This document shows positions 1 to 64,000 of a stretch of 64,000 nt of DNA, one piece after another. Both the position numbers and the translations under genes were made by a program. The notes under the pieces are model-generated. The model searched no databases, was not told where the DNA came from, and saw only the letters and a list, made by a program, of their open reading frames with translations. Position 1 is the stretch's first letter; the number at the start of each line of letters is the position of its first letter. Source of the stretch: Coleofasciculus sp. FACHB-T130 (GTDB lineage: Bacteria; Cyanobacteriota; Cyanobacteriia; Cyanobacteriales; FACHB-T130); contig NZ_JACJOG010000030.1 in the NCBI RefSeq assembly GCF_014695375.1, forward strand, positions 1-64,000, in the 5' to 3' direction.

Positions 1-93
1 TGGTCTTGGCTCAAGAGCCGCATCCGCAAACAACTCGACCAGTTTAATTGTTTGCGAGATGCAATCGAGCATGTCTTATGCTTGTCGTCCTAA
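1..93 (+). mobile_element. C-terminal end of an IS630-type transposase (partial)
   Basis: An open frame enters from the left edge and ends in TAA at 91-93, coding 30 residues that begin WSWLKSRIRKQLDQF. A Trp-Leu-Lys segment followed by a short amphipathic helix and an early stop is how IS630/Tc1-type DDE transposases end. Only the tail is visible, so family and intactness cannot be settled here. The following 170 bases hold no terminal inverted repeat that I can recognise. Confidence 0.55.
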
Positions 94-268
94 TTACCTT
101 GGCGATTGCTATATCTTTGATTACAGGTGTCATTGAGGGCTAAAATTAAGGGCTTTAAATGACATCAACGCAAGAGTATTGTTTAAAAGTTCTTTACCCA
201 ATACGGCAAGAAATTCGTGCTTTGTAATGCGCGATCGCTGACTATTTCTGGTAGCTATAACTTTATCG

Positions 269-1858
269 CTAATAAATATTCACTGACTGGAGCGATCGCT
301 TTTGAAAATGGACGAATGCGATCGCAGCCAAAGCATCTCGACCGAGTGCGCGGTAGGCAGCATCCAGCAGTTTGGCAGCAGCCGCTTCTCGTTCTGGATT
401 CCCGCCGGAAAGCCAGTGCAAGTCACGACCGAATGCCAGCGCCTCAGCCGGTTGACCCTCGGCACAAGCTTCTAGTGCTGCCGCAATCCAGTCTTGGACA
501 ATGGGGGCATCCCCTAAGATAGCCGTTCTGATTACTTCAAGATCGCGCTGAGGGAAAGTTTCGGCGCTGAAGCCGGGAATTGCCACCCCCGCACCATCCT
601 CAGTCGCAATCCTGGCACCCAGCCGCTGTTGTTTGTAGGCTTTCTCATACAGACTTCCCATTTCAGGGCGTTCCGCCGTTTCAAACATCATCACCGCATC
701 GCGGAGTGCTGAGAGTCTAACTCGTCGATGCCGAGAATCGTTGTCATAGCGGTCATATTCCAGCTGAGAGACCGCTTTTTCGATTTGGAAGCGAACCTGT
801 TGGAGCAATGTTTGACAACCGTCATCACAGACGGGAATGCCATCGTTGTTCCAGTAATACATCACACCCGTGGGCAGTTCTCTGGGGTCATCGTACCAAA
901 GACCAAAATGCAGACCATCGCCGCCCCCGTACAGCAAAGTGAGAAACTCCGGCGGATCGCGGTAATAGCGGTAATGTAAGCGATGGTCAAGTTCTGGTAT
1001 GGGTTTTCGCTGCAAACCTTCTTCACTGAATAAATCAAACAAACCGCAAGGTGTTGCAATCCAGTGCATTTCTTGCCGCTCAATCGGAGTTAAGCTGAGC
1101 CAGAAAGCCCAGAATGCAAAAACATGGTCGGGTAAGGTCAAGCCGTGGGTTTGTTGTACCAGCGATCGCACGGTTTCGACCAACGCTTGGGCTTTTTGTC
1201 GGGCATTTAAGCGCATCTGCTCGATCGTGGCAGCATCCGGCAGATTTTCCTGACGCCATGCCATATATTCCGCTTTCCAGGAACGTTCATTTGCCGCTTG
1301 CCACAGATGTCGCCAGATATCCGTCCAATGACCTGAATCATCAGGGCATTCTTTAATTTGCTGACGCGCAGCTTTGTAGAATTCTTCGTGCCGATAGGCG
1401 TTTGGCGTCCAGCGTTCTGTTTCTGTTTCCCAGCGTTGTTTTGCCCATGAAACGCCATGTTCTGCGATCGCTGTAAAAGATGCTTCAAAAGCATTGAGCA
1501 AAGTCTGTCGTTCTACGGCAGCTTTCGCCTCAAATTCTTGACGAAATGCACAGAAAGCAGACCACTCGGCAACTAAATCATCCTCTGGTCGATCCAACTG
1601 CTTCAGCCACCAATTATCAAATTCCTCCTGAAGCATCTGGTCGATATCTTTTTCAATCTCGTCCCGGAAGCGGGGACGGGGGTCTTCACCCAGTAACTCG
1701 AATTGCTCTTGATTTAGGGTGATTTCTGCTTTGCGACCCAATATTTCGACTTCAACGACAATCTTTTCTCCAGGCTGCAACTTGACTACCACACCCTGAA
1801 AATCACTAAATGGGCCTGCGGTTATCGCTCCTACGCTTCCTGGTTTGAAATTTTTCAT
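269..1858 (-). CDS. KOW domain fused to an HPF1-like (DUF2228) protein
   Basis: 529 residues. The N-terminus (about 3-55) resembles the NusG C-terminal KOW domain: GPFSDFQGVVVKLQPG, then an ILGRKAEITL strand. A Trp-rich helical middle (about 60-225) follows. Residues about 230-529 resemble eukaryotic HPF1 (DUF2228, PF10228): a LHYRYYRDPPEFLTLL core, then HFGLWYDDPRELPTGV, then GAGVAIPGF, and a final helical part with EACAEG and LAFGRDLHW. In animals HPF1 completes the PARP1/2 active site and directs ADP-ribosylation to serine; the bacterial homologues have no role I know of. The start is the ATG at 1858, because AGGAGGGAGG lies just upstream; an in-frame ATG 15 bases earlier is less likely. 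No PARP-like or macrodomain gene is nearby. The HPF1 match is from remembered family features, not a search. Confidence 0.75.
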   Translation of the reverse strand: MKNFKPGSVGAITAGPFSDFQGVVVKLQPGEKIVVEVEILGRKAEITLNQEQFELLGEDPRPRFRDEIEKDIDQMLQEEFDNWWLKQLDRPEDDLVAEWSAFCAFRQEFEAKAAVERQTLLNAFEASFTAIAEHGVSWAKQRWETETERWTPNAYRHEEFYKAARQQIKECPDDSGHWTDIWRHLWQAANERSWKAEYMAWRQENLPDAATIEQMRLNARQKAQALVETVRSLVQQTHGLTLPDHVFAFWAFWLSLTPIERQEMHWIATPCGLFDLFSEEGLQRKPIPELDHRLHYRYYRDPPEFLTLLYGGGDGLHFGLWYDDPRELPTGVMYYWNNDGIPVCDDGCQTLLQQVRFQIEKAVSQLEYDRYDNDSRHRRVRLSALRDAVMMFETAERPEMGSLYEKAYKQQRLGARIATEDGAGVAIPGFSAETFPQRDLEVIRTAILGDAPIVQDWIAAALEACAEGQPAEALAFGRDLHWLSGGNPEREAAAAKLLDAAYRALGRDALAAIAFVHFQKRSLQSVNIY

Positions 1859-1860
1859 TT

Positions 1861-1870
1861 CCTCCCTCCT
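1861..1870 (-). promoter_or_regulatory. Strong ribosome binding site of the KOW-HPF1-like gene
   Basis: The minus strand reads AGGAGGGAGG directly before AA-ATG. The outer AGGAGG is about 6 bases from the start at 1858. It decides for that start over the ATG at 1873. Confidence 0.6.
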
Positions 1871-1873
1871 CAC

Positions 1874-2344
1874 AGCATCGCCAAGCGGATGCGGGGTAAG
1901 CGCAGCGGTCTTGCAACTAGCACTCCTCGCTTGTCTGAAGTTCTCTTGTCAGGCTCTTAAACCATCTTAATTTTACTCTGATGACTGGCGGCAAATCTAA
2001 ACTTTTGGGCATCCTTCTGCTAGGCTCGGAATCACTGCTATTGACTTTTTGTTTCCTGTACAGCCACTGAAAAGCAATCGAGAATCAGAAATTAAATTTC
2101 ATTGTTTTATGATTTTTATAATTTTAATTTTAAGTAAAATTTTCTAAAAATGCTGATAATTAAATCAAATAAAATATAATTATTTGTTTATATAGTTTTA
2201 ATTTAAAAATAGTTGCATTTGTTATTTTCACTATCCTGAAATTAAAAATTTCTATTAATAAAGCTCAACGGTAAATACTGAAGTGCAAGCATTACTGTAA
2301 CGCTCCGATCGCATCGTTGAGAGGATTAGCAACTCCAAACTAAT
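1874..2344. other. AT-rich intergenic region, no gene seen
   Basis: About 470 bases between two leftward genes. The part from 2090 to 2260 is strongly AT-rich with poly-A/T tracts, as in a promoter region for the leftward gene at 269-1858. I see no convincing short ORF or hairpin. Confidence 0.5.
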
Positions 2345-4264
2345 TTAAGCGTGACCCATCTCAACAATATTTTCCCACGATGAAAACATTCGCAGGCAAT
2401 TTCTACCTTCATGCTTAGCTCTGTAAAGCGCTCGATCGGCTTGATGTAATAAATCTTGAGAATCAACTAAATTAACAGCGCTAGCGATCGCGCCACCGAT
2501 ACTAATCGTAATGGGTAGCAGCAGATCGTTAGAAATCTTGAAAGGGCATTCGGCGATGCAAGAGCGTAAACTTTCACCATACTCTAAACCATTGTGCAGA
2601 TTCAGTCCCAGGGTGATGCAGACAAATTCTTCACCGCCATAGCGATACAACAGGCTGCTAGGGCGTGCATTGGATTGTAGTCGTCCGGCGATCGCTTGCA
2701 GCACACAATCCCCCACTGTGTGACCATACGTATCGTTCACCCGCTTAAAATGATCCACATCAATCAGAAATACACACAAATAACGGTAGCGAGTATTCGC
2801 ATCGCGGTTGCCGACTTGCCGCAGCATATGAGGCAATGCCTGATCCATTGCCCGCCGATTTAATAAACCTGTTAACTGATCGGTCAGCGACAAAGATTCT
2901 AGCAATTCATTACGGGCAGTCAATTGCTGATTCGCTTGTCGCAGTGCCTGATTCGCTTCGCTCAATTCTTGCGTTAACCGCTGCAATCGCAATCCCGCGC
3001 CCACCCGCGCCCGTAATTCACTCATATCAATTGGTTTTGGGAGATACTCATCAGCTCCAGTATCTAAACCCTCCACCCGGTCTTTTACATCCCCACGAAT
3101 CGTCAGCAAAATAAAAAATGCCAAAGATAATTCTGGATCGGATTTAACCTGACGGCACACTTCCAGCCCATTGATGACTGGCATCATCCAATCACAAATA
3201 ATTAGATGAGGGTGTAGCTGCTTTGCTTTCCTTAATCCCTCTTCACCATTCGCCGCTACTATGACTTCATGACCTAGAAGTTGGAGTGAGTTTTTGACGA
3301 CTAACCGAACGCTAGGATCGTCATCAATAATTAAAATTTTTGACGTGGAACCAACCTGCGTCCCTCCAGTCCGATTAGCGTGAAGAAGGACTGGAGTCTC
3401 ACCCTCCACCCTCTCCCAGTCAATTATCTCAAACAAAAAAGATTGAATCTTTTGGAAATGATTTTCTATTTGAATTACCAATTGAGTCACTTCCTTAAAG
3501 TTTTTTTGTTGGCTCTGAAGTTCTAATCGATCGGCTAAATTTTTTAATTTGTTGACGCCAACATTCGCACTAGCACCCCGAATTTGATGGGCTTTATGTT
3601 CAATCACTTCAAAATTTTTAGAAAAAGTTGCTGATTTTATCGATGATAAGTTTACTTTTGTATCTTCTAAAAAGGCTTGTAGAATTTCGTTTCGCAATTT
3701 CAGATCCCCCAAGGTTATATCGTCTAAGCGATTTAAATCCACCCAGTCATTGACGCTTGACTCGTCCGGGTTGGCACTGGAGTCAACGGGAATAATTTTA
3801 CTTGTTAAATCTATAGATGAGGAGGCAGATGAGGATGCGATTGCCTGCTTATTTTTAATAATAACTTCAATCCAATTTTCTAATTTAGCTGCCAACTCTT
3901 CCTCACGAACCGGCTTAAGTAGATAATCATCCATGCCGACCTTTAGACAGCGATCCCGATTTGCTTTCATGCCGTTGGCAGTCATTGCAATCAAGATTGT
4001 CTGTCGCGCATCACCTTCTAATTGACGAATTCTTTGTGCAGTTTCATAACCGTCTAGTATCGGCATCTGGCAATCGAGGAGGATTAGGTCATATTTTCCT
4101 TGGGATCTCATCCATAATGCTTCTTGACCATTAGCAGCAACATTTGCTTCATACCCTAACTTCTTTAACTGTTTAAATACAACCGTCTGACTCACAAGGC
4201 TATCTTCAACTAATAGAATTTTTAGGTATTCTTGCTTGGTCATAGAAATGATGAATGATTTCAC
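2345..4264 (-). CDS. REC-HPt-REC-GGDEF response regulator (diguanylate cyclase)
   Basis: 639 residues. The domain order is a receiver (about 14-135, phospho-Asp D64 in [14 protein letters not shown]), a histidine phosphotransfer domain (about 190-275, HQIRGASANVG), a second receiver (about 310-430, IICDWMMPVINGLE) and a C-terminal GGDEF domain with active-site GGEEF. The predicted output is cyclic di-GMP controlled by phosphorelay. The product-inhibition I-site (RxxD upstream of GGEEF) reads RPSS, so feedback inhibition is probably absent. It lies divergent from the large hybrid kinase at 4514, whose last receiver and HPt domains are its closest relatives in the window, which suggests one pathway. 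The start drawn is a GTG at 4264; an ATG seven codons in (4243) is equally possible. Confidence 0.85.
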   Translation of the reverse strand: MKSFIISMTKQEYLKILLVEDSLVSQTVVFKQLKKLGYEANVAANGQEALWMRSQGKYDLILLDCQMPILDGYETAQRIRQLEGDARQTILIAMTANGMKANRDRCLKVGMDDYLLKPVREEELAAKLENWIEVIIKNKQAIASSSASSSIDLTSKIIPVDSSANPDESSVNDWVDLNRLDDITLGDLKLRNEILQAFLEDTKVNLSSIKSATFSKNFEVIEHKAHQIRGASANVGVNKLKNLADRLELQSQQKNFKEVTQLVIQIENHFQKIQSFLFEIIDWERVEGETPVLLHANRTGGTQVGSTSKILIIDDDPSVRLVVKNSLQLLGHEVIVAANGEEGLRKAKQLHPHLIICDWMMPVINGLEVCRQVKSDPELSLAFFILLTIRGDVKDRVEGLDTGADEYLPKPIDMSELRARVGAGLRLQRLTQELSEANQALRQANQQLTARNELLESLSLTDQLTGLLNRRAMDQALPHMLRQVGNRDANTRYRYLCVFLIDVDHFKRVNDTYGHTVGDCVLQAIAGRLQSNARPSSLLYRYGGEEFVCITLGLNLHNGLEYGESLRSCIAECPFKISNDLLLPITISIGGAIASAVNLVDSQDLLHQADRALYRAKHEGRNCLRMFSSWENIVEMGHA

Positions 4265-4513
4265 TCTTGCCTAAATGAGCGGAAATTTATTGTCTGTATA
4301 ATTACTTACATTAGCAGGCAATCTGGAACGTTCCAGCAGTTTCTTGCAATCGGCATTTTTGTGGATGTTAACAGAAAATTTGGGCGATCGCTCTTAGGGA
4401 AGCCATAACGAGGCAGGAGATATAGCGATCGCCCTCGATTTGAATAACTTTACAAATATGCATTGCTTTGAATACACCTGTAAAAATTAGAATGCTACCC
4501 TTCAAAAACGTAG

Positions 4514-7500
4514 ATGAAAGCACCTTTACCCGAAAACGAACCAGAACGGATTCAAGCGCTACAGCAGTATGAAATCCTCGATACCGCCGCAGAACAGGCA
4601 TTTGACGATCTGACGCTTTTGGCTGCACACATCTGCGGTACACCAATTGCCCTCGTCAGCTTAGTTGATACGGATCGGCAGTGGTTTAAATCAAAAGTTG
4701 GCATCACGGCTCAGGAAACTCCTCGTGATATTGCTTTTTGTGCCCATGCTCTCCTGCAAACCGACCTATTTGTTATCCGCGATGCATCCACTGACGAGCG
4801 GTTTGCCAATAATCCCCTCGTGACTTCCGATCCGAATATCCGGTTTTACGCGGGTGCTACTTTGTTAACCCCAGAAGGCTTGGCACTGGGAACTTTGTGT
4901 GTAATTGACTCCGTACCGCGAGATTTGAGTCCCCAACAGCGGGTGGCGCTGCAAGCACTCAGCCGGGAGGTGATGACGCAACTGGAGTTGCGACGGAATA
5001 ATCGTGAATTGGCACAGGCGATAAAACAGCGCGACAAGGCACAAGAAGAACAGCTTCAATTCTTCACCCTGTCTCTAGATATGCTGTGTATTGCCGGGAT
5101 GGATGGCTATTTTAAACGTCTAAATCCATCATGGTCAAAGACTCTCGGCTTCACCAATGAGGAACTTCAAAGCCAACCGTTTATCGAATTTGTGCATCCA
5201 GACGACCGGGAAGCAACGATTGCCCAAGTGCAACAACTTTCTACAGGTATAGATACAATTTCTTTTGAAAATCGCTACCGCTGCAAAGACGGCTCTTATC
5301 GATGGCTGTTGTGGAAAGCAACGCCCTTGTCTGAACAGCAAGCAATCTACGCAGTCGCTCATGACATTACCGAGCGCAAGCGTCATGAAGAAGAAATGCG
5401 GAATACCCAGACATTTCTGAACTCAATTGTCGAAAATATTCCCCACATTATTTTCGTCAAGGATGCTCAAGAACTTAATTTTGTGCGTTTCAATAAAGCG
5501 GGTCAAAAATTAATTGGTCGTAACCCTGAAGAGTTGCTGGGAAAGAATGACTATGACTTGTTTACCAAAGAAGAAGCAGATTTTTTCACCGCCACCGATC
5601 GAGAAGTGCTGGCAACCGGAAAAATTTTAGATATCCCAGAAGAGCGGATACAGACAAAAGATAAAGGTTTAAGAATATTACATACTAAAAAATTACCGAT
5701 TTTAGATGCCCAAGGAAACTCACAGTATTTATTAAGGATTTCTGAAGATATTACCAGTCGCAAGCAGGCGCAGGAGGATCTGCGAAAAAGCGAAGAATGC
5801 TTCCGCTTAGTCGTAGAAGGGGTCAAAGATTATGCAATTTATATGCTCGACCCCAAGGGATATATTGTGAGCTGGAATGCGGGAGCAGAAAGGATTAAGG
5901 GATATCGAGCGGAGGAAATCATTGGTCAACATTTTTCTTGTTTTTATGAGCCAGGAGAAAATCAACAAGCGATCGCGCAAAGCGAACTAGAAATCGCGAT
6001 CGCTCAAGGGAATAGCGTTGCCGAAGGCTGGCGCGTGCGGAAGGATGGTTCGCGGTTTTGGGCGCACGCTGTCGTAACCGCCTTATATGATGACGCTGGA
6101 AACCTGCGCGGATTCTCCAAAGTGACGCGGGACATTACCAACCACAAAAGGACACAAGAAGCATTAGCGCTGCAAGCCCGTCTCGCTCACTTCCGCGCCG
6201 AGGTGGATTCTGCCCTCACTCAAAGCGACACCCTGCAAAGCATTTTGCAGCGCTGCACCGAGGCAATGGTGAAGTATTTGGACGCAGCATTTGGGCGGAT
6301 CTGGACGCTCAACCGGGAAGAGAGGATGCTGGAACTGCAAGCCAGTGCTGGGATGTACGCGCAGGTTGAGGGTTTATATCGCCGCGTTCCGATCGGCACC
6401 CTGAAAATCGCCAAAATTGCCCAAACTCGCCAACCCTACCTAACCAATTCTGTTGTAGACGATCCTCAGATTCTGGATAGAGAATGGGCGGTGCGGGAAG
6501 GAATGGTCGCCTTCGCTGGATATCCCCTGATTATTGAAGGCTCTGTGATGGGAGTGATGGCAATATTTGCTCGTCAACCCCTCAATGAATCTGTTCTCCA
6601 GTCGCTGGAATTTGCAGCGGACAGGATTGCCCTGTGGATCGAGCGTAAACAGGCACAAGAGGAATTAAAGCGGCAGAACTTGCGATCGCAATTATTTTCC
6701 GAAATTACCCTAAAAATTCGCCAGTCCTTACAACTCGAAGAAATTCTTCAAACCACCGTTACCGAAGTCAGAAAATCTCTCGCGTGCGATCGGGTAGTGA
6801 TTTATCGTCTGGCAGCCGATAAAACGGGTACCATCGTCACCGAAAATGTCGTTTCTGGTCTGCCCGCCTTATTAGGGCAAACTTTCAGTGCGGAAATCTT
6901 CCCCGAAGCTTACCATGAGGACTACTGCCACGGAAAAATCAGGATTGTGGCTGACGTAGAAAATGCTGAGATTTCACCGTGTCATCGGGAATTTTTGCAG
7001 CATTTGGCAGTCAAGGCAAAATTAGTCATCCCGATCTTGCAGAAAAACGAACTTTGGGGACTGCTGATTGCCCACCAATGCACCTCACCCCGACAGTGGT
7101 CTAGCTTTGAAGTCGAACTGCTGCAACAACTCGCAGACCAAGTCGGCATTGCCCTGGCTCAATCCCAACTCCTAGAAGAAGAAACCCTCCAGCGCCAGGA
7201 ACTAGAGATCGCCCGTCACCAAGCTGAGTCAGCTTCTCAAGCCAAAAGCGCCTTTTTGGCAAACATGAGCCACGAAATCCGTACCCCCATGAATGCCGTT
7301 CTGGGGATGACTGGGCTGCTTTTAGACACGCCCTTGACTACAGAGCAAAAGGATTTTGTTGAAACGATTCGCATTAGTGGAGATGCCCTGCTGTGCCTGA
7401 TTAATGAGATTTTGGACTTATCCAAACTAGAGGCTGGAGAGATGGATCTGGAAGTTTTAGACTTTGACTTATCTACTTGTGTAGAAGAAGTCTTAGATTT

Positions 7501-9253
7501 ATTAGCTCCCCAAGCTCATGCCAAGGATCTGGAAATTGCTGCCTTGGTCTATCGCAACGTTCCCACCCACCTCCAAGGCGATGTCGGTCGTCTGCGGCAA
7601 ATTCTCACCAATCTGATTGGCAATGGCATTAAGTTCACCAACGCTGGTGAAATTGTGGTCAGGGCAGAACTACAATCAGACACCGCCGCAAATTCTCTTG
7701 GGAAGGGCGAATCAGAGGACGTGGTAACGATTCGCTTCTCTGTCACCGATACGGGCATTGGCATCACCCCAGAAAATATGAGCCAATTGTTTCAACCCTT
7801 TTCCCAGGTAGACTCCTCTGCCACGCGCCAGTATAGCGGCACCGGCTTGGGACTGGTCATCTGCAAACAGCTCGTCACCTTAATGGGAGGAGAAATTGGC
7901 TTTGAGAGCCAACCAGGGAAGGGAAGCAAGTTTTGGTTTACAGTGCCTTTCAAAAAGCAAGCGGAACGGATAACACCACCCATCCAAACTTCTACCAATC
8001 TAGCGGGACGGCGTCTGCTAGTAGTTGATGACAATGCCACGAACCGCAAAGTGGTTCGCTCTCAGGCGGCGCACTGGGGAATGCAAGTAGATGAGGCGGA
8101 TGGTGCTGCCGCCGCCATGAGAGTTTTGCAAGAAGCTCTGGAGTGGGGAATTCCCTATGATGTGGCGGTGATTGATATGCAAATGCCCAACGTTGATGGC
8201 ATTACTTTGGGCGAGCAAATCAAAGGAAATCCTATGCTGGCTAATTTACCCTTGATTATGCTCACTTCTGCCGATCAGCGAGGGGAGGCACAACGGGCGA
8301 CGAAGGCAGGATTTGCTGCCCATTTGATTAAGCCAGTCAAGCCATCTCGCTTATTGGATACCATTGTCTCCATCTTGGGGAAGCAAGAGGAACAGCGGGA
8401 CAGAGGCAAAGAGGTAGGCAAAGAAGTAGAGGAGAAGAATTTTTCACCCCAACCTTCCCGAATTCCAATTCCCCAAAGCAAGTTGCGAATTTTGCTAGCT
8501 GAGGACAATCTGATTAATCAAAAAGTTGCCCTCAAGCAGCTAAACACTTTGGGTTATGAAGCCGATGTCGCTGCGAATGGGAAGGAAGTCGTAGAGTTAT
8601 TGGAAAAAATTCCCTATGACTTAGTCCTGATGGACTGTCAGATGCCGATTCTCGATGGTTATGAAGCAACGCGAGAGATTCGGCGGCGACAAGGAGAAGG
8701 TTCGCGCCGTACCACTGTCATTGCTCTAACCGCTAACGCGATGAAAGAAGACCGCAAACGCTGTCTTGATGCTGGGATGGATGACTATTTGAGTAAGCCA
8801 GTATCAAGGGAACAGTTAGCAGTGGTAATTGAGCATTGGACGAAAGTCATTTTTCAGGATGCAAATCCCACCAGTGGCGGTATTGCCACACGGGAAGATG
8901 TAGAAACGAGATTCTCGTCTTTACAAGATTTAGTGGATTGGGAACATCTGCATCAACTTTCTGAGGGCAGCAGGGAGTTTGAGTTGGAACTGTTGCAAAT
9001 GTTCTTCACGGAAGTTCAGGCTCATCTAGAATCGGTGAAAAGAGCGATCGCTATCAATGACTTTGATAGTCTTGCAAAAGAAGCTCATCACATCAAAGGT
9101 GCGAGTGCCAACGTCGGAGTAGAGGGGATGCGAAGCAATGCCCAAAAGCTGGAGGAACTCGCCTCTCAGTACCAACTTGGAGGAGCGACTGAGATAGTAT
9201 CTGCGTTAGAAACAGCGCTCAGCCGCATTCAATCTTGGGTTAAGGAAATTTAA
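4514..9253 (+). CDS. Multi-sensor hybrid histidine kinase (GAF, PAS, GAF, kinase, two REC, HPt)
   Basis: 1579 residues, with no membrane segment seen, so probably cytosolic. The order is GAF (about 1-165), three PAS domains (about 180-295, 300-415, 425-550), GAF (about 560-710), GAF (about 725-895), HisKA with H920 in [14 protein letters not shown], HATPase with DTGIGI and GTGLGL, receiver 1 (D1221, [11 protein letters not shown]), receiver 2 (D1374, [11 protein letters not shown]) and HPt (H1525, [11 protein letters not shown]). The third GAF has the Cys-His pair C823-H824 followed by an [11 protein letters not shown] strand. This matches the place where cyanobacteriochrome GAF domains carry their bilin-binding cysteine, so light sensing is possible. 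The gene diverges from the REC-GGDEF gene and ends 7 bases before a convergent transporter gene. Confidence 0.9.
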
Positions 9254-9260
9254 GGAATTG

Positions 9261-10376
9261 CTAATTGCTAGGAATTCCCCTTTGCTCCTCTGTGGTGATA
9301 ACGACTTCCTTCGCAAAGGGGTTGTGAAAAAACGATCCGGTTTGAGGTGGCAGCATGGGATCGAGGACAATTTCTGCAAGACTTTTCCCGACACCTGTTA
9401 GGGGAATTGCTAGAATCACTCCTAACAATCCCCCCAATTTCGCTCCGAGTAGGAGAGAGACAAAGATAATCACTGGCGATAGACCTGTCAAATTGCCCAT
9501 AATTCGGGGTGCGACCAAATTATCTTTTATCTGCTGAAGTGCGATCGCTATGGCTAAGACTTGCAGCGCCTGAAACCAATTGATAAACGCTACCACAATC
9601 ACAACCGTGGCAATTCCTAAAGTTGCTCCGATAAAGGGAATGATTTCCATCAACCCAATAAAAACCGCAAATACTAGGAAGAATGGCACGTGCAATGCCC
9701 AAAATGCGAGGGAAAGAGTCGTTGCCATAAACACACCCAATAACACCTGACCTGACACAAATCGCTGCAAATTTCGTTGCAATGATTCTGTCAAACCATC
9801 TTTAATTTTGGATGAGAAAATACTCGTCAGTCCCCGCCAAACTCGCTCACCATCAATGAGCATATAAAAAGAAATAACGAGAATTAGAATTAAGTCAAAA
9901 AACCAGTTAAAAGTGCCTAATACTAAGCCAAAACCTCTGGTAGCGATCGCTTGGGCTTGCGCTTGTACTCGTGCCAACAACTCAGAAGCCAAAATTCGCA
10001 CGTCAAACGGTAAATTGTGTTCGGCACTCCAAGCTTGGAAGGCGGCTAATTGCTGTTGTCCAGACTCTAGGAGCGAAGGTAAATTTGTCACCAATTGCCG
10101 CCCCTGATTAAACACTGGCGGTACTACAGTCAGGCCAATGAGTACCAGAGTTAAGCCTGCTATTAAATAAACTAAGATTGCTGCCACACTCCGGGGCAAG
10201 AAAGTTTGCAAAACGGCAACAGCATAGTTAAGAAAAAATGCAATCAGTCCGGCGGTCAGCAAAATGCTAATCAACTCACCCACATATCTCAGAGCCAAAA
10301 TCGTCACCCAACCGCTTGTTAGAACGAGCAGCCAAGTGATTAGAAACTGTTGGAGGGGTGAAAAGGCACGATTCAT
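9261..10376 (-). CDS. AI-2E family transporter (UPF0118)
   Basis: 371 residues, with hydrophobic segments spread as in the family: a pair near the N-terminus, one near 60-90, then a cluster from about 150 to 340. Conserved-looking stretches include FIGLMEIIPFIGATLG and QQIKDNLVAPRIMG, the hallmark region before the last helices. The family contains the E. coli TqsA exporter of autoinducer-2 as well as ion antiporters, so the substrate is unknown. It is tail-to-tail with the hybrid kinase (7-base gap). Confidence 0.85.
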   Translation of the reverse strand: MNRAFSPLQQFLITWLLVLTSGWVTILALRYVGELISILLTAGLIAFFLNYAVAVLQTFLPRSVAAILVYLIAGLTLVLIGLTVVPPVFNQGRQLVTNLPSLLESGQQQLAAFQAWSAEHNLPFDVRILASELLARVQAQAQAIATRGFGLVLGTFNWFFDLILILVISFYMLIDGERVWRGLTSIFSSKIKDGLTESLQRNLQRFVSGQVLLGVFMATTLSLAFWALHVPFFLVFAVFIGLMEIIPFIGATLGIATVVIVVAFINWFQALQVLAIAIALQQIKDNLVAPRIMGNLTGLSPVIIFVSLLLGAKLGGLLGVILAIPLTGVGKSLAEIVLDPMLPPQTGSFFHNPFAKEVVITTEEQRGIPSN

Positions 10377-10755
10377 CTTTGCTCTATCTCAATGGGGGAG
10401 AGTGGGTCGTAGGACTCCTGCTAAAGTTATTTAGAAAAAACTTTGCTTTCAAGACAGCAGCCGCTCTTTGGGGGCAAGCTGTGAAAGTCTTTGCAGAGGA
10501 TCTTAAACAATTTAACATCCATCTGCGAGGCAACGATAGAGAGGACGGGGTTTGCGCGTGAAGCGATATACTATTTTGTTGTTTGTCTGCAACAGATAAA
10601 CTTCTGCCTCCTTTTTTGTAGCCTTAGCAAAGGGATGCGCTCTTCACAGCGAAACCGAGATCCCGGACTTCGGAAGAGTTGCCCTAGGATCTCGCTTTCG
10701 CTGGCATCTCACAACTCAAATCGGATTGCTATAGCAGTTCTTTTAAGACCTAACG
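10377..10755. other. Intergenic region holding one copy of a dispersed repeat
   Basis: About 380 bases between two leftward genes. Apart from the 33-base repeat at 10666-10698 and a following TTGCTATAGCA stretch I see no gene. An open frame at 10491-10907 runs into the 3' end of the kinase gene and looks like noise. Confidence 0.45.
10666..10698. repeat. 33-base dispersed repeat, copy 1
   Basis: Identical over 33 bases to 15127-15159, beginning GACTTCGGAAGAGTTGCC. Both copies lie in intergenic DNA and are followed within about 30 bases by a GGAYTGCTAT motif, so they look like members of one small repeat family. Confidence 0.8.
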
Positions 10756-12663
10756 CTAGTTGTGAGTTTTTATCGGCAATGCGATCGCAAACTCTGTTCC
10801 TTGTCCAAACTCCGAAATTACCTCGATTTTCCCCTTGTGCTTTTCAACGATTTGGTAGCAGATGGAGAGTCCTAAGCCAGTGCCTTTACCTACCGGCTTC
10901 GTTGTGAAGAAGGGATTAAACAGCTTGTCTTTAATTTCCAAAGGAATTCCAAAACCATTATCTCGAATTCTTACCCGAATATAGTTAGACTTGAACCGTT
11001 CCGTGTGAATCAGAATCTGCGATTTTTCGGTTATTATTTTTTTATTTTGGATGGGAAAGCCCTTGTTTATTGCTTCCGCTTCTTCCTGTCTCTCATTTTT
11101 GCTCTTGGTGTCTTCCAAAGCATCAATTGCATTACTGATAATATTCATAAATACCTGGTTGAGTTGAGCTGGGTAACACTCAACGAGAGGCAAATCTTCA
11201 TACTCTTTGATTACCTCAATTCCCCGCTTAAGGCGGTGATTGAGAATCAACAACGTGTTTTCTATCCCTTCATGGATATCGACTGGTTTCATCTCAGATT
11301 CATCTAGCCGGGAGAAGTTTCGCAAAGACAAAACAATTTGCCGAATACGTTCAGTGCCCATCTTCATAGAAGACAGGATTTTGGTAAAATCTTCCGTAAG
11401 GAAGTCCACGTCAATTGCTTCAATCTCGTGTTGAAGAAGAGGGGTAGGGTGAGGGTACTGCTGCCGATACAGATGTACTAAATTAAGCAGTTCTTGCGTA
11501 TAAACGTTAGCGTGTTCCAGATTACCGTAGATGAAATTGATGGGGTTATTAATTTCATGAGCGATACCTGCAACTAGCTCTCCCAAACTGGACATTTTTT
11601 CAGTTTGAATGAGTTGAGATTGGGTTTGTTGGAGTTCTTGAAGCGCTTGTGTCAATTCCTCGGTTCGTTGTTCTACTCGCTCCTCTAGTGTCTGACGAGC
11701 TAACTCTAGTTCGTGGGTATATTCTCCTACCCACTGCACTAGGCAATTTAGAGAGGTTGCTAATGACCCCACTTCATCCTCAGTGGTAACTGGACTGCGG
11801 AGGTCAAAATTAGATTCTTGAGTGATGGCTCTGGCAACTTGAGTGACTGCTTCGAGGGGACGAGCGATCGCACGAGCCGTAATAATCGCCAACGCCACCG
11901 CGATCGCCACTGACAGCAGCATACTCCCAACAATAATTTGCAGCCTTAGTGTCTCAGCTTGCCCAAGCTTGTTTTTTGCTTCTATCTGTTGAGATTCTGC
12001 TGTCTCTTTCAGCCTAGTTAAACTCTCTGCTAATCGGTCGAAACTAACAATGATATTAGTCGCTGTTTTGCTTGTGATAGAATTCAAGAACTTTTGCTGC
12101 GCTACCGAAATTTCTTCTGTTTTCAAGTTAGCGGGATCAATCTGCCGCCAGAGAAACTTAATTAACTGAGTGTAGGATTCGGTATTGGTTTCATAACCAT
12201 TCAATAAATTCTTTAAATCTGTAGGCTTTGTTGCTAAATTATCGGGGTAGCTGTCTATAAAAGAGTGGAATTCTGATAATATTGTCTGGCTCCGACTAAC
12301 ACTTGTAAAAAACTTAGCAGTTTCGTAGTCAAACCAAATTGGTTCTCCTAGTACAATAACCAGCCGCTGTGGGTGCGCTCGCAGTTCACCAACAGCATTT
12401 TCTAAGTTACTGAGGAGATTTTGCTGCTTCTCGGCAATTATTAGCTGCTTTTGAGCCTTCTTTTCGTAATAGTCTCCGCTAATTAGACCAATCGTTGTTC
12501 CTAAAACCGCTATGCCGATAGCCAAGGAATAACCGTAACCAATTTTTTTGGCTATACTCAAGCGCGGAATGAAGCGTCTTACCCAGTTTGTAGAAAATTT
12601 CAAGGTGTTCCCTTGGTTATCTAAGTTAGGCTTATCTGCAACCCCATGTCTTTTGAGATCCAT
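10756..12663 (-). CDS. Membrane sensor histidine kinase (TM-sensor-TM-HAMP-kinase)
   Basis: 635 residues. A basic N-terminus leads into TM1 (about 42-64). An extracytoplasmic, largely helical region (about 65-240) follows, then TM2 (about 243-265), a HAMP domain, a coiled coil, HisKA with H369 in GIAHEINNPINF and an HATPase with DNGFGIP and GTGLGLS. The HEINNP form of the H-box is common in cyanobacterial kinases without a fused receiver. No response regulator is adjacent. The gene follows, 68 bases downstream in the same direction, a PhnD-like lipoprotein gene. The likely arrangement is that the lipoprotein binds a ligand outside the membrane and passes the signal to this kinase; that is inference from position. 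Confidence 0.88.
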   Translation of the reverse strand: MDLKRHGVADKPNLDNQGNTLKFSTNWVRRFIPRLSIAKKIGYGYSLAIGIAVLGTTIGLISGDYYEKKAQKQLIIAEKQQNLLSNLENAVGELRAHPQRLVIVLGEPIWFDYETAKFFTSVSRSQTILSEFHSFIDSYPDNLATKPTDLKNLLNGYETNTESYTQLIKFLWRQIDPANLKTEEISVAQQKFLNSITSKTATNIIVSFDRLAESLTRLKETAESQQIEAKNKLGQAETLRLQIIVGSMLLSVAIAVALAIITARAIARPLEAVTQVARAITQESNFDLRSPVTTEDEVGSLATSLNCLVQWVGEYTHELELARQTLEERVEQRTEELTQALQELQQTQSQLIQTEKMSSLGELVAGIAHEINNPINFIYGNLEHANVYTQELLNLVHLYRQQYPHPTPLLQHEIEAIDVDFLTEDFTKILSSMKMGTERIRQIVLSLRNFSRLDESEMKPVDIHEGIENTLLILNHRLKRGIEVIKEYEDLPLVECYPAQLNQVFMNIISNAIDALEDTKSKNERQEEAEAINKGFPIQNKKIITEKSQILIHTERFKSNYIRVRIRDNGFGIPLEIKDKLFNPFFTTKPVGKGTGLGLSICYQIVEKHKGKIEVISEFGQGTEFAIALPIKTHN

Positions 12664-12731
12664 TGAGGAAAGTCTAGAGGTTTAAAAAAACAAGAAAAAT
12701 ATCCAAAAATAGTCAAATCAAGCGATTAAAG

Positions 12732-13622
12732 CTATTGAACAAAACTACCTTGTCCAATAGCTTTATAGACCTCGCGAATCATATTGTAATCAGCATCATT
12801 CGCCGGAACTATCTGAGAGCCTTTGTACTTACCTTCCTCGACGGATAAAAGACTTTGAATTAGTTTGTCCTGATTTTTAATTGCGCGATCTCTCATCTCT
12901 TTAACGAATTCAGGAGCGAGCTTACTACTAGCAACAAATAAGTCCTTGGGGAGAAGCGGCCCTTTCACGATTAGCGGTAACTCACTCTCAGATAAGCCTT
13001 CATCTTGGAGGAATTTCTCATACTTAACAGTAGACCCTCCCCAAGCATCAACCTCACCTTTTTTCAAGGCGGGTAGTCCCTGACTTCCTAACATGAGGAT
13101 TTTTAGGTCAGATTTAGGATCTAATCCAGCATCAATCAAAAACTTGGTGGGACCCAGATAACCGCTGGTTGAGCCTAACTGCCACATGGCAATTTTTTTA
13201 CCTTTCAACTGTGCTACTGACTCGATCTTGCTGTTAGCAGAGACACAGATAGCTGCATGGTAGTTTGGTCGAGTGATGCCGATGACAGGAACCGCATTTG
13301 TCCTAGCACGCATGATTACATATTCCGAGGGGCCTGTGAGAACAAGATCCAGCTGATCTGACTGTAAGGCGGCGGCGGCGGCGATGTATGTTTCAACGGG
13401 AACAAACTCAAGTTTCGTTTCCAGTACCTCCTCTAGTGCCGTCCGCAATCCCCCATAATTACGCTGCAACTCTTCAAGGCTCGGAATCTCGGTTACTGTA
13501 AATCGGAGCTTTTCAGGGAAATTTCTGGCATTTGAAGGCGAATCTCTATCATTAGGGTTACTTGCTGCGGTACAGCTTGTGATTAATATTAGGGAATACC
13601 AAAAAAAATGGCGTCGCCGCAT
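12732..13622 (-). CDS. PhnD-like substrate-binding lipoprotein
   Basis: 296 residues from the ATG at 13622; a TTG 15 bases earlier is the alternative. The N-terminus MRRRHFFWYSLILITSC is a lipoprotein signal with the lipid-bearing Cys at 17. The body matches the phosphate/phosphonate-binding PhnD/TtgT fold: QLKGKKIAMWQLGSTSGYLG in the middle, GEVDAWGG, then LPKDLFVAS. No permease or ATPase gene is adjacent. The downstream neighbour is a sensor kinase, so a sensory rather than transport role is likely. The ligand cannot be read from the sequence. Confidence 0.82.
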   Translation of the reverse strand: MRRRHFFWYSLILITSCTAASNPNDRDSPSNARNFPEKLRFTVTEIPSLEELQRNYGGLRTALEEVLETKLEFVPVETYIAAAAALQSDQLDLVLTGPSEYVIMRARTNAVPVIGITRPNYHAAICVSANSKIESVAQLKGKKIAMWQLGSTSGYLGPTKFLIDAGLDPKSDLKILMLGSQGLPALKKGEVDAWGGSTVKYEKFLQDEGLSESELPLIVKGPLLPKDLFVASSKLAPEFVKEMRDRAIKNQDKLIQSLLSVEEGKYKGSQIVPANDADYNMIREVYKAIGQGSFVQ

Positions 13623-13639
13623 AATTTTTGCCAACAAAC

Positions 13640-13992
13640 AAATAGAAATAATTCTAACTAATTAAAATTAGATTTTGGTTAAGAATAGGTCGTAAGCTAT
13701 TTAATTCTAATCGTAGAATAAAAAATTAACTTTAAAAGTCTTATAAAAAGGTTTGTCGTTATTAAAGTTGCAGGCATAAGCGGCTGATTTTCTTGCAGAA
13801 CGCGAGATTAAAGCCGCCCATATTTCTATAAGTATTAACCTTGGCGATAGCGAAGCGCCGACCTGTCGGTTCGCGCTTGTCTTACTGTAGGCGACGATAC
13901 GACTTTATGGCGAGAGGAATGCGATCGCTTACACGAACCTCGTGTAGCGACTCCATCGCACGTTGTATTCCTTTGCAATTTCTAAAAGCCGA
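13640..13992. other. Intergenic region with a diverged dispersed repeat
   Basis: About 350 bases. The stretch 13851-13878 (GCGCCGACCTGTCGGTTCGCG) resembles repeats at 22841-22875 and 51848-51879, which share CGCTGACTTGTCA-TTCGC. No gene is seen. Confidence 0.4.
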
Positions 13993-14316
13993 TTACCACA
14001 ACGCTGGCACCGGATCTTCTTCGGGTGGTAGGTCTACCTGCGATGGGGTATAAGGATTGCTGCGGGTTGCAGGTTGTTGTTGTTGTTGTTGCTGTTGCGT
14101 TACTGGAGGGGTTGTTGCCGTAGGGGTTACGGTTGGAACTGGGCTAACCGTAGTGGTCGGTGTAGGAGAGGGCGATGGTGTTGTCGTTTGACTACCCGCA
14201 GGAACTACTTGCCCCGCACTCTCACTACCGAGGGGGAAGCGCACGCCCACGATACCGCCTAAAAAAATAGCAAGAGCTACTACGAAAATCACGCCTGGGA
14301 TTATTTGATCGCGCAT
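13993..14316 (-). CDS. Small membrane-anchored Pro/Thr-rich protein
   Basis: 107 residues. A single hydrophobic segment (about 6-27, IIPGVIFVVALAIFLGGIVG) is followed by a low-complexity extracytoplasmic tail rich in Pro, Thr, Ser and Val, containing a run of eight Gln and ending PPEEDPVPALW. I do not recognise the family. Its composition suggests a surface or wall-spanning linker. The poly-Gln is encoded by a CAA-type tract, which may vary in length between strains. Confidence 0.6.
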   Translation of the reverse strand: MRDQIIPGVIFVVALAIFLGGIVGVRFPLGSESAGQVVPAGSQTTTPSPSPTPTTTVSPVPTVTPTATTPPVTQQQQQQQQPATRSNPYTPSQVDLPPEEDPVPALW

Positions 14317-14575
14317 CGCTCAGCGGTAAAGGCTTACTTTAATTCATCTTAGTCGAGTCAAAAACCCTAAGCTGTTCGCTTAAGGAAATAACTTTGTGTA
14401 TTTTCACGAATTTTCGGTTAGTGCCACTCACCCCACCGACGGATTTCCAGCCTGCTCCGTGAAAAAGCTCTGTAGCGGCGGGGGTTTCCCCATCCATGCT
14501 CACAGGCTTTGCGAAGAAAGATGGTTATCTAAACAGCATAGACTTTAGTCTGTGACCATCCTAGTAAGGTTAAAT

Positions 14576-15013
14576 CTAGGGTAAATACTTTTGTACCACG
14601 CTCCAGCCGGTTAACGAAACCCAAGCTAATCCTACGAATAACACTAGATTGGTTGCAATATGAACCGAACGCGCCCAAGCTCGGTTGGGATTAATCAGAA
14701 TTGCGCTTCCCGCTGAGAGCAACACTAATACAACCACTGCCCACCCGGCAATCCAGTGCGCCGAATGAGCGAGGCTGCCATAATGACCTAACGTGCCGAC
14801 AATCCCAATGGCGAGCAGCAGCAAGACGAGAGCCACCAGAATTGCGCCAGTGGCGTAGTGAAAAAGACGCAACCATCGCGGTTGCGAACTTCTTTGCTGA
14901 CGAGCCGCAAACATCCAACTGCCAGTAACTCCCAGCAATAGGTAGGCTAATATCGACAAGCCCATCGACCATGCAGCAATTTTCCAGAGCCAGAGAAAAG
15001 AAGGTAGATTCAC
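14576..15013 (-). CDS. DUF4079 family membrane protein
   Basis: 145 residues with a GTG start (GTG-AAT-CTA). There are four hydrophobic segments (about 8-32, 50-72, 83-105, 117-140). Histidines lie in or near the helices (FHYATGA, GTLGHYGSLAHSAHW, SVHIATNLV), and the C-terminus is SLTGWSVVQKYLP. The pattern fits DUF4079, a cyanobacterial and plastid membrane family of unknown function related in layout to cytochrome b561-like proteins. Heme binding by the spaced histidines is a guess. Confidence 0.72.
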   Translation of the reverse strand: MNLPSFLWLWKIAAWSMGLSILAYLLLGVTGSWMFAARQQRSSQPRWLRLFHYATGAILVALVLLLLAIGIVGTLGHYGSLAHSAHWIAGWAVVVLVLLSAGSAILINPNRAWARSVHIATNLVLFVGLAWVSLTGWSVVQKYLP

Positions 15014-15331
15014 TCGTTACTTACTTACATTCAGCTACAGCAGCATCTACTTTTCATCTTAAGCTGTTCGCTTGGTGCAATAGCAATCCTACTTTTAGCG
15101 GAGAGATACCAGCCCTTTAGCTCCCCGACTTCGGAAGAGTTGCCCTAGGATCTCGCTTTTACGAATCATAATAGGACTGCTAGATCGCTGAGAAAAAAGA
15201 ATTTGTCTATCTACGTATACGAGAATTAACCAGTGAATTTCCCTAAAAGCTAATCGCTAATCTCTAAAAATCCTATAAAAAAGAGCTGTCGCTTATGACA
15301 ACCCTGAAATTACTGAATTTTTTCAGCAAAA
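15014..15331. other. Intergenic region with a repeat element
   Basis: About 320 bases. From 15076 to 15182 there is an element bounded by AGCAATCCTA and TAGGACTGCT, which are inverted and match at 9 of 10 positions; it contains repeat copy 2. No gene is seen. Confidence 0.4.
15127..15159. repeat. 33-base dispersed repeat, copy 2
   Basis: Exact match to 10666-10698. It lies inside an element of about 100 bases with short imperfect inverted ends (15076-15182), so it may be part of a non-autonomous miniature element. Confidence 0.8.
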
Positions 15332-15727
15332 CTAGCCAATATAAGCGGTTGTTAAAGATTCTACGGTTTCTAAATTTCTCTTTTTCTGGATTTCAAGCTT
15401 CCGGGTATTATCGTTTATTATCTTTTTTTCCTCATCGTGTAGGTCGATTGTATTTGACTCAGAATCATTGCCTTCACTGATACACAAGCGATCGCAGGGA
15501 ATGGTATCTGAGAGGATGGCACTTGCCATCATCCCTGTATGAATTTCCAGATTCGCTTCGGGCATTGTTTCAAACACTAAGCGTTGTCCTGGAAAGACAA
15601 CGCGCTCAAAGTACCAGTTCGGAATGTTAGAGATCCGAGCAATTTGAATGTGGCTTGTAGCATTAACGTAGCAGCACAGAATGCGATCGCTGTTACCAGA
15701 AGGAAGGGGATCGAGTATTTGAGCCAT
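15332..15727 (-). CDS. DUF1830 family protein
   Basis: 131 residues from the ATG at 15727, where the family usually begins (MAQILDPLP); a GTG eight codons earlier is possible. The core CCYVNATSHIQIARISNIP, then NWYFERVVFPGQRLVFE and LEIHTGMMASAI, is characteristic of DUF1830, a small cyanobacterial family of unknown function. The tail after about residue 100 is hydrophilic and of lower complexity, longer than I would expect, and may be variable. Confidence 0.82.
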   Translation of the reverse strand: MAQILDPLPSGNSDRILCCYVNATSHIQIARISNIPNWYFERVVFPGQRLVFETMPEANLEIHTGMMASAILSDTIPCDRLCISEGNDSESNTIDLHDEEKKIINDNTRKLEIQKKRNLETVESLTTAYIG

Positions 15728-15751
15728 AACTGCTGAGGAGCTTTGCGCCAC

Positions 15752-16383
15752 TGCCTAGGATTACCATAACTAAGCTAACATTCGGCGATCCCGGCTTGTT
15801 GTAAACACGAATACCAACTGAATATTCTGGTGAGATATCCCCCCAAAGTTAGAGGAAAAAATTCCCGTTTTAGTAATCTTTGCTACTGGCGATTGTAACG
15901 GCAATTTTCCGTGCTTAAGCTTCCGACTCGCACTATGACTCCCGGTAAAAATACCTCCCTCACGTCTCATGCCAGCATTGCCAGATGAAAATGCAAGCGA
16001 AGCCAAGGTTTTTCCAGGATAAGCAATGAATTGGTGCTGAATTTTGACTTTTTGTTGAGAACCGGCTGCCACTAGAGATCGATTTTGCAGTGTTCGGCTT
16101 TCTTTTTTGGCTCCAGAACCAAAATCAGGGCAAGACTGAGGATAGTCAATGTTATCGTAAAGTTATATAAAGACCTTTCAGAATCATTTCATTTATAGAT
16201 ACAGAGGTGCTGCTGTCGCCAGTAAGTCCTGCGGGTCAATGGCGGATTCACATCTAGTCGCTAAAGATACCAAACATGGCTCGAATCCTGAGAGCAAGTC
16301 ATAGCCAGAATAATTTTTGAGAAAGCGATCGCATTTGTCGCTTTCCATCTCAGTAGTAGTAAATTTAGATACAAAAAAACACG
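15752..16383. other. Long intergenic region, no convincing gene
   Basis: About 630 bases upstream of the radical SAM gene. An open frame of 100 codons on the minus strand (15770-16072) has no recognisable motif and no good ribosome binding site. A hairpin GAAAGCGA/TCGCTTTC sits at 16321-16345, just before the radical SAM gene, and could be regulatory or simply a HIP1-derived palindrome. Confidence 0.45.
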
Positions 16384-17955
16384 ATGAATAATCGAATTCT
16401 CTACGTCCGCCTCCCCTGCAACCCGATTTTTCCCATCGGAGTGGTTTACTTATCCGATCACGTACACAAGCAATTCCCAGAAGTCGAACAGCGGATCTTT
16501 GACTTAGGAACCGTGCCGCCTCTAGATTTCACTGGGGCGTTGGATACGTGTGTTGATGAATTCAAACCCACATTGCTGGTATTTTCCTGGCGCGATATTC
16601 AGATTTATGCGCCCGTGGGCGGCAGAGGTGGCAACCCACTCCAGCACGCCTTTGAGTTTTACTACGCCAAAAATCCGCTGCTGAAATTGCGCGGGGCACT
16701 GGGAGGGTTGCGCGTCACCACGGCATACTACACCGAACTGTGGCGCAACCTGGGATTAATCAAACGGGGACTCAAACGCGCTCAAAAATATCATCCAGAA
16801 GCCAAAGCCGTTGTCGGTGGTGGTGCTGTGAGCGTATTTTACGAACAACTCGGTAAGAGTCTGCCATCCGGGACAGTTGTTTCGGTGGGTGAAGGCGAAG
16901 CGCTGCTGGAGAAAATGCTGCGAGGGCAAGATTTTCGGGATGAACGATGCTATGTGGTGGGAGAGACAACGCCACGCGATCGCATGATCCACGAACGTCC
17001 CACGAATATCGAAAAAACTGCCTGCAATTACGACTACATCGAAACGATTTGGCCTGAGTTTCAATATTATCTGCAAGACGAAGATTTCTACGTCGGCGTG
17101 CAGACAAAGCGGGGTTGTCCCCACAACTGTTGTTACTGCATTTATACAGTGATTGAGGGCAAGCAGGTACGGATTAACCCAGCCGATGAAGTTGTCGCAG
17201 AGATGCAACAACTTTATAACCGAGGGATTCGCAACTTCTGGTTTACCGATGCTCAGTTTATCCCAGCTCGGAAATTTATCGATGACGCCGTTGAGCTATT
17301 GCAGAAAATCCTCGATGCTGGGATGAAAGATATCCATTGGGCAGCTTATATTCGGGCAGACAATTTAACGCCTGAGTTATGCGACTTGATGGCAAAAACC
17401 GGCATGAACTACTTTGAAATCGGCATTACCAGCGGTTCCCAAGAACTTGTGCGGAAGATGCGGATGGGCTATAACCTGCGAACCGTCTTAGAAAATTGCC
17501 GCGACTTAAAAGCAGCAGGTTTCAACGATTTAGTTTCCGTCAATTACTCATTTAATGTAATCGACGAAACGCATGAAACGATTCGGCAAACCATTGCCTA
17601 CCACCGGGAACTAGAGCGGATCTTTGGTGCAGATAAAGTCGAACCGGCAATCTTCTTTATTGGCTTACAACCTCATACTCATTTAGAAGAATATGCCTTC
17701 GAGCAGAATGTCCTTAAACCCGGATACAATCCCATGAGCATTATGCCGTGGACAGCCAAAAAATTACTTTGGAATCCAGAACCCCTCGGCTCATTCTTTG
17801 GGGAAGTTTGCCTGCAAGCATGGCAGCAAAACCCCAACGATTTCGGGCGAGAAGTGATGAAAATTCTAGAGGAAAAACTTGGTTGTGCCGACTTAGAAGA
17901 AGCCCTTGCGGCACCGATTCAGCCAAAAGAAAAACACCTAGTTACGGTATCTTAG
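16384..17955 (+). CDS. B12-binding-type radical SAM protein (photosystem II high-light acclimation type)
   Basis: 523 residues. The N-terminal part (about 1-200) has a B12-binding-like Rossmann layout with AVVGGGAVSVFYEQLG and SVGEGEALLEKML. The radical SAM core follows, with the cluster motif C245-x3-C249-x2-C252 in RGCPHNCCYCIY. NFWFTDAQFIP and YFEIGITSGSQELVRKM are typical later core segments. It resembles a cyanobacteria-specific group annotated as photosystem II high-light acclimation radical SAM proteins; I name that group from memory. The reaction is unknown. The DICT gene 99 bases downstream could be co-transcribed. Confidence 0.82.
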   Translation: MNNRILYVRLPCNPIFPIGVVYLSDHVHKQFPEVEQRIFDLGTVPPLDFTGALDTCVDEFKPTLLVFSWRDIQIYAPVGGRGGNPLQHAFEFYYAKNPLLKLRGALGGLRVTTAYYTELWRNLGLIKRGLKRAQKYHPEAKAVVGGGAVSVFYEQLGKSLPSGTVVSVGEGEALLEKMLRGQDFRDERCYVVGETTPRDRMIHERPTNIEKTACNYDYIETIWPEFQYYLQDEDFYVGVQTKRGCPHNCCYCIYTVIEGKQVRINPADEVVAEMQQLYNRGIRNFWFTDAQFIPARKFIDDAVELLQKILDAGMKDIHWAAYIRADNLTPELCDLMAKTGMNYFEIGITSGSQELVRKMRMGYNLRTVLENCRDLKAAGFNDLVSVNYSFNVIDETHETIRQTIAYHRELERIFGADKVEPAIFFIGLQPHTHLEEYAFEQNVLKPGYNPMSIMPWTAKKLLWNPEPLGSFFGEVCLQAWQQNPNDFGREVMKILEEKLGCADLEEALAAPIQPKEKHLVTVS

Positions 17956-18054
17956 CTTCATAAATAGCTAAGTAGCGATTGCCCACCCTAGTCTGCATTG
18001 CTCTTCTTCCCTTGCTCTTTGCGTCTTTGCGGTTCATTTAATAAAACCAAAATT

Positions 18055-19467
18055 ATGTTAGAAGGCTCCATTCTGCAACAGCTAGAAGTTGCCCACAGAT
18101 CGAGTAAAAGACCAATTCGATTTGGGGTGTACTACAAAAACACCCTCGTTGCCCTGTGCCATGCGCTAGAAGACCACATCTTAACGGAGGACAGTTCTCC
18201 CTTGACCATTGCCGCTTTTCAAAGAGGAAAATGGTATCTGCAAGAAGCCGATCGTTATGGAGACATCGCACAGAAAGCAGCTCAGATCGCGATTATGGCG
18301 GCGTCAGATTCGGGGTTTACCGAACACCCAACTAGCCAACGCCCAAACGTGGATTTAGTGGGCTTAGATCCCTCCGATCCGGTTGCCCAAGAGTGGCACT
18401 TAATCATCTTTTCGCCGACATACACGGCGATGGTGCTGTGTCAAGAGCTTTCGGAAGAAGATTATGGTGCAGCAGGGCTACCCGCGTCTGACTTGGAGCG
18501 CAAATTCTATGGGCTGTGGACGTTTGAGCCAGAGTTAGTGAAAGAAACGGTGGATATAGCGATCGCCCATATTGGTCGCTACAACCCGGAACTAGAGAAA
18601 AAACTCATCGCCTGCAAGGAGTCCATGCAGCCCTCCTTAGGAACCCCTCACCATCTCGGTGCAGTGGTGTCTTCCGTAGTGGAGTATCTCCAGCATGGGC
18701 AAGAAGATATATCAACCGGCACCAATCTAGACATCCCCGCCGGATCTCGCCAACAAGCGCTGGATCGGAACTTAGTTTCCAACGAAATCCAGGCATTCTT
18801 GCGGATGGCGCAACTCATGGATATGGCAGATGTCACTAACCCAATGGCAGCAGCAGAAGTGGTAGCGTTCTCCGAAATGATCGGGCAAATGCTCGATTTA
18901 CCCGCTTGGCAGATGAAACGCCTGCGCCTTGCCGGGTTGCTGCACCGCATCGATCCGTTGCAGGGGGCGGAAAGTGTATTGGCTGCGGCTAAGTCGAGTC
19001 GCTACGACGAGGAGGCACCGAGTTGTGCGCTGACTTGTCCGTTGGTGCCAGGAGCGCAAGTATTGAGAAGAATGTCACAACTGCGGGCAGTTGCCCAAAT
19101 CGTCACTCACCAAACCGAGTGGTGGAACGGGACGGGTGAGCCAGCCGGGTTAGCGGGTGATGAAATTCCCTTGGAATCGAGAATTTTGGAATTAGTCTCA
19201 GACTTTCAGTGGCGACTGGCGCAAGCGAGAAATGCCAATCCCGACAGCGAAGAGAATTTATCCAAAGCTTTAGAAGAGTGTCGGCAACAACAGGGCGATC
19301 GCTTCGATCCCAAATTGGTTGAAACTCTATCACTCCTCGTCATGGGGATGCAACAGGGTTTGACTCTACCTGTCACGCCAAGCAAAGTGACGGCGGGAAT
19401 GTGGCTCTTGGATGCAAATCTTTATGCCGGGACAGCAGTGCAACCATCCTTAATGGGCAATGGGTAA
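18055..19467 (+). CDS. DICT sensory domain protein with degenerate HD-GYP-like domain
   Basis: 470 residues from the ATG at 18055 (MLEGSILQQLE); the frame is open 57 bases further up without a better start. Residues about 1-190 match the DICT sensor domain found with cyanobacterial kinases and GGDEF proteins (PIRFGVYYKNTLVALCHAL; FYGLWTFEPELV). Residues about 240-430 look like an HD-GYP phosphohydrolase. The metal-binding HD reads LLHRID, and the HHExxDGxGYP region reads THQTEWWNGTGEPAGL, so metal ligands are missing. It is probably a catalytically dead, cyclic-dinucleotide-related sensor. Confidence 0.78.
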   Translation: MLEGSILQQLEVAHRSSKRPIRFGVYYKNTLVALCHALEDHILTEDSSPLTIAAFQRGKWYLQEADRYGDIAQKAAQIAIMAASDSGFTEHPTSQRPNVDLVGLDPSDPVAQEWHLIIFSPTYTAMVLCQELSEEDYGAAGLPASDLERKFYGLWTFEPELVKETVDIAIAHIGRYNPELEKKLIACKESMQPSLGTPHHLGAVVSSVVEYLQHGQEDISTGTNLDIPAGSRQQALDRNLVSNEIQAFLRMAQLMDMADVTNPMAAAEVVAFSEMIGQMLDLPAWQMKRLRLAGLLHRIDPLQGAESVLAAAKSSRYDEEAPSCALTCPLVPGAQVLRRMSQLRAVAQIVTHQTEWWNGTGEPAGLAGDEIPLESRILELVSDFQWRLAQARNANPDSEENLSKALEECRQQQGDRFDPKLVETLSLLVMGMQQGLTLPVTPSKVTAGMWLLDANLYAGTAVQPSLMGNG

Positions 19468-19582
19468 TGAAAGTGATGAGTTATGAGTTTTGAGTGAAAA
19501 GAGAGCTTTTTAATGCCATACTCAGACGCGATAACCGCAAGCCTTTTACAACTTAAAACTTTTTTCCTCATTAGCAATCCTT

Positions 19583-19606
19583 CAATTAGCAATTAGCAAT
19601 TAGCAA
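19583..19606. repeat. Heptamer tandem repeat (AATTAGC)n abutting a start codon
   Basis: AATTAGC is repeated three times plus a partial unit and ends directly before the ATG at 19607. No Shine-Dalgarno sequence fits there. Similar TTAGC/ATGGCTA runs occur at 26700-26755, 59900-59935 and 63518-63555, so this is a dispersed short tandem family. Confidence 0.7.
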
Positions 19607-20254
19607 ATGGACATTGAAGCAATTCGCTCCGGCAAACTCAAGCAACTGCCAGGTACAGATTTAGAAGATGAAGATTTTTCAGGAGTAGATTTGCGAGGTA
19701 TCAATCTCGCCGGTGCCAACCTCGTCGGCACAAATTTTAGTGGCTCCAACTTGGAACGCGCCCGTCTTGATGGTGCAAATTTAATCGAAGCGCAACTTGT
19801 AGGCGCTGACTTGCGGGCAAACCTGCTGGGCGCTAACTTGATGCAAGCTGACTTATGCGGTGCTGACTTGCGCGGGGCAAATTTGCGAGGCGCTAACTTG
19901 ATGGGAACCAAGCTCACTCAAGCGTCTTTTGCTGGTGCTTTCTTGAGTGGTGCCAACTTAATGAGTGTCAACTTGCAAGGCGTGGATTTGCGGAGCGCTG
20001 ACTTGCGGGGTGTAAACTTGAGCGGTGCCAATCTGCAAGGTGCAGACTTAAGCCAAGCGGATTTACGTGGCGCTTTGCTTAGCGAAGCAAATCTAGAAGA
20101 AGCAGACTTGCGGGGTGCAAATCTTGCCGGAGCAAATTTGACAGGAGCAAATTTGCTCTGCGCTGAGTTAGATAGTGTTAACTTGACTGGTGTAACTTTG
20201 GATCGAGCTTGTTTGACTGGAACCTGTGCGGAGCGCATGGCTTCAAAAGCCTGA
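19607..20254 (+). CDS. Pentapeptide repeat protein
   Basis: 215 residues. From about residue 24 to the end there is an almost unbroken series of A(D/N)LxX pentapeptides such as GANLMQADLCGADLRGANL. These predict a right-handed quadrilateral beta-helix of about 35-40 repeats. The first 20 residues (MDIEAIRSGKLKQLPG) form a short cap. No catalytic domain is present, and functions in this family range from scaffold to unknown. A hairpin follows the gene at 20309-20331. Confidence 0.88.
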   Translation: MDIEAIRSGKLKQLPGTDLEDEDFSGVDLRGINLAGANLVGTNFSGSNLERARLDGANLIEAQLVGADLRANLLGANLMQADLCGADLRGANLRGANLMGTKLTQASFAGAFLSGANLMSVNLQGVDLRSADLRGVNLSGANLQGADLSQADLRGALLSEANLEEADLRGANLAGANLTGANLLCAELDSVNLTGVTLDRACLTGTCAERMASKA

Positions 20255-20308
20255 GAAAATCTCTGCTGCTAGCGGTTCTCAGTGGACTCAAAAAAACCTA
20301 ACCCTCAG

Positions 20309-20331
20309 CCCCTTCCCTAACTAGGAAGGGG
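20309..20331. terminator. Hairpin downstream of the pentapeptide gene
   Basis: CCCCTTCC-ctaacta-GGAAGGGG, an 8-base-pair GC-rich stem with a 7-base loop, 55 bases after the stop. It is not followed by a clear T run, so it may be a dispersed cyanobacterial repeat rather than a true terminator. Confidence 0.4.
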
Positions 20332-20397
20332 AGCCAGCCCCTCTCCAGCCTAAAAAAATTTAATCTTTGTTCCTGCCTTGTAGGGGAGGATTCGGGA

Positions 20398-21660
20398 GTG
20401 AAGAGGATGCCGGGGAGCGAAAAGTTTGAGCCTCGAAAAGCTTTACTTCATCTGTACATTGCGGTGATGATCGACGAAGCGAACCGACTACTGAAACAAG
20501 GAATTGAGCAATATCAGACGTATGTAGAAACAAAGATTCTTACATCTCTACAAGAGGCAATGCAGTCTTGGCAACAGGCACTTAGCCTCTGTCGAGGCAG
20601 CGAAGCGAGTATCGTTGAGGGAGCGGCTTTAGGCAATTTGGGGGCTGCGTATAAGGCTTTAGGAGATTTACCTCAGGCGATCGCATTCTATCAACAGCAC
20701 TTAGCGATCGCTCAACGTATCCAAGACAGGCGCGGCGAGGCAAATGCGCTGGGAAATCTGGGAAATGCTTACTACATTCTCGGTGAGGATACAAAAGCGA
20801 TTGAGTATCAGCAACAACGGTTAGCGATTGTGCGGGAACTCCAAGATCGTCCAGGTGAGGTGCAAACGCTCTCGAATTTAGGGGCGGCTTATCATTCTTT
20901 GGAAGAACATATAAAAGCGATTCTCTGCTTTCACCAGTCAAAAGCGATCGCCAAAGAATTACAAGACGTTCGAGGGGAAGGACAGGCGCTTAAAAATCTC
21001 CGACTTGCTTACACCGCCCTCGGAGACTTGCCGACGGCTCGTGATTACCAGCAGCAGTATCTAACAATCATACGGGAACTGTTGGCAGCAGCCAAGGCAG
21101 ATGACTTCATCAGCGGCGCGAAGATGATGGGCATCAATCCATCTGAGGATTTTGCTGAAGCCGACTTGAGTGGTGTTAACCTTCGCAGCGCCAACCTCCG
21201 CAACGCTGACCTCAATCATACCAATCTCAGCAATGCCGATCTCACCTTTGCCGACTTGAGCCGTGCCAACTTAAGCGGTGCCAACCTTTCCCATGCCTGC
21301 CTTTGTAATGCGAATCTGCGAGATGCTCATCTGTTGCACGCGAACCTTACTCAAGCAGATTTGCGGACTAAAATGCCCCGTGCCAATTTAACTAGTGCCG
21401 ACCTTAGCGGTGCAAATTTAACCAGTGCATACCTTCCCAATGCCAATTTGACGAATGCCTCCCTGACGGCTGCCAATCTCAGCGATGCTGATTTAAGCGG
21501 TGCTAACTTGAGCGGCGCAAATTTCAAAGAGGCTGAGCTTAAGCGTGCCGATTTCAAGGGTGCAAATGTGGAGGATGCTTTGTTTGAAGGAGTTTTGGGG
21601 CTTTCTGAGGCAATGAAGCTCGATCTCAAGCAGCGAGGGGCAATTTTTGAGGAGGACTAG
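20398..21660 (+). CDS. TPR plus pentapeptide repeat fusion protein
   Basis: 420 residues from a GTG at 20398; an ATG 23 codons in (20467, MIDEANRLL) may be the true start, and neither has a clear ribosome binding site. Residues about 60-225 contain four tetratricopeptide units with GNLGAAYKALGDLPQAIAFY-type consensus at about 40-residue spacing. Residues about 250-405 are pentapeptides (LSGVNLRSANLRNADLNH). TPRs bind protein partners, so the beta-helix is probably tethered to another protein. The neighbouring pentapeptide genes suggest local family expansion. Confidence 0.85.
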   Translation: MKRMPGSEKFEPRKALLHLYIAVMIDEANRLLKQGIEQYQTYVETKILTSLQEAMQSWQQALSLCRGSEASIVEGAALGNLGAAYKALGDLPQAIAFYQQHLAIAQRIQDRRGEANALGNLGNAYYILGEDTKAIEYQQQRLAIVRELQDRPGEVQTLSNLGAAYHSLEEHIKAILCFHQSKAIAKELQDVRGEGQALKNLRLAYTALGDLPTARDYQQQYLTIIRELLAAAKADDFISGAKMMGINPSEDFAEADLSGVNLRSANLRNADLNHTNLSNADLTFADLSRANLSGANLSHACLCNANLRDAHLLHANLTQADLRTKMPRANLTSADLSGANLTSAYLPNANLTNASLTAANLSDADLSGANLSGANFKEAELKRADFKGANVEDALFEGVLGLSEAMKLDLKQRGAIFEED

Positions 21661-21960
21661 CGATCGCTTCGCTACCTCAGCGTCACCACTCCAGCTATAA
21701 AATCAGCTACTAACCGCAGCATTTTCAGCCACTGTAAACCCATCAAACTTTCTTGAATCACTGCTTCAGCAACAACGATAAGATTAAACTTTTATCTATC
21801 CACCAATCTTTTTCTGCATAAATATTAAAAATTTCCAGTCTTTTTTTTATATAAATTGTCTAGATTTAATCATAAATCACTCCAACGATTAAACCGCAAA
21901 TATTTGGTTGTTATTATAATTCAAAGAAAGCCTTGATTAATTTTCATACTTGTTAAGCGG
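21661..21960. other. AT-rich intergenic region
   Basis: 300 bases between two rightward genes, AT-rich from 21780 to 21950, consistent with a promoter region for the next gene. No ORF, hairpin or repeat was recognised. Confidence 0.4.
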
Positions 21961-22455
21961 ATGTTTCATTCAATAAATCCAGACAACAATTTTAGGTTGG
22001 ACGGTGTTTACACTTGTCCAGTTTGTCGGCACGGTGAGATTGCAGCAATGCCGTTAATGGAGGCATGGGCTTGTAACTTTTGTAATCATATTTTCACTGC
22101 CGATCCGATTCAACAATCTGTGAAAATGGCAGATAGCGCATCACCAATAACTTGGCGCTGGAATGGTCGAACTTGGCAAGGTGCCCATCGTAAGGGGAAT
22201 GAGTTGGGTTGGGGTGTTGGGTTGGCAGCAGTTGCCTTAGTCTTATTACCGACTACTCTTGTTGCCTTGTCTACCTACTTTTTCCCCCCAATACCCGGTA
22301 CTCCCTTATCTTGGGTGCCTACTCTTTGGATTGGGTTAACCTTTTTAGCTCATCTTGCTTTTGTCGTAGATGTTGTTGTTGAGTATTATCAATTTCCAGT
22401 CTTTGCTTACGTCAACGCAATCCGACGACATCTGTTAAAAGGAACAAATTTCTAA
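21961..22455 (+). CDS. Zinc-ribbon-like two-helix membrane protein, unknown function
   Basis: 164 residues. Near the N-terminus there are two CxxC knuckles, CPVCRHGEIA and ACNFCNHIF (about residues 19-43), as in a small zinc ribbon. Two hydrophobic segments follow (about 83-105 and 114-140), then a short basic tail. I do not recognise a named family. The arrangement, a soluble zinc finger attached to a membrane hairpin, is seen in several uncharacterised cyanobacterial proteins. It is tail-to-tail with the S4 protein gene (4-base gap). Confidence 0.65.
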   Translation: MFHSINPDNNFRLDGVYTCPVCRHGEIAAMPLMEAWACNFCNHIFTADPIQQSVKMADSASPITWRWNGRTWQGAHRKGNELGWGVGLAAVALVLLPTTLVALSTYFFPPIPGTPLSWVPTLWIGLTFLAHLAFVVDVVVEYYQFPVFAYVNAIRRHLLKGTNF

Positions 22456-22459
22456 GTTG

Positions 22460-22675
22460 CTAGGACTCAACATTGTTCAACTCAACCTCAACAGTTCGTT
22501 TTCCCACCGTTACGCGATCGCCGGAAACTAACTGTCGTCCTCGCCGGGTTTCCAGGGTGCCGTTGACTAGAACAAAACCCTGTTGAATCAAAAGCTTAGC
22601 TTGCCCACCCGTCTGCGCCATCCCTACCCACTTTAAAAACTGATCGAGCTTAATTGTGCTGTCATTTACCGCCAT
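22460..22675 (-). CDS. S4 domain RNA-binding protein (YbcJ-like)
   Basis: 71 residues, essentially a lone S4 domain: IKLDQFLKWVGMAQTGGQAK, LIQQGFVLVNGTLETRRGR, LVSGDRVTVG. This matches the small YbcJ/YaaA group of S4 proteins that bind structured RNA. No second domain is present, and the length is normal for the group. Confidence 0.85.
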   Translation of the reverse strand: MAVNDSTIKLDQFLKWVGMAQTGGQAKLLIQQGFVLVNGTLETRRGRQLVSGDRVTVGKRTVEVELNNVES

Positions 22676-22840
22676 AAGAAGTGTTGCACTCCAACGTAAC
22701 CGTATTATGCTGAGGGCTAATATAGCAATCCTAATTGATATGGGAATAACAGTTTTTGGGTAAGTGGTAAAAAGTTTTAAGTTGGAAAAGACTTGCAGCG
22801 ATAGCGTACAGCCCTTTGGGCATGAAAACAGCGAAGCGAG

Positions 22841-22875
22841 GCGTTAGCCTAGCGCTGACTTGTCAGTTCGCGTCT
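22841..22875. repeat. Dispersed repeat (GCGTTAGYCTAGCGCTGAC type)
   Basis: GCGTTAGCCTAGCGCTGACT followed by TGTCAGTTCGCGTCT. The same sequence with a few changes occurs at 51848-51879, and a shorter diverged form at 13851-13878. All lie in intergenic DNA. Confidence 0.65.
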
Positions 22876-22986
22876 GAGTTTTGAATGAAAAAACTCTTTT
22901 GCTGCCTCAGAACCCAACCGAGCGCTACAGATTTACCACTACCAAAAATTTCAGCAGTTGCGCCAAGCTACATTAACCAACCAGAA

Positions 22987-22995
22987 AAGGAGGAG
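22987..22995 (+). promoter_or_regulatory. Ribosome binding site choosing the pentapeptide start
   Basis: AAGGAGGAG lies 5 bases before the ATG at 22999. It favours this start over the upstream in-frame ATG at 22885. Confidence 0.6.
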
Positions 22996-22998
22996 TGG

Positions 22999-23421
22999 AT
23001 GATCGTTGAGAAGGATGAACTGCTGGAGCGATATGCGGCGGGAGAACGAGATTTTAAAGGTGCAGACTTAATTGGAACCGATCTTAAAGGCGTAAATCTG
23101 AGTCTAGCGAACTTCCAGGAGGGATCGCTCAGCGAAACTGACTTGAGTGGAGCTAACCTGAGCCAAACCTCTTTAATGGAGGCAAGTTTAGGCACAGCCA
23201 ATCTCAGTGGAGCAAATTTGAGCGGGGCGAATCTTAGTGGAGCGAATTTGTTTCGGGCAAATCTCAGGGGTGCCAATTTGAGCGGGGCAAACTTGAAAAT
23301 GGCAGATTTGACAGAAGCTGACTTGAGCGGGGCAAACTTGGACGGAGCAAACTTTTGGGGGGCTTACCTGACAGGCGCGAAACTAGACGGTACCAACCTG
23401 CTAAAAGATACTTATTCCTAA
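22999..23421 (+). CDS. Pentapeptide repeat protein (short)
   Basis: 140 residues from the ATG at 22999, which has a strong ribosome binding site. An in-frame ATG at 22885 would add 38 residues unlike the rest. After MIVEKDELLERYAAGERDF, a common cap of this family, there are about 20 pentapeptides of the form LSGANLSGANLSGANLFRAN. The core is very regular, suggesting a recently amplified or tightly constrained beta-helix. It faces the PAS kinase gene tail-to-tail, 2 bases apart. Confidence 0.85.
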   Translation: MIVEKDELLERYAAGERDFKGADLIGTDLKGVNLSLANFQEGSLSETDLSGANLSQTSLMEASLGTANLSGANLSGANLSGANLFRANLRGANLSGANLKMADLTEADLSGANLDGANFWGAYLTGAKLDGTNLLKDTYS

Positions 23422-23423
23422 AT

Positions 23424-25010
23424 TTACTGCCGAATCGGAATTTCGATGACGAACTCGGTTCCCTGCTCTGGTGCTGAATTACACTTCAAAACGCCGCCGT
23501 GTCTCTCGACAATGATTTGATAGCTGATTGACAAACCCAGCCCCGTGCCTTTACCAGTGGGCTTTGTCGTAAAGAAAGGTTCAAAAATTCTAGTGCGGAT
23601 TTCTTCGCTCATTCCGGGGCCATTGTCGATAATCCGGATACTTGCTTTTCCGTTGTCGAGGACATCGGTACGAATCCGAATACAAGGCAGGGGAGCCGGG
23701 GAAGAGCCGAGCAAGGAAGAATGTAGCATCTCCTGTGCGCTGCCTCTTCGCGCCTCTGTCTCCTCCAGGGCGTCAATCGCATTAGAAATGAGATTCATAA
23801 ATACTTGGTTGAGGAGTCCGGCGTAACACTCTATGGATGGCAAATCGCCGTATTCTTTGAGAATGGCAATCCCCGTATTGACTCCTCTGGATTTCAAGCG
23901 GCTGTGGAGAATTAGTAGCGTGCTGTCAATGCCTTCGTGGATATCAACTGCCTTCATCTGGGCTTCGTCAATCCGCGAGAAGTTTCGCAGGGACTGGACA
24001 ATTTGCTGAATGCGGTCAGCCCCGATTTGCATGGAGGATAAGGTTTTGGGGAAATCCGAAATTAAAAAATCCAGATCGATTGCCTCAGCTTCCTCTTCAA
24101 TCTCAGGCACTGGCTGGGGATAATGTTTGCCATAAAGCTGTAGGAGGTTTAGCAAATCTTGGGCATATTGATTCGCATGAACCAGATTGCCGCAAACAAA
24201 GTTAACTGGGTTGTTGATTTCGTGGGCAACCCCAGCAACTAACTGCCCTAGACTAGACATCTTTTCACTTTGGATCAGAAGCGTCTGGGTTTGTTGAAGT
24301 TCGCACAGAGCTAATTGCAGATGGTTCGCTTGTTGTTTGAATTCTACTGCCGATGCTTTTAAGGCTGCTTCAGCAGATTTTCGTTCGGTGATGTCGGTGA
24401 CGAAGCCTTCGCAGTAGAGTAAGGCACCCGCGCGATCGCATAATGTATGACCTAATGTATGCCCGAAGCACTGTTCGTCCCTGGTGTATGCCACACTATA
24501 GCCGCTCGCAGCTTCATATTGCTTCGCGGATCGCAGCTCTTGGCGTACTGCCCGTACATTTTCCGAAATCCAGATGATGCTGCCGTCTTTTCGATAAACC
24601 TGAGACTCAAACCCACTCACCGAACCGTGTTCTTGCAGCAAATACAGAAATTCGTCACGCCGATTGGGATCTACGTACAGCTGGTGCTTGATGTCCGTTA
24701 GATGGGCAATTAGTTCCTCCGGTGAAGCGTAGCCGTAAATCCTTGCCAGTGCTGGATTCACACTCATGTAACGCCCGTCCGGAGTTGTCTGAAATATTCC
24801 CTCGACAGCGTTTTCAAAAATACTCCGATACTTTTCCTCTGCTTGCTGCAAAGCCTCTTCCACCTGCCGACGCTCGGTGATTTGCTGCGCTAGTTCTCGA
24901 TTGGCTTGCTGCAACTGCATCGTTCGCTTGACAAGCTTTCTCTGGACTTTTTTCCACCGCTCCACCCAGCTAGAAGCATCAATTGGCACATTGTCACGGC
25001 TTAGGAACAT
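23424..25010 (-). CDS. PAS-domain sensor histidine kinase
   Basis: 528 residues. A coiled coil (about 15-65) leads into a PAS domain (about 66-215, SIFENAVEGIFQTTPDG and NPALARIYGYASPEEL). A second linker coil follows, then HisKA with H263 in AGVAHEINNPVNF and HATPase with DNGPGM and GTGLGLSISYQI. No membrane helix is present. Its catalytic half is close to that of the kinase at 10756-12663, so the two are paralogues. The PAS domain carries an insertion around SAKQYEAASGYSVAY. No response regulator is adjacent. Confidence 0.88.
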   Translation of the reverse strand: MFLSRDNVPIDASSWVERWKKVQRKLVKRTMQLQQANRELAQQITERRQVEEALQQAEEKYRSIFENAVEGIFQTTPDGRYMSVNPALARIYGYASPEELIAHLTDIKHQLYVDPNRRDEFLYLLQEHGSVSGFESQVYRKDGSIIWISENVRAVRQELRSAKQYEAASGYSVAYTRDEQCFGHTLGHTLCDRAGALLYCEGFVTDITERKSAEAALKASAVEFKQQANHLQLALCELQQTQTLLIQSEKMSSLGQLVAGVAHEINNPVNFVCGNLVHANQYAQDLLNLLQLYGKHYPQPVPEIEEEAEAIDLDFLISDFPKTLSSMQIGADRIQQIVQSLRNFSRIDEAQMKAVDIHEGIDSTLLILHSRLKSRGVNTGIAILKEYGDLPSIECYAGLLNQVFMNLISNAIDALEETEARRGSAQEMLHSSLLGSSPAPLPCIRIRTDVLDNGKASIRIIDNGPGMSEEIRTRIFEPFFTTKPTGKGTGLGLSISYQIIVERHGGVLKCNSAPEQGTEFVIEIPIRQ

Positions 25011-25206
25011 GGGACGTCTCAGAGTTTAGTTAGCCAATACTCGTAGTATGAAACCATCCGAGAAATTACTGGGTGATAGCACTCGTATTTGAAGTGTGAT
25101 CTTTTATGTGATGATTTGGTGATATAAATCCATTTTATTTGTGATGTAGATCGCTGAAATTACGGAGACAATTGTTGTATCTAGAACGTTATTTCAGTCA
25201 ATTGCG

Positions 25207-26652
25207 ATGTGGGGAGAAAAATTGATACTGGGATTTCGACTTTCTATGAGTAGATTGAAAACGCTTAGTTTGGTTGGCGCGATCGCGATTATAGGGAGCG
25301 GCATGGAGTTAAAAGCGATCGCTGCCCGGTTAACAAATTGGCGATTTGACCCAGCGCTGAATCAGTTAGAAATCACTCTGGATGAGGGAACAACGCCGCG
25401 TTATTTTCTTCTGGCTCAACCGTCTCGGATTGTTCTGGATTTACCCAATACTCAAGTGGGAATGGTGGAAACTCAACAAAGTTACTCTGGCCCAATCCGC
25501 CAAATTCGAGTCTCTCAGTTCGAGGCTGGCATTACCCGAATAGTGCTGGATCTCGCACCAGAGGTAGTTTTATCCCCCCAACAAGTGCAATTGCAAGTAG
25601 AACCTGGGAATCGCTGGGTATTGCGTCCCCTGATTGCTAACGTTCTCGCTCCAGAAGCAGTGCCTCCCAGCAGGAGCGGGGTTTCTCCGTCCCTGCCTCC
25701 CCCTATCTTCCCAGAGAACCCAACGCCGGGTGTCGTGAGCGTGCCGTCTCTGACTAACTCAAGTACGCTACCCAATTTAGCGCCGCCAACGGTTCCTCCA
25801 GGGAGAATTGCGACGAATAATCCTGTGTTGGTGAGCGTACCTGCTCTTTCTGGCGCGATCGCTACAGCACCACCAGTAACCGTGAGACAGCCTCAGTCTT
25901 CCTCTGCCACCAGAGTGGTTGAATTTGGTCAACCGTTGCCGATGGAGGAAAATTCCTCCCAAGTGTCTGCAAGGAGAACCAGAGTAGCCCCAGTCCCTTC
26001 TCTAGAAGCGGGTGCGTCCGTACCCATGTCTATACCTGCCACACCGACAATCGCCGCACCGAGAACCACCGCTTCTCCAATGGTTGTCGTGCCGCCCCTA
26101 CCTAAGACGGCGACGGTTGTGCCCGATCCTTCCAGCTCCACATCGGCACCGATACAAGCGCCAACGGCATCTCTAAATCCAGACATTCTGCTGCCTTCTG
26201 GCACTCCGCTGAGCCTGCGTTATCCGGGCGACAAGGTTTTAACACTGCGAGATGGTGTCTCGCGCCAGGAAGTGTTGCTGCTAGAGGAAGAAATACGCGA
26301 TCGCACTGGTAAACTTATCGCCCCAGTTGGTACGCAGGTGATTGGACGCTTTGAGATCGACCGACGCGGCAGTCGCTTTATTACCCAAGCGATTAGCCTG
26401 GGTGGACGCAATTTTCCCCTTCTCGCCCAATCAGACTCCCTAGACGGCAACCGTCAAGTTTCACAGAACCGAGTTGTCCGGAATTCTGCCATTGGCGCTT
26501 TAGCCTTAATTCTATTAGGAGGCTTTTCAGGCGTCGGTTTGTTGGGAGGCGCTGCCGCCGGTGCTGCCACCACCTATCTGACAGCTCCTCAAACCGCTAT
26601 TATTCAACCGAATCAAATACTGCAAGTTCAGCTCAGCGAAGATTGGCGGTAA
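25207..26652 (+). CDS. AMIN domain envelope protein with VirB10-like C-terminus
   Basis: 481 residues. A signal-like hydrophobic stretch (LSLVGAIAIIGSGMELKAIA, about 21-38) is followed by an AMIN domain (about 40-130, LTNWRFDPALNQLEITL; RIVLDLPNTQV), a peptidoglycan-directed periplasmic module. A Pro/Ser/Thr-rich linker runs from about 150 to 325. The C-terminal part (PSGTPLSLRYPGDKV, then LIAPVGTQVIGRFEIDRRG, then a Gly-rich hydrophobic stretch at about 425-455) has the layout of VirB10/TrbI domains, but I make that comparison only loosely. An ATG 13 codons in (25246) is an alternative start. Confidence 0.72.
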   Translation: MWGEKLILGFRLSMSRLKTLSLVGAIAIIGSGMELKAIAARLTNWRFDPALNQLEITLDEGTTPRYFLLAQPSRIVLDLPNTQVGMVETQQSYSGPIRQIRVSQFEAGITRIVLDLAPEVVLSPQQVQLQVEPGNRWVLRPLIANVLAPEAVPPSRSGVSPSLPPPIFPENPTPGVVSVPSLTNSSTLPNLAPPTVPPGRIATNNPVLVSVPALSGAIATAPPVTVRQPQSSSATRVVEFGQPLPMEENSSQVSARRTRVAPVPSLEAGASVPMSIPATPTIAAPRTTASPMVVVPPLPKTATVVPDPSSSTSAPIQAPTASLNPDILLPSGTPLSLRYPGDKVLTLRDGVSRQEVLLLEEEIRDRTGKLIAPVGTQVIGRFEIDRRGSRFITQAISLGGRNFPLLAQSDSLDGNRQVSQNRVVRNSAIGALALILLGGFSGVGLLGGAAAGAATTYLTAPQTAIIQPNQILQVQLSEDWR

Positions 26653-26755
26653 AGTGAGTTGCTAAGGGCAAACAAAGGCGATCGGTAATGGGTTATTGGA
26701 ACGAACAAATCCCGATTACCAATCCCGATTACCGATTAGCCATTAGCCATTCCCC

Positions 26756-27295
26756 TTAGAAATTATTTGTTTCCGGCGGCGGTGCGCCTGCTCCTGGCTG
26801 ATTCAGGAAGAAATTCTGGGCACCATCATTCTGATAGATGCAGCGGATATCTGGTTGCCCGTCCAAACTGCCGGTATAGCCAAAGGTGTTCATCCGGTTC
26901 TTGCAATCCCGCACCTGATCTGCTGTTACCAGCTTTCTTTGTTCCAAAATAGACCAGTTGTTACTACGCAAAACACAACCCGGTCGCATATTGGGCTGCG
27001 AAACGTAAACGTTAAAGGGATTTAGGGTTACATAGACGCGAGTATCCATCACCATCGCGCTGGCTCCAAACTGCACGCAAAGCTCAGGATTCGGCGCAGC
27101 ACGGTCAATGAAATCACGCGATGCGACGTTTTCTGGGCTAAACGTCGCTGTAGAGCTAAAGCCAATCCCTACCCCGATTCCCAGAACGAAGACGCCGCCG
27201 ATCAAAGCGATGGAAGTGTAATTGAAAGGGGATGATTTAGCGGATTTAGGGGCACTATAGGGAGTATCGGCAGGGTATCTAGATTTACGTTTCAT
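26756..27295 (-). CDS. DUF3172 family membrane-anchored protein
   Basis: 179 residues with a basic N-terminus and one hydrophobic anchor (about 28-48, SIALIGGVFVLGIGVGIGFS). The soluble domain contains AAPNPELCVQFGASAMVMDT, FNVYVSQPNMRPGCVLRSNN and ILEQRKLVTADQVRDCKNRM. Spaced cysteines (PELC, PGC, RDC, IRC) could form disulfides in the periplasm or lumen. The match is to DUF3172, a cyanobacterial and plastid family of unknown function. Confidence 0.8.
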   Translation of the reverse strand: MKRKSRYPADTPYSAPKSAKSSPFNYTSIALIGGVFVLGIGVGIGFSSTATFSPENVASRDFIDRAAPNPELCVQFGASAMVMDTRVYVTLNPFNVYVSQPNMRPGCVLRSNNWSILEQRKLVTADQVRDCKNRMNTFGYTGSLDGQPDIRCIYQNDGAQNFFLNQPGAGAPPPETNNF

Positions 27296-27379
27296 CGTCG
27301 CTTAGGTAATTTCACGCCTACTGGACAGGGAGTAATCAAACTGCTCTCCTTTCTCCCAGTATGGCTATAGATTGTGCCG

Positions 27380-27432
27380 CTAGGCGGAAGGGAAGAGAAG
27401 GGGAAAGAGGAAGGGAAAGGGGCAAAGAGGCA
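27380..27432. repeat. Purine-rich low-complexity tract
   Basis: A G/A-rich stretch (GGAAGGGAAGAGAAGGGGAA and onward) lies between two leftward genes. A similar G-rich tract lies at 28338-28410. Neither contains a plausible gene. Confidence 0.45.
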
Positions 27433-27531
27433 TCGAAGAGTTTAAAACTACAGTTTCCCCAGCTACCAGAAGTGATGCATCGCGTCTCTACAAGATTTCT
27501 TGCAACTGTAGCTGCTTTGCCTCCCCAGTGC

Positions 27532-28254
27532 TTACTCCTCGCTCGCTAAGTTTCTACTTTCATTCAATAATTGGGAGTAGGCATGGGCGACATCTTTGAG
27601 ATGTTGATATTCTTCTTTCATTCGTTGATACTGCAACTCAAAAGCCAGATGTGAGACGATAAGCCGATCGGGATTGTACTCAGCTACCTTAACTCCAATT
27701 AAAGCCTCTCTAATTAAACGAACATATATTTTTTGTAACTGTTCGGCTTTCCTTAACAGCTTTTCAACCTCAAGTAAAGCTTTCTCATAGGTAGCTACTT
27801 GGACAGAATACACATCAGAGGTAGAGACTAAATCAGCTAAGTCATTAATTTTACGATATTGCTCCTCAAGTACGGACATTTCTGGCTCTAATTGCCAGTG
27901 TTCGTGAATGATGGGAGCTAGTTCTTTGATGGTAGTCAGCTTTGGATCGTTCGTTTTAGAGTTCTGCTCGATCACCTCCACATCATTGAGGGGATGCCAG
28001 GAATAAATATATTCAACATCCCCTTCAGGCGTCAGTCTGGGAAAGACAACTTGGACTCTATTCTGACGCCTAACCATCAGCGGAATTCCATAGTTTTTCA
28101 GAGGTAAGCTGGGATACTTCTGTTCTGCACCTTTCACCAAAACAACACTATTATTTTTAATTTGTTTAATTTTGGCTTTCCGTTTTTCATTAACCAGATA
28201 GGCAATGACCAAAGGTACAAGTATTACAAGAATGATTAGAAATCTTTGCAGCAC
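27532..28254 (-). CDS. Membrane-anchored coiled-coil protein, unknown
   Basis: 240 residues with a GTG start. An N-terminal hydrophobic segment (about 3-20, QRFLIILVILVPLVIAYLV) is followed by basic residues, so the rest is probably cytosolic. Residues about 35-100 look like a beta-rich unit (YGIPLMVRRQNRVQVVFPRL). Residues about 125-240 are mostly helical with heptad character (EKALLEVEKLLRKAEQLQKI). I recognise no family. Confidence 0.55.
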   Translation of the reverse strand: MLQRFLIILVILVPLVIAYLVNEKRKAKIKQIKNNSVVLVKGAEQKYPSLPLKNYGIPLMVRRQNRVQVVFPRLTPEGDVEYIYSWHPLNDVEVIEQNSKTNDPKLTTIKELAPIIHEHWQLEPEMSVLEEQYRKINDLADLVSTSDVYSVQVATYEKALLEVEKLLRKAEQLQKIYVRLIREALIGVKVAEYNPDRLIVSHLAFELQYQRMKEEYQHLKDVAHAYSQLLNESRNLASEE

Positions 28255-28337
28255 AGCGATCGCCTCCAGCCTCCATCTGTTGCACGGGAAGGTAGTCGTT
28301 GATTTATTGTGACTGATTTTGCCTTCGACTGACGAGT

Positions 28338-28410
28338 GTAGGAGGAGCAGGGGTGTGGAGGTACAGAGGTGCAGGGAGAGGCACAGGGGAGAGGTGCAGG
28401 GGAGCGAAAT
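28338..28410. repeat. G-rich low-complexity tract
   Basis: An imperfect repeat of GGRGNGGTGCAGGGGA-like units between two divergent genes. No gene is seen in 28255-28514; the promoter of the permease must lie in the last part. Confidence 0.45.
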
Positions 28411-28514
28411 CTCATTGCCTCCTCGCCTCTGCTTGGCTTCTGTCCCAAGCTAGGTGGGGACTGGATTAAATGTAAAGTAAAAATTAAGCAGTTCTCTGTT
28501 GTTGGCTTGCATCT

Positions 28515-29345
28515 GTGAAATCACAAACGTCGCTACATCTGGGCAAAACCTTAAAAAGCTCCCAGTTTCAAACTCTGATTGCCGATAGTCTCACCGTTTT
28601 TTGGGGGGATTGGTTAGATTTACGTGTCCGAATTGTGCAGGTGGCGGCGTCTGGGCTAATATCGCCTCTGATTTACATTCTGGCGTTTGGATTGGGGTTG
28701 GGTAGCTCTATCAAGCCTGGTGTGGGGATTAGCGGTAATTACAATAACTATCTGGAATTCATTTTGCCGGGGATGGTAGCGCTATCGTCGATGGTGATTA
28801 GTTTCACCGGCACGACATTTTCCATCTGTGGCGATCGCTTGTTCTCGAAAACTTTTGAAGAAATGCTGCTGGTACCAGTGCATCCTCTCGCTTTGCACTT
28901 AGGAAAAATGCTAGCTGGTGTGGTGCGGGGATTAATGACGGCGGGTTCGGTGATTTTAGTGGCGGTACTCTTTACTGGCAAGGTTTGGAGTTTTTTGAAC
29001 CCTTTGTTTCTACTGCTGGTCGTGCTGAATTGCGCGGTGTTTGCTGGGTTGGGTGTGATTGTCGGTTTAAGCGTGCGATCGCTCGAAGCGGTTGGTCTTT
29101 ACAATAATTTTGTAATCATCCCCATGTCATTTTTAGGGGCAACATTCTTCGAGCCTGCAACTCTCCCGGCTGCCCTCAAAGTAGTCGTCTATCTGTTGCC
29201 TCTGACTTATACCAGTATTGGTTTACGCGCCGCAGCTTACTTGCCAATGTCGCAGTTTCCCTGGTACTCGGTGCCGATTTTAGCGGTGATGGCGATCGCG
29301 CTTTCCTTCGTTGGTGCTTATCAATTCGCTCATCAACAAGATTAA
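28515..29345 (+). CDS. ABC-2 type transport permease
   Basis: 276 residues with a GTG start. Six hydrophobic segments (about 45-65, 85-105, 130-155, 165-188, 195-215, 245-268) in the ABC-2 layout, with the typical central MLLVPVHPLALHLGKMLAG and C-terminal SFLGATFFEPATLP loops. It resembles exporters for drugs or polysaccharide precursors; no ATPase gene is adjacent. Its final 45 bases recur in direct orientation at 30648-30692 with only three synonymous changes, beyond the peptidase gene. This marks an insertion or recombination at the 3' end. Confidence 0.85.
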   Translation: MKSQTSLHLGKTLKSSQFQTLIADSLTVFWGDWLDLRVRIVQVAASGLISPLIYILAFGLGLGSSIKPGVGISGNYNNYLEFILPGMVALSSMVISFTGTTFSICGDRLFSKTFEEMLLVPVHPLALHLGKMLAGVVRGLMTAGSVILVAVLFTGKVWSFLNPLFLLLVVLNCAVFAGLGVIVGLSVRSLEAVGLYNNFVIIPMSFLGATFFEPATLPAALKVVVYLLPLTYTSIGLRAAAYLPMSQFPWYSVPILAVMAIALSFVGAYQFAHQQD

Positions 29346-29349
29346 TTGA

Positions 29350-29383
29350 TTCAGGAAGGGTGGGCACTATCCACCTTCCTGAA
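29350..29383. terminator. Bidirectional terminator between permease and peptidase genes
   Basis: TTCAGGAAGG and CCTTCCTGAA form a perfect 10-base-pair outer stem, with an inner TGG/CCA pair offset by one bulged G and a GCACTAT loop. It starts 5 bases after the permease stop and ends 5 bases before the convergent peptidase stop, so it can serve both. Confidence 0.7.
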
Positions 29384-29387
29384 CTAA

Positions 29388-30566
29388 TCAGCTAACGATA
29401 ATTGCGTCGAAAAGTTTGAGAAGTTTCAAGTTCTCAAAAGCCTGGAAATCGCAGTATTTTTCCAGCTCCTGCTTGCTTTCCGGGAAAAAGATACCAAGCC
29501 CCGAAAAATTTTCATATTCTGGAATAGGACGAAATAATGTACCATTTTGTTTTACTTTATAAATGATTGAATTATTTAAAAAATCAACGAATTCATTGTA
29601 TCTATTTTGATTTGCGCCTGACTGATTGGTGATAGTTTTAAAAAATGAGACAACATCGACAAACCGTTCGCCCATATACTTATAAGTTGTCAGGTTGCTC
29701 AAATTTATATTTTTTATATTAGCTGCCAGAACTGCATCAATAAGCGGATTAATTTTTGCAGATAGTTGCGTGATAGCACGATTATTGATAGCGGTATAGC
29801 TATGGTACATATCGCTAGATTCAAACTCCATAATCTTTTCCGCTAGCTGTCCTCCACTAATTTCTGGTTGACGCCCCAAAAAATTAAATAATTGCTCGTA
29901 ATAATAATTGGGAACACCTAGCAGTAATTGGGAAGAAAGAGTATATTTCGCTGTATCTCGAAAAGTATAGTTGGCTTCAATAGTTCCTTTATTGCAATTT
30001 TGAAAGAAAACTAACTCCACCCGCTTGCCTACTTGCTGATTAAAATTTGCGAGCAGACCGCTTAATTTTTGGATATTCATCCACTGAGTTTTTAAATTCA
30101 AGCCTGGTTCAGGGTGTTCATCTGGGCTAATTTCATCTAAACGACCCCCATGTCCTAAGAATACAATTGCCCATTTTTTAGCTTGAAATTGCGACTTAGC
30201 CCAATTAAGGTATTCAGAAAAAGCTTCTTCACTCGCGCTGTTTGCTGTATTTAAGCTTTGAGTAGAAATATTTCCTTTAGTAAGGATGTTTCTTGAAATT
30301 TTTTTAGCTCCGCTAAAATCACATTGTATCGCTACAAGAATATTGTCGCTTTTCACACTTTTGGCAAGCATATTCATAATAGGAGTGCCAAACTTTGAAA
30401 GGTCGTTATCATAAGGCATTCAATATAAAAAAATCCATTCATAGAGTCGCTTATTGCTCATACTTGTAGCAATAATATCTGGCTGATTTTGACTGAGTAA
30501 AATCAAGTTTCCTAAAAAGGATGCACTACCTAACGCCGAATACTGAAGCAACTTTCTGCGCTTCAT
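29388..30566 (-). pseudogene. Clostripain-like (C11) peptidase split by an in-frame TGA
   Basis: The intact part (29388-30419, 343 codons) begins MPYDNDLSKFGTPIMNML. It has catalytic-type His in IVFLGHGG (H90) and Cys in VFFQNCNKG (C142), the C11/caspase-fold pattern. Directly upstream in the same frame, 48 codons from the ATG at 30566 encode MKRRKLLQYSALGSASFLGN, a twin-arginine-like or lipoprotein-like export signal, ending EWIFLY. A single TGA at 30420-30422 separates the two; TGG there would give the family-like YWMPYDNDLS. It is therefore either a nonsense mutation or a split product: TGA is followed at once by ATG, so translational restart could make a leaderless cytosolic enzyme. The gene lies between two copies of the permease 3' end. 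Confidence 0.75.
30420..30422 (-). other. In-frame TGA interrupting the peptidase gene
   Basis: On the minus strand the codons read TTA-TAT-TGA-ATG-CCT. The frame is open for 48 codons before and 343 after, so one base explains the break. Confidence 0.85.
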
Positions 30567-30647
30567 AGAGCTAGTAACTCAGTGATTATGGATGAATGCT
30601 TCGATGTTAACCCTTGGCAAAGCAAACTCGCAAGAGCAAGCGACACC

Positions 30648-30692
30648 CTTTCCTTCGTCGGTGCTTATCAATTTGCTCATCAGCAAGATTAA
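30648..30692 (+). repeat. Displaced second copy of the ABC-2 permease 3' end
   Basis: 45 bases match 29301-29345 at 42 positions and in the same orientation. Both encode LSFVGAYQFAHQQD and stop. The three differences (GTT/GTC, TTC/TTT, CAA/CAG) are all synonymous. Upstream of it the similarity ends abruptly. Confidence 0.9.
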
Positions 30693-30763
30693 ATTTTGAA
30701 CTGCCGAAATGCTAAGGACGCTCATAAGAGGATTTAATTGCGATCGCTCTGTTGACTCAGCCT

Positions 30764-31459
30764 CTACCTCAACCGAGTCGCTACCTGCACTCGGCTAGTG
30801 GAGTGCCATCTTTGGTCTCTCCAGATATCAAAAACATCATTGTTTCGACTATCCACTCGATGACATCCCATCCAATGATTGTCATCTCTGGCTCGTAAAA
30901 ATGATGATGCCCTGATCCGAATAACATCGTGCCATGTATTATCACTGCTCCATATTTGGAACCAATGATGATTGACACTATCGACTTGGCAGAATCTCAT
31001 CCAATAGTTGTCATCTTTACCTTGTAAGATTAAGGCTTTCTGAGCAACAATTGAACCATTTTCAATTCCAGCTTTAACAGATTTAATTTCCGCAAAAACC
31101 GCATTAACGGTGTCTTGAGCAGTCTTAGATTCTTTGTGAGCATATTCAGCTATTTTTTCGGCTTGTTTTACTGCATTCTCAAAGCGTTCATTGGTAGCCT
31201 GAAGTTCTGCTTTTGTCACTATAGGCTCTGCTTTAATAGCTTGAAGCTCATCTTTCAGAGTTTTAATTTCTGCCTTACAATTTTGGATTTCTGTTTTAGC
31301 AGCCTGAAGTTCTTTTTTCAGATTTTCCTGAGACGCCTGAAGCTCCTTTAAAATCTGTAGTTCTGCCTGAAACTGTTCGCGTGTTCGTTCTAGTTCTGCG
31401 ATCGCTCTTTCATAACACCCAAGCGGCGTTTTCCAGTCTCCAGCACCAGCTTTACTCAT
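30764..31459 (-). CDS. Coiled-coil protein with two C-terminal Trp-rich repeats
   Basis: 231 residues with a ribosome binding site (GAGG) before the ATG. Residues about 20-130 form a long coiled coil rich in Glu, Lys and Gln. The C-terminus contains two related units of about 40 residues (149-190 and 192-231), each with DDNxWM, then VDSxN, then a W-rich (F/W)xIW segment. I do not recognise the repeat; it may bind a ligand or protein at the end of a stalk. It is 19 bases downstream of the 31479-32414 gene in the same direction, so they are probably one operon. Confidence 0.65.
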   Translation of the reverse strand: MSKAGAGDWKTPLGCYERAIAELERTREQFQAELQILKELQASQENLKKELQAAKTEIQNCKAEIKTLKDELQAIKAEPIVTKAELQATNERFENAVKQAEKIAEYAHKESKTAQDTVNAVFAEIKSVKAGIENGSIVAQKALILQGKDDNYWMRFCQVDSVNHHWFQIWSSDNTWHDVIRIRASSFLRARDDNHWMGCHRVDSRNNDVFDIWRDQRWHSTSRVQVATRLR

Positions 31460-31478
31460 AAAAAACCTCTTTGTTATT

Positions 31479-32414
31479 TTATGTATCCTCTTTATCTGTC
31501 AAAAATCGCTGCGACTTCTCAGGCTTTAGCAAAAGAGGTTCGGTAGAATTATAAGTCTTGATTGTTCCGCGCCAAAACTCACAAAGTACGCCATATTTAA
31601 GCCAATCTTGAATAGCTATCCTTTTCAACTCCGGAGATTTTTTCACTAAAGCAGCCATCATCGCTGCATTGTGTTGAAGTTGCCCATAAATCTTCAGTAC
31701 ATCGTCAATAGAACTTTTCTCCTTCAACTTGCTCAATTCATAGCATTCGCTTAGTTCATAAAGTTCAATATCCGAAAGCCTAGCACCCGGCTTCAATCCA
31801 ATTTTGAGCCTCTGTCTACATTTATCAAAAGGATTCGGCAAAGCGTGAGCTAAATGCTTCTTTAACTCATTCCGAATCTGTTCAAGTTTCCCGTCTATCG
31901 CTTCGTCTATCTTATCTACAAGCTGATTAGCATCTTTAAATAATTTTTCTTCTAGCAAATTAATTTCCGCCAACATTGGTGCGATTAACTTGTTATTAAT
32001 TTCTCCGGGAGTAAATTGACTACCTAACTTTAAGGCTTCCATTACTACTAAAGAAATTTGGTTGATTCGATTTTCTAAATAGTTGTCAGCTATTCTGATA
32101 GTTTCTCTTACATCTCTAAGCGCTGCTACTCGCACTTGATTAATGTTTTCTAAAGCATCCTTTGCTTTTTCATCACTCTGGTTGAGTAGAGATTCGATAT
32201 CACCTATCGTCTTAGTTTCTAATTCCTCCATTTCATTTTTTGCTTGTTTGATTCGGTTTTGAGCTATGTAATCAAGCTTGTCAGCTAAAGGATATAGTTT
32301 TTCATCAAACAATTGACCTATTTCTTTCCCTGCCGATTTTACGAAATCCTGCGAAACGTTTTTAGAAGCACGTTCTAATTTTTTAATAAAATCTCCAAAG
32401 AGCCATCCCAGCAT
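31479..32414 (-). CDS. Long helical protein, unknown function
   Basis: 311 residues, almost entirely predicted helix. The N-terminus MLGWLFGDFIKKLERA is amphipathic and could attach to membrane. Residues about 50-190 have coiled-coil character (IKQAKNEMEELETKTIGDIE; NYLENRINQISLVVMEALKL). The C-terminal third (PNPFDKCRQRLKIGLKPGAR onward) is more globular. I recognise no family. It is the first gene of a leftward pair with the Trp-repeat protein, and the disrupted peptidase follows, so this accessory block may have moved together. Confidence 0.6.
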   Translation of the reverse strand: MLGWLFGDFIKKLERASKNVSQDFVKSAGKEIGQLFDEKLYPLADKLDYIAQNRIKQAKNEMEELETKTIGDIESLLNQSDEKAKDALENINQVRVAALRDVRETIRIADNYLENRINQISLVVMEALKLGSQFTPGEINNKLIAPMLAEINLLEEKLFKDANQLVDKIDEAIDGKLEQIRNELKKHLAHALPNPFDKCRQRLKIGLKPGARLSDIELYELSECYELSKLKEKSSIDDVLKIYGQLQHNAAMMAALVKKSPELKRIAIQDWLKYGVLCEFWRGTIKTYNSTEPLLLKPEKSQRFLTDKEDT

Positions 32415-32503
32415 TTCTTACCATCCTTGCATCGCTAAGCTGGCAGCAAACTTCATCAAAGTCTATCTCACTAGCTGCTTTTGCGGTTTCAGTACAAATA
32501 CTG

Positions 32504-32536
32504 AAAAACCCGATTTCTATAAGAAACCGGGTTTTT
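32504..32536 (-). terminator. Terminator downstream of ychF
   Basis: AAAAACCCGATTTCT and AAGAAACCGGGTTTTT pair with a single mismatch. The loop is very short, and A and T runs flank the stem. It lies about 94 bases after the ychF stop. This AAACCCGGTTTC hairpin is also a familiar dispersed cyanobacterial motif. Confidence 0.6.
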
Positions 32537-32629
32537 AGAAACGCGATAAAACGACATTTCTACACAAAATCAGAGAGGGGGCTAAAATGCGTCAAGCCAC
32601 TTATCGATAATAGAGTTGATAATGCTAAT

Positions 32630-33721
32630 CTACACATTAAACCGGAACAGCATTACATCGCCTTCTTTGACAATATATTCCTTCCCTTCACTACGGACTA
32701 AGCCTTTTTCCTTCGCAGCATTCATGGAACCAGTTGTTACTAAATCTTGGTAGGCGACTGTCTCCGCCCGAATAAAACCGCGCTCAAAATCAGAGTGGAT
32801 GACGCCTGCTGCTTGGGGTGCTGTCATTCCGGCTTGAATCGTCCAAGCGCGAGTTTCTTTAGGACCAGTTGTAAAGTAGGTACGCAAGCCTAAAAGTTCG
32901 TAAGTTGCGCGAATCAGAGATTTTAATCCACCTTCTTCCACACCAAGAGAACCCAGAAACTCAGCTTTATCTTCTTCTGGTAATTCGACTAATTCCGCTT
33001 CCACTTGGGCAGAAACAATTACGACTTGGGCATTTTCTTGGGTCGCAATTTCTCGCACTTGTTCTACATATTTATTGCCCGTTGCCAAATCATCCTCAGA
33101 GACATTGGCAGCATAAATAATTGGTTTACCTGTGAGCAATCCTAATCCTTTGAGCGCTTCAGCTTCTTCTTCATTTAAGTTAGCCCGACGCGCTGGTTTG
33201 CCTTCATTTAATAAAGCGCTCAATTTTTCTAAAGCAGCGAGTTCAATCTGTCCTTCTTTGCTGGTACGGGCAGCTTTGCGGGTGCGCTCAATACGTCGCT
33301 CTACTTGAGATAAATCTGCTAAAGCAAGCTCCAAATTAATAATGTCAATATCTCGCGCTGGGTCAACAGATCCAGCAACGTGGATAATGTCATCATTCTC
33401 GAAACAGCGCACTACATGAACAATGGCATCAACTTCCCGAATGTGGGACAAAAATTGATTACCCAGTCCTTCCCCCTGACTAGCACCTTTCACTAAACCA
33501 GCAATATCCACAAACTCAACCCGCGTCGGGATAATTTGCGCCGAACTGGAAATATTAGCCAGGGCGTTTAACCGTTCATCTGGCACCGACACGACACCGA
33601 CATTGGGTTCGATGGTGCAAAAAGGGAAATTGGCAGCTTCAGCCTTGGCATTGGCAACCAAGGCGTTAAATAAGGTAGATTTTCCGACGTTGGGAAGTCC
33701 GACAATTCCGGCTCTAAGCAT
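32630..33721 (-). CDS. ychF: YchF/OLA1 family redox-regulated ATPase
   Basis: 363 residues, the usual full length. [14 protein letters not shown] is the P-loop, [20 protein letters not shown] the G3 region, and the C-terminal TGS-like domain ends in [32 protein letters not shown] closes the family signature. YchF proteins bind ATP in preference to GTP and are linked to ribosome binding and oxidative stress. Single gene, with a terminator hairpin at 32504-32536. The Pro-rich ORF upstream is separated by 33 bases. Confidence 0.97.
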
Positions 33722-33754
33722 CTTAGTTCAAGAGGTAAAACTGGGTAGAATCAA

Positions 33755-34024
33755 TTAGATAGGTTCAGGAATCGGTTGAGGAATCGGACCTGGAACCGGC
33801 TGGGGAATGGGCGCTGGCACTGGCTCTGGCACAGGTGAGGGAATCGGCTGGGGAACGGGGGCTGGCACTGGCTCTGGCACAGGTGAGGGAATGGGTTCTG
33901 GTACAGGTCCCGGTACGGGTTCTGGTACTTCTGGCGGCGATCCAGGAATCGGATTAGGCTCCGATCCGGGGATCGGGCTGGGGATGGTTGGTTGGGGGAT
34001 AGGATTAGGACTGGGATTAATCAT
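33755..34024 (-). CDS. Pro-rich low-complexity ORF ([13 protein letters not shown] repeats)
   Basis: 89 residues from the ATG at 34024. It is almost wholly built of (x)PxP units such as [15 protein letters not shown] and [15 protein letters not shown]. The DNA is a tandem array with 6-base sub-periodicity and 48-60-base higher units, so the opposite strand also stays open, encoding Gly/Thr repeats ([14 protein letters not shown]). Pro-rich tails of this kind occur in cyanobacterial surface proteins, and the minus reading starts with a normal ATG 30 bases up from the array. There is no signal peptide and no clear ribosome binding site. It may be a real short protein or only a repeat. Confidence 0.4.
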
Positions 34025-34332
34025 GGCGATCGCATTGAACAATTTAACCCTATCAAAATAGGTAAGAACGCATAACAATGACATCCCCCGGAATAACGAC
34101 ATTCCGTGACACTTACACTTGAAGATTCATCCAACCGCATCCAAACTCATTACTGTAGCAGGTATTGAGAACGCATTAACTCGTCTGCGATCGCTTTTCG
34201 ATGCAAGTTGAACTGCCCCTACGAAATTGTTGGGCAGAAACGATCTATCCTAAACCGGCAAAGGCAAAAAGCGCTCGGATTTTCTCCCCCGCTTACCTTC
34301 CGGATATCACCGATTTTAGAAAAATTTCCAGC

Positions 34333-35832
34333 ATGGATTTTATCCCAGGGTCTCAAACAACTACCCCATTAGTGGACGCCCTTCAAGCGTGCGCCAAGAA
34401 GCATCATGCACCCTTTTACACGCCCGGACACAAGCGGGGGCAAGGAATTTCCCAACGGTTAGCGGATTTGCTCGGAAGCGCTGTGTTTCCAGCAGATTTA
34501 CCAGAATTACCGGAGTTAGATAACTTGTTTGCCCCAGAGGGCGTGATCCAAGAAGCCCAGGAACTGGCAGCGGCAGCGTTTGGGGCAGAACGCACTTGGT
34601 TTTTGGTCAATGGTTCGACTTGTGGATTAATGGCGGCAATTTTAGCTACCTGTGGTGAGGGAGACAAAATTATTCTGCCTCGGAATATCCATTCCTCGGC
34701 AATCCACGGCTTAATCATTTCGGGTGCGATTCCGATTTTTGTGAATCCAGAATACGACCTAGAGCTAAATATTGCCCACAGTATCACCCCATCGGCGGTA
34801 GCAGACGCCCTGCAACAGCATCCGGACACCAAGGCGGTGATGATGGTTTACCCGACTTACTATGGCGTTTGCGGGGATATCAGAGCGATCGCGCAAATTG
34901 CTCATCAGCACGGTATCCCTTTGCTCGTAGACGAAGCCCACGGTGCCCATTTTGCCTTTCATCCAGATTTGCCCACTTCTGCCCTCGCCGCTGGAGCCGA
35001 CTTAACGGTACAATCCACCCACAAGGTACTGGGGGCACTCACCCAGGCATCAATGCTGCACGTCCAAGGCAATCGAGTCAATCGCGATCGCTTGAGCAAA
35101 GCTTTACAACTGTTACAGTCTACCAGTCCCAGCTATTTGTTGTTGGCTTCCCTGGATGCAGCACGTCAGCAAATGGCATTGCATGGGAAAGCGCTAATGG
35201 AGAAAACCTTACACTTGGCTGAGGAAGCGATTACCCAAATTAGCCAAATTTCTGGGTTATCCGTGTTAAGAACTGCCAATACACCGGGTTTTGTTGCTCT
35301 TGACAAAACGCGGCTGAGTGTGAAAGTTTCTGACTTAGGTTGGACGGGATTTGAAGCGGATGAAATTCTCCATCAACAGCTAGGCGTGACTGCTGAGTTA
35401 CCATCGCTGCACAGTTTGACTTTTATCATCAGTTTGGGAAACACTCCATCTGATATTGTGCAGATGGTATCGGCACTCCGAATTTTAGTGCAGGAGCGAT
35501 CGCCCACCACATCAATAGCCCCATACCTGGATGTCTTCACCCGGTGGAAAGCTGAATTTCTCCAGATTCATCCTTCATCCTTCGTGCTTCATCCTTCCAT
35601 CTCTCCCCGTCAAGCATTTTTTTCCCAAACCCAAACGTTGCCGGTGGAAAAGACTGTAGAACGCATCAGTGCCGAACTTATTTGTCCCTATCCACCCGGA
35701 ATTCCCGTGTTGATGCCAGGGGAAGCGATCGCTCCCTCCGCCTTGGATTACCTGCAACAGATTCTCGCCTTGGGTGGAAGTATTACGGGTTGTAGCGATC
35801 CGACCCTCAAAACGTTAAAGGTTGTTCGCTAA
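34333..35832 (+). CDS. Orn/Lys/Arg decarboxylase family PLP enzyme
   Basis: 499 residues from the ATG at 34333 (MDFIPGSQTTTPLVDAL); an upstream in-frame ATG at 34201 would add 44 unusual residues. APFYTPGHKRG is the start of the family's PLP fold, VNGSTCGLMA and VDEAHGAHFAFH are cofactor contacts, and K231 in QSTHKVLGALTQAS is the Schiff-base lysine. The C-terminal domain (residues about 390-495) contains the YPPGIPVLMPGE segment. Family members decarboxylate arginine, lysine or ornithine for polyamine synthesis; the substrate cannot be chosen from sequence. The short length (no N-terminal wing) is that of the bacterial group with SpeA/Cad-like members in cyanobacteria. Confidence 0.88.
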   Translation: MDFIPGSQTTTPLVDALQACAKKHHAPFYTPGHKRGQGISQRLADLLGSAVFPADLPELPELDNLFAPEGVIQEAQELAAAAFGAERTWFLVNGSTCGLMAAILATCGEGDKIILPRNIHSSAIHGLIISGAIPIFVNPEYDLELNIAHSITPSAVADALQQHPDTKAVMMVYPTYYGVCGDIRAIAQIAHQHGIPLLVDEAHGAHFAFHPDLPTSALAAGADLTVQSTHKVLGALTQASMLHVQGNRVNRDRLSKALQLLQSTSPSYLLLASLDAARQQMALHGKALMEKTLHLAEEAITQISQISGLSVLRTANTPGFVALDKTRLSVKVSDLGWTGFEADEILHQQLGVTAELPSLHSLTFIISLGNTPSDIVQMVSALRILVQERSPTTSIAPYLDVFTRWKAEFLQIHPSSFVLHPSISPRQAFFSQTQTLPVEKTVERISAELICPYPPGIPVLMPGEAIAPSALDYLQQILALGGSITGCSDPTLKTLKVVR

Positions 35833-35848
35833 TTGGAGACAGGCTTAA

Positions 35849-35932
35849 ACTCAAAACTTAGACGCGAGCGATCGCGTCTCTACTACTCAAAACTTCAGAC
35901 GCGATCGCTCGCGTCTCTACTACTCAAAACTT
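35849..35932. repeat. Two and a half direct repeats containing mirrored hairpins
   Basis: Units of about 36-37 bases begin ACTCAAAACTT at 35849 and 35885, with a partial third at 35922. Each contains a palindrome, AGACGCGA-gcga-TCGCGTCT (35860-35879) and AGACGCGA-tcgc-TCGCGTCT (35897-35916); the loops are reverse complements of each other. The repeat lies between the decarboxylase and cbiT. Confidence 0.75.
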
Positions 35933-35942
35933 AAAACTTTCT

Positions 35943-36533
35943 ATGTGGCCCTACGTAACTCCTGGTATCCCAGATGACCTCTTCGAGCGGTTGCCCGGTA
36001 TTCCCCTCAGCAAGCGCGAGGTGCGGTTGCTGTTGATTTCCTTACTCAGACTCAAACCCGATTCTGTGTTGTGGGATATTGGCGCGGGAACCGGCACGAT
36101 CCCCGTAGAAACCGGCTTATTGTGTCCAAAAGGTCGAATTATTGCCGTAGAACGCGATGAGGAAGTGGCAAGTTTGATTCGTCGTAACTGCGATCGCTTT
36201 GGGGTTCGTAATGTCGAAGTCGTTGAAGGAAGCGCCCCAGAGTGCCTAAAAGACTTACCCGTTCCCCCCCATCGGGTTTGCATCGAAGGCGGACAACCCA
36301 TCAAGGATATTCTCAAGGTCGTTTGGCAATACTTAGAACCCCAAGGTAGGGTGGTTGCAACGGCGGCTAATCTAGAAAGTCTCTATGCCGTTTCCGAAGG
36401 CTTCGCCGAATTACAAGCTCGAAATATCGAGGTGGTTCAATCTGCCGTCAATCGTTTGGAAACGCGAGGCACCCATCAGATATTTGCCGCAGTCAATCCA
36501 ATTTTTATCTTGAGTGGCGAGAAACTGGATTGA
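35943..36533 (+). CDS. cbiT: Precorrin-6Y C5,15-methyltransferase, CbiT subunit
   Basis: 196 residues. The N-terminus MWPYVTPGIPDDLFERL with GIPLSKREVR is typical of CbiT. The SAM-binding motif is LWDIGAGTGTIPVE, with acidic VERDEEV as motif II. A CIEGG segment and THQIFAAVNPIFI finish the fold. In cobalamin biosynthesis it methylates C15 of precorrin and decarboxylates the acetate side chain. The rest of the cobalamin pathway is not in this window, so the gene stands alone, as in several cyanobacteria. Confidence 0.93.
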   Translation: MWPYVTPGIPDDLFERLPGIPLSKREVRLLLISLLRLKPDSVLWDIGAGTGTIPVETGLLCPKGRIIAVERDEEVASLIRRNCDRFGVRNVEVVEGSAPECLKDLPVPPHRVCIEGGQPIKDILKVVWQYLEPQGRVVATAANLESLYAVSEGFAELQARNIEVVQSAVNRLETRGTHQIFAAVNPIFILSGEKLD

Positions 36534-36810
36534 AAATCTTAATCCTAAAGGCTAGAGCAGCATTCTTGACGATTGAGAACACAAAAATTCCCGTTAAGAT
36601 GCGTACCATCAAGAAATTTATTTTTTGTCGGGATTGACGAACGGTGTCAGGAGAAATGAGCAGGATGCTGAAAAAAAGCGTTGGCTTTATTCTAAATTAA
36701 CGGCACCAATTGCCTAAATCTGTTTTAGATCGGTTAAAGTGTGCAAAAGTAATTCTTAATCTTATTAAGACTAGATTAACTTCGTTGTTGCGGTCTCAAG
36801 AGCGCATCTT

Positions 36811-37683
36811 ATGCCTTGGTCTCGTATTTTTAGTGGAATAGTCGCGATCGCTGTCGCCCTCCTGATGCTCTTTTTTGGAGGATGGTTCTTTACAGTTGGT
36901 CTGTGCATCATCGTCTATCTCGGTCAGTTAGAGTATTTTCAGATGGCGCGAGCCAAGGGCATGGCACCCGCTGGCAAAACTACTCTGGTAGTGAGCCAAG
37001 TTCTGTTAATCACAGCGTCTCTGGCACCAGCCTTGACAGATGCCATGTTTCCCCTGGCAGGAACGTTGATTTGTTTCTATCTTCTGTTTCAGCCCAAGCT
37101 TGCCACAATTGCCGATATTTCCGCCTCTATATTGGGGTTGTTCTACGGCGGCTATCTGCCCAGCTACTGGGTGCGCCTGCGCGTCGGACTCGCTCCCGCG
37201 ATCGCGATTGCAGAGCCATTGAATGGCTATTTGCCCGCTTCCTGGCACGAACTTAGCACTTTGCCCCAAGGTTTGACGGCAACGCTTTTGGCCTTCCTCT
37301 GTATTTGGGCTGCTGATATCGGTGCTTACATCTTTGGTAAATTCTTTGGTCGCACGCGCCTTTCTGAGATTAGCCCCAAAAAGACTGTCGAAGGAGCTGT
37401 ATTTGGGGTTCTCGGCAGTGTGGTAGTGGCAATCGCTGGAGCTTGGTATCTGAATTGGCCCAGTTGGCAGTTCAGTGGATTGGCTTTAGGGCTGCTGGTT
37501 GGGATTGCGAGCTTGCTGGGAGACTTAACGGAGTCGATGATGAAGCGAGATGCTGGGGTAAAGGACTCAGGGCAACTGATTCCGGGTCACGGCGGCATTT
37601 TAGATCGGGCTGATAGTTACGTGTTTACCGCTCCCCTGGTGTATTATTTCGTCACACTCTTGTTACCTTTATTACCCCGCTAG
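36811..37683 (+). CDS. cdsA: Phosphatidate cytidylyltransferase
   Basis: 290 residues with about eight hydrophobic segments. The CDP-diglyceride synthase signature is present at about 248-275: SMMKRDAGVKDSGQLIPGHG followed by GILDRADSY. DIGAYIFGKFFGRTRLSEIS and PKKTVEGAVFG precede it. The enzyme makes CDP-diacylglycerol from phosphatidate and CTP, the precursor of phosphatidylglycerol, in the inner membrane. The 277 bases upstream hold no gene and probably the promoter. Confidence 0.96.
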   Translation: MPWSRIFSGIVAIAVALLMLFFGGWFFTVGLCIIVYLGQLEYFQMARAKGMAPAGKTTLVVSQVLLITASLAPALTDAMFPLAGTLICFYLLFQPKLATIADISASILGLFYGGYLPSYWVRLRVGLAPAIAIAEPLNGYLPASWHELSTLPQGLTATLLAFLCIWAADIGAYIFGKFFGRTRLSEISPKKTVEGAVFGVLGSVVVAIAGAWYLNWPSWQFSGLALGLLVGIASLLGDLTESMMKRDAGVKDSGQLIPGHGGILDRADSYVFTAPLVYYFVTLLLPLLPR

Positions 37684-37773
37684 AAAAGTCTTTCTACACG
37701 ATTGGGGCACACGATTGGGGCAATTAGTAAGCAAAGTTTAGTAGTGAAAATCTCTTTTATCTGCCTCTTTTGT

Positions 37774-37843
37774 GTCCTCAGTCCTAGTCAACCCTCCGTC
37801 CTAACTCCTCAGTCCTCAGCCCTCAGTCCTAACTCCTAAGTCC
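37774..37843. repeat. CCTCAGTCCT-type short repeat array
   Basis: Overlapping TCCTCAGTCC, CCTAACTCC and CCCTCAG units in the gap between cdsA and the DUF2993 gene. A closely similar array lies at 40421-40510, overlapping the malQ stop. These belong to the short heptamer-like repeats common in filamentous cyanobacteria. Confidence 0.7.
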
Positions 37844-37848
37844 TATTT

Positions 37849-38568
37849 TTATTCGGCTGGAATGACATTAATCCGTCCGCGACAAACTAACTGACCCGGA
37901 ATCACAGTTAATTCCTGAATATCTACTTCTGGGCCTAAATCTATCTTGAATTCATCCAAATTGCCTCGCAGCAGTTCCTGTTGCGTCTCGATACAGGGGG
38001 ACTCTAGAAGCAGTTCGTGAGGGCTAGCTAACTTTAGGCCTGTCCGCAGCACTAGAGGTGTGGCTTTACCTGATGGGTCTGTTAAAGTGCCGCTGAGTTT
38101 CAAACTTTCCGGATCGATGGTAATCTGTTGCCAACTGATTTGCTGGTCTTTTAAGATGTCAGCTGGGTGCGTTGGAACTGCTTGGAGTAGTGTCCCCAGT
38201 AAATCAGTTAAAGCAGTGGCGAATAAGGGTGCCTGGAGAGATGCCTTAAGGTCTGTCTCCTCTAGTATTAGCTCACCGGAAACGGGGATGGGTTCGAGAA
38301 GGCGTAAAGGTTTACCTCTAAGAACTTGACCCAGGTTGATGCGAATGTTTTCTCCGGTTAACTGAATGCGTGACAGATGCAGTCCTTGATACACTGCATG
38401 GTTGGCGGCAATAAAAACTTGAGGGATATAACCTGTAAGGATTTGGCGATCGCCTCCGGAAATTTTAAACTGGAGGTTTTCAACTTGCGAAACTTGCGAT
38501 CGCAACCACAGCCGCAGCGCTGGTGATAATGTTGTGCTGATAATCCGGCTCCCTTGCTTAGATGTCAA
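37849..38568 (-). CDS. DUF2993 (LmeA-like) protein
   Basis: 239 residues starting at TTG, supported by AGGAAG seven bases upstream. There is no signal peptide or transmembrane segment. SRIISTTLSPALRLWLRSQV leads into beta-strand-rich sequence (LTGYIPQVFIAANHAVYQGL; LTGENIRINLGQVL) and ends in PGQLVCRGRINV. The layout fits DUF2993, whose mycobacterial member LmeA binds phospholipids; the role in cyanobacteria is unknown. It is divergent from the RluB-type gene. Confidence 0.75.
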   Translation of the reverse strand: MTSKQGSRIISTTLSPALRLWLRSQVSQVENLQFKISGGDRQILTGYIPQVFIAANHAVYQGLHLSRIQLTGENIRINLGQVLRGKPLRLLEPIPVSGELILEETDLKASLQAPLFATALTDLLGTLLQAVPTHPADILKDQQISWQQITIDPESLKLSGTLTDPSGKATPLVLRTGLKLASPHELLLESPCIETQQELLRGNLDEFKIDLGPEVDIQELTVIPGQLVCRGRINVIPAE

Positions 38569-38744
38569 TGGCTTTCTTCCTGTAATATTTGTACATAGTC
38601 TAATTAGAGGTCAATTTTGGGTTTTAGACTGGCGATTTCTCCAAAATCCTAAATCTAAGATCAAAAATCCCCAATAGTCTAGCCGAGGCAGTGCCTCAAC
38701 AAGCTAAACCCTGATCCCTTATTCATTCGTCGCTCGATTCGCAT

Positions 38745-39533
38745 ATGGCCGAAAGGCTACAAAAAATTCTCTCCCAGTGGGGTATTGCCTCCCGCCGCCA
38801 AGCTGAAAAAATGATTGAAGCAGGGCGCGTGCGGGTCAATGGTACTGTTGTTGGGCTGGGGCAAACAGCAAATCCAGAACAAGACCAGATTCAAGTTGAT
38901 GGCAAACTTGTACTCCCAGCTCATCGTCCTCAAATGCTCTATATCTTGCTTTACAAACCTGCTGGGGTAGTTTCTACGTGCCGCGATCCTCAAAAGCGCC
39001 GCACGATTCTTGATTTACTGCCTCCTGCACTCCGAGAAGGTCAGGGATTGCATCCAGTTGGACGTCTAGATGCCGAATCCACCGGCGCGTTATTGGTCAC
39101 AAATGACGGTGAAATGACGCTACGCTTGACCCATCCTCGATATCATCTTCCTAAAACTTACCAAGTTTGGATTCAGGGTCATCCCCCAGAAGAGGTACTA
39201 AAATCCTGGCGTCAGGGTATTCTACTGTCAGGGAAAAAGACATTGCCTGCTCAAGTTCGCGTTTTGGATGTGCGGGGTTCTCAAACCTGCTTGGAAGTGA
39301 TTCTTACAGAAGGGAGAAACCGACAAATTCGACGCATTGCCGAGCAACTGGGCTATCCCGTCATTCATCTACACCGTGCCGCGATTGGTCCCATTTGTTT
39401 AAAACGAACAGGGGAGCCTATGTTCCCTGGTAGTTATCGTTTTCTTGAAGATTTTGAAATCAGTTTTCTACAAAACCAAGTCAATCTAACATCAATAGAA
39501 GTGCCAGCAGACATCAAGGAGCGCCGTGTATGA
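38745..39533 (+). CDS. Pseudouridine synthase, RluB/RsuA family
   Basis: 262 residues. An N-terminal S4 domain ([20 protein letters not shown]) is followed by the catalytic domain with [20 protein letters not shown], where the Asp of GRLD is the nucleophile. [20 protein letters not shown] is the second family motif. The family modifies 16S or 23S rRNA uridines; RluB-like is the most probable assignment in cyanobacteria. The stop overlaps the start of the RodZ-like gene by four bases (ATGA), so the two are translationally coupled. Confidence 0.92.
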
Positions 39534-40333
39534 AGGAGAATCCACTTCATCTTCAACAGCAACAAATTGAGAAGCTAAAAGAACTGGGGTCTCGCCTCCG
39601 CCAGGTGCGTGAGGAACAATCTCTGTCCCTAGAGGAAGTTGGCGACAAAACCAGGATTCAAGTTCGTCTGCTCAAGGCAATTGAGGAAGGTAGGCGCGAA
39701 ATCTTGCCTGAACCCGTCTATATTCAAGGCTTTATCAAGCGGTATGCTGATGCACTGGGATTAGATGGGGTAGAGTATTCTGACACTTTTCCCAGTGGGC
39801 CGATTTTCCAGCTCATTAAGCCGACTTGGCGGTATTATTTGCCATCAGCTCAGCTGCGACCGATTCACCTTTACTTGATCTATGTGTTTCTGGTGATTGG
39901 TGCAGTGAACGGTCTGTCTTACGTGGTGAATCGTCCGGCTTTAGAAGTAGGAAAGGGCGGGACTCAAGAGCGATCGCCTAGAGAGTCTCTCGCCAAAGCT
40001 AATGCAGCCAATACAGACTTGCAAGAAAAACTAGGGCCGTTTACCCCAGCAGTATTCAGCAGCAATACCAGTCAAACGGGTAAGCCGGTACGGGTTGGCG
40101 TAACCGTCAAAACCCCGTCCTGGATTCGGGTAGTGGTGGATGGCAAGACGCAGTTTGAGGGAACGCTCCCCCAAGGCACTCAGCGCACCTGGGTTGCAGA
40201 GGAGACACTGATTGTAAAAGCTGGCAATGCGGGTGGTATCTTAGTCGCTTTTAATGATGAAAAGGCAAAGAAACTGGGTGCCCCCGGTAAAGTTCGGGAA
40301 GTAACCTTTGCCGCTAATCCTCCTGGGTCTTAA
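39530..40333 (+). CDS. RodZ-like helix-turn-helix membrane protein
   Basis: 267 residues. A HTH_25-type Cro/C1 domain (about 17-82, [35 protein letters not shown]) is followed by one membrane helix (about 123-143, [20 protein letters not shown]). An extracytoplasmic DUF4115-like beta domain (about 180-265, [20 protein letters not shown]) ends the protein. The arrangement is that of RodZ, which links MreB to the wall machinery in rod-shaped cells. It overlaps the pseudouridine synthase gene by four bases. Confidence 0.82.
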
Positions 40334-40420
40334 TGAGTGCTGAGAACTGTGAGGGTCGAGACGCGATCGCGCTTTTCTTCAAAGACACGCGATATACACC
40401 AGTGACGCAAGCGATCGCCC

Positions 40421-40510
40421 AAGTCCTCACCCCTCAGTCCTTACCTCTCAACCCCGATCCCTCAGCCCTCAGTCCTCAGTCCTCACTGCTCACCCCTCAC
40501 CCCTCAGTCC
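40421..40510. repeat. CCTCAGTCCT-type short repeat array overlapping malQ stop
   Basis: Successive CCCTCAGTCC, CCCTCAGCCC, TCAGTCCTCA and CACCCCTCA units, similar to 37774-37843. The last few bases form the malQ stop region. Confidence 0.7.
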
Positions 40511-42015
40511 TGATTCTTAATTGGGGCGCGACCGAAAGTTTCAGTTAGAGTTTTGAGACGATAGCCGATCTCTTGGTTCACGGCTTCAGGTCGATACCGC
40601 CACTCCCAATTTCCCTCTGCTTTGCCGGGAAAATTCATTCGGGCATCGCCCCCCAATCCCAAAAGATCCTGAAAAGGAATAATGGCCTGATTTGCCACCG
40701 AAGCCATCGCCAGCCGGATCGCATCCCAGTGGATGCCGTCGGAACTGATGCAACCCACATAACGCAGGAGATTCTCCCTTTCATAGTCTGAAAGTTGATA
40801 GAACCAGCCTACCGTGGTGTCATTATCATGGGTGCCGGTGTAAACCACACAGTTGCGCGGATAGTTAAAAGGCAAAAAGCCGTTGCCAGAATCCGAACCA
40901 AAGGCAAACTGTAAAATCTTCATCCCCGGAAATTCAAACTTATCTCGCAGCGCCTCTACCTCTGGGGTAATCACGCCCAAATCCTCTGCCAGGATAGGAA
41001 GCTTGCCTAATTTGTCGTTCAGTAGCTTAAAGAAAGCTTCTCCAGGAGCCTCAATCCACTCCCCATTCATAGCAGTCGTTTCGCCCTGCTTAACTGCCCA
41101 GTAGGCTTGGAAACCTCGGAAGTGGTCAATCCGAATAATGTCAATGTAATCTAACAAAGATTCAAAGCGCTGTATCCACCACTTAAAGTTTTGCTGCTGC
41201 AACTTTTCCCAGTTATAGACTGGATTGCCCCACAACTGGCCTGTGGCGCTGAAGTAGTCCGGTGGAACTCCAGCCATCAGCGCCGGTTCCCCCGTCTGTT
41301 CGTCCAAGCAAAAGATATCTGGATGCGACCAGACATCGGCACTATCGTGAGCCACATAAATTGGAATATCGCCAATAATCTCAATACTGCCCAAGTTGGC
41401 ATAGCTTTTCAGTTGAGTCCATTGCCGGAAAAACTCAAACTGCAAGTATTTGTGGTAATAAATCTCATCATTCAGCCGCTGCCGCCACTGTTCTAAGGCT
41501 TCCGGTTGGCGTTTAGCAATTTCCGGTTCCCAGTTATACCAACTAGCGTGTCCCTGAGCTTCCCGGATCGCCATAAATAAGGCATAGTCATCAAGCCAAT
41601 GAGCCGCTTTGCAAAAACTTGCAAATTCCTTTTGCTGTAAGGTTGATGCCTGGTTTTTAAAGTTTTCGCAGGCTTTAGCGAGCAAAGGCATTTTGGTCTG
41701 GATCGCCCGCTCAAAATCCACCCTGTCTAGGGAAAACTCTGGCAATCCAGAAAAATCATCCTCGGTAAGTAACCCCTCGTCGCGCAGCTTCTCAGGACTA
41801 ATCAGTAAGGGATTTCCCGCCAATGCTGAATAGCACATATAGGGAGAATTGCCATAGCCGGTTGGTCCTAATGGCAAAACCTGCCAAAATTGCTGGGAAC
41901 TCTCCACCAAAAAATCAATAAAGCGATAAGCTTCTAAACCGAGATCGCCGATGCCAAACCGGCTAGGAAAACAAGTGGGGTGTAGCAAAATGCCACTAGA
42001 TCTAGGAAACGGCAT
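40504..42015 (-). CDS. malQ: 4-alpha-glucanotransferase (amylomaltase)
   Basis: 503 residues, the usual length for GH77. MPFPRSSGILLHPTCFPSRF and QFWQVLPLGPTGYGNSPYMC begin the barrel. DIPIYVAHDSADVWSHPDIF, IIRIDHFRGFQAYWAV (nucleophile Asp in RIDHFRG), LPILAEDLGVITPEVEALRD and YTGTHDNDTTVGWF are the conserved GH77 regions. The enzyme transfers alpha-1,4-glucan chains in glycogen turnover. The C-terminus runs into a repeat array. Confidence 0.97.
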   Translation of the reverse strand: MPFPRSSGILLHPTCFPSRFGIGDLGLEAYRFIDFLVESSQQFWQVLPLGPTGYGNSPYMCYSALAGNPLLISPEKLRDEGLLTEDDFSGLPEFSLDRVDFERAIQTKMPLLAKACENFKNQASTLQQKEFASFCKAAHWLDDYALFMAIREAQGHASWYNWEPEIAKRQPEALEQWRQRLNDEIYYHKYLQFEFFRQWTQLKSYANLGSIEIIGDIPIYVAHDSADVWSHPDIFCLDEQTGEPALMAGVPPDYFSATGQLWGNPVYNWEKLQQQNFKWWIQRFESLLDYIDIIRIDHFRGFQAYWAVKQGETTAMNGEWIEAPGEAFFKLLNDKLGKLPILAEDLGVITPEVEALRDKFEFPGMKILQFAFGSDSGNGFLPFNYPRNCVVYTGTHDNDTTVGWFYQLSDYERENLLRYVGCISSDGIHWDAIRLAMASVANQAIIPFQDLLGLGGDARMNFPGKAEGNWEWRYRPEAVNQEIGYRLKTLTETFGRAPIKNQD

Positions 42016-42196
42016 AAATAACCTGATGGAGAGGATGCAAACGATTTGACATTATCACGGTACGCAGAAGTTTGACACTCACTCCTAGGGCGGGTTGCAT
42101 TCGGTAATTCAACCGTCATAAATGACAGCGATCGCGGCAGAATAAATTCAGCCTTTTTTCCCTCGATCCCGCTCATTGGGGGGCAATATATTCAGA

Positions 42197-42628
42197 ATGA
42201 CTTACCGAAACCCTGCTCCGACTGTCGATATCATTATTGAACTGATCGATCGACCGCATCGACCGATTGTATTAATTGAACGCCAAAATCCACCTTATGG
42301 TTGGGCAATTCCGGGTGGATTTATTGATTACGGGGAGAAAGCAGAAGCGGCGGCGCGGCGTGAAGCGCAGGAAGAAATTAGCTTACAGGTGGAGTTAATT
42401 GAACAATTCCAGGTGTATTCCGATCCCAGCCGCGATCCGCGAAGTCACACGATGAGCGTTGTGTTTATCGCAACGGCAACGGGCGAACCTCAAGCTGCTG
42501 ATGATGCCAAGGCGGTTGGAATTTTTGAATCTTGGCGAATTCCCACGGATTTATGCTTCGATCACGGCAAAATTTTGCACGATTATTGGCGTTATCGGCA
42601 TTACGGGATACGTCCTCGATTGTCTTGA
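42197..42628 (+). CDS. NUDIX hydrolase
   Basis: 143 residues from the ATG at 42197; a TTG seven codons upstream is less likely. The NUDIX box is [20 protein letters not shown] followed by EIS, giving the canonical G-x5-E-x7-REAQEE core with a slight change at the end. The preceding [17 protein letters not shown] and following [19 protein letters not shown] match the ADP-ribose pyrophosphatase-like group. The substrate is not certain. The next gene starts 88 bases on in the same direction. Confidence 0.88.
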
Positions 42629-42716
42629 GGCGGTTTATAGCCAATGGGTAATGGCTTTTTAGCTCAGGTTAAACTTAAATACAAAAGGGAAAAGCCATAA
42701 ACTGCCGCTACTCGCT

Positions 42717-44354
42717 ATGATGCAACTTCAGAGAAATCGCACGTTTGCCGCTACTCTGCTTCACCGGCGGCAACGACTTGCCGAGTTAATTGATTTTCCA
42801 GTTATTCTCTGGTCTGGGCGTAGTAGTTCCCGAAATTATCCAGCCAATACTTTCCCATTTCGCGCCAGCAGTCATTTCCTCTATTTTGCGGGGGTACCTC
42901 TGGAAAATACGGCGATCCGACTCGAAGCTGGGAAACTAGAACTGTTTATGGATGATGAGTCTCCTGCCAGTGCCCTCTGGCATGGAGAAATGCCGAAACG
43001 TGAGGAAATTGCCCAGGCGATTGGCGCGGATGCGGCATTTTCGATGGCAGAATTGGCGTCACGCTCAGCCGATGCTGCGACTATCTCGGTGCAGGATGCC
43101 GCAACTAGGCAGCAACAAGCTCAGATAATGCATCGTGCGATCGCATCCGCAAATGCATCTCAGGGAATTGATGGGGAGTTAGCACGAGCCATTATATTTT
43201 TGCGACTCAGCCACGATGCAGGTGCTTTGGCAGAATTACGACAAGCTGCATCTGTCACCGTGGACGCTCACTTAGCGGGAATGGCTGCCACATCCAGCGC
43301 CAAGTTGGAGGCAGGTGTGCGTGCGGCAATGGAGAGTGTCATCATCTCACAGAATATGAGCTGCGCTTACCCCAGTATCGTCACGGTTCACGGGGAGGTT
43401 CTCCACAATCAGCAGTATTGGCACCCCCTGCAATCGGGAAACTTGCTGCTGGCGGATGTGGGCGCTGAAACATCGATGGGCTGGGCAGCAGATGTCACGC
43501 GCACTTGGCCTGTATCGGGGAAGTTTTCTTCTACCCAAAGAGACATCTATAATTTGGTTTTGGTGGCTCACGATGCTTGTATTGCCAAAATCCGCCCGGA
43601 TGTGGAGTATCGGGAGATTCATCTATTGGCAGCGACTGCGATCGCCCAAGGGTTGGTGGATTTAGGTATTCTGCGGGGCAATGCGGAAGATTTGGTAGAA
43701 ATGGATGCTCATGCCCTATTTTTCCCTCACGGAATCGGTCATTTAGTGGGTTTGGATGTCCACGATATGGAAGATTTGGGGGATTTGGCGGGGTATGAAG
43801 AGGGGAGAACTCGGAGCGATCGCTTTGGTTTAGCTTACCTGCGGCTCGATCGCCCCTTACGCGCTGGGATGTTAGTCACCATTGAGCCAGGATTCTATCA
43901 AGTTCCGGCAATTTTAAATGACCCCAATTTCCGAGCAAAATATCAGGATGTGGTGAATTGGGATCGCCTCTCTCACTTTGAAGATGTGCGCGGGATTCGC
44001 ATAGAAGATGATGTTCTAGTCACCCAATCAGGCAGCGAAGTTCTTACAGCAGCATTGCCAACTGATGCCGATGTAATTGAGTCTTTGGTTAAGAAGGAAT
44101 CTCGCGTTTTCTTCGGAACCGGGCAACCAATGACTGGAAAAGCACCCGCCGGTATTCCCACTTTTATTAAGCGTTGTCGCGCAATTTTTGAACAAGTTAG
44201 TCCCCAATTGATGAAGGATTATCCTGACTGGTTTATCGCGATTGAGGCAGATAGCGGTGAGTATTTTCTGGATGTAGATCACAAGGTTGCCAAACAAAAG
44301 GCGCTTGAGAAATACCCGGATGGGTTAATTTCTACTTTACAACTGCTTAAATAA
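42717..44354 (+). CDS. Aminopeptidase P family (M24) metallopeptidase
   Basis: 545 residues. The N-terminal domain has FPFRASSHFLYFAGVP. The pita-bread catalytic domain contains DVGAETSMGWAADVTRTWPV (two metal-binding Asp), FFPHGIGHLVGLDVHD (metal His), MLVTIEPGFY (Glu) and VRGIRIEDDVLVT (Glu). The C-terminal extension of about 60 residues is longer than in E. coli PepP. The likely activity is Xaa-Pro aminopeptidase. A strong terminator follows at 44380-44425. Confidence 0.9.
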   Translation: MMQLQRNRTFAATLLHRRQRLAELIDFPVILWSGRSSSRNYPANTFPFRASSHFLYFAGVPLENTAIRLEAGKLELFMDDESPASALWHGEMPKREEIAQAIGADAAFSMAELASRSADAATISVQDAATRQQQAQIMHRAIASANASQGIDGELARAIIFLRLSHDAGALAELRQAASVTVDAHLAGMAATSSAKLEAGVRAAMESVIISQNMSCAYPSIVTVHGEVLHNQQYWHPLQSGNLLLADVGAETSMGWAADVTRTWPVSGKFSSTQRDIYNLVLVAHDACIAKIRPDVEYREIHLLAATAIAQGLVDLGILRGNAEDLVEMDAHALFFPHGIGHLVGLDVHDMEDLGDLAGYEEGRTRSDRFGLAYLRLDRPLRAGMLVTIEPGFYQVPAILNDPNFRAKYQDVVNWDRLSHFEDVRGIRIEDDVLVTQSGSEVLTAALPTDADVIESLVKKESRVFFGTGQPMTGKAPAGIPTFIKRCRAIFEQVSPQLMKDYPDWFIAIEADSGEYFLDVDHKVAKQKALEKYPDGLISTLQLLK

Positions 44355-44379
44355 GTTCGTGCCGGTAAGAAATCCTTTA

Positions 44380-44425
44380 GGGAAAGGGTAAATAAAATTT
44401 TACCTTTTCCCCATTTGTTTTTTTC
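44380..44425 (+). terminator. Rho-independent terminator of the M24 peptidase gene
   Basis: GGGAAAGGGTAAA pairs with TTTACCTTTTCCC over 13 positions with one G-T wobble and a 6-base loop, followed by CATTTG and seven Ts. It begins 26 bases after the stop codon. Confidence 0.85.
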
Positions 44426-44767
44426 TTAAAAGATTGATTGGCTTGATTTGGACGTGTTGTAGTGATTCTTATGCTTAAATTAGCGATTAGCTAAATGAAT
44501 GATGCTGGTATTCTATGCAATAACTTAAAACTTTAAAGAAAAACAATTTTTTTAAAAAATGTATCGCAAGCAACTACTAGCTATGCCTTGAAAAGGTATT
44601 CTTAGATAATGGGAATCTGTCTCAAAAAAATATTAACAGGTAGTTCTTCCTTATCAATTTAAATTTACCAAAAAAAATCAATAAAGTCCATAATATTCAG
44701 AAAAAACCTTTCTGAATGGGTGAATTTCTAACACACCCATTCAAACCGAAAAGTTCATTGATAAGAG
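44426..44767. other. AT-rich intergenic region, no gene seen
   Basis: About 340 AT-rich bases between two convergent genes. I see poly-A and poly-T tracts, but no ORF or clear hairpin other than the terminator just upstream. Confidence 0.45.
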
Positions 44768-46216
44768 CTATTGAGCCTTTAATTTCCGTTCTTTCAGTTT
44801 CAGTAAGATATCGGCATGAACCTCACGAGTCAGAGGATAAAAGTATGCCAGAATTAATCCACAAATTAGGGCAATTGTTGGTAGAGGTCCGATGGCGATG
44901 CGAATCGCTAAAAGTGCAGAATCCGGTTGAATCGGGGCTAAGTTCTCTGGGGTAGACCGAATGTATTGATTCCACTCCAGGCTTTTCAAGACTAACGCCA
45001 CGGCAACAGCTAAACTGACTTTTTGCAAGAACACCATGAAGCTGTAAAAAATCCCTTCCCGCCGCTGTCCGGTTTTTAGTTCATCTAATTCAATCACATC
45101 TGGCAGCATCGACCACGGGATCAAATAAGCTGTAGAAACGCCAAAACCTGCCATCACTCCTAACACGTACATGAAAGCAATTTGACCGGGCTGTAAGAAA
45201 AACAATCCCGCCTGGGCAATAATCCACACGCTCATTCCCATAAAATAGACGGCTTTTTTACCGTATCGCTGGCTAAGCTTACTCCAGATAAACAGCATCA
45301 ACAATGCTGTTCCCTGCACCGCTAGAATAACTTGGGCAACGACTGCATCGCTTAAGCGCATCCAACTGAGAACAAAATAAGGAATGATAGCCGCTGTGAC
45401 CTGGACAGCTAACCAGGAACACAGATAAATTCCAACAACATATAAAAAGGGGCGATTGCTCAAAACAATCCGTACTTGTTCCAAAATTGGGAGGGAGACA
45501 GGTTGCTCAAAGGTGGGATTTTGTGCCGCCCTTGCCAAAATGCGATCGCGTGTCCCCCAAATACACCAATAAATCGGTAAGACCGACAAGATTGCACAAA
45601 CGACGCCCATCACCAAATATTGCTGGATGCGGTCACTAGGAATCAAAGCGGCGATGATTCCGAACACAATCACAGATACGATACTTCCCCCAATCGAGAA
45701 AGCAAACCGATAGCTGTTGAGATTCGTGCGTTCGTTGTAGTCCTGAGTCAGTTCTGGAGTTAGGGCAGTGTAGGGTAAATTAACAGCGGTGTAAAACGAA
45801 TTAAACAAAATCGAAATGACAATGTAATACCAGAACAATCCCCATTGATTCGCAGCGTCATTGGCGCTAAATCGAGGCACTAGCCACTGCAAAAAGAACG
45901 TGATTCCAAACGGAATCGCCCCATATAACATCCAGGGAAGCCGACGCCCCCAGCGTGGCGAGTTTGTTCTGTCGCTAAGCACCCCGACAACCGGATCGTT
46001 CACCGCATCCCAAACCTTGCCAATCAGGAGAATCCAAGTCGCTAGTCCAGCGGCGATTCCGGCGACATCGGTCAGAAAATAGGCGGTATAAAACACCCCA
46101 ATATTTGCGGTGATCGCAGCACCTACATCACCGGCACCATAAGCCAGTTTCGTACTTAACTTTAGCTTTTCGCTGTCGGGTGTCGCGGGGGAATGCTCAG
46201 AAGAGGAATCACTCAT
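44768..46216 (-). CDS. GPH-family (MFS) sugar or glycoside transporter
   Basis: 482 residues, twelve hydrophobic segments. LAYGAGDVGAAITANIGVFY starts helix 1, with the DVAGIAAGLATWILLIGKVW and NDPVVGVLSDRTNSPRWGRR (loop 2-3) signatures of the glycoside-pentoside-hexuronide family. LNSYRFAFSIGGSIVS is the loop 4-5 region. Substrates in this family are usually glycosides symported with cations; no clue here narrows it. It lies tail-to-tail with the M24 peptidase gene. Confidence 0.88.
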   Translation of the reverse strand: MSDSSSEHSPATPDSEKLKLSTKLAYGAGDVGAAITANIGVFYTAYFLTDVAGIAAGLATWILLIGKVWDAVNDPVVGVLSDRTNSPRWGRRLPWMLYGAIPFGITFFLQWLVPRFSANDAANQWGLFWYYIVISILFNSFYTAVNLPYTALTPELTQDYNERTNLNSYRFAFSIGGSIVSVIVFGIIAALIPSDRIQQYLVMGVVCAILSVLPIYWCIWGTRDRILARAAQNPTFEQPVSLPILEQVRIVLSNRPFLYVVGIYLCSWLAVQVTAAIIPYFVLSWMRLSDAVVAQVILAVQGTALLMLFIWSKLSQRYGKKAVYFMGMSVWIIAQAGLFFLQPGQIAFMYVLGVMAGFGVSTAYLIPWSMLPDVIELDELKTGQRREGIFYSFMVFLQKVSLAVAVALVLKSLEWNQYIRSTPENLAPIQPDSALLAIRIAIGPLPTIALICGLILAYFYPLTREVHADILLKLKERKLKAQ

Positions 46217-46348
46217 GGCAGTTGGCTGATGGCAGGGGGATTGAAAATTTCAAAAAAGTATCGCATCTGTCTCCCAAGAGCGGGAATTTTATAGCATTTG
46301 TTCTATAGCATTTGTACTGTTCTCTAAACCTGTTCAATTGTGCCTGTT

Positions 46349-46876
46349 ATGCCAGAGCTTTACGTGTCATGGTCAGAGTACCACCAAAAAATCGAACAGT
46401 TGGCGGCAATCATATATCAATCCGGCTGGGAGTTTAACCAGATTGTCTGCCTTGCCAGGGGCGGTCTACGGGTGGGTGATATTTTATCGCGAATTTACCA
46501 CAAACCGTTGGCAATTTTAGCTGCCACTTCTTACGGCGGCACAGGCGATCGCTTTCGAGGTTCTCTCGCCTTTGCCCGCGACCTCACCATGACTTCTCCT
46601 CATCTGGGTAGCCGCATTCTCCTGGTCGATGACTTAGTGGATTCTGGCATCACCCTCCGGGAAGCTATCCCTTGGCTGAAACATCATTATGCGGCTGATG
46701 TCGAGCAGATTCGATCCGCTGTCATCTGGTACAAAGCTTGCTCCGTCATCGCGCCTGACTACTATGTGGACTATCTCCCGGAAAACCCCTGGATTCACCA
46801 ACCCTTTGAAAAATACGAACAGGTCGATCCCTCAGAGTTAGCCCAACGCTATGCTGCTGTTTCAGCGACCAAATAA
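46349..46876 (+). CDS. Phosphoribosyltransferase domain protein
   Basis: 175 residues from the ATG at 46349 (MPELYVSWSEYHQKIE); a GTG nine bases earlier is possible. The PRPP-binding motif reads ILLVDDLVDSGITLREAIPW, and LARGGLRVGDILSRIY is the early loop that binds pyrophosphate. It resembles hypoxanthine/xanthine-guanine phosphoribosyltransferases of the Gpt type. Its 3' end overlaps the convergent AEC transporter gene by 15 bases. Confidence 0.88.
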   Translation: MPELYVSWSEYHQKIEQLAAIIYQSGWEFNQIVCLARGGLRVGDILSRIYHKPLAILAATSYGGTGDRFRGSLAFARDLTMTSPHLGSRILLVDDLVDSGITLREAIPWLKHHYAADVEQIRSAVIWYKACSVIAPDYYVDYLPENPWIHQPFEKYEQVDPSELAQRYAAVSATK

Positions 46877-47803
46877 CACCAACCAAACCGGCAGAGTTAA
46901 CAAGAGTCCTATCGTCCCGACAACCAGCGCCGTCACGGTTAAATTTCGGTCGAGATTGTAGGTTTCCGCCAAGATGAGGGTGGCAAACGCTGGAGGCATT
47001 GCCATCTGTAAAACAATGACCAGATGGGGTGCCCCACTCACACCCAGCAGCCCAACCCCAACGCCCAGTACCAGCGGAACGAGCAGCATTTTAATCCCCA
47101 AGCTCACAGATGCCGAAGGGAGGCTACCCCAGGAGGAAAGCTGGCTGAGGCGCATACCGATTAGCACCAAAGCCAGCGCCACTCCACTCCAAGCAATCAT
47201 TTGCAGCAATTGTTCAGCGGGTTCGGGCAGTGGGAAGTTGCGAAAACCCAGTCCAAAGCCAAAACTCCACAGCGCTGGATTGATCAGCACTGCCTGTAGG
47301 GACGGGAAGACGCCCTTCTCTGCCCCAACCCCAAAACGAGCCGCCAAGACAACGCCCAAGCCGTAGGCTCCCAGCGTGGTGCCCATCAGGTCATAAAATA
47401 GCGCCCACCCAAAGTACTGCTGCCCGACGAGAGCGAGGGTGACGGGATAACCCAAGTAGCCGGTGTTCCCGACCATTGAGGCTAATAGAAAACTTCCTTG
47501 AGTGGATTTACTCCAAGCTTTTTTAGGGAATTGCGAGGCTTGCCTTCCTATCCAAAACCAGGCTAATCCGGCTCCCACCAAAATTGCCATCCAAGCGGCG
47601 ACGGGTGCAATCCAAATTGGCCCGGATAAGTCAGCGTGACGCAGAAACGCCACAATGCCAAGCGGGACTCCAATCCAAAAGAGAAACTTCCCTAAATAGG
47701 TGGGAACTACTTTGGGCAGTTGGCGACCCAAAACCCATCCCAGCAAAATGCCACCACCTAGCCGGAAATAGAGTTCCAGCAGTTGAATTCCTATATTAGG
47801 CAT
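46862..47803 (-). CDS. AEC family transporter (auxin efflux carrier-like)
   Basis: 313 residues with ten hydrophobic segments in two sets of five. The first set holds LGKFLFWIGVPLGIVAF and ASMVGNTGYLGYPVTLALVG, the latter being the conserved core with the asparagine-glycine pair. The second half holds GMRLSQ and MAMPPAFATLILAETYNLDR. Bacterial AEC members export organic acids or other small anions. The substrate is unknown. Confidence 0.85.
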   Translation of the reverse strand: MPNIGIQLLELYFRLGGGILLGWVLGRQLPKVVPTYLGKFLFWIGVPLGIVAFLRHADLSGPIWIAPVAAWMAILVGAGLAWFWIGRQASQFPKKAWSKSTQGSFLLASMVGNTGYLGYPVTLALVGQQYFGWALFYDLMGTTLGAYGLGVVLAARFGVGAEKGVFPSLQAVLINPALWSFGFGLGFRNFPLPEPAEQLLQMIAWSGVALALVLIGMRLSQLSSWGSLPSASVSLGIKMLLVPLVLGVGVGLLGVSGAPHLVIVLQMAMPPAFATLILAETYNLDRNLTVTALVVGTIGLLLTLPVWLVLFGR

Positions 47804-48043
47804 CGTCTCATGGGTTGTCAGCAGAAGGTTTAGACTGACACCTGTACGATATGTCAGCTTCTATTCATGTTAAGCATCAGGGTTGATGACGAGGCATCTG
47901 GGAATACACGGCGGCTGTTGATATTCGCTCAGTCTAAAATACTTGTAAAGTTAGGTGTTGAGTCTCAGTGCCGTTGTTGGATATCTAAGAATTGATAACT
48001 AACCACAAAAACAACAGGAGTGGCTCTTTTGGAAAACGCGGGT

Positions 48044-48874
48044 ATGCCTGAAAAACCACCCAAGTCGGCACTGCCGATAGACGATATTCCGGAGGCGTTG
48101 CGGGATACGCCGTACCTCGGACGACGCCAGCGACAGTGGCAGCCGATTCTCCTGTTTGGCGGTTTGTTGGGATTGGGAGCGATCGCGCTGATTATCGGTA
48201 TCTTAGTCCCCCGTCCTGTACCCGAATCGAATGCGTCGCCTATACAAAGTGACGTTTCAGGCATTCAAACGCCTCCAGCGACACCAGCAGCCAATACCCT
48301 GTTTGGACACTTTTCCTATCAAGAGGCACCCCAGTCCGAACTTGAGGCGATTACAGCGGATGGTCGCTTGAAAATGCGTAAAGCTGCCGCCAGACAATAT
48401 AACGCGATGGTAGCAGCGGCGCGAGCTTCCGGGATTATCATCGTGCCAATTTCAGGATTTCGCTCGATTAGCGAGCAGCAGCATTTATATTTTGACACTA
48501 AGGCGCAGCGCGGACAGTCAGCCGCCGAACGGGCAAAAGTGAGTGCGCCTCCCGGTCACAGCGAACATCATACTGGGTACGCGATAGACGTGGGTGATGG
48601 AAGAGTCCCCGCAACGAATCTCAGTCCTAACTTTGAGAAGACTGCGGCTTTTAAGTGGCTTCAGAAGAACGCCCCTTACTATAGCTTTGAGATATCGTTT
48701 CCCCGCAACAATCCCCAAGGCGTTAGTTATGAACCGTGGCACTGGCGCTATGTGGGCGATCGCGATAGTCTGGAAACATTTTATAAAGCCAAACAATTCG
48801 GAGGTGGGGCGCAGCCATCGGGCGATCGCTCTGTCGTGTCGCCGACCAATCCCAACCCCAATACTTCACCCTAG
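48044..48874 (+). CDS. D-alanyl-D-alanine carboxypeptidase, VanY/M15 family
   Basis: 276 residues from the ATG at 48044; a GTG at 48020 is in frame but its AGGAG is only two bases away. One hydrophobic anchor (about 34-58) precedes a Pro-rich linker. The catalytic domain has ISGFRSISEQQHLYFDTKAQ, the metal motif PGHSEHHTGYAIDVGD and EPWHWRYVGD with the base and third ligand. The enzyme trims the terminal D-Ala from peptidoglycan peptides in the periplasm. Next gene: M41-like protease, 79 bases on. Confidence 0.9.
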   Translation: MPEKPPKSALPIDDIPEALRDTPYLGRRQRQWQPILLFGGLLGLGAIALIIGILVPRPVPESNASPIQSDVSGIQTPPATPAANTLFGHFSYQEAPQSELEAITADGRLKMRKAAARQYNAMVAAARASGIIIVPISGFRSISEQQHLYFDTKAQRGQSAAERAKVSAPPGHSEHHTGYAIDVGDGRVPATNLSPNFEKTAAFKWLQKNAPYYSFEISFPRNNPQGVSYEPWHWRYVGDRDSLETFYKAKQFGGGAQPSGDRSVVSPTNPNPNTSP

Positions 48875-48953
48875 CCAGTAATTAAAAATTAAAAATGCAA
48901 AATTTAAAGCACCAGTTTTAATTTTTAATTCATCTACCTTAGACTTCAATATC

Positions 48954-49640
48954 ATGCAACAAACTGCCCTAAATCTAATTGCCATTGGCGTCTTTGCAAT
49001 GACGCTTTCTAGCTTGTTGGGGCCAATGTTGAACATATCACCGACAATCCCCGCGATCGCAACGATTAGCATTCTGGGACTGGCAACCTTAGACACCCTG
49101 AGCTTCCAAGGCAAAGGGATTGCAATCCTTTTGGAGTTGTTTGCAGGTGCTGACTCCAAATACCGCGATCGCGTATTGCGGCATGAAGCCGGTCATTTCC
49201 TCGTCGCCTACTTACTCGAAATTCCCATCACTGGCTACACGCTCAGCGCCTGGGAAACCGTTAGACAAGGAAATCCTGGGCAAGGTGGGGTGATATTTGA
49301 TACCCAAAAATTGCAGCAAGAAATGACAACCCCTTGGGAGATGCAAGTCATCCTGGATCGATTCTGCACCGTCTGGATGGCAGGCATCGCCGCCGAGATT
49401 TTGGCATACGGTAGCGCCGAGGGAGGCGCAGAAGACCGGCAAAAAATTAGAGAGGCGCTGACACAGTTAGGACGGCAAGAAAGCGGCGCTCAGCAGAAAG
49501 AGCGTGCCAGTGCGCTGCAAGCACGTACCCTGATTGAGGAAAACTATCCCGCCTACGAAGCCCTGGTGGCGAGGATGGAACAACGTGCTTCAGTTGAGGA
49601 GTGTTATCAGGTGCTTCAGCAACATACTTTTAGAAGTTAG
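48954..49640 (+). CDS. M41-like zinc protease without AAA domain
   Basis: 228 residues. Two hydrophobic segments (about 6-26 and 30-50) precede the peptidase part. The zinc motif HEAGH is at 77-81, and AGIAAEILAYGSAEGGAEDR resembles the FtsH segment holding the third zinc ligand and downstream helix. FtsH peptidases normally carry an AAA ATPase ahead of HExxH; here there is only the membrane hairpin, so unfolding energy would have to come from a partner, or the substrates are already loose. Such stand-alone proteins occur in cyanobacteria and plastids. Confidence 0.78.
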   Translation: MQQTALNLIAIGVFAMTLSSLLGPMLNISPTIPAIATISILGLATLDTLSFQGKGIAILLELFAGADSKYRDRVLRHEAGHFLVAYLLEIPITGYTLSAWETVRQGNPGQGGVIFDTQKLQQEMTTPWEMQVILDRFCTVWMAGIAAEILAYGSAEGGAEDRQKIREALTQLGRQESGAQQKERASALQARTLIEENYPAYEALVARMEQRASVEECYQVLQQHTFRS

Positions 49641-49907
49641 TCGTTCCTAATTAGTAGTCATTAATCAATTACCAATTTATAGAATTAATGGGAAGTTGTT
49701 GCCTCTGTATCCTAGACTTCACCTACTTTTTTTGATATACTAACTTTGACAAGGAAGAACTAAGCTACAATAAAATTTTTAGGCAGATTTCTATTATTTA
49801 ACTATACTCTTTTTAGCTCAAACAAGTAGTAATTTCCAATACACTTCTCGTTGTTTTTAAGAGGTAAAAATTGAGGGGAGAATTTCTACCTCTTCCGCAA
49901 TTCGCAA
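49641..49907. other. AT-rich intergenic region
   Basis: 267 bases between convergent genes. No ORF or strong hairpin found. Confidence 0.35.
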
Positions 49908-50963
49908 TTATTCACTCACAACTCGATTGCGACCATCAGATTTGGCTTGCAGAAGGTTTTGGTCAGCACGTTGTAGCAAGTTTACTCCTTTAATATCGTC
50001 CGTCGCATTCAGGGTGCCTGTCCCCAAACTGATCGTAATTGTGAGTGACAGAGTGGGATTAATTCTGAAGGGTTGTTCGCAGATCAGGCGACACAGACGG
50101 TGGGCTACCACTGGAGCCTCTTGAACATCTGTGTGGCTGAGAATTACAACAAATTCCTCACCTCCGTAGCGGAAGAGAGTGTCTTGAAATCGCAGGTTGT
50201 GTTGCAGACGAGCGGAGAGTAGTTGCAGGACGCGATCGCCGATCAGATGCCCGTAGGTGTCATTAATAGACTTGAAATAGTCTACATCTAGCATTACCAA
50301 ACTCAGCGGAATTAAGCGACTCCGAGCATTTTGAATCTGTCGGGGCAATTCCCATTCCAAGGCGCGACGATTATTCAGTTCCGTCAGCGGGTCAGATAGC
50401 GCCATTGTTGACAATAAATCATTGGTTCGCATCAATTGACGATAGTTTTGCACCTTGCGTAATCCCATCTGAATTTGCGCTGCCAGTAAGCGATCTTGCA
50501 ACCCGATCTCCTCTTGTGCAAGGGCAGCACTCCTTCTTCTGACTGGGGCAATTTGCAAGTAAGCATCTGCCCCTTTTTCTAAAGCTTCTGCCATGAGTGC
50601 CAACTTCCGGTGTCGATCGGAAAGTGTTTGCTCGCGGGCAAGTTCCGGTCGGTCTTCTATCAAGATGCAGTAAATCCCCGCTAATTGGTTATGTTGTTTG
50701 AGCTGATAACAGAATTCCAAACTGCCCTCCAGACTTGCCTGCAAAATTAAGATATAGGGCAGTTTCTTTTCCAGCAGCGGGATGACTTCATCTAGCTGGG
50801 AGGCAGCTTCAACTGCGCCACCTACTAAAGCAGCGATTCGCGTCAAAAATGTTGCCAGAAATGCATCAGTTCCAACAACTAGAACAAAAGCATCCATTAG
50901 CGTAGGTATTCCGGAAGAATCAAGGCTCTTTCCCTGTTGACGAAACGTGAGAATTTCTACCAC
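49908..50963 (-). CDS. Degenerate receiver plus GGDEF diguanylate cyclase
   Basis: 351 residues with a GTG start; an ATG 22 codons in (50897, MDAFVLVVG) may be the true start. Residues about 23-145 have the receiver fold layout, but where the phospho-Asp should be the sequence is YILILQASLEGS, so phosphorylation is unlikely. The GGDEF domain (about 185-345) has LTELNNRRALEWELP, RYGGEEFVVIL and the I-site R-F-Q-D at the correct spacing, so it should be active and feedback-inhibited by cyclic di-GMP. Confidence 0.85.
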   Translation of the reverse strand: MVEILTFRQQGKSLDSSGIPTLMDAFVLVVGTDAFLATFLTRIAALVGGAVEAASQLDEVIPLLEKKLPYILILQASLEGSLEFCYQLKQHNQLAGIYCILIEDRPELAREQTLSDRHRKLALMAEALEKGADAYLQIAPVRRRSAALAQEEIGLQDRLLAAQIQMGLRKVQNYRQLMRTNDLLSTMALSDPLTELNNRRALEWELPRQIQNARSRLIPLSLVMLDVDYFKSINDTYGHLIGDRVLQLLSARLQHNLRFQDTLFRYGGEEFVVILSHTDVQEAPVVAHRLCRLICEQPFRINPTLSLTITISLGTGTLNATDDIKGVNLLQRADQNLLQAKSDGRNRVVSE

Positions 50964-51460
50964 TAGAGTTTTTATGGAGCAACGAAGGAGACGAATGGAT
51001 AGATGACCCTAGACTGGATGAGCGTGTAGATTGTGGGGCGAAGAAGCGATCGCTCTAGCGGATGCCGCTATACGAGGCTTCTGGCTGCTATGCCATTGAA
51101 CCGGGTAGCACTACCAAACTCTAACCCGATCGTTGGCACCGACACACTCTGTTACATTCTCAGTTTGCTACAAGTATTAGAGATGGGTATTCCGTTGGCG
51201 GTAGAGAATTTTACAAAATCTTCATAAAACTGCCACACTACCCAAATGCTTGAACAACCTGCGAGCAGATTCTTCTTTATGCTGGCAGATAATTGGTATT
51301 TGTTACCACTCTTGATAATGGAAGCGTAAAGCGAGCGATCGCATCCCCATTTGTCAAGAACAGAGCGATTCTCCTTTGGAGACGCTACGCGATCGCGCCT
51401 TTTTGCAGCCGATTCATCTGTGATTTCTTGATTCACTACGAAGTCAGTAACCAGACAAAA
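50964..51460. other. Intergenic region without a clear gene
   Basis: About 500 bases. An open frame of 112 codons on the minus strand (51152-51490) shows no domain and overlaps the terminator of the next gene, so I reject it. A GGAGACGCTACGCGATCGCG motif at 51378-51397 is a common cyanobacterial repeat. Confidence 0.4.
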
Positions 51461-51486
51461 GCCAGTTAGATTATTACCTAACTGGC
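51461..51486 (-). terminator. Rho-independent terminator of the Atx1-like gene
   Basis: GCCAGTTAG and CTAACTGGC form a perfect 9-base-pair stem with an 8-base loop. Reading leftward the stem is followed by TTTTG. It lies 31 bases past the gene's stop. Confidence 0.75.
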
Positions 51487-51517
51487 TCAAAATTAACCCT
51501 AGTAATGCAGAGTATGG

Positions 51518-51721
51518 TTATTGATAACCTTCAATCGTGTGACCTGCCGCCACGATCGCTTGCTTGATTGTTTCTTCAGAAGCTTGAGCTTCCACTGTCA
51601 CCGTCTTGGCTTTTACATCCACGTCCACCTTGGCGTCGGGTTCCATCGTATGGATCGTGTCGGTAATCGTTTCTGCACAGCCATTACAGGCGATAGTGGG
51701 AACTTTTAGTTGGAGTGCCAT
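51518..51721 (-). CDS. Atx1-like heavy-metal-binding chaperone (HMA domain)
   Basis: 67 residues, a single HMA domain: MALQLKVPTIACNGCAETIT with the metal-binding CxxC (ACNGC), then KVDVDVKAKTVTVEAQASEE and a C-terminal IVAAGHTIEGYQ. It closely follows the layout of the cyanobacterial copper chaperone Atx1, including a His in the last loop. It should carry Cu(I) to the CtaA/PacS ATPases, neither of which is in this window. Confidence 0.92.
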   Translation of the reverse strand: MALQLKVPTIACNGCAETITDTIHTMEPDAKVDVDVKAKTVTVEAQASEETIKQAIVAAGHTIEGYQ

Positions 51722-51847
51722 AAATTCAATTCAAGTCAATTAAGTTTGCAAGGGTGCGATTCGAGAAGCCTTTATTTTACCGTTGTCACAGTGCTAGATA
51801 AATCAGCCTGCTGAGCGATAATGCAGATTCCGCATTCTGGCGCGATC

Positions 51848-51879
51848 GCGTTAGTCTAGCGCTGACTTGTCAATTCGCA
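51848..51879. repeat. Dispersed repeat (GCGTTAGYCTAGCGCTGAC type), second copy
   Basis: GCGTTAGTCTAGCGCTGACT followed by TGTCAATTCGCAT; compare 22841-22875. Confidence 0.65.
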
Positions 51880-51911
51880 TCCTCGATAAAAATTCCCCTA
51901 AAAACATTTTT

Positions 51912-51937
51912 GGGCTTAGTCGAGTGCGACTAAGCCC
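51912..51937. repeat. Perfect 11-base-pair hairpin
   Basis: GGGCTTAGTCG-agtg-CGACTAAGCCC. It has no T run after it on the plus strand; on the minus strand it is followed by AAAAATG. It is therefore not an ordinary terminator. Confidence 0.6.
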
Positions 51938-52305
51938 GTTAGATCGAAAGGATTGGTTTTCTCAAAAAATGAACTTCAACAACTAGGGTGGACAAGTTTG
52001 GCAGCTTCACCTTTATCTTTAGTATTCCAGCATAGTCCAGTCTTCCCAGACTTTGGTTTGGCTTTGCACCAGCTTGGCTTTTTGCCCCTCCAGTGCTTTT
52101 TACCACTACAGTCTATGCTTGGTTGGTTCTTGCTGCACTTGGGTAACAGACCGGGGACACCGCGTCTATTTTTCCCATTCCGTTTTTCATCTGCCTCCTT
52201 GTTTTGCTAACTTCCTGGTGTCCACTATTAAATTAGCACCCCATTTTGGAGGAAAATCCCCGATTTAACTAAACTTGACAAGTCTTTAAACACAGCAAAT
52301 AAGCG

Positions 52306-52425
52306 TTAGTAAAGAGAAACAATTCCCCTGCCTTGCAATGCCTGAACGAGAAGGGCTACAACAAGGCATAAACAAATGTAAAAATAGATAAAGTTGACCG
52401 ATACCAAGCCCTTGTAAATTCCCAT
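52306..52425 (-). CDS. Candidate 39-residue membrane peptide, divergent from alaS
   Basis: The minus strand from 52425 reads [20 protein letters not shown] and continues with [13 protein letters not shown], ending in TAA at 52306. This is one strongly hydrophobic helix with short polar ends, the size of small photosynthetic or NDH subunits, but I cannot match it to one. A GGGAGG lies eight bases upstream. Its start codon overlaps the alaS start on the other strand, and the ribosome-site bases are the Ser codons of alaS, so coincidence is possible. Confidence 0.3.
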
Positions 52426-55069
52426 GTCTTCTTCCTCCCAGTTCCTTAGCGGTAGCGAAATTCGGCAAAAATTCCTCGACTTCTATGCCCAGCGAGGACA
52501 TCAAGTTTTGCCGAGTGCTTCCTTAGTGCCAGAAGATCCCACCGTACTGCTAACGATCGCCGGGATGCTGCCTTTTAAGCCGATATTTTTAGGACAGCGA
52601 TCGCCTGAGTTCAAGCGTGCCACGACTTCTCAAAAATGTATCCGCACCAACGATATTGAGAATGTCGGACGGACTGCCCGACATCACACGTTTTTTGAGA
52701 TGTTGGGTAATTTCAGCTTTGGGGATTATTTCAAAGAACAAGCGATCGCTTGGGGTTGGGAACTGTCAACACAAGTTTTTGGTTTACCCCCAGAACGCCT
52801 TGTCGTCAGTGTCTTCCGGGAAGATGAGGAAGCTTATACGATTTGGCGGGATAAAATTGGCGTTCCCGAAGCCAGAATCCAACGCATGGGAGAAGCGGAT
52901 AACTTCTGGGTATCTGGTCCCACAGGTCCTTGTGGCCCTTGTTCGGAAATTTACTATGATTTCTACCCAGAACGCGGTGATGACAAGATTGATTTAGAAG
53001 ATGACACCCGGTTCATCGAGTTCTACAACCTGGTGTTCATGCAATACAACCGGGATGCAGAAGGCAACCTAACGCCGCTGCAAAATAAGAACATCGACAC
53101 GGGGATGGGACTGGAACGGATGGCGCAAATCCTCCAGCAGGTATCCAACAATTACGAAACTGACCTGATTTTCCCAATCGTCAAAACTGCATCTGAAATC
53201 GCCGGAATTGATTACGCTAGCAGCGACGAGAAGACGAAAGTTTCCCTGAAGGTCATTGGGGATCACGTTCGTTCCGTCGTCCACATGATTGCCGATGAAA
53301 TTCGCGCATCGAATATTGGGCGGGGGTATGTACTGCGGCGCTTGATTCGGCGCGTGGTGCGTCACGGACGACTGATTGGGATTTCCGGGGAATTTACGCC
53401 GCAAGTAGCGGAAACTGCGATCGCGCTTTCCGAATCCGCTTATCCGATCGTCCGGGTTCGAGAAGCACAAATCAAAGCGGAACTGCAACGAGAAGAATCT
53501 CGCTTCCTCAAGACACTGGAACGAGGTGAGAAACTGTTGGATGAAATTATCCAGCGGGTGAAACAGGAAGGCAAAACTCAAATTGGCGGACGAGACGCCT
53601 TTACTCTCTATGACACCTACGGCTTCCCTGTAGAACTCACTCAGGAAGTTGCAGAGGAAGAAGGACTCACCGTAGACGAGTCAGGCTTCAATGCGGCGAT
53701 GGAGGAACAGCAAACGCGATCGCAGTCCGCCCACGAAACCATCGATCTCACCCTACAAGGTTCCCTAGATAAGCTAGCCGAACACATTCATAGCACCGAG
53801 TTTCTGGGTTATACCCAACCTTCCAGCCAATCGCAAGTAGAAGTGATTCTTGTAGAAGGCAAATCTGTCGAAGCGGCGGAAGCGGGAACACAAGTGCAGA
53901 TTGTCCTGAATAAGACGCCATTCTACGCAGAATCGGGCGGACAAATTGGCGATCGCGGTTATATCTCCGGCGATTCCGTTTTGGTACGAGTTGAAGACGT
54001 TAAGAAAGAATCCGATTTCTTCGTCCATTTCGGTCGCATTGAACGCGGTACGCTGCGGGTAGAAGATGCTGTAACTGCCCAAATTGACTTGTCTTGTCGC
54101 CGTCGCGTGCAAGCGCATCATACCGCAACGCACCTGCTGCAAGCGGCATTGAGGAAATTTGTCGATGAATCGATTACTCAGGCGGGTTCTTTGGTCGCCT
54201 TCGATCGGCTGCGATTTGATTTCAACTGTCCTTGTCCCGTGACATCCGAACAAGTACAACAAATCGAAGAGCAAATCAATACTTGGATCGCGGAAGCGCA
54301 TCCCGCCGAAACCGAAATCCTGCCAATCGCGGAAGCCAAAGCGAAAGGCGCGATCGCTATGTTTGGCGAAAAATACGGCGATGAAGTACGGGTATTGGAT
54401 GTCCCCGGCGTTTCGATGGAATTGTGCGGCGGTACTCACGTTCACAACACTGCTGAAATTGGGCTATTTAAGATCGTCTCGGAAGCCGGTGTCGCCTCTG
54501 GAGTGCGCCGAATCGAAGCAGTAGCAGGGCCAGCGGTTCTGGAATACTTGAATGTACGGGAGAAAGTGGTTAAGGATTTGAGCGATCGCTTTAAAATCAA
54601 ACCCGAAGAACTCCCCGACAGAATTACTAACATCCAGAACGAATTAAAGGCATCTCAAAAGCAGCTAGAAACATTAAAGGCAGAACTCGCCTTCGCGAAA
54701 TCTGACCAGTTACTCAGCACTGCTGAAACAGTGGGCGATTTCAAAATTTTAGTTGCCGAATTGGGCGATGTTGACGCCGAATCCCTCAAAAATGCTGCTG
54801 AAAGATTACTGCAAAAACTGGGTAATGGTGCCGTATTCTTGGCATCAATTCCCGAAGCAGATAAAGTTAGCTTAGTGGCACATTTTAGCCCTGAAGTCAA
54901 TAAAAAAGGATTGCAAGCTGGAAAATTCATCGGCGCGATCGCTAAAATCTGCGGCGGCGGCGGCGGCGGACGCCCCAACCTGGCGCAAGCTGGCGGACGC
55001 GATCCCAGCAAGCTGAAAGAAGCCTTAGAAAGCGCTAGAACTCAGTTAAAGTCGGGTTTGGGCGAATAG
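52424..55069 (+). CDS. alaS: Alanyl-tRNA synthetase
   Basis: 881 residues, full length. Catalytic domain: [20 protein letters not shown] (motif 1 region), [20 protein letters not shown] (motif 2) and the [19 protein letters not shown] region. Editing domain: [15 protein letters not shown] and [18 protein letters not shown], together giving the zinc-binding His and Cys residues. The C-terminal C-Ala domain ends [20 protein letters not shown]. It charges tRNA-Ala and edits Ser and Gly. The last 36 codons are echoed by a decayed second copy at 55461-55568. Confidence 0.98.
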
Positions 55070-55071
55070 AA

Positions 55072-55130
55072 GGAAGCGATCGCGTCTTTAATTGAAAGGG
55101 ATGCGATCGCTTTCCATTATTTTATTTTTG
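55072..55130 (+). terminator. HIP1-based terminator of alaS
   Basis: GGAAGCGATCGC (55072-55083) pairs with GCGATCGCTTTCC (55103-55115), with a 19-base loop, followed by ATTATTTTATTTTT. Two HIP1 octamers form the core of the stem. Confidence 0.7.
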
Positions 55131-55156
55131 AAATTATTACGAATAGTTTTTAATTT

Positions 55157-55378
55157 ATGACTGAAGCAACACAGCCATCTGCATTTCAACAAGCAATTGA
55201 AGCAGTTGAATCTTTATCTTTAGAAGACCAAGAAATACTTCTAAATATTATTCATAAACGCCTAATTTAAAGTTGCCATCAATTAGTAGAAGAAATTGCA
55301 GAAGTACGGGATGCATACAAGCAGGGAATTGTAAGATTTGGTTCAGTATCAGAATTATTGGCAAAGTTAGATGATTGA
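55157..55378 (+). pseudogene. Decayed type II antitoxin
   Basis: MTEATQPSAFQQAIEAVESL, then LSLEDQEILLNIIHKRLI, then an in-frame TAA (codon 38, 55268-55270), then QLVEEIAEVRDAYKQGIVRF and GSVSELLAKLDD to a TGA. The two halves together read as the common cyanobacterial antitoxin that pairs with RelE/ParE-type toxins, where the break normally reads IERRR or similar; GAA to TAA would explain it. The reading frame is otherwise intact, so decay is recent compared with the toxin's. Confidence 0.7.
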
Positions 55379-55452
55379 GAAATATCGGTTGGACTCCAAA
55401 ATCTATTCGTGCTTGCAGGAGATTTTTAAATCTTAACTTTGTATATATGTAG
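55375..55452 (+). pseudogene. Truncated RelE/ParE-like toxin remnant
   Basis: Overlapping the antitoxin end, 25 codons read LRNIGWTPKSIRACRRFLNL and then stop. This matches only the first beta-strand and helix of RelE/ParE-type toxins (WTxxFIRAxKRFLKxNP). The remaining 60 or so residues are gone; the alaS-like remnant starts 9 bases on. Confidence 0.55.
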
Positions 55453-55460
55453 CCTTCGAC

Positions 55461-55568
55461 AGCGGACGACCCAATCTATTACTAGATGGCGATCGCGATC
55501 GCAGCAAGCTAAACAAAGCCCTCTAAACAGCACGCACCCAGTTGCAATCAGCCTTGGGCGAGTCTTAA
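55461..55568 (+). repeat. Decayed second copy of the alaS 3' end
   Basis: Aligned codon by codon without gaps to the last part of alaS (54967-55069). It reads SGRPNLLLDGDRDRSKLNKA, L, stop, TARTQLQSALGES, stop. By my count 22 of 34 positions encode the same residue. Many matched codons differ at third positions (CGC/CGA, AAC/AAT, CTG/CTA), so it descends from a different functional alaS, not from a recent copy. An internal TAA marks it as dead. Confidence 0.8.
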
Positions 55569-55667
55569 ACGCACTCTTAATCTTTAATACTTAAATACTT
55601 GCTCAGATTTTGGGTACTTTAGGTGTAGCGTGTCAGTACCTGCATCGCTGACCGCTCATTCAGGGGC

Positions 55668-57410
55668 ATGAAACTACGCGAAAAAACACTGCTGACGATT
55701 GGCGTTACCGTCGTAAGTTTGATAGGGGTTTTGTATGTCACCTCGTCAACCATCCTGCTGAGAGGCTTCGCCAAATTGTACGAACGGGAGGCTTACCGGA
55801 ACGTTCAACGAGTTCAGGATGCCTTCTCTAACTACCTGAGTGAGTTCAGCGTTCTAAACGACCAATGGGCGATGTGGGATGATACCTATAACTTCATCAA
55901 GGATGGCAACCGCCGCTATATCGATCGCAATCTGAATGATATTTCCTTGCGATCGCTCAGATCCGACTTAATCCTATTTATCAATTCCTCTGGTCAGCTG
56001 GTTTTTAGTCAAAGCTTCAACCTGAAGCAGCGCAAAGCAATCCCCACTCCGAAGGAAATCCAGGCATACTTAGCGGCTAACACAAGCCTGCTAAAGAACT
56101 CTGAACGACTTGACCACTATGTTGGCATCGTTCTGTTGCCCCAAGGGCCAATGGCGATCACCGCAGGGCCAATTCTCAATAGCCAGGGTGAAGGGCCTAG
56201 CCGGGGAACGCTGATCTTAGGGCGTTACCTGAATACTGAAAAAGTCAAGGCTTTGAGCGAGTTGACCCATTTACCTATCACTGCGTACTTGGCAAACGAT
56301 CCGCAACTACCTGACGACTTCAAATCGGTGCTTCCGGCTTTGTCAAAAATGTCCGATAGTTCTTCTTCGATTTTGGTGCGATCGCTCAGCAATAGCGGGA
56401 TGGTGGGATATACCCTACTGCGGGACATTGACGGCAAACCCGTAATGCTGGTGCGAGTTGATATGCCCAAAGAATTTTATCAACAAAGCCAACTTCTTCT
56501 GACTTATCTGGTAGTGTCGCTGGGTATATCTACTTTGGTCGTGGGGATCGCGTTTACCGGGGCAACTTTATTTCTGTTAGAAAAACTGCTTCTGTCTCGG
56601 CTAGCTTATCTCAGTACGGAGGTTCGGAGCATTGGTACTAAAGGCGATCTGTCAATGCGCGTCTTAATTGCTGGCAGAGATGAATTGTCGATCTTGGCTC
56701 GTACCATTAACTGGATGTTAGAAGCTTTAGAGTCATCTTTACAAGAACTAAAAGCAGAGCAAAAGAAGGCGGAGAGACTGCTACACAACATTTTGCCCCA
56801 GGCGATCGCCGACCGCTTAAAAAAAGAACAGGATACTATCATTGCCGATAACTTTGCCGAAGTAACGGTTCTATTTGCAGATATCGTTGGTTTTACTCAA
56901 CTGGCTGCTCATACATCACCAGTAGAACTAGTCAACTTGCTCAACCAAATATTTTCTGCGTTTGACCAACTCGCTGAACAACATGGTTTGGAAAAGATCA
57001 AGACCATTGGCGACGCCTATATGGTGGTTGGCGGTTTACCTATCCTTCGCACGGATCATGCAGAAGCTATTGCCGAAATGGCGTTAGATATGCAAAAGGC
57101 AATTGACCGATTCAATGCAGTGAATGGCGAAGAGTTCAACATCCGAATTGGCATTAACACTGGCCCGGTTGTTGCTGGAGTCATTGGTTTGAAAAAGTTT
57201 ATCTATGATTTATGGGGAGATACAGTTAATACCGCCAGTCGCATGGAATCCCACGGAGTCACAGGTTCTATTCAAGTTACCGCCGCCACTTACCAGCTTT
57301 TACAGGACAAATATCAATGGAAAGAGCGGGGTGCAATCCAGGTGAAAGGAAAGGGAGAAATGATGACTTATCTACTCATCGGCAGAAAAACAGAAAAACT
57401 GCTAGTGTGA
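55668..57410 (+). CDS. CHASE4-HAMP class III adenylate cyclase
   Basis: 580 residues. TM1 (about 8-30) and TM2 (about 277-302) bracket an extracytoplasmic CHASE4-type sensor (about 50-255; NDQWAMWDDTYNFIKDGNRR; GRYLNTEKVKALSELTHLPI). HAMP (about 303-360) and a short coiled coil lead to the cyclase domain (about 395-575). Metal-binding Asp residues are in VLFADIVGFTQLA and TIGDAYMVVGGLP. The purine-binding Lys in EKIKTIGD and Asp in YDLWGDTVNTASRMES point to ATP rather than GTP. The product should be cyclic AMP, controlled by an extracytoplasmic ligand. Confidence 0.92.
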   Translation: MKLREKTLLTIGVTVVSLIGVLYVTSSTILLRGFAKLYEREAYRNVQRVQDAFSNYLSEFSVLNDQWAMWDDTYNFIKDGNRRYIDRNLNDISLRSLRSDLILFINSSGQLVFSQSFNLKQRKAIPTPKEIQAYLAANTSLLKNSERLDHYVGIVLLPQGPMAITAGPILNSQGEGPSRGTLILGRYLNTEKVKALSELTHLPITAYLANDPQLPDDFKSVLPALSKMSDSSSSILVRSLSNSGMVGYTLLRDIDGKPVMLVRVDMPKEFYQQSQLLLTYLVVSLGISTLVVGIAFTGATLFLLEKLLLSRLAYLSTEVRSIGTKGDLSMRVLIAGRDELSILARTINWMLEALESSLQELKAEQKKAERLLHNILPQAIADRLKKEQDTIIADNFAEVTVLFADIVGFTQLAAHTSPVELVNLLNQIFSAFDQLAEQHGLEKIKTIGDAYMVVGGLPILRTDHAEAIAEMALDMQKAIDRFNAVNGEEFNIRIGINTGPVVAGVIGLKKFIYDLWGDTVNTASRMESHGVTGSIQVTAATYQLLQDKYQWKERGAIQVKGKGEMMTYLLIGRKTEKLLV

Positions 57411-57453
57411 GCTAGAAGTTTATAAATATCGCTGTTTAGAAAGGCAAAACTTT

Positions 57454-57714
57454 ATGGGTCGCTTAAATCCTTACACGCTACAGATGCAGATTACCCGGAT
57501 GTTTCAAGACGGGCAATCTATCTTCGCCTCAGTGAAGGTGCAGGATTGGCTGCGAGAGCGCAATCACGATCCAGCCGAATATGATATTCTCTTCCATCAG
57601 CAACCCGCGCCGCCAGGAGCCAAAGAAGCGATCGCTATTCAGATTGAGTTGCGCCGCAAAGATGGACAGCCGGTCGATCCGTGGCTCCAACAAGAAGTCA
57701 ACCGCCACGCTTAA
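57454..57714 (+). CDS. Small conserved-looking protein, unknown
   Basis: 86 residues, hydrophilic, no membrane segment: MGRLNPYTLQMQITRMFQDG, ILFHQQPAPPGAKEAIAIQI, then ELRRKDGQPVDPWLQQEVNR. It begins 43 bases after the cyclase gene and is likely co-transcribed. A hairpin follows 55 bases after the stop. I do not recognise a named family. The even composition and normal codon use argue for a real gene. Confidence 0.65.
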   Translation: MGRLNPYTLQMQITRMFQDGQSIFASVKVQDWLRERNHDPAEYDILFHQQPAPPGAKEAIAIQIELRRKDGQPVDPWLQQEVNRHA

Positions 57715-57995
57715 CGCTGTTTAATGCACTAACTTGTCAGCCAAATTTGTCAGCCAAAATGGATGGGTTGTAGAGACGCGGTTAAGCGCGTCTCTACTTG
57801 ACCGCCTACCACCCTAAAAAATCTGTTTTAATGGACGTATTTGAAGAAGAATCTCCTTTAATTCCATAAACAAAGCAGTATAGTTGTGTAATTTGTTATT
57901 AAATATAACCAGTTAAATTTATTGAAATTATTTTAATTGAAAGCAAACAGATTTTCTAAACTTACGCTGAGGGGTGACACGCGCCTCAGGGAGCA
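57715..57995. other. Intergenic region, AT-rich after the hairpin
   Basis: About 280 bases with the hairpin at 57770-57797 and an AT-rich second half before the VanZ gene. No ORF found. Confidence 0.4.
57770..57797. terminator. Hairpin GTAGAGACGCG / CGCGTCTCTAC
   Basis: A perfect 11-base-pair stem (57770-57780 with 57787-57797) and GTTAAG loop. It shares the GAGACGCG core with the repeats at 35849-35932, so it is both a possible terminator and a member of a dispersed family. Confidence 0.6.
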
Positions 57996-58001
57996 ATGGG
58001 T

Positions 58002-58370
58002 ATGAAATCAAATCAGCGTTGGGTTCTAGGTTTTATTCTTTATTTCGTAATTTTACTGACAATTTTTGTTTCTGCTTATTTAGGAATTGTGCCAGTCAAA
58101 ATTTCTGCCATTCCTTTTTATGACACAATTGGACATTTCATTTTATTAGGGTTTGCCAGTTACTTAGGTCAGAAAGCTTTAGGGAACCGGGTGATTAATA
58201 TTTGGTCTCGTTCCATAAGCCTACCACTATCACCAATTCTGATTAGTATCTTTGCCTTATTTGATGAGAGTCTGCAAGCCCTCTCACCGCTTCGTTCCTC
58301 CACCTTGTCCGATCTCGCTGCCAATCTGATCGGAATCTGGTTCTTTTACTGGCTAGCATCGTTAAAGTAA
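58002..58370 (+). CDS. VanZ-like membrane protein
   Basis: 122 residues from the ATG at 58002, which has AGGGAG eight bases upstream; the ATG at 57996 is too close to it. Four hydrophobic segments. Family residues: IPFYDTIGHFILLGFASYLG (D-x-x-G-H) and FALFDESLQALSPLRSSTLS (D-E-x-x-Q), with LSDLAANLIGIWF at the end. VanZ confers low-level teicoplanin resistance in enterococci; the role of homologues is otherwise unknown. Confidence 0.82.
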   Translation: MKSNQRWVLGFILYFVILLTIFVSAYLGIVPVKISAIPFYDTIGHFILLGFASYLGQKALGNRVINIWSRSISLPLSPILISIFALFDESLQALSPLRSSTLSDLAANLIGIWFFYWLASLK

Positions 58371-58580
58371 AGCCTGGGAATCGTTTTTTGGAGTTGGTTA
58401 TATCCTGAGCATTTGGATGTGCTAGAGATTGATGGCGTCGCCGATGCTACGATGATTCGGCGGCTTTCTCAACGCTTGGTACGCGACGACTGGGCAGAAG
58501 TTATTGACATGAGCATGGGAGAACAGAGATTACTTCCCTTTTCACCGATCTCTATCTCAAGAAGTATTCACTTAAAGTAA
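58371..58580 (+). pseudogene. Unexplained open frame directly after VanZ, possible gene fragment
   Basis: Beginning with the codon after the VanZ stop and in the same frame, 69 codons stay open: SLGIVFWSWLYPEHLDVLEI, then DGVADATMIRRLSQRLVRDD, then WAEVIDMSMGEQ. The hydrophilic, charged middle looks like real protein and has no start codon of its own with a ribosome site. I do not recognise it. It may be the 3' remnant of a lost gene. Confidence 0.35.
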
Positions 58581-58836
58581 TTCAGTTTATGTGTATCTAC
58601 AGACTTAAGCCCAAGGGTTAATGACAGAAAATTTCTGTAGATTTACCCTTAATTTAGATGGCTTTAGACGATACAAATATAGTTCTACACAGTCCAAGTT
58701 TTTACAAAATAATCATTAGAAAGCTTACTATTCTCTTCTGGAGCTTTCAAGCGACTTAGTGTAGCAAAAAAGTAAGTCTAAAGAGAAGACATTGGAATAA
58801 AATCAACTAAAAAATTCTAAAAATCAAGGTTCACGC
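58581..58836. other. AT-rich upstream region with a palindrome
   Basis: No gene. ACAGAAA-a-TTTCTGT, a perfect palindrome, lies at 58624-58638, about 210 bases before the next small gene. Confidence 0.4.
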
Positions 58837-58841
58837 GGAGG
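58837..58841 (+). promoter_or_regulatory. Strong ribosome binding site of a 43-residue gene
   Basis: GGAGG followed by TTTAAT and the ATG at 58848, a spacing of six bases. Confidence 0.65.
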
Positions 58842-58847
58842 TTTAAT

Positions 58848-58979
58848 ATGTCTTATCGCTACAACCAAAATAAAGCTCCCTTTGTGAGAATCGTCTACTC
58901 AAAGGTTAATGTAAACGGAAAAACTGAACTGGTGCCGCTGGAATTATACGCAGATGGCTCTCTTAAGAGAGCTATCTGA
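58848..58979 (+). CDS. Small protein of 43 residues, unknown
   Basis: MSYRYNQNKAPFVRIVYSKV, then NVNGKTELVPLELYADGSLK, RAI, TGA. It is basic and beta-strand-like with no hydrophobic segment. It has one of the best ribosome binding sites in the window and a 250-base AT-rich upstream region. I know no family for it. The 120 bases after its stop are AT-rich and lead to the glycosyltransferase gene, so the two may be co-transcribed. Confidence 0.5.
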   Translation: MSYRYNQNKAPFVRIVYSKVNVNGKTELVPLELYADGSLKRAI

Positions 58980-59101
58980 AGAGAAAATACGATCTGCAAA
59001 TATAAAAAAATTGTGTTTCCCGATTCTGTACCAAAGTTCTGGAATACTCTACAATACAGCGAATAAGTTAGCGTTCATAGTCTTGAAACGACAGAGCTGC
59101 T

Positions 59102-59872
59102 ATGGCTGGTGTAAAGCCTTACCAAAATTCGATGCTATTGGAGAAACCCGAACATTTTCCCGTCCTGGGAGTGCCCGTTCATCTGTTAGAAGACTATTCT
59201 AAGTGGCTAATCTCGCGCCTACATGAGAAGGTAGGCGGTCATGTCGTTACGCTAAATGCGGAAATGGCGATTCAGGCAGAAGACAACCCCACCCTTGCGG
59301 GGATCATCCAGCAGGCTGAACTGGTGATTCCGGATGGAGCTGGGGTTGTCCTTTATTTGCGGCTAAAGGGTAGACGCCTGAGACGCTGTCCGGGAATTGA
59401 GTTGGCAGAGTCACTTTTACAGGAAGCTGGGCAAATGGGGAAGCTTTGCCCGATTTTTTTCTATGGTGGGGCACCGGGAGTCGCGCAAGCAGCAGCTGCG
59501 GTTTGGGAGGAACGAGTGCCGGGAATTGCGATCGCTGGGAGTCAACACGGCTACCTCTTACCCGAAGCAGAACCAGAATTTAAGACAACCCTGCAAACTC
59601 TCCAACCCCGTCTGATATTCGTGGGTTTAGGCGTTCCCCGTCAGGAATTATGGATTGCCCAAAACCGACACCTGTGTCCCGAATCGATTTGGATTGGTGT
59701 CGGCGGTAGCTTTGATATTTGGGCTGGAATTAAATCCAGGGCACCCGCTTGGTTGCGGGATAATCATCTGGAATGGCTTTATCGCTTGTATCAAGAACCC
59801 TGGCGCTGGCGAAGAATGATGGCTTTACCGCAATTTGCCTTGCGAGCTGTGGTAAAAAGTTATGAGTTTTGA
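59102..59872 (+). CDS. WecG/TagA/CpsF family glycosyltransferase
   Basis: 256 residues. Family segments in order: HVVTLNAEMAIQAEDNPTLA, LVIPDGAGVVLYLRLKG (catalytic-type Asp), IFFYGGAPGVAQAAAAVW, PRLIFVGLGVPRQELWIA and IGVGGSFDIWAGIKSRAPAW. These enzymes add N-acetylmannosamine-type sugars to lipid-linked precursors for wall polymers or exopolysaccharide. The start is uncertain; an ATG ten codons in (59132) is possible, and neither has a good ribosome site. The FtsE-like gene follows 82 bases on. Confidence 0.9.
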   Translation: MAGVKPYQNSMLLEKPEHFPVLGVPVHLLEDYSKWLISRLHEKVGGHVVTLNAEMAIQAEDNPTLAGIIQQAELVIPDGAGVVLYLRLKGRRLRRCPGIELAESLLQEAGQMGKLCPIFFYGGAPGVAQAAAAVWEERVPGIAIAGSQHGYLLPEAEPEFKTTLQTLQPRLIFVGLGVPRQELWIAQNRHLCPESIWIGVGGSFDIWAGIKSRAPAWLRDNHLEWLYRLYQEPWRWRRMMALPQFALRAVVKSYEF

Positions 59873-59954
59873 ATTGTTAATTGTTCATTGAAGTTGCCAT
59901 GAACGATGAGCGATTAGCTATTAGCCCTTAGCATTACGCACTGATAACTTTTAT

Positions 59955-60701
59955 ATGACCACAGCTTCTGCTCATCCCAGCATTGGCAAAGATCGCCGGA
60001 GTGACGCACGGGACGCCAATTACTCAACCTCCTCAGCAGTCATGGTGAAATTGCGGGAAGTGACAAAAATTTATTCCAATGGCAGCCGTGGGTTATTGGA
60101 TGTGAATTTGGAAGTTAAGCGAGGGGATTTCTTGTTTGTTACCGGGCCTTCTGGTTCTGGTAAATCAACACTCTTAAAGCTGTTGTATGGGGAAGAACGC
60201 CCCACGGATGGCGAGGTCATGGTCGATAACTGCAACGTGGCGCAGTTGCGGGGTCATCGCCTGTCTTTGCTGCGGCGGCGCATCGGCGTTGTTTTTCAAG
60301 ACTACAAACTCATCCCCCGCCGGACAGTCACGGAAAATATTGCTTTTGTACTGTGGGCGCAAGGCTTCACGCGCAAGGAAATTGAGCGCCGCCTTCCTCC
60401 AACGCTGAAATTAGTCGGGTTGCAGCATAAAGCGGATTGTTTTCCTGAAGAACTCTCTGGTGGAGAGCAACAGCGCGTCAGTCTTGCTCGCGCAATTGTC
60501 GGAACGCCGCCGCTGTTACTGGCAGATGAACCGACCGGAAACCTCGATGCTGATAACTCGGCATCGGTGCTGAGAATTCTCCAGAAACTCAATGCCTTCG
60601 GTGCCACCGTGATGGTAACAACGCACGACGAACGCTTATTGCGGATGGCGAATCGACCTGTGGTGCAAATCCGTGAGGGGCAAGTCAAAATCAGAAATTA
60701 A
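59955..60701 (+). CDS. ftsE: FtsE-like ABC ATPase
   Basis: 248 residues. Walker A GPSGSGKSTLLKLLYGEERP, Q-loop GVVFQDYKLIPRRTVTENIA, signature LSGGEQQRVSLARAI and Walker B LLLADEPTGNLDADNS. QDYKLIPRRTV and the Asn-Leu-Asp end of Walker B are typical of FtsE rather than LolD. FtsEX controls wall hydrolases at the division site. The membrane partner FtsX is not next to it: the following gene is convergent and encodes a chloride transporter. The first 29 residues are a non-conserved extension; MVKLREVTKIY at 30 could be the start. Confidence 0.85.
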   Translation: MTTASAHPSIGKDRRSDARDANYSTSSAVMVKLREVTKIYSNGSRGLLDVNLEVKRGDFLFVTGPSGSGKSTLLKLLYGEERPTDGEVMVDNCNVAQLRGHRLSLLRRRIGVVFQDYKLIPRRTVTENIAFVLWAQGFTRKEIERRLPPTLKLVGLQHKADCFPEELSGGEQQRVSLARAIVGTPPLLLADEPTGNLDADNSASVLRILQKLNAFGATVMVTTHDERLLRMANRPVVQIREGQVKIRN

Positions 60702-60732
60702 CCAGAAATGAATAATTCTTCTGTTTAATTTT

Positions 60733-63486
60733 TTACTGGGCGCTTCTTACCAAAATCACGGTGCTTTTCACGCCACGCGCGATCGCTTCGGGGATATTTC
60801 CCTTCATCACCTGCTGCAATAGCCCTTCCCGACTAGCACCCAATATCACCACATCGCAGGCGTCAGCTTGCGCTAGATCGATCACGGCATCCGAGACAGA
60901 ACTGGAACGAAGGGGAATCGCCGTCACGCTTGCACTCAGTTGGCGGCTGAGGAACAAGGCTGATTTTTCTAACATGGCGGTGTCCGGCAAGAGGGTGGAA
61001 GGATGGAAAACTTGGGCTAGCTCAATTGCGGGTGTCTTACTCAGACACATCAAAGCGGGTAGGAGTTGCAAAGCTTGCTGGGCGTTGGGACCACCCGCAA
61101 TCGGAACCAGCCAGCGATTGAAGCAGAGGGACACGGTGGGTGAGTGTGCCCCGATGCGATGCCGAGGTGCCAGGATGCGGGCGGGCCGGGGAGAATTAGC
61201 AGCGATATGCGCCCTGATGCCTCTGCTTCTCGGCTCTTCTACACCTGGAGTCTCTTCGCCCATTTTCACCAGCACCACCTCGCAGGGAGCCTGCCGGATG
61301 ATCGTGTCTACCACATCGCCAAAAACTCGACCGGGCGTGATGCTGGTGCCTTTCCAGCCCATCAGCAGCAAATTAATGTGACGCTCGTTAATGGTTTCCA
61401 GAATCGCTGGAGCAACATCATGAGACACGCGGATCTGAGTGTGGACGGGAATTTGCCAATCTTGCCCCAGTTTTTCGGCATGACGGAGCAACCGACGACT
61501 TTTCGTAGTGCTAACGGGCGTTTGAGCAGGGGCACTGTTGCGGGGAACCGAGATAACCTGAAGACATTCGATTTCGTAGTTGCGATCGCGGGCAATTGCC
61601 GCTGCCATTTGCAACAATGCGGGTGCGGTTTGCGGGTTGGCGATGGTAACGAGCATTCGTCCGCTTCCCACTGCTGGAGAACGAGTTTGATAAACACAGT
61701 AAGAAGGCTCCGGACGCGGGCCAATATTCACCGATTGACCGTTCAGCTTATCTGCTTGCGCCCGAATAATATCAGCACGGGTAATAATCCCAATCAGCTT
61801 GCGCCCTTCCGTCACTGGCAACCGACTGAGTTGATAGCGATTGAGTAAATAGAGAACATCACCCAAGGAGTCGGTAGGGTTTACCGCCATCGGCTTCGGC
61901 GTCATGATTTTGCTCAAAGGGGCGTTCCCTGGTAATCCCCGTTGGGCAATTCCAGCAAGGTCAGTTTGGGTAATAATCCCAACCAGTTTCTCCTTATACA
62001 CAACCGGAAAGCCGCGATGATGGGAGCGAGAGAAAGCTTGCACGGCTTCATCAAGGGTCATATTGCTGGTTAAGGTTTCGACTCGGCGCTGCATCACGTC
62101 TGCCGCCTTCAGCATCGATAAGAGTCCATCGGTAGTTGGCTTTTTCTCTAGTTCAATCCCATTCCACTTCAGCAGGCGATCGTAGAGCGACCCCCTGACT
62201 ATCTTTTCCGACACCAGGTAAGCAACAACAGACCCAATCATCAGCGGCAGAACAAGATTGAAGTCCATTGTCATTTCAAAAACGATGACAATAGCGGTGA
62301 TGGGCGCTTTGGAGACGGCACTGAAAAATGCCCCCATACCAGCCAGGGCGTAGGTAGTCGGTGAACCCACTGCCAAGGTTACCTCCTGCACGAACCCGAC
62401 CAGATAGCCAAGCCCAGACCCCAGAATCAGGGAAGGCGCGAATAACCCGCCAGGGGCACCAGAACCACAGGCGACGAGCGTGAGTATATACTGAGCCACA
62501 AAAGCGATCGCTGCCATTTCCCAGCTCACTCCACCTGCCAGCAGGGACTCTCGCAGCCCGGTGTTGTCTCGAAATGTTGAGGGGAGAAGGGCGGTCACGA
62601 TACCAGAAATTAATCCAGCCAGCCCAATTCGCAGCGGTAGAGAAAGTTTGAGGCGGCGATAGAAGGCGAGGGAAGTAAAAATTCCTTTCCCAAACATTGC
62701 CCCCAGCACCCCAGCCAAGGCTCCTAACAACAGGTAAAAAGGAATCTCTTGGGCAAAAAAGCTAGTCTGAGATTGGCTAATATCGAGGTTGAGGTCAAGG
62801 CTACGACCGCCCAGCAGCCGCGACACAACCGCACCGATAAAGGATGCGAGAATGGCTGTGCCCAAGGTGAGGTCGGATAAATCTTGGAGGAGTTCTTCGA
62901 CAATAAACAGCACACCGGCAATCGGTGCATTGAAACCAGCCGCTAACCCAGCACCCGCACCAGCGGCAATCATCTGGCGGCGATGGTCGGGCGAGGTAGG
63001 AACCCAGTGGCTGAATTGAGCAGCAACGGCTGCACCGATATGCACGGTTGGCCCTTGACGCCCCAAGGTGAGTCCGGAACCCAGAGCAATAATGCTGCTG
63101 GCTAACTTCACGAGGGCAACTCGTAAATTCAGGGCGATGGGGAATTGAGAAAGGGCAGCTTTAACAAAAGGAATGCCGCTCCCCGCTGCTTCTGGTGCCA
63201 GACGTTCGACTAGGAAGCCGGAGAGGAGTCCAAAGGATAAACCAATGGCGGGTAATGCGAACCATGCAGGGAGAAAGTGGGAAGCATGAACTCGCCATGC
63301 ACCCAAGGTCCCGACGCCGACTTTGAACAGAACTGCGGCGAGTCCCGATACTAAACCAATTAGACAAGCTTCAGCGATCGCTAAACGCCGTCTGGGTTGT
63401 AAGAAAGCTTTGACCTTGGATTTGGGAAATTTGAGTCTTGAGTGTAAAGACAAAACTTGAGAACTTAACACTCTCAAATAATTCAT
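60733..63486 (-). CDS. CLC chloride channel/transporter with CBS and two USP domains
   Basis: 917 residues. CLC membrane domain (about 35-440) with AGSGIPFVKAAL, GLTLGRQGPTVHIGAAV, NAPIAGVLFIVEELLQDL and GAPGGLFAPSLILGSGLGY. The external gating Glu (E148 in E. coli, GREGP) is Gln here (Q144), while the internal EE pair is kept. Two CBS domains (about 455-580, DVMQRRVETLTSNMTLDEAV; KIMTPKPMAVNPTDSLGDVL) are followed by two universal-stress-type domains (about 610-745 and 785-915). The soluble half is likely to sense adenine nucleotides. The CLC-CBS-USP fusion is known in cyanobacteria. Confidence 0.92.
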   Translation of the reverse strand: MNYLRVLSSQVLSLHSRLKFPKSKVKAFLQPRRRLAIAEACLIGLVSGLAAVLFKVGVGTLGAWRVHASHFLPAWFALPAIGLSFGLLSGFLVERLAPEAAGSGIPFVKAALSQFPIALNLRVALVKLASSIIALGSGLTLGRQGPTVHIGAAVAAQFSHWVPTSPDHRRQMIAAGAGAGLAAGFNAPIAGVLFIVEELLQDLSDLTLGTAILASFIGAVVSRLLGGRSLDLNLDISQSQTSFFAQEIPFYLLLGALAGVLGAMFGKGIFTSLAFYRRLKLSLPLRIGLAGLISGIVTALLPSTFRDNTGLRESLLAGGVSWEMAAIAFVAQYILTLVACGSGAPGGLFAPSLILGSGLGYLVGFVQEVTLAVGSPTTYALAGMGAFFSAVSKAPITAIVIVFEMTMDFNLVLPLMIGSVVAYLVSEKIVRGSLYDRLLKWNGIELEKKPTTDGLLSMLKAADVMQRRVETLTSNMTLDEAVQAFSRSHHRGFPVVYKEKLVGIITQTDLAGIAQRGLPGNAPLSKIMTPKPMAVNPTDSLGDVLYLLNRYQLSRLPVTEGRKLIGIITRADIIRAQADKLNGQSVNIGPRPEPSYCVYQTRSPAVGSGRMLVTIANPQTAPALLQMAAAIARDRNYEIECLQVISVPRNSAPAQTPVSTTKSRRLLRHAEKLGQDWQIPVHTQIRVSHDVAPAILETINERHINLLLMGWKGTSITPGRVFGDVVDTIIRQAPCEVVLVKMGEETPGVEEPRSRGIRAHIAANSPRPARILAPRHRIGAHSPTVSLCFNRWLVPIAGGPNAQQALQLLPALMCLSKTPAIELAQVFHPSTLLPDTAMLEKSALFLSRQLSASVTAIPLRSSSVSDAVIDLAQADACDVVILGASREGLLQQVMKGNIPEAIARGVKSTVILVRSAQ

Positions 63487-63569
63487 AAGTCATTCAACAT
63501 TTTGCCCTCAACTCATTTCATGGCTAATGGCTAACGGCTAACGGGCAATTAGCCAGTCTTCGATTCGGA

Positions 63570-64000
63570 TTAACTCAGCATTTTGCCGGTGACAGACAGC
63601 CCTTCCACAATCAGAGATGGGGTATAGACCGAACCATTCCACTCGGCGTCGCCTCCCAATGCCACTAGCTGCTTGAGGGCTGCGTATACGTTACCTGCCA
63701 CCATCGTATCTTTTACCCTGCCGACCACCTGACCGTTCTTGATCCGGTAGCCCAGGTCAACGTTAATCGAGAAGTCCCCCGAAATCCCAGAACCGCCTCC
63801 CAGCATCTGATCTACTACCAGCCCATCACCCATCTGCTGCATTAAGCTCAGCAGATCCCCAGTTCCCGGATGAATCAGCAAATTAAATAGCCCCGGTGTC
63901 GGGTAACTACCTAAACCGGGACGAAACCCGTTTCCAGTAGTCCCGCTACCCAGCTGGCGTCCGGTCGTGCGGTCGGTATAAAACAGCTGCAAAATGCCGT
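63570..64000 (-). CDS. PmbA/TldE-family protein, C-terminal part (cut by window edge)
   Basis: The frame is open to the right edge; the visible 143 codons end at 63570. LGSGTTGNGFRPGLGSYPTP and LIHPGTGDLLSLMQQMGDGL, then GDFSINVDLGYRIKNGQVVG, are the conserved TldD/PmbA C-terminal features. The partner TldD forms the zinc protease active site, and TldE/PmbA lacks the ligands. TldD/E degrades unfolded peptides and processes microcins; cyanobacteria usually carry both. The start and length are outside the window. Confidence 0.8.
   Translation of the reverse strand, partial: GILQLFYTDRTTGRQLGSGTTGNGFRPGLGSYPTPGLFNLLIHPGTGDLLSLMQQMGDGLVVDQMLGGGSGISGDFSINVDLGYRIKNGQVVGRVKDTMVAGNVYAALKQLVALGGDAEWNGSVYTPSLIVEGLSVTGKMLS

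What the first reader, a model, noticed from the sequence alone, without database searches (positions are those of the whole stretch)
29301..30692. Peptidase gene bracketed by two direct copies of a permease 3' end
The last 45 bases of the ABC-2 permease (29301-29345) recur in direct orientation at 30648-30692, with 42 of 45 identical. The three differences are all synonymous. Exactly one gene, the inverted peptidase with a shared terminator, lies between them. Upstream similarity stops abruptly at both copies. Synonymous-only divergence means both copies were once under coding selection, so one came from a related strain's permease. This is what insertion of a cassette at a gene's 3' end, or homologous replacement with an incoming allele plus cargo, would leave. 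It also resembles attL/attR of an element that restores its target gene.
Basis: partly seen in the sequence, partly recalled or inferred. Interest (0 to 1): 0.78.

Follow-up and report, generated by a model that had tools for sequence, protein, structure and literature searches.

The report
Gene insert scarred by duplicated gene tail
In this cyanobacterium a peptidase gene sits between two copies of the end of a neighbouring transporter gene, a scar of foreign DNA being added there, and related genomes carry similar scars at a few other genes, some of which start at a very common short palindrome whose purpose is still unknown.

Summary
The repeat is real: 29301-29345 and 30648-30692, 42 of 45 identical, all differences synonymous. 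Two genomes of a sister genus (G002, G005) also lack the peptidase but carry extra tail copies around other cargo. So this is not one peptidase cassette but a spot that gains genes repeatedly. Scans found further loci of the same build: acs in G001/G002/G005 with a TPR gene as cargo, and ndhN in a Nostoc with a ParDE toxin-antitoxin pair as cargo. At 3 of 5 distinct loci the tail copy starts at a HIP1 palindrome GCGATCGC (background 2%). No recombinase ORF lies in the window's insert. Best reading: incoming related DNA anchors by homology in a gene and its other end joins illegitimately, sometimes at HIP1, inside the same gene's 3' end. The gene stays whole, cargo is gained, and the old 3' end is left downstream as a scar. 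A fresh 800-kb scan found no further case, so the HIP1 link rests on few loci.

The parts
28515..29345 (+). ABC-2 type permease, the anchor gene
   Evidence: PF01061 E 5e-19; matches in 37 of 60 related genomes, own genome and weak relatives included
29292..29299 (.). HIP1 palindrome GCGATCGC in the permease 3' end; left edge of the repeat in the sister genus
   Evidence: at this exact place in 72 of 110 permease tails, some contigs counted twice
29301..29345 (+). proximal tail copy (permease 3' end)
29345..29388 (.). hairpin between permease and peptidase 3' ends, possible bidirectional terminator
   Evidence: -23.5 kcal/mol, z -4.04; no T-run seen by eye
29388..30419 (-). clostripain-family (C11) peptidase, 343 aa, the cargo
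   Evidence: PF03415 E 3.3e-18; once in this genome; no match in G001, G002, G004, G005
30420..30422 (-). in-frame stop codon between leader and mature peptidase
30423..30566 (-). peptidase leader segment cut off by that stop
30638..30647 (.). AAGCGACACC, possibly a decayed HIP1 at the joint
   Evidence: the same place reads AAGCGATCGC(A/G) in G002/G005; inference
30648..30692 (+). distal tail copy, read as the displaced native permease end
   Evidence: 42/45 to the proximal copy; 44/45 to the single tail of G001
30693..30763 (.). native downstream sequence, directly fused to the permease in G001
30764..31459 (-). 231-aa coiled-coil gene (module A), exchanged between genera
   Evidence: dS 0.22 to G002 against 0.7-1.3 in five of six neighbours and 0.38 in ychF
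31479..32414 (-). 311-aa gene (module A)
   Evidence: dS 0.23 to G002
32630..33721 (-). YchF-type GTPase gene, right limit of the variable spot
   Evidence: PF06071 E 3.7e-39; present after the spot in W, G001, G002, G005

Best explanation
The repeat is a recombination scar at a spot where genes are gained repeatedly. DNA from a related strain, carrying the permease 3' part plus other downstream DNA, entered the cell. One end recombined by homology inside the permease. The other end, beyond the peptidase, was joined illegitimately at or just after a HIP1 palindrome 46-54 bp before the end of the recipient's permease. The result is an intact permease ending in the incoming tail, then the peptidase, then the recipient's own displaced tail and native downstream sequence. 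Each such event would leave one more tail, so older tails would tend to lie further downstream; once present, tails can serve as homology for further duplication or loss. Shown: the two copies, the empty relative, other cargo between extra tails at the same spot, inter-genus exchange of the module that starts at the HIP1-tail, and further loci of the same build. Inferred: the order of events, the donor, natural transformation as the route, and HIP1 as the joint.
For: Empty relative: around the locus G001 aligns to the window on both sides with only the 1.3 kb between the tails missing. G002/G005 hold extra tails around a 142-aa gene and other modules. In G002 the block from the HIP1-tail to the 311-aa gene is at dS 0.22-0.26 from both window and G001, while its neighbours are at 0.69-1.30 (ychF 0.38-0.41). 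All four extra copies (window distal, G002, two in G005) are nearest to G001's tail. Window-G001 dS of permease and module A is within the ordinary range (8, 6 and 9 of 53 genes as high or higher). Second locus: acs, whose last 173 bp from HIP1 to the stop recur around a TPR gene in G001, G002 and G005; acs is at dS 0.25-0.38 between the genera, while the gene before it is only 79% identical between G002 and G000 or G001. In G002 three further acs tails are 91, 81 and 84% like the first, in order of distance. Third: Nostoc sp. CHAB 5844 (L057), ndhN with a ParDE pair between tails starting inside HIP1; its nearest held relative L088 has one tail. HIP1 at the left edge in 3 of 5 distinct loci, background 0.021, P 9e-5; without the permease locus that raised the idea, 2 of 4, P 0.0026. 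PF03772 competence protein in 6 of 6 family genomes. HIP1 is dense here (94 in this window against 1.1 expected).
Against: The window's own distal copy lacks an intact HIP1, and the edge window used in the count (-9 to +6) was chosen after the window case at -9 had been seen. Of 11 alignment gaps between W/G001 and G002/G005, the 9 outside the permease locus have no HIP1 within 15 bases of the edge, judged by eye. The 800 kb fetched as a fresh test gave no case at all. Two of the five loci (G005:C75 gene at 106461, G004:C68 gene at 82615) have no exact HIP1 at the edge, and one of the three further acs tails in G002 starts 18 bp after it. The predicted donor tract in the window's permease is only suggestive: divergence from G001 is higher in the 3' half (p = 0.007 for halves chosen after looking; 0.07 with a free breakpoint). 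At acs the window genome is not an empty site but has a TPR remnant after acs. PF03772 also rings in E. coli, so it does not prove competence.
Confidence: 0.6

Rival explanations
1. Circles made of cargo plus one tail, excised elsewhere by recombination between tails, integrate by a single homologous crossover in the permease tail; an integrase-free cassette that needs no HIP1.
For: Gives tail-cargo-tail directly; a tandem duplication of tail plus TPR gene in G005 suggests that tails do recombine.
Against: Does not explain why the left edge lies at HIP1 at three unrelated genes, nor the long imported block beyond the distal tail in G002.
Confidence: 0.15
2. The two-copy state is ancestral and G001 lost the peptidase by recombination between the direct repeats.
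For: 45-bp repeats can delete; G001's tail could be a hybrid of the two copies (2 and 1 differences).
Against: If the distal copy had been non-coding since the split, about 5 to 11 differences from G001 are expected and 1 is seen, P between 0.0003 and 0.03 depending on the rate used (the highest rate there came from an ungapped comparison that overstates divergence).
Confidence: 0.1
3. A site-specific element (tyrosine or integron integrase) uses the permease 3' end as attachment site and restores it; the integrase acted in trans or is lost.
For: In G199 another C11 peptidase lies near copies of a prfA 3' end, two integrase genes and toxin-antitoxin-like genes, so such cargo can travel with an integrase.
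Against: No recombinase ORF in the window's insert; only a broken integron-integrase fragment found in the window's genome; permease, acs and ndhN tails are unrelated sequences; extra copies decay.
Confidence: 0.1
4. The distal tail is what remains of a tandem duplicate of the permease.
For: Direct orientation, same gene.
Against: No further permease sequence found between the copies and one permease match in the genome; G001 has one copy; edges coincide at HIP1 in G002 and G005.
Confidence: 0.03

Closest known systems
Homology-facilitated illegitimate recombination (HFIR), reported in S. pneumoniae, A. baylyi, P. stutzeri and at low efficiency in E. coli (PMC3240628: title, start of abstract and passages seen)
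   Same: One end of incoming DNA joins by homology, the other without it, so foreign genes are gained beside an anchor.
   Different: Here the recipient's own gene end is kept as a duplicate downstream, and the joint falls at HIP1 in part of the cases. Not tested experimentally.
Sequential displacement arrays at T6SS effector loci of Vibrio (PMC5361080, passages seen)
   Same: Repeated insertion beside a constant gene, older remnants pushed downstream, HFIR proposed, compared with integrons by its authors.
   Different: There orphan immunity genes are displaced at effector loci; here short 3' tails of ordinary genes (permease, acs, ndhN) are displaced and cargo is miscellaneous.
HIP1-associated recombination in cyanobacteria (PMC4390886 and PMC9239245, passages seen; the 1990s originals not read)
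   Same: HIP1 has been linked to site-specific plasmid recombination and low-frequency illegitimate recombination.
   Different: Those are plasmid or cloned-sequence events and one inversion; here it marks edges of gene gains in natural genomes.
Variable segments attributed to illegitimate recombination assisted by homology in E. coli, S. aureus, S. pyogenes (PMC2884548, passages seen)
   Same: Small gene-sized differences between strains, some flanked by direct repeats.
   Different: Repeats there are mostly under 30 bp and not described, in the passages seen, as duplicated gene 3' ends.
Integron cassette arrays (recalled)
   Same: Cargo separated by repeats.
   Different: No integrase found at the locus; the repeat is the anchor gene's own 3' end and differs from locus to locus; attC looked for by eye only.

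Membership tests
HFIR product | One flank of the insert is allelic (homologous anchor) with a donor tract | tested here: inconclusive
   Permease 3' half more diverged from G001, permutation p 0.07; acs exchanged between genera as a whole
HFIR product | Other flank joined without long homology | tested here: met
   Similarity to G001 stops at the distal tail start
HFIR product | Empty relative with contiguous recipient sequence | tested here: met
   G001
Integrative element with att sites | Recombinase gene in or beside the element | tested here: not met
   Only the peptidase ORF of 90 aa or more lies in the insert; broken integron-integrase fragment elsewhere
Integrative element with att sites | Same element ends or core at different insertions | tested here: not met
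   Cargo and tails differ between permease, acs and ndhN loci
Integron cassette | attC site with each cassette | not tested
   Only judged by eye from the sequence; no attC model run
Diversity-generating retroelement | Adenine-specific differences between repeat copies and a reverse transcriptase | tested here: not met
   Only one of the three differences is at an A of the coding strand; no second ORF of 90 aa or more in the insert
Peptidase family C11 (clostripain) | Pfam Peptidase_C11 above its curated cut-off | tested here: met
   66.8 bits against 25.8; activity not testable

The most novel reading that the evidence does not exclude
HIP1 palindromes act as preferred joints in a general, integrase-free way by which cyanobacteria add genes at the 3' ends of their own genes: incoming DNA anchored by homology is closed at HIP1 (by cleavage at CGATCG or by short-homology pairing), so the anchor gene is kept whole and cargo accretes in layers.
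Probability: 0.25. Interest if true: 0.8.

Novelty: new variant of a known kind. Interest (0 to 1): 0.58.

Why it matters
HIP1 is hugely over-represented in many cyanobacteria and its significance is described as little known (PMC4390886, passages seen). Tail duplications give orientable scars of gene gain, so a role of HIP1 in joining DNA can be tested by counting edges in existing genomes and by transformation. It would also explain how cargo such as peptidases, TPR proteins and toxin-antitoxin pairs builds up beside housekeeping genes without mobile-element genes.

Tried and rejected
Looked for the tail as an attachment site in viral contigs: 0 matches to a degenerate 34-mer. Tested HIP1 at ordinary gaps: 0 of 9 outside the permease locus, by eye. 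Checked 22 other peptidase loci plus the window's own for flanking repeats: besides the window only L148 had them, and it lies in an integrase-bearing array. Considered ancestral two-copy state, att element, DGR, permease duplicate (see rivals). A donor-allele test on the permease was only suggestive. In the gene-tail scan (13 family stretches, 83 other loci) these rows were dropped: a repetitive gene family at G004:C68 103-110 kb, rows whose second copy was itself a gene end, alignments that filled the whole 400-base tail, and copies upstream or less than 150 bp away. Eleven rows remained (10 family, 1 other), which I count as nine joints at five genes; 6 of 9 joints have HIP1 at the edge. 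One search shows more rows under looser rules. One search, an earlier filter on 1.97 Mb, gave only the permease and acs loci plus one pair of paralogues. Paper searches on HFIR and microhomology served comparison only.

Full report
Observation. The 45-base repeat exists as described. The genome shows no third match at E <= 0.001. All three differences are synonymous. Between the copies lies one gene, a clostripain-family peptidase on the minus strand, whose leader is separated from the mature part by an in-frame stop. In 388 genomes of the order 39 have a match to it at E <= 0.001, but by my count of the rows only 24, the own genome included, match over most of its length (one in two pieces); it is patchy.

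The prediction of an empty site. In G001, the only other genome of the genus held, the permease tail runs directly into the sequence that follows 30692 in the window. Alignment blocks end at +0 and resume at +1303 of the window against -44 of G001. G001 has no peptidase match. The distal copy is 44/45 identical to G001's tail although the stretch after it differs at 10 of 71 columns, which fits a tail that was coding until recently; the window therefore looks like the filled state and G001 like the unfilled one. The opposite reading (loss in G001) is not excluded.

The same spot in a sister genus. G002 and G005 have no peptidase match but have a 142-aa gene after the permease, then a second tail; G005 has a third tail 204 bp on, followed by a 265-aa gene and a DUF488 gene. 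A search of the 6 family genomes found tail copies only at this locus: 2, 1, 2 and 3 in G000, G001, G002, G005 and none in G003 and G004. Among 109 permease loci scanned, some of them the same contig twice, a stretch of the tail of 54 aligned bases or more recurs downstream only in L034, L035 and L049, the last two being the same contig.

Exchange between genera. In G002 the block from the HIP1-tail to the 311-aa gene lies at dS 0.22-0.26 from both the window and G001, against 0.69-1.30 for five neighbouring genes and 0.38-0.41 for ychF. All four extra copies in window, G002 and G005 are closer to G001's tail (1, 2, 2, 5 differences) than to the permease tail of their own genome (3, 4, 6, 9). 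So the block that begins at the tail was itself moved between genera. Window-G001 divergence of permease and module A is ordinary: of 53 matched genes (of 90 ORFs) 8, 6 and 9 reach their dS values.

Other loci of the same build. A self-repeat scan showed that in G001 the last 173 bases of acs (acetyl-CoA synthetase, PF16177) recur 1.1 kb downstream around one TPR gene. The acs tail has 1, 2, 1, 1 and 4 matches in G000, G001, G003, G004 and G002 and 7 in G005, one of these a 26-base piece and one a 30-base match elsewhere. The full-length extra copies start at HIP1 (once with one base changed) and end at the stop codon; most of the extra copies share a following HIP1-rich stretch. Further copies in G002 are 91, 81 and 84% identical in order of distance. 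The window genome keeps a TPR remnant after acs, so it is not an empty site there. acs itself is at dS 0.25-0.38 between the two genera, while the gene before it is only 79% identical between G002 and G000 or G001. A scan of 1.58 Mb of family sequence (1,099 ORFs) and 1.20 Mb of other cyanobacterial loci (1,034 ORFs) gave five distinct genes with a 3' end repeated downstream: permease, acs, G005:C75 106461-107069, G004:C68 82615-85266, and ndhN (PF11909) in Nostoc sp. CHAB 5844 with a ParDE pair between its tails. Among held loci 27 hold ndhN; of the 14 nearest, printed, only L057 itself has a second tail longer than 20 bases within 4 kb downstream.

HIP1 at the edges. HIP1 occurs 94 times in the window against 1.1 expected. 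The left edge of the tail copy lies within -9 to +6 of a HIP1 at permease, acs and ndhN, and not at the other two: 3 of 5 loci, background 0.021, P 9e-5; leaving out the permease locus, which raised the idea, 2 of 4, P 0.0026. By joints it is 6 of 9. Against this: 0 of 9 ordinary alignment gaps have HIP1 within 15 bases of the edge by eye, the window's own distal copy has no intact HIP1, the edge window was set after seeing the window case, and 800 kb of G329 and G196, fetched after the prediction was written down, gave no tail duplication at all, so the fresh test said nothing.

Mechanism. The pattern fits homologous anchoring at one end and illegitimate joining at the other. That class of event is known (PMC3240628) and has been proposed for stacked immunity genes in Vibrio (PMC5361080). 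HIP1 has earlier been tied to plasmid recombination and illegitimate recombination, with its role left open (PMC4390886, PMC9239245). What is added here is a set of natural scars in which the anchor gene's own 3' end is duplicated, cargo varies, and HIP1 marks the edge in part of the cases. I searched the paper library for HIP1 with recombination, breakpoints and related words and, from the listings and the passages seen, found no report of such scars; subscription papers are mostly not held. The family has a PF03772 competence protein in 6 of 6 genomes, but so has E. coli among the controls, so DNA uptake is plausible and not shown.

Verdict. Observation confirmed. Interpretation partly right: insertion with an incoming gene end, yes; an att element, no support. 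The peptidase itself is ordinary and possibly inactive. The interest lies in the repeated build and the possible role of HIP1. Checking changed facts of detail only, so the odds stand.

Noticed in passing
L242 (G199:C1:4475000-4494000), 3500-17200: Array with two near-identical integrase genes (one matches integron integrase TIGR02249 at E 3.5e-136, the other Phage_integrase), three copies of a prfA 3' end, several gene pairs that look like toxin-antitoxin by eye, and another C11 peptidase bracketed by ~44-bp repeats.
   Followed up: partly
G005:C75 1-8500 and G005:C80: Two different acs 3' ends in G005; on C75 a chain of acs tails with two TPR-type genes and a 1246-aa gene.
   Followed up: partly
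L243 (G000:C8:50403-50819): Broken integron-integrase fragment with a stop in the window's own genome.
   Followed up: no
window 30420-30422: In-frame stop between leader and mature peptidase; possible pseudogene or a form started at 30419.
   Followed up: partly
window 25207-26652 against G001: AMIN-domain gene differs from G001 by two gaps of about 400-500 bp.
   Followed up: no
G002 (L034 6763-8551): Two copies of the 231-aa coiled-coil gene in tandem, one g1-like (87%) and one more distant (62%).
   Followed up: partly
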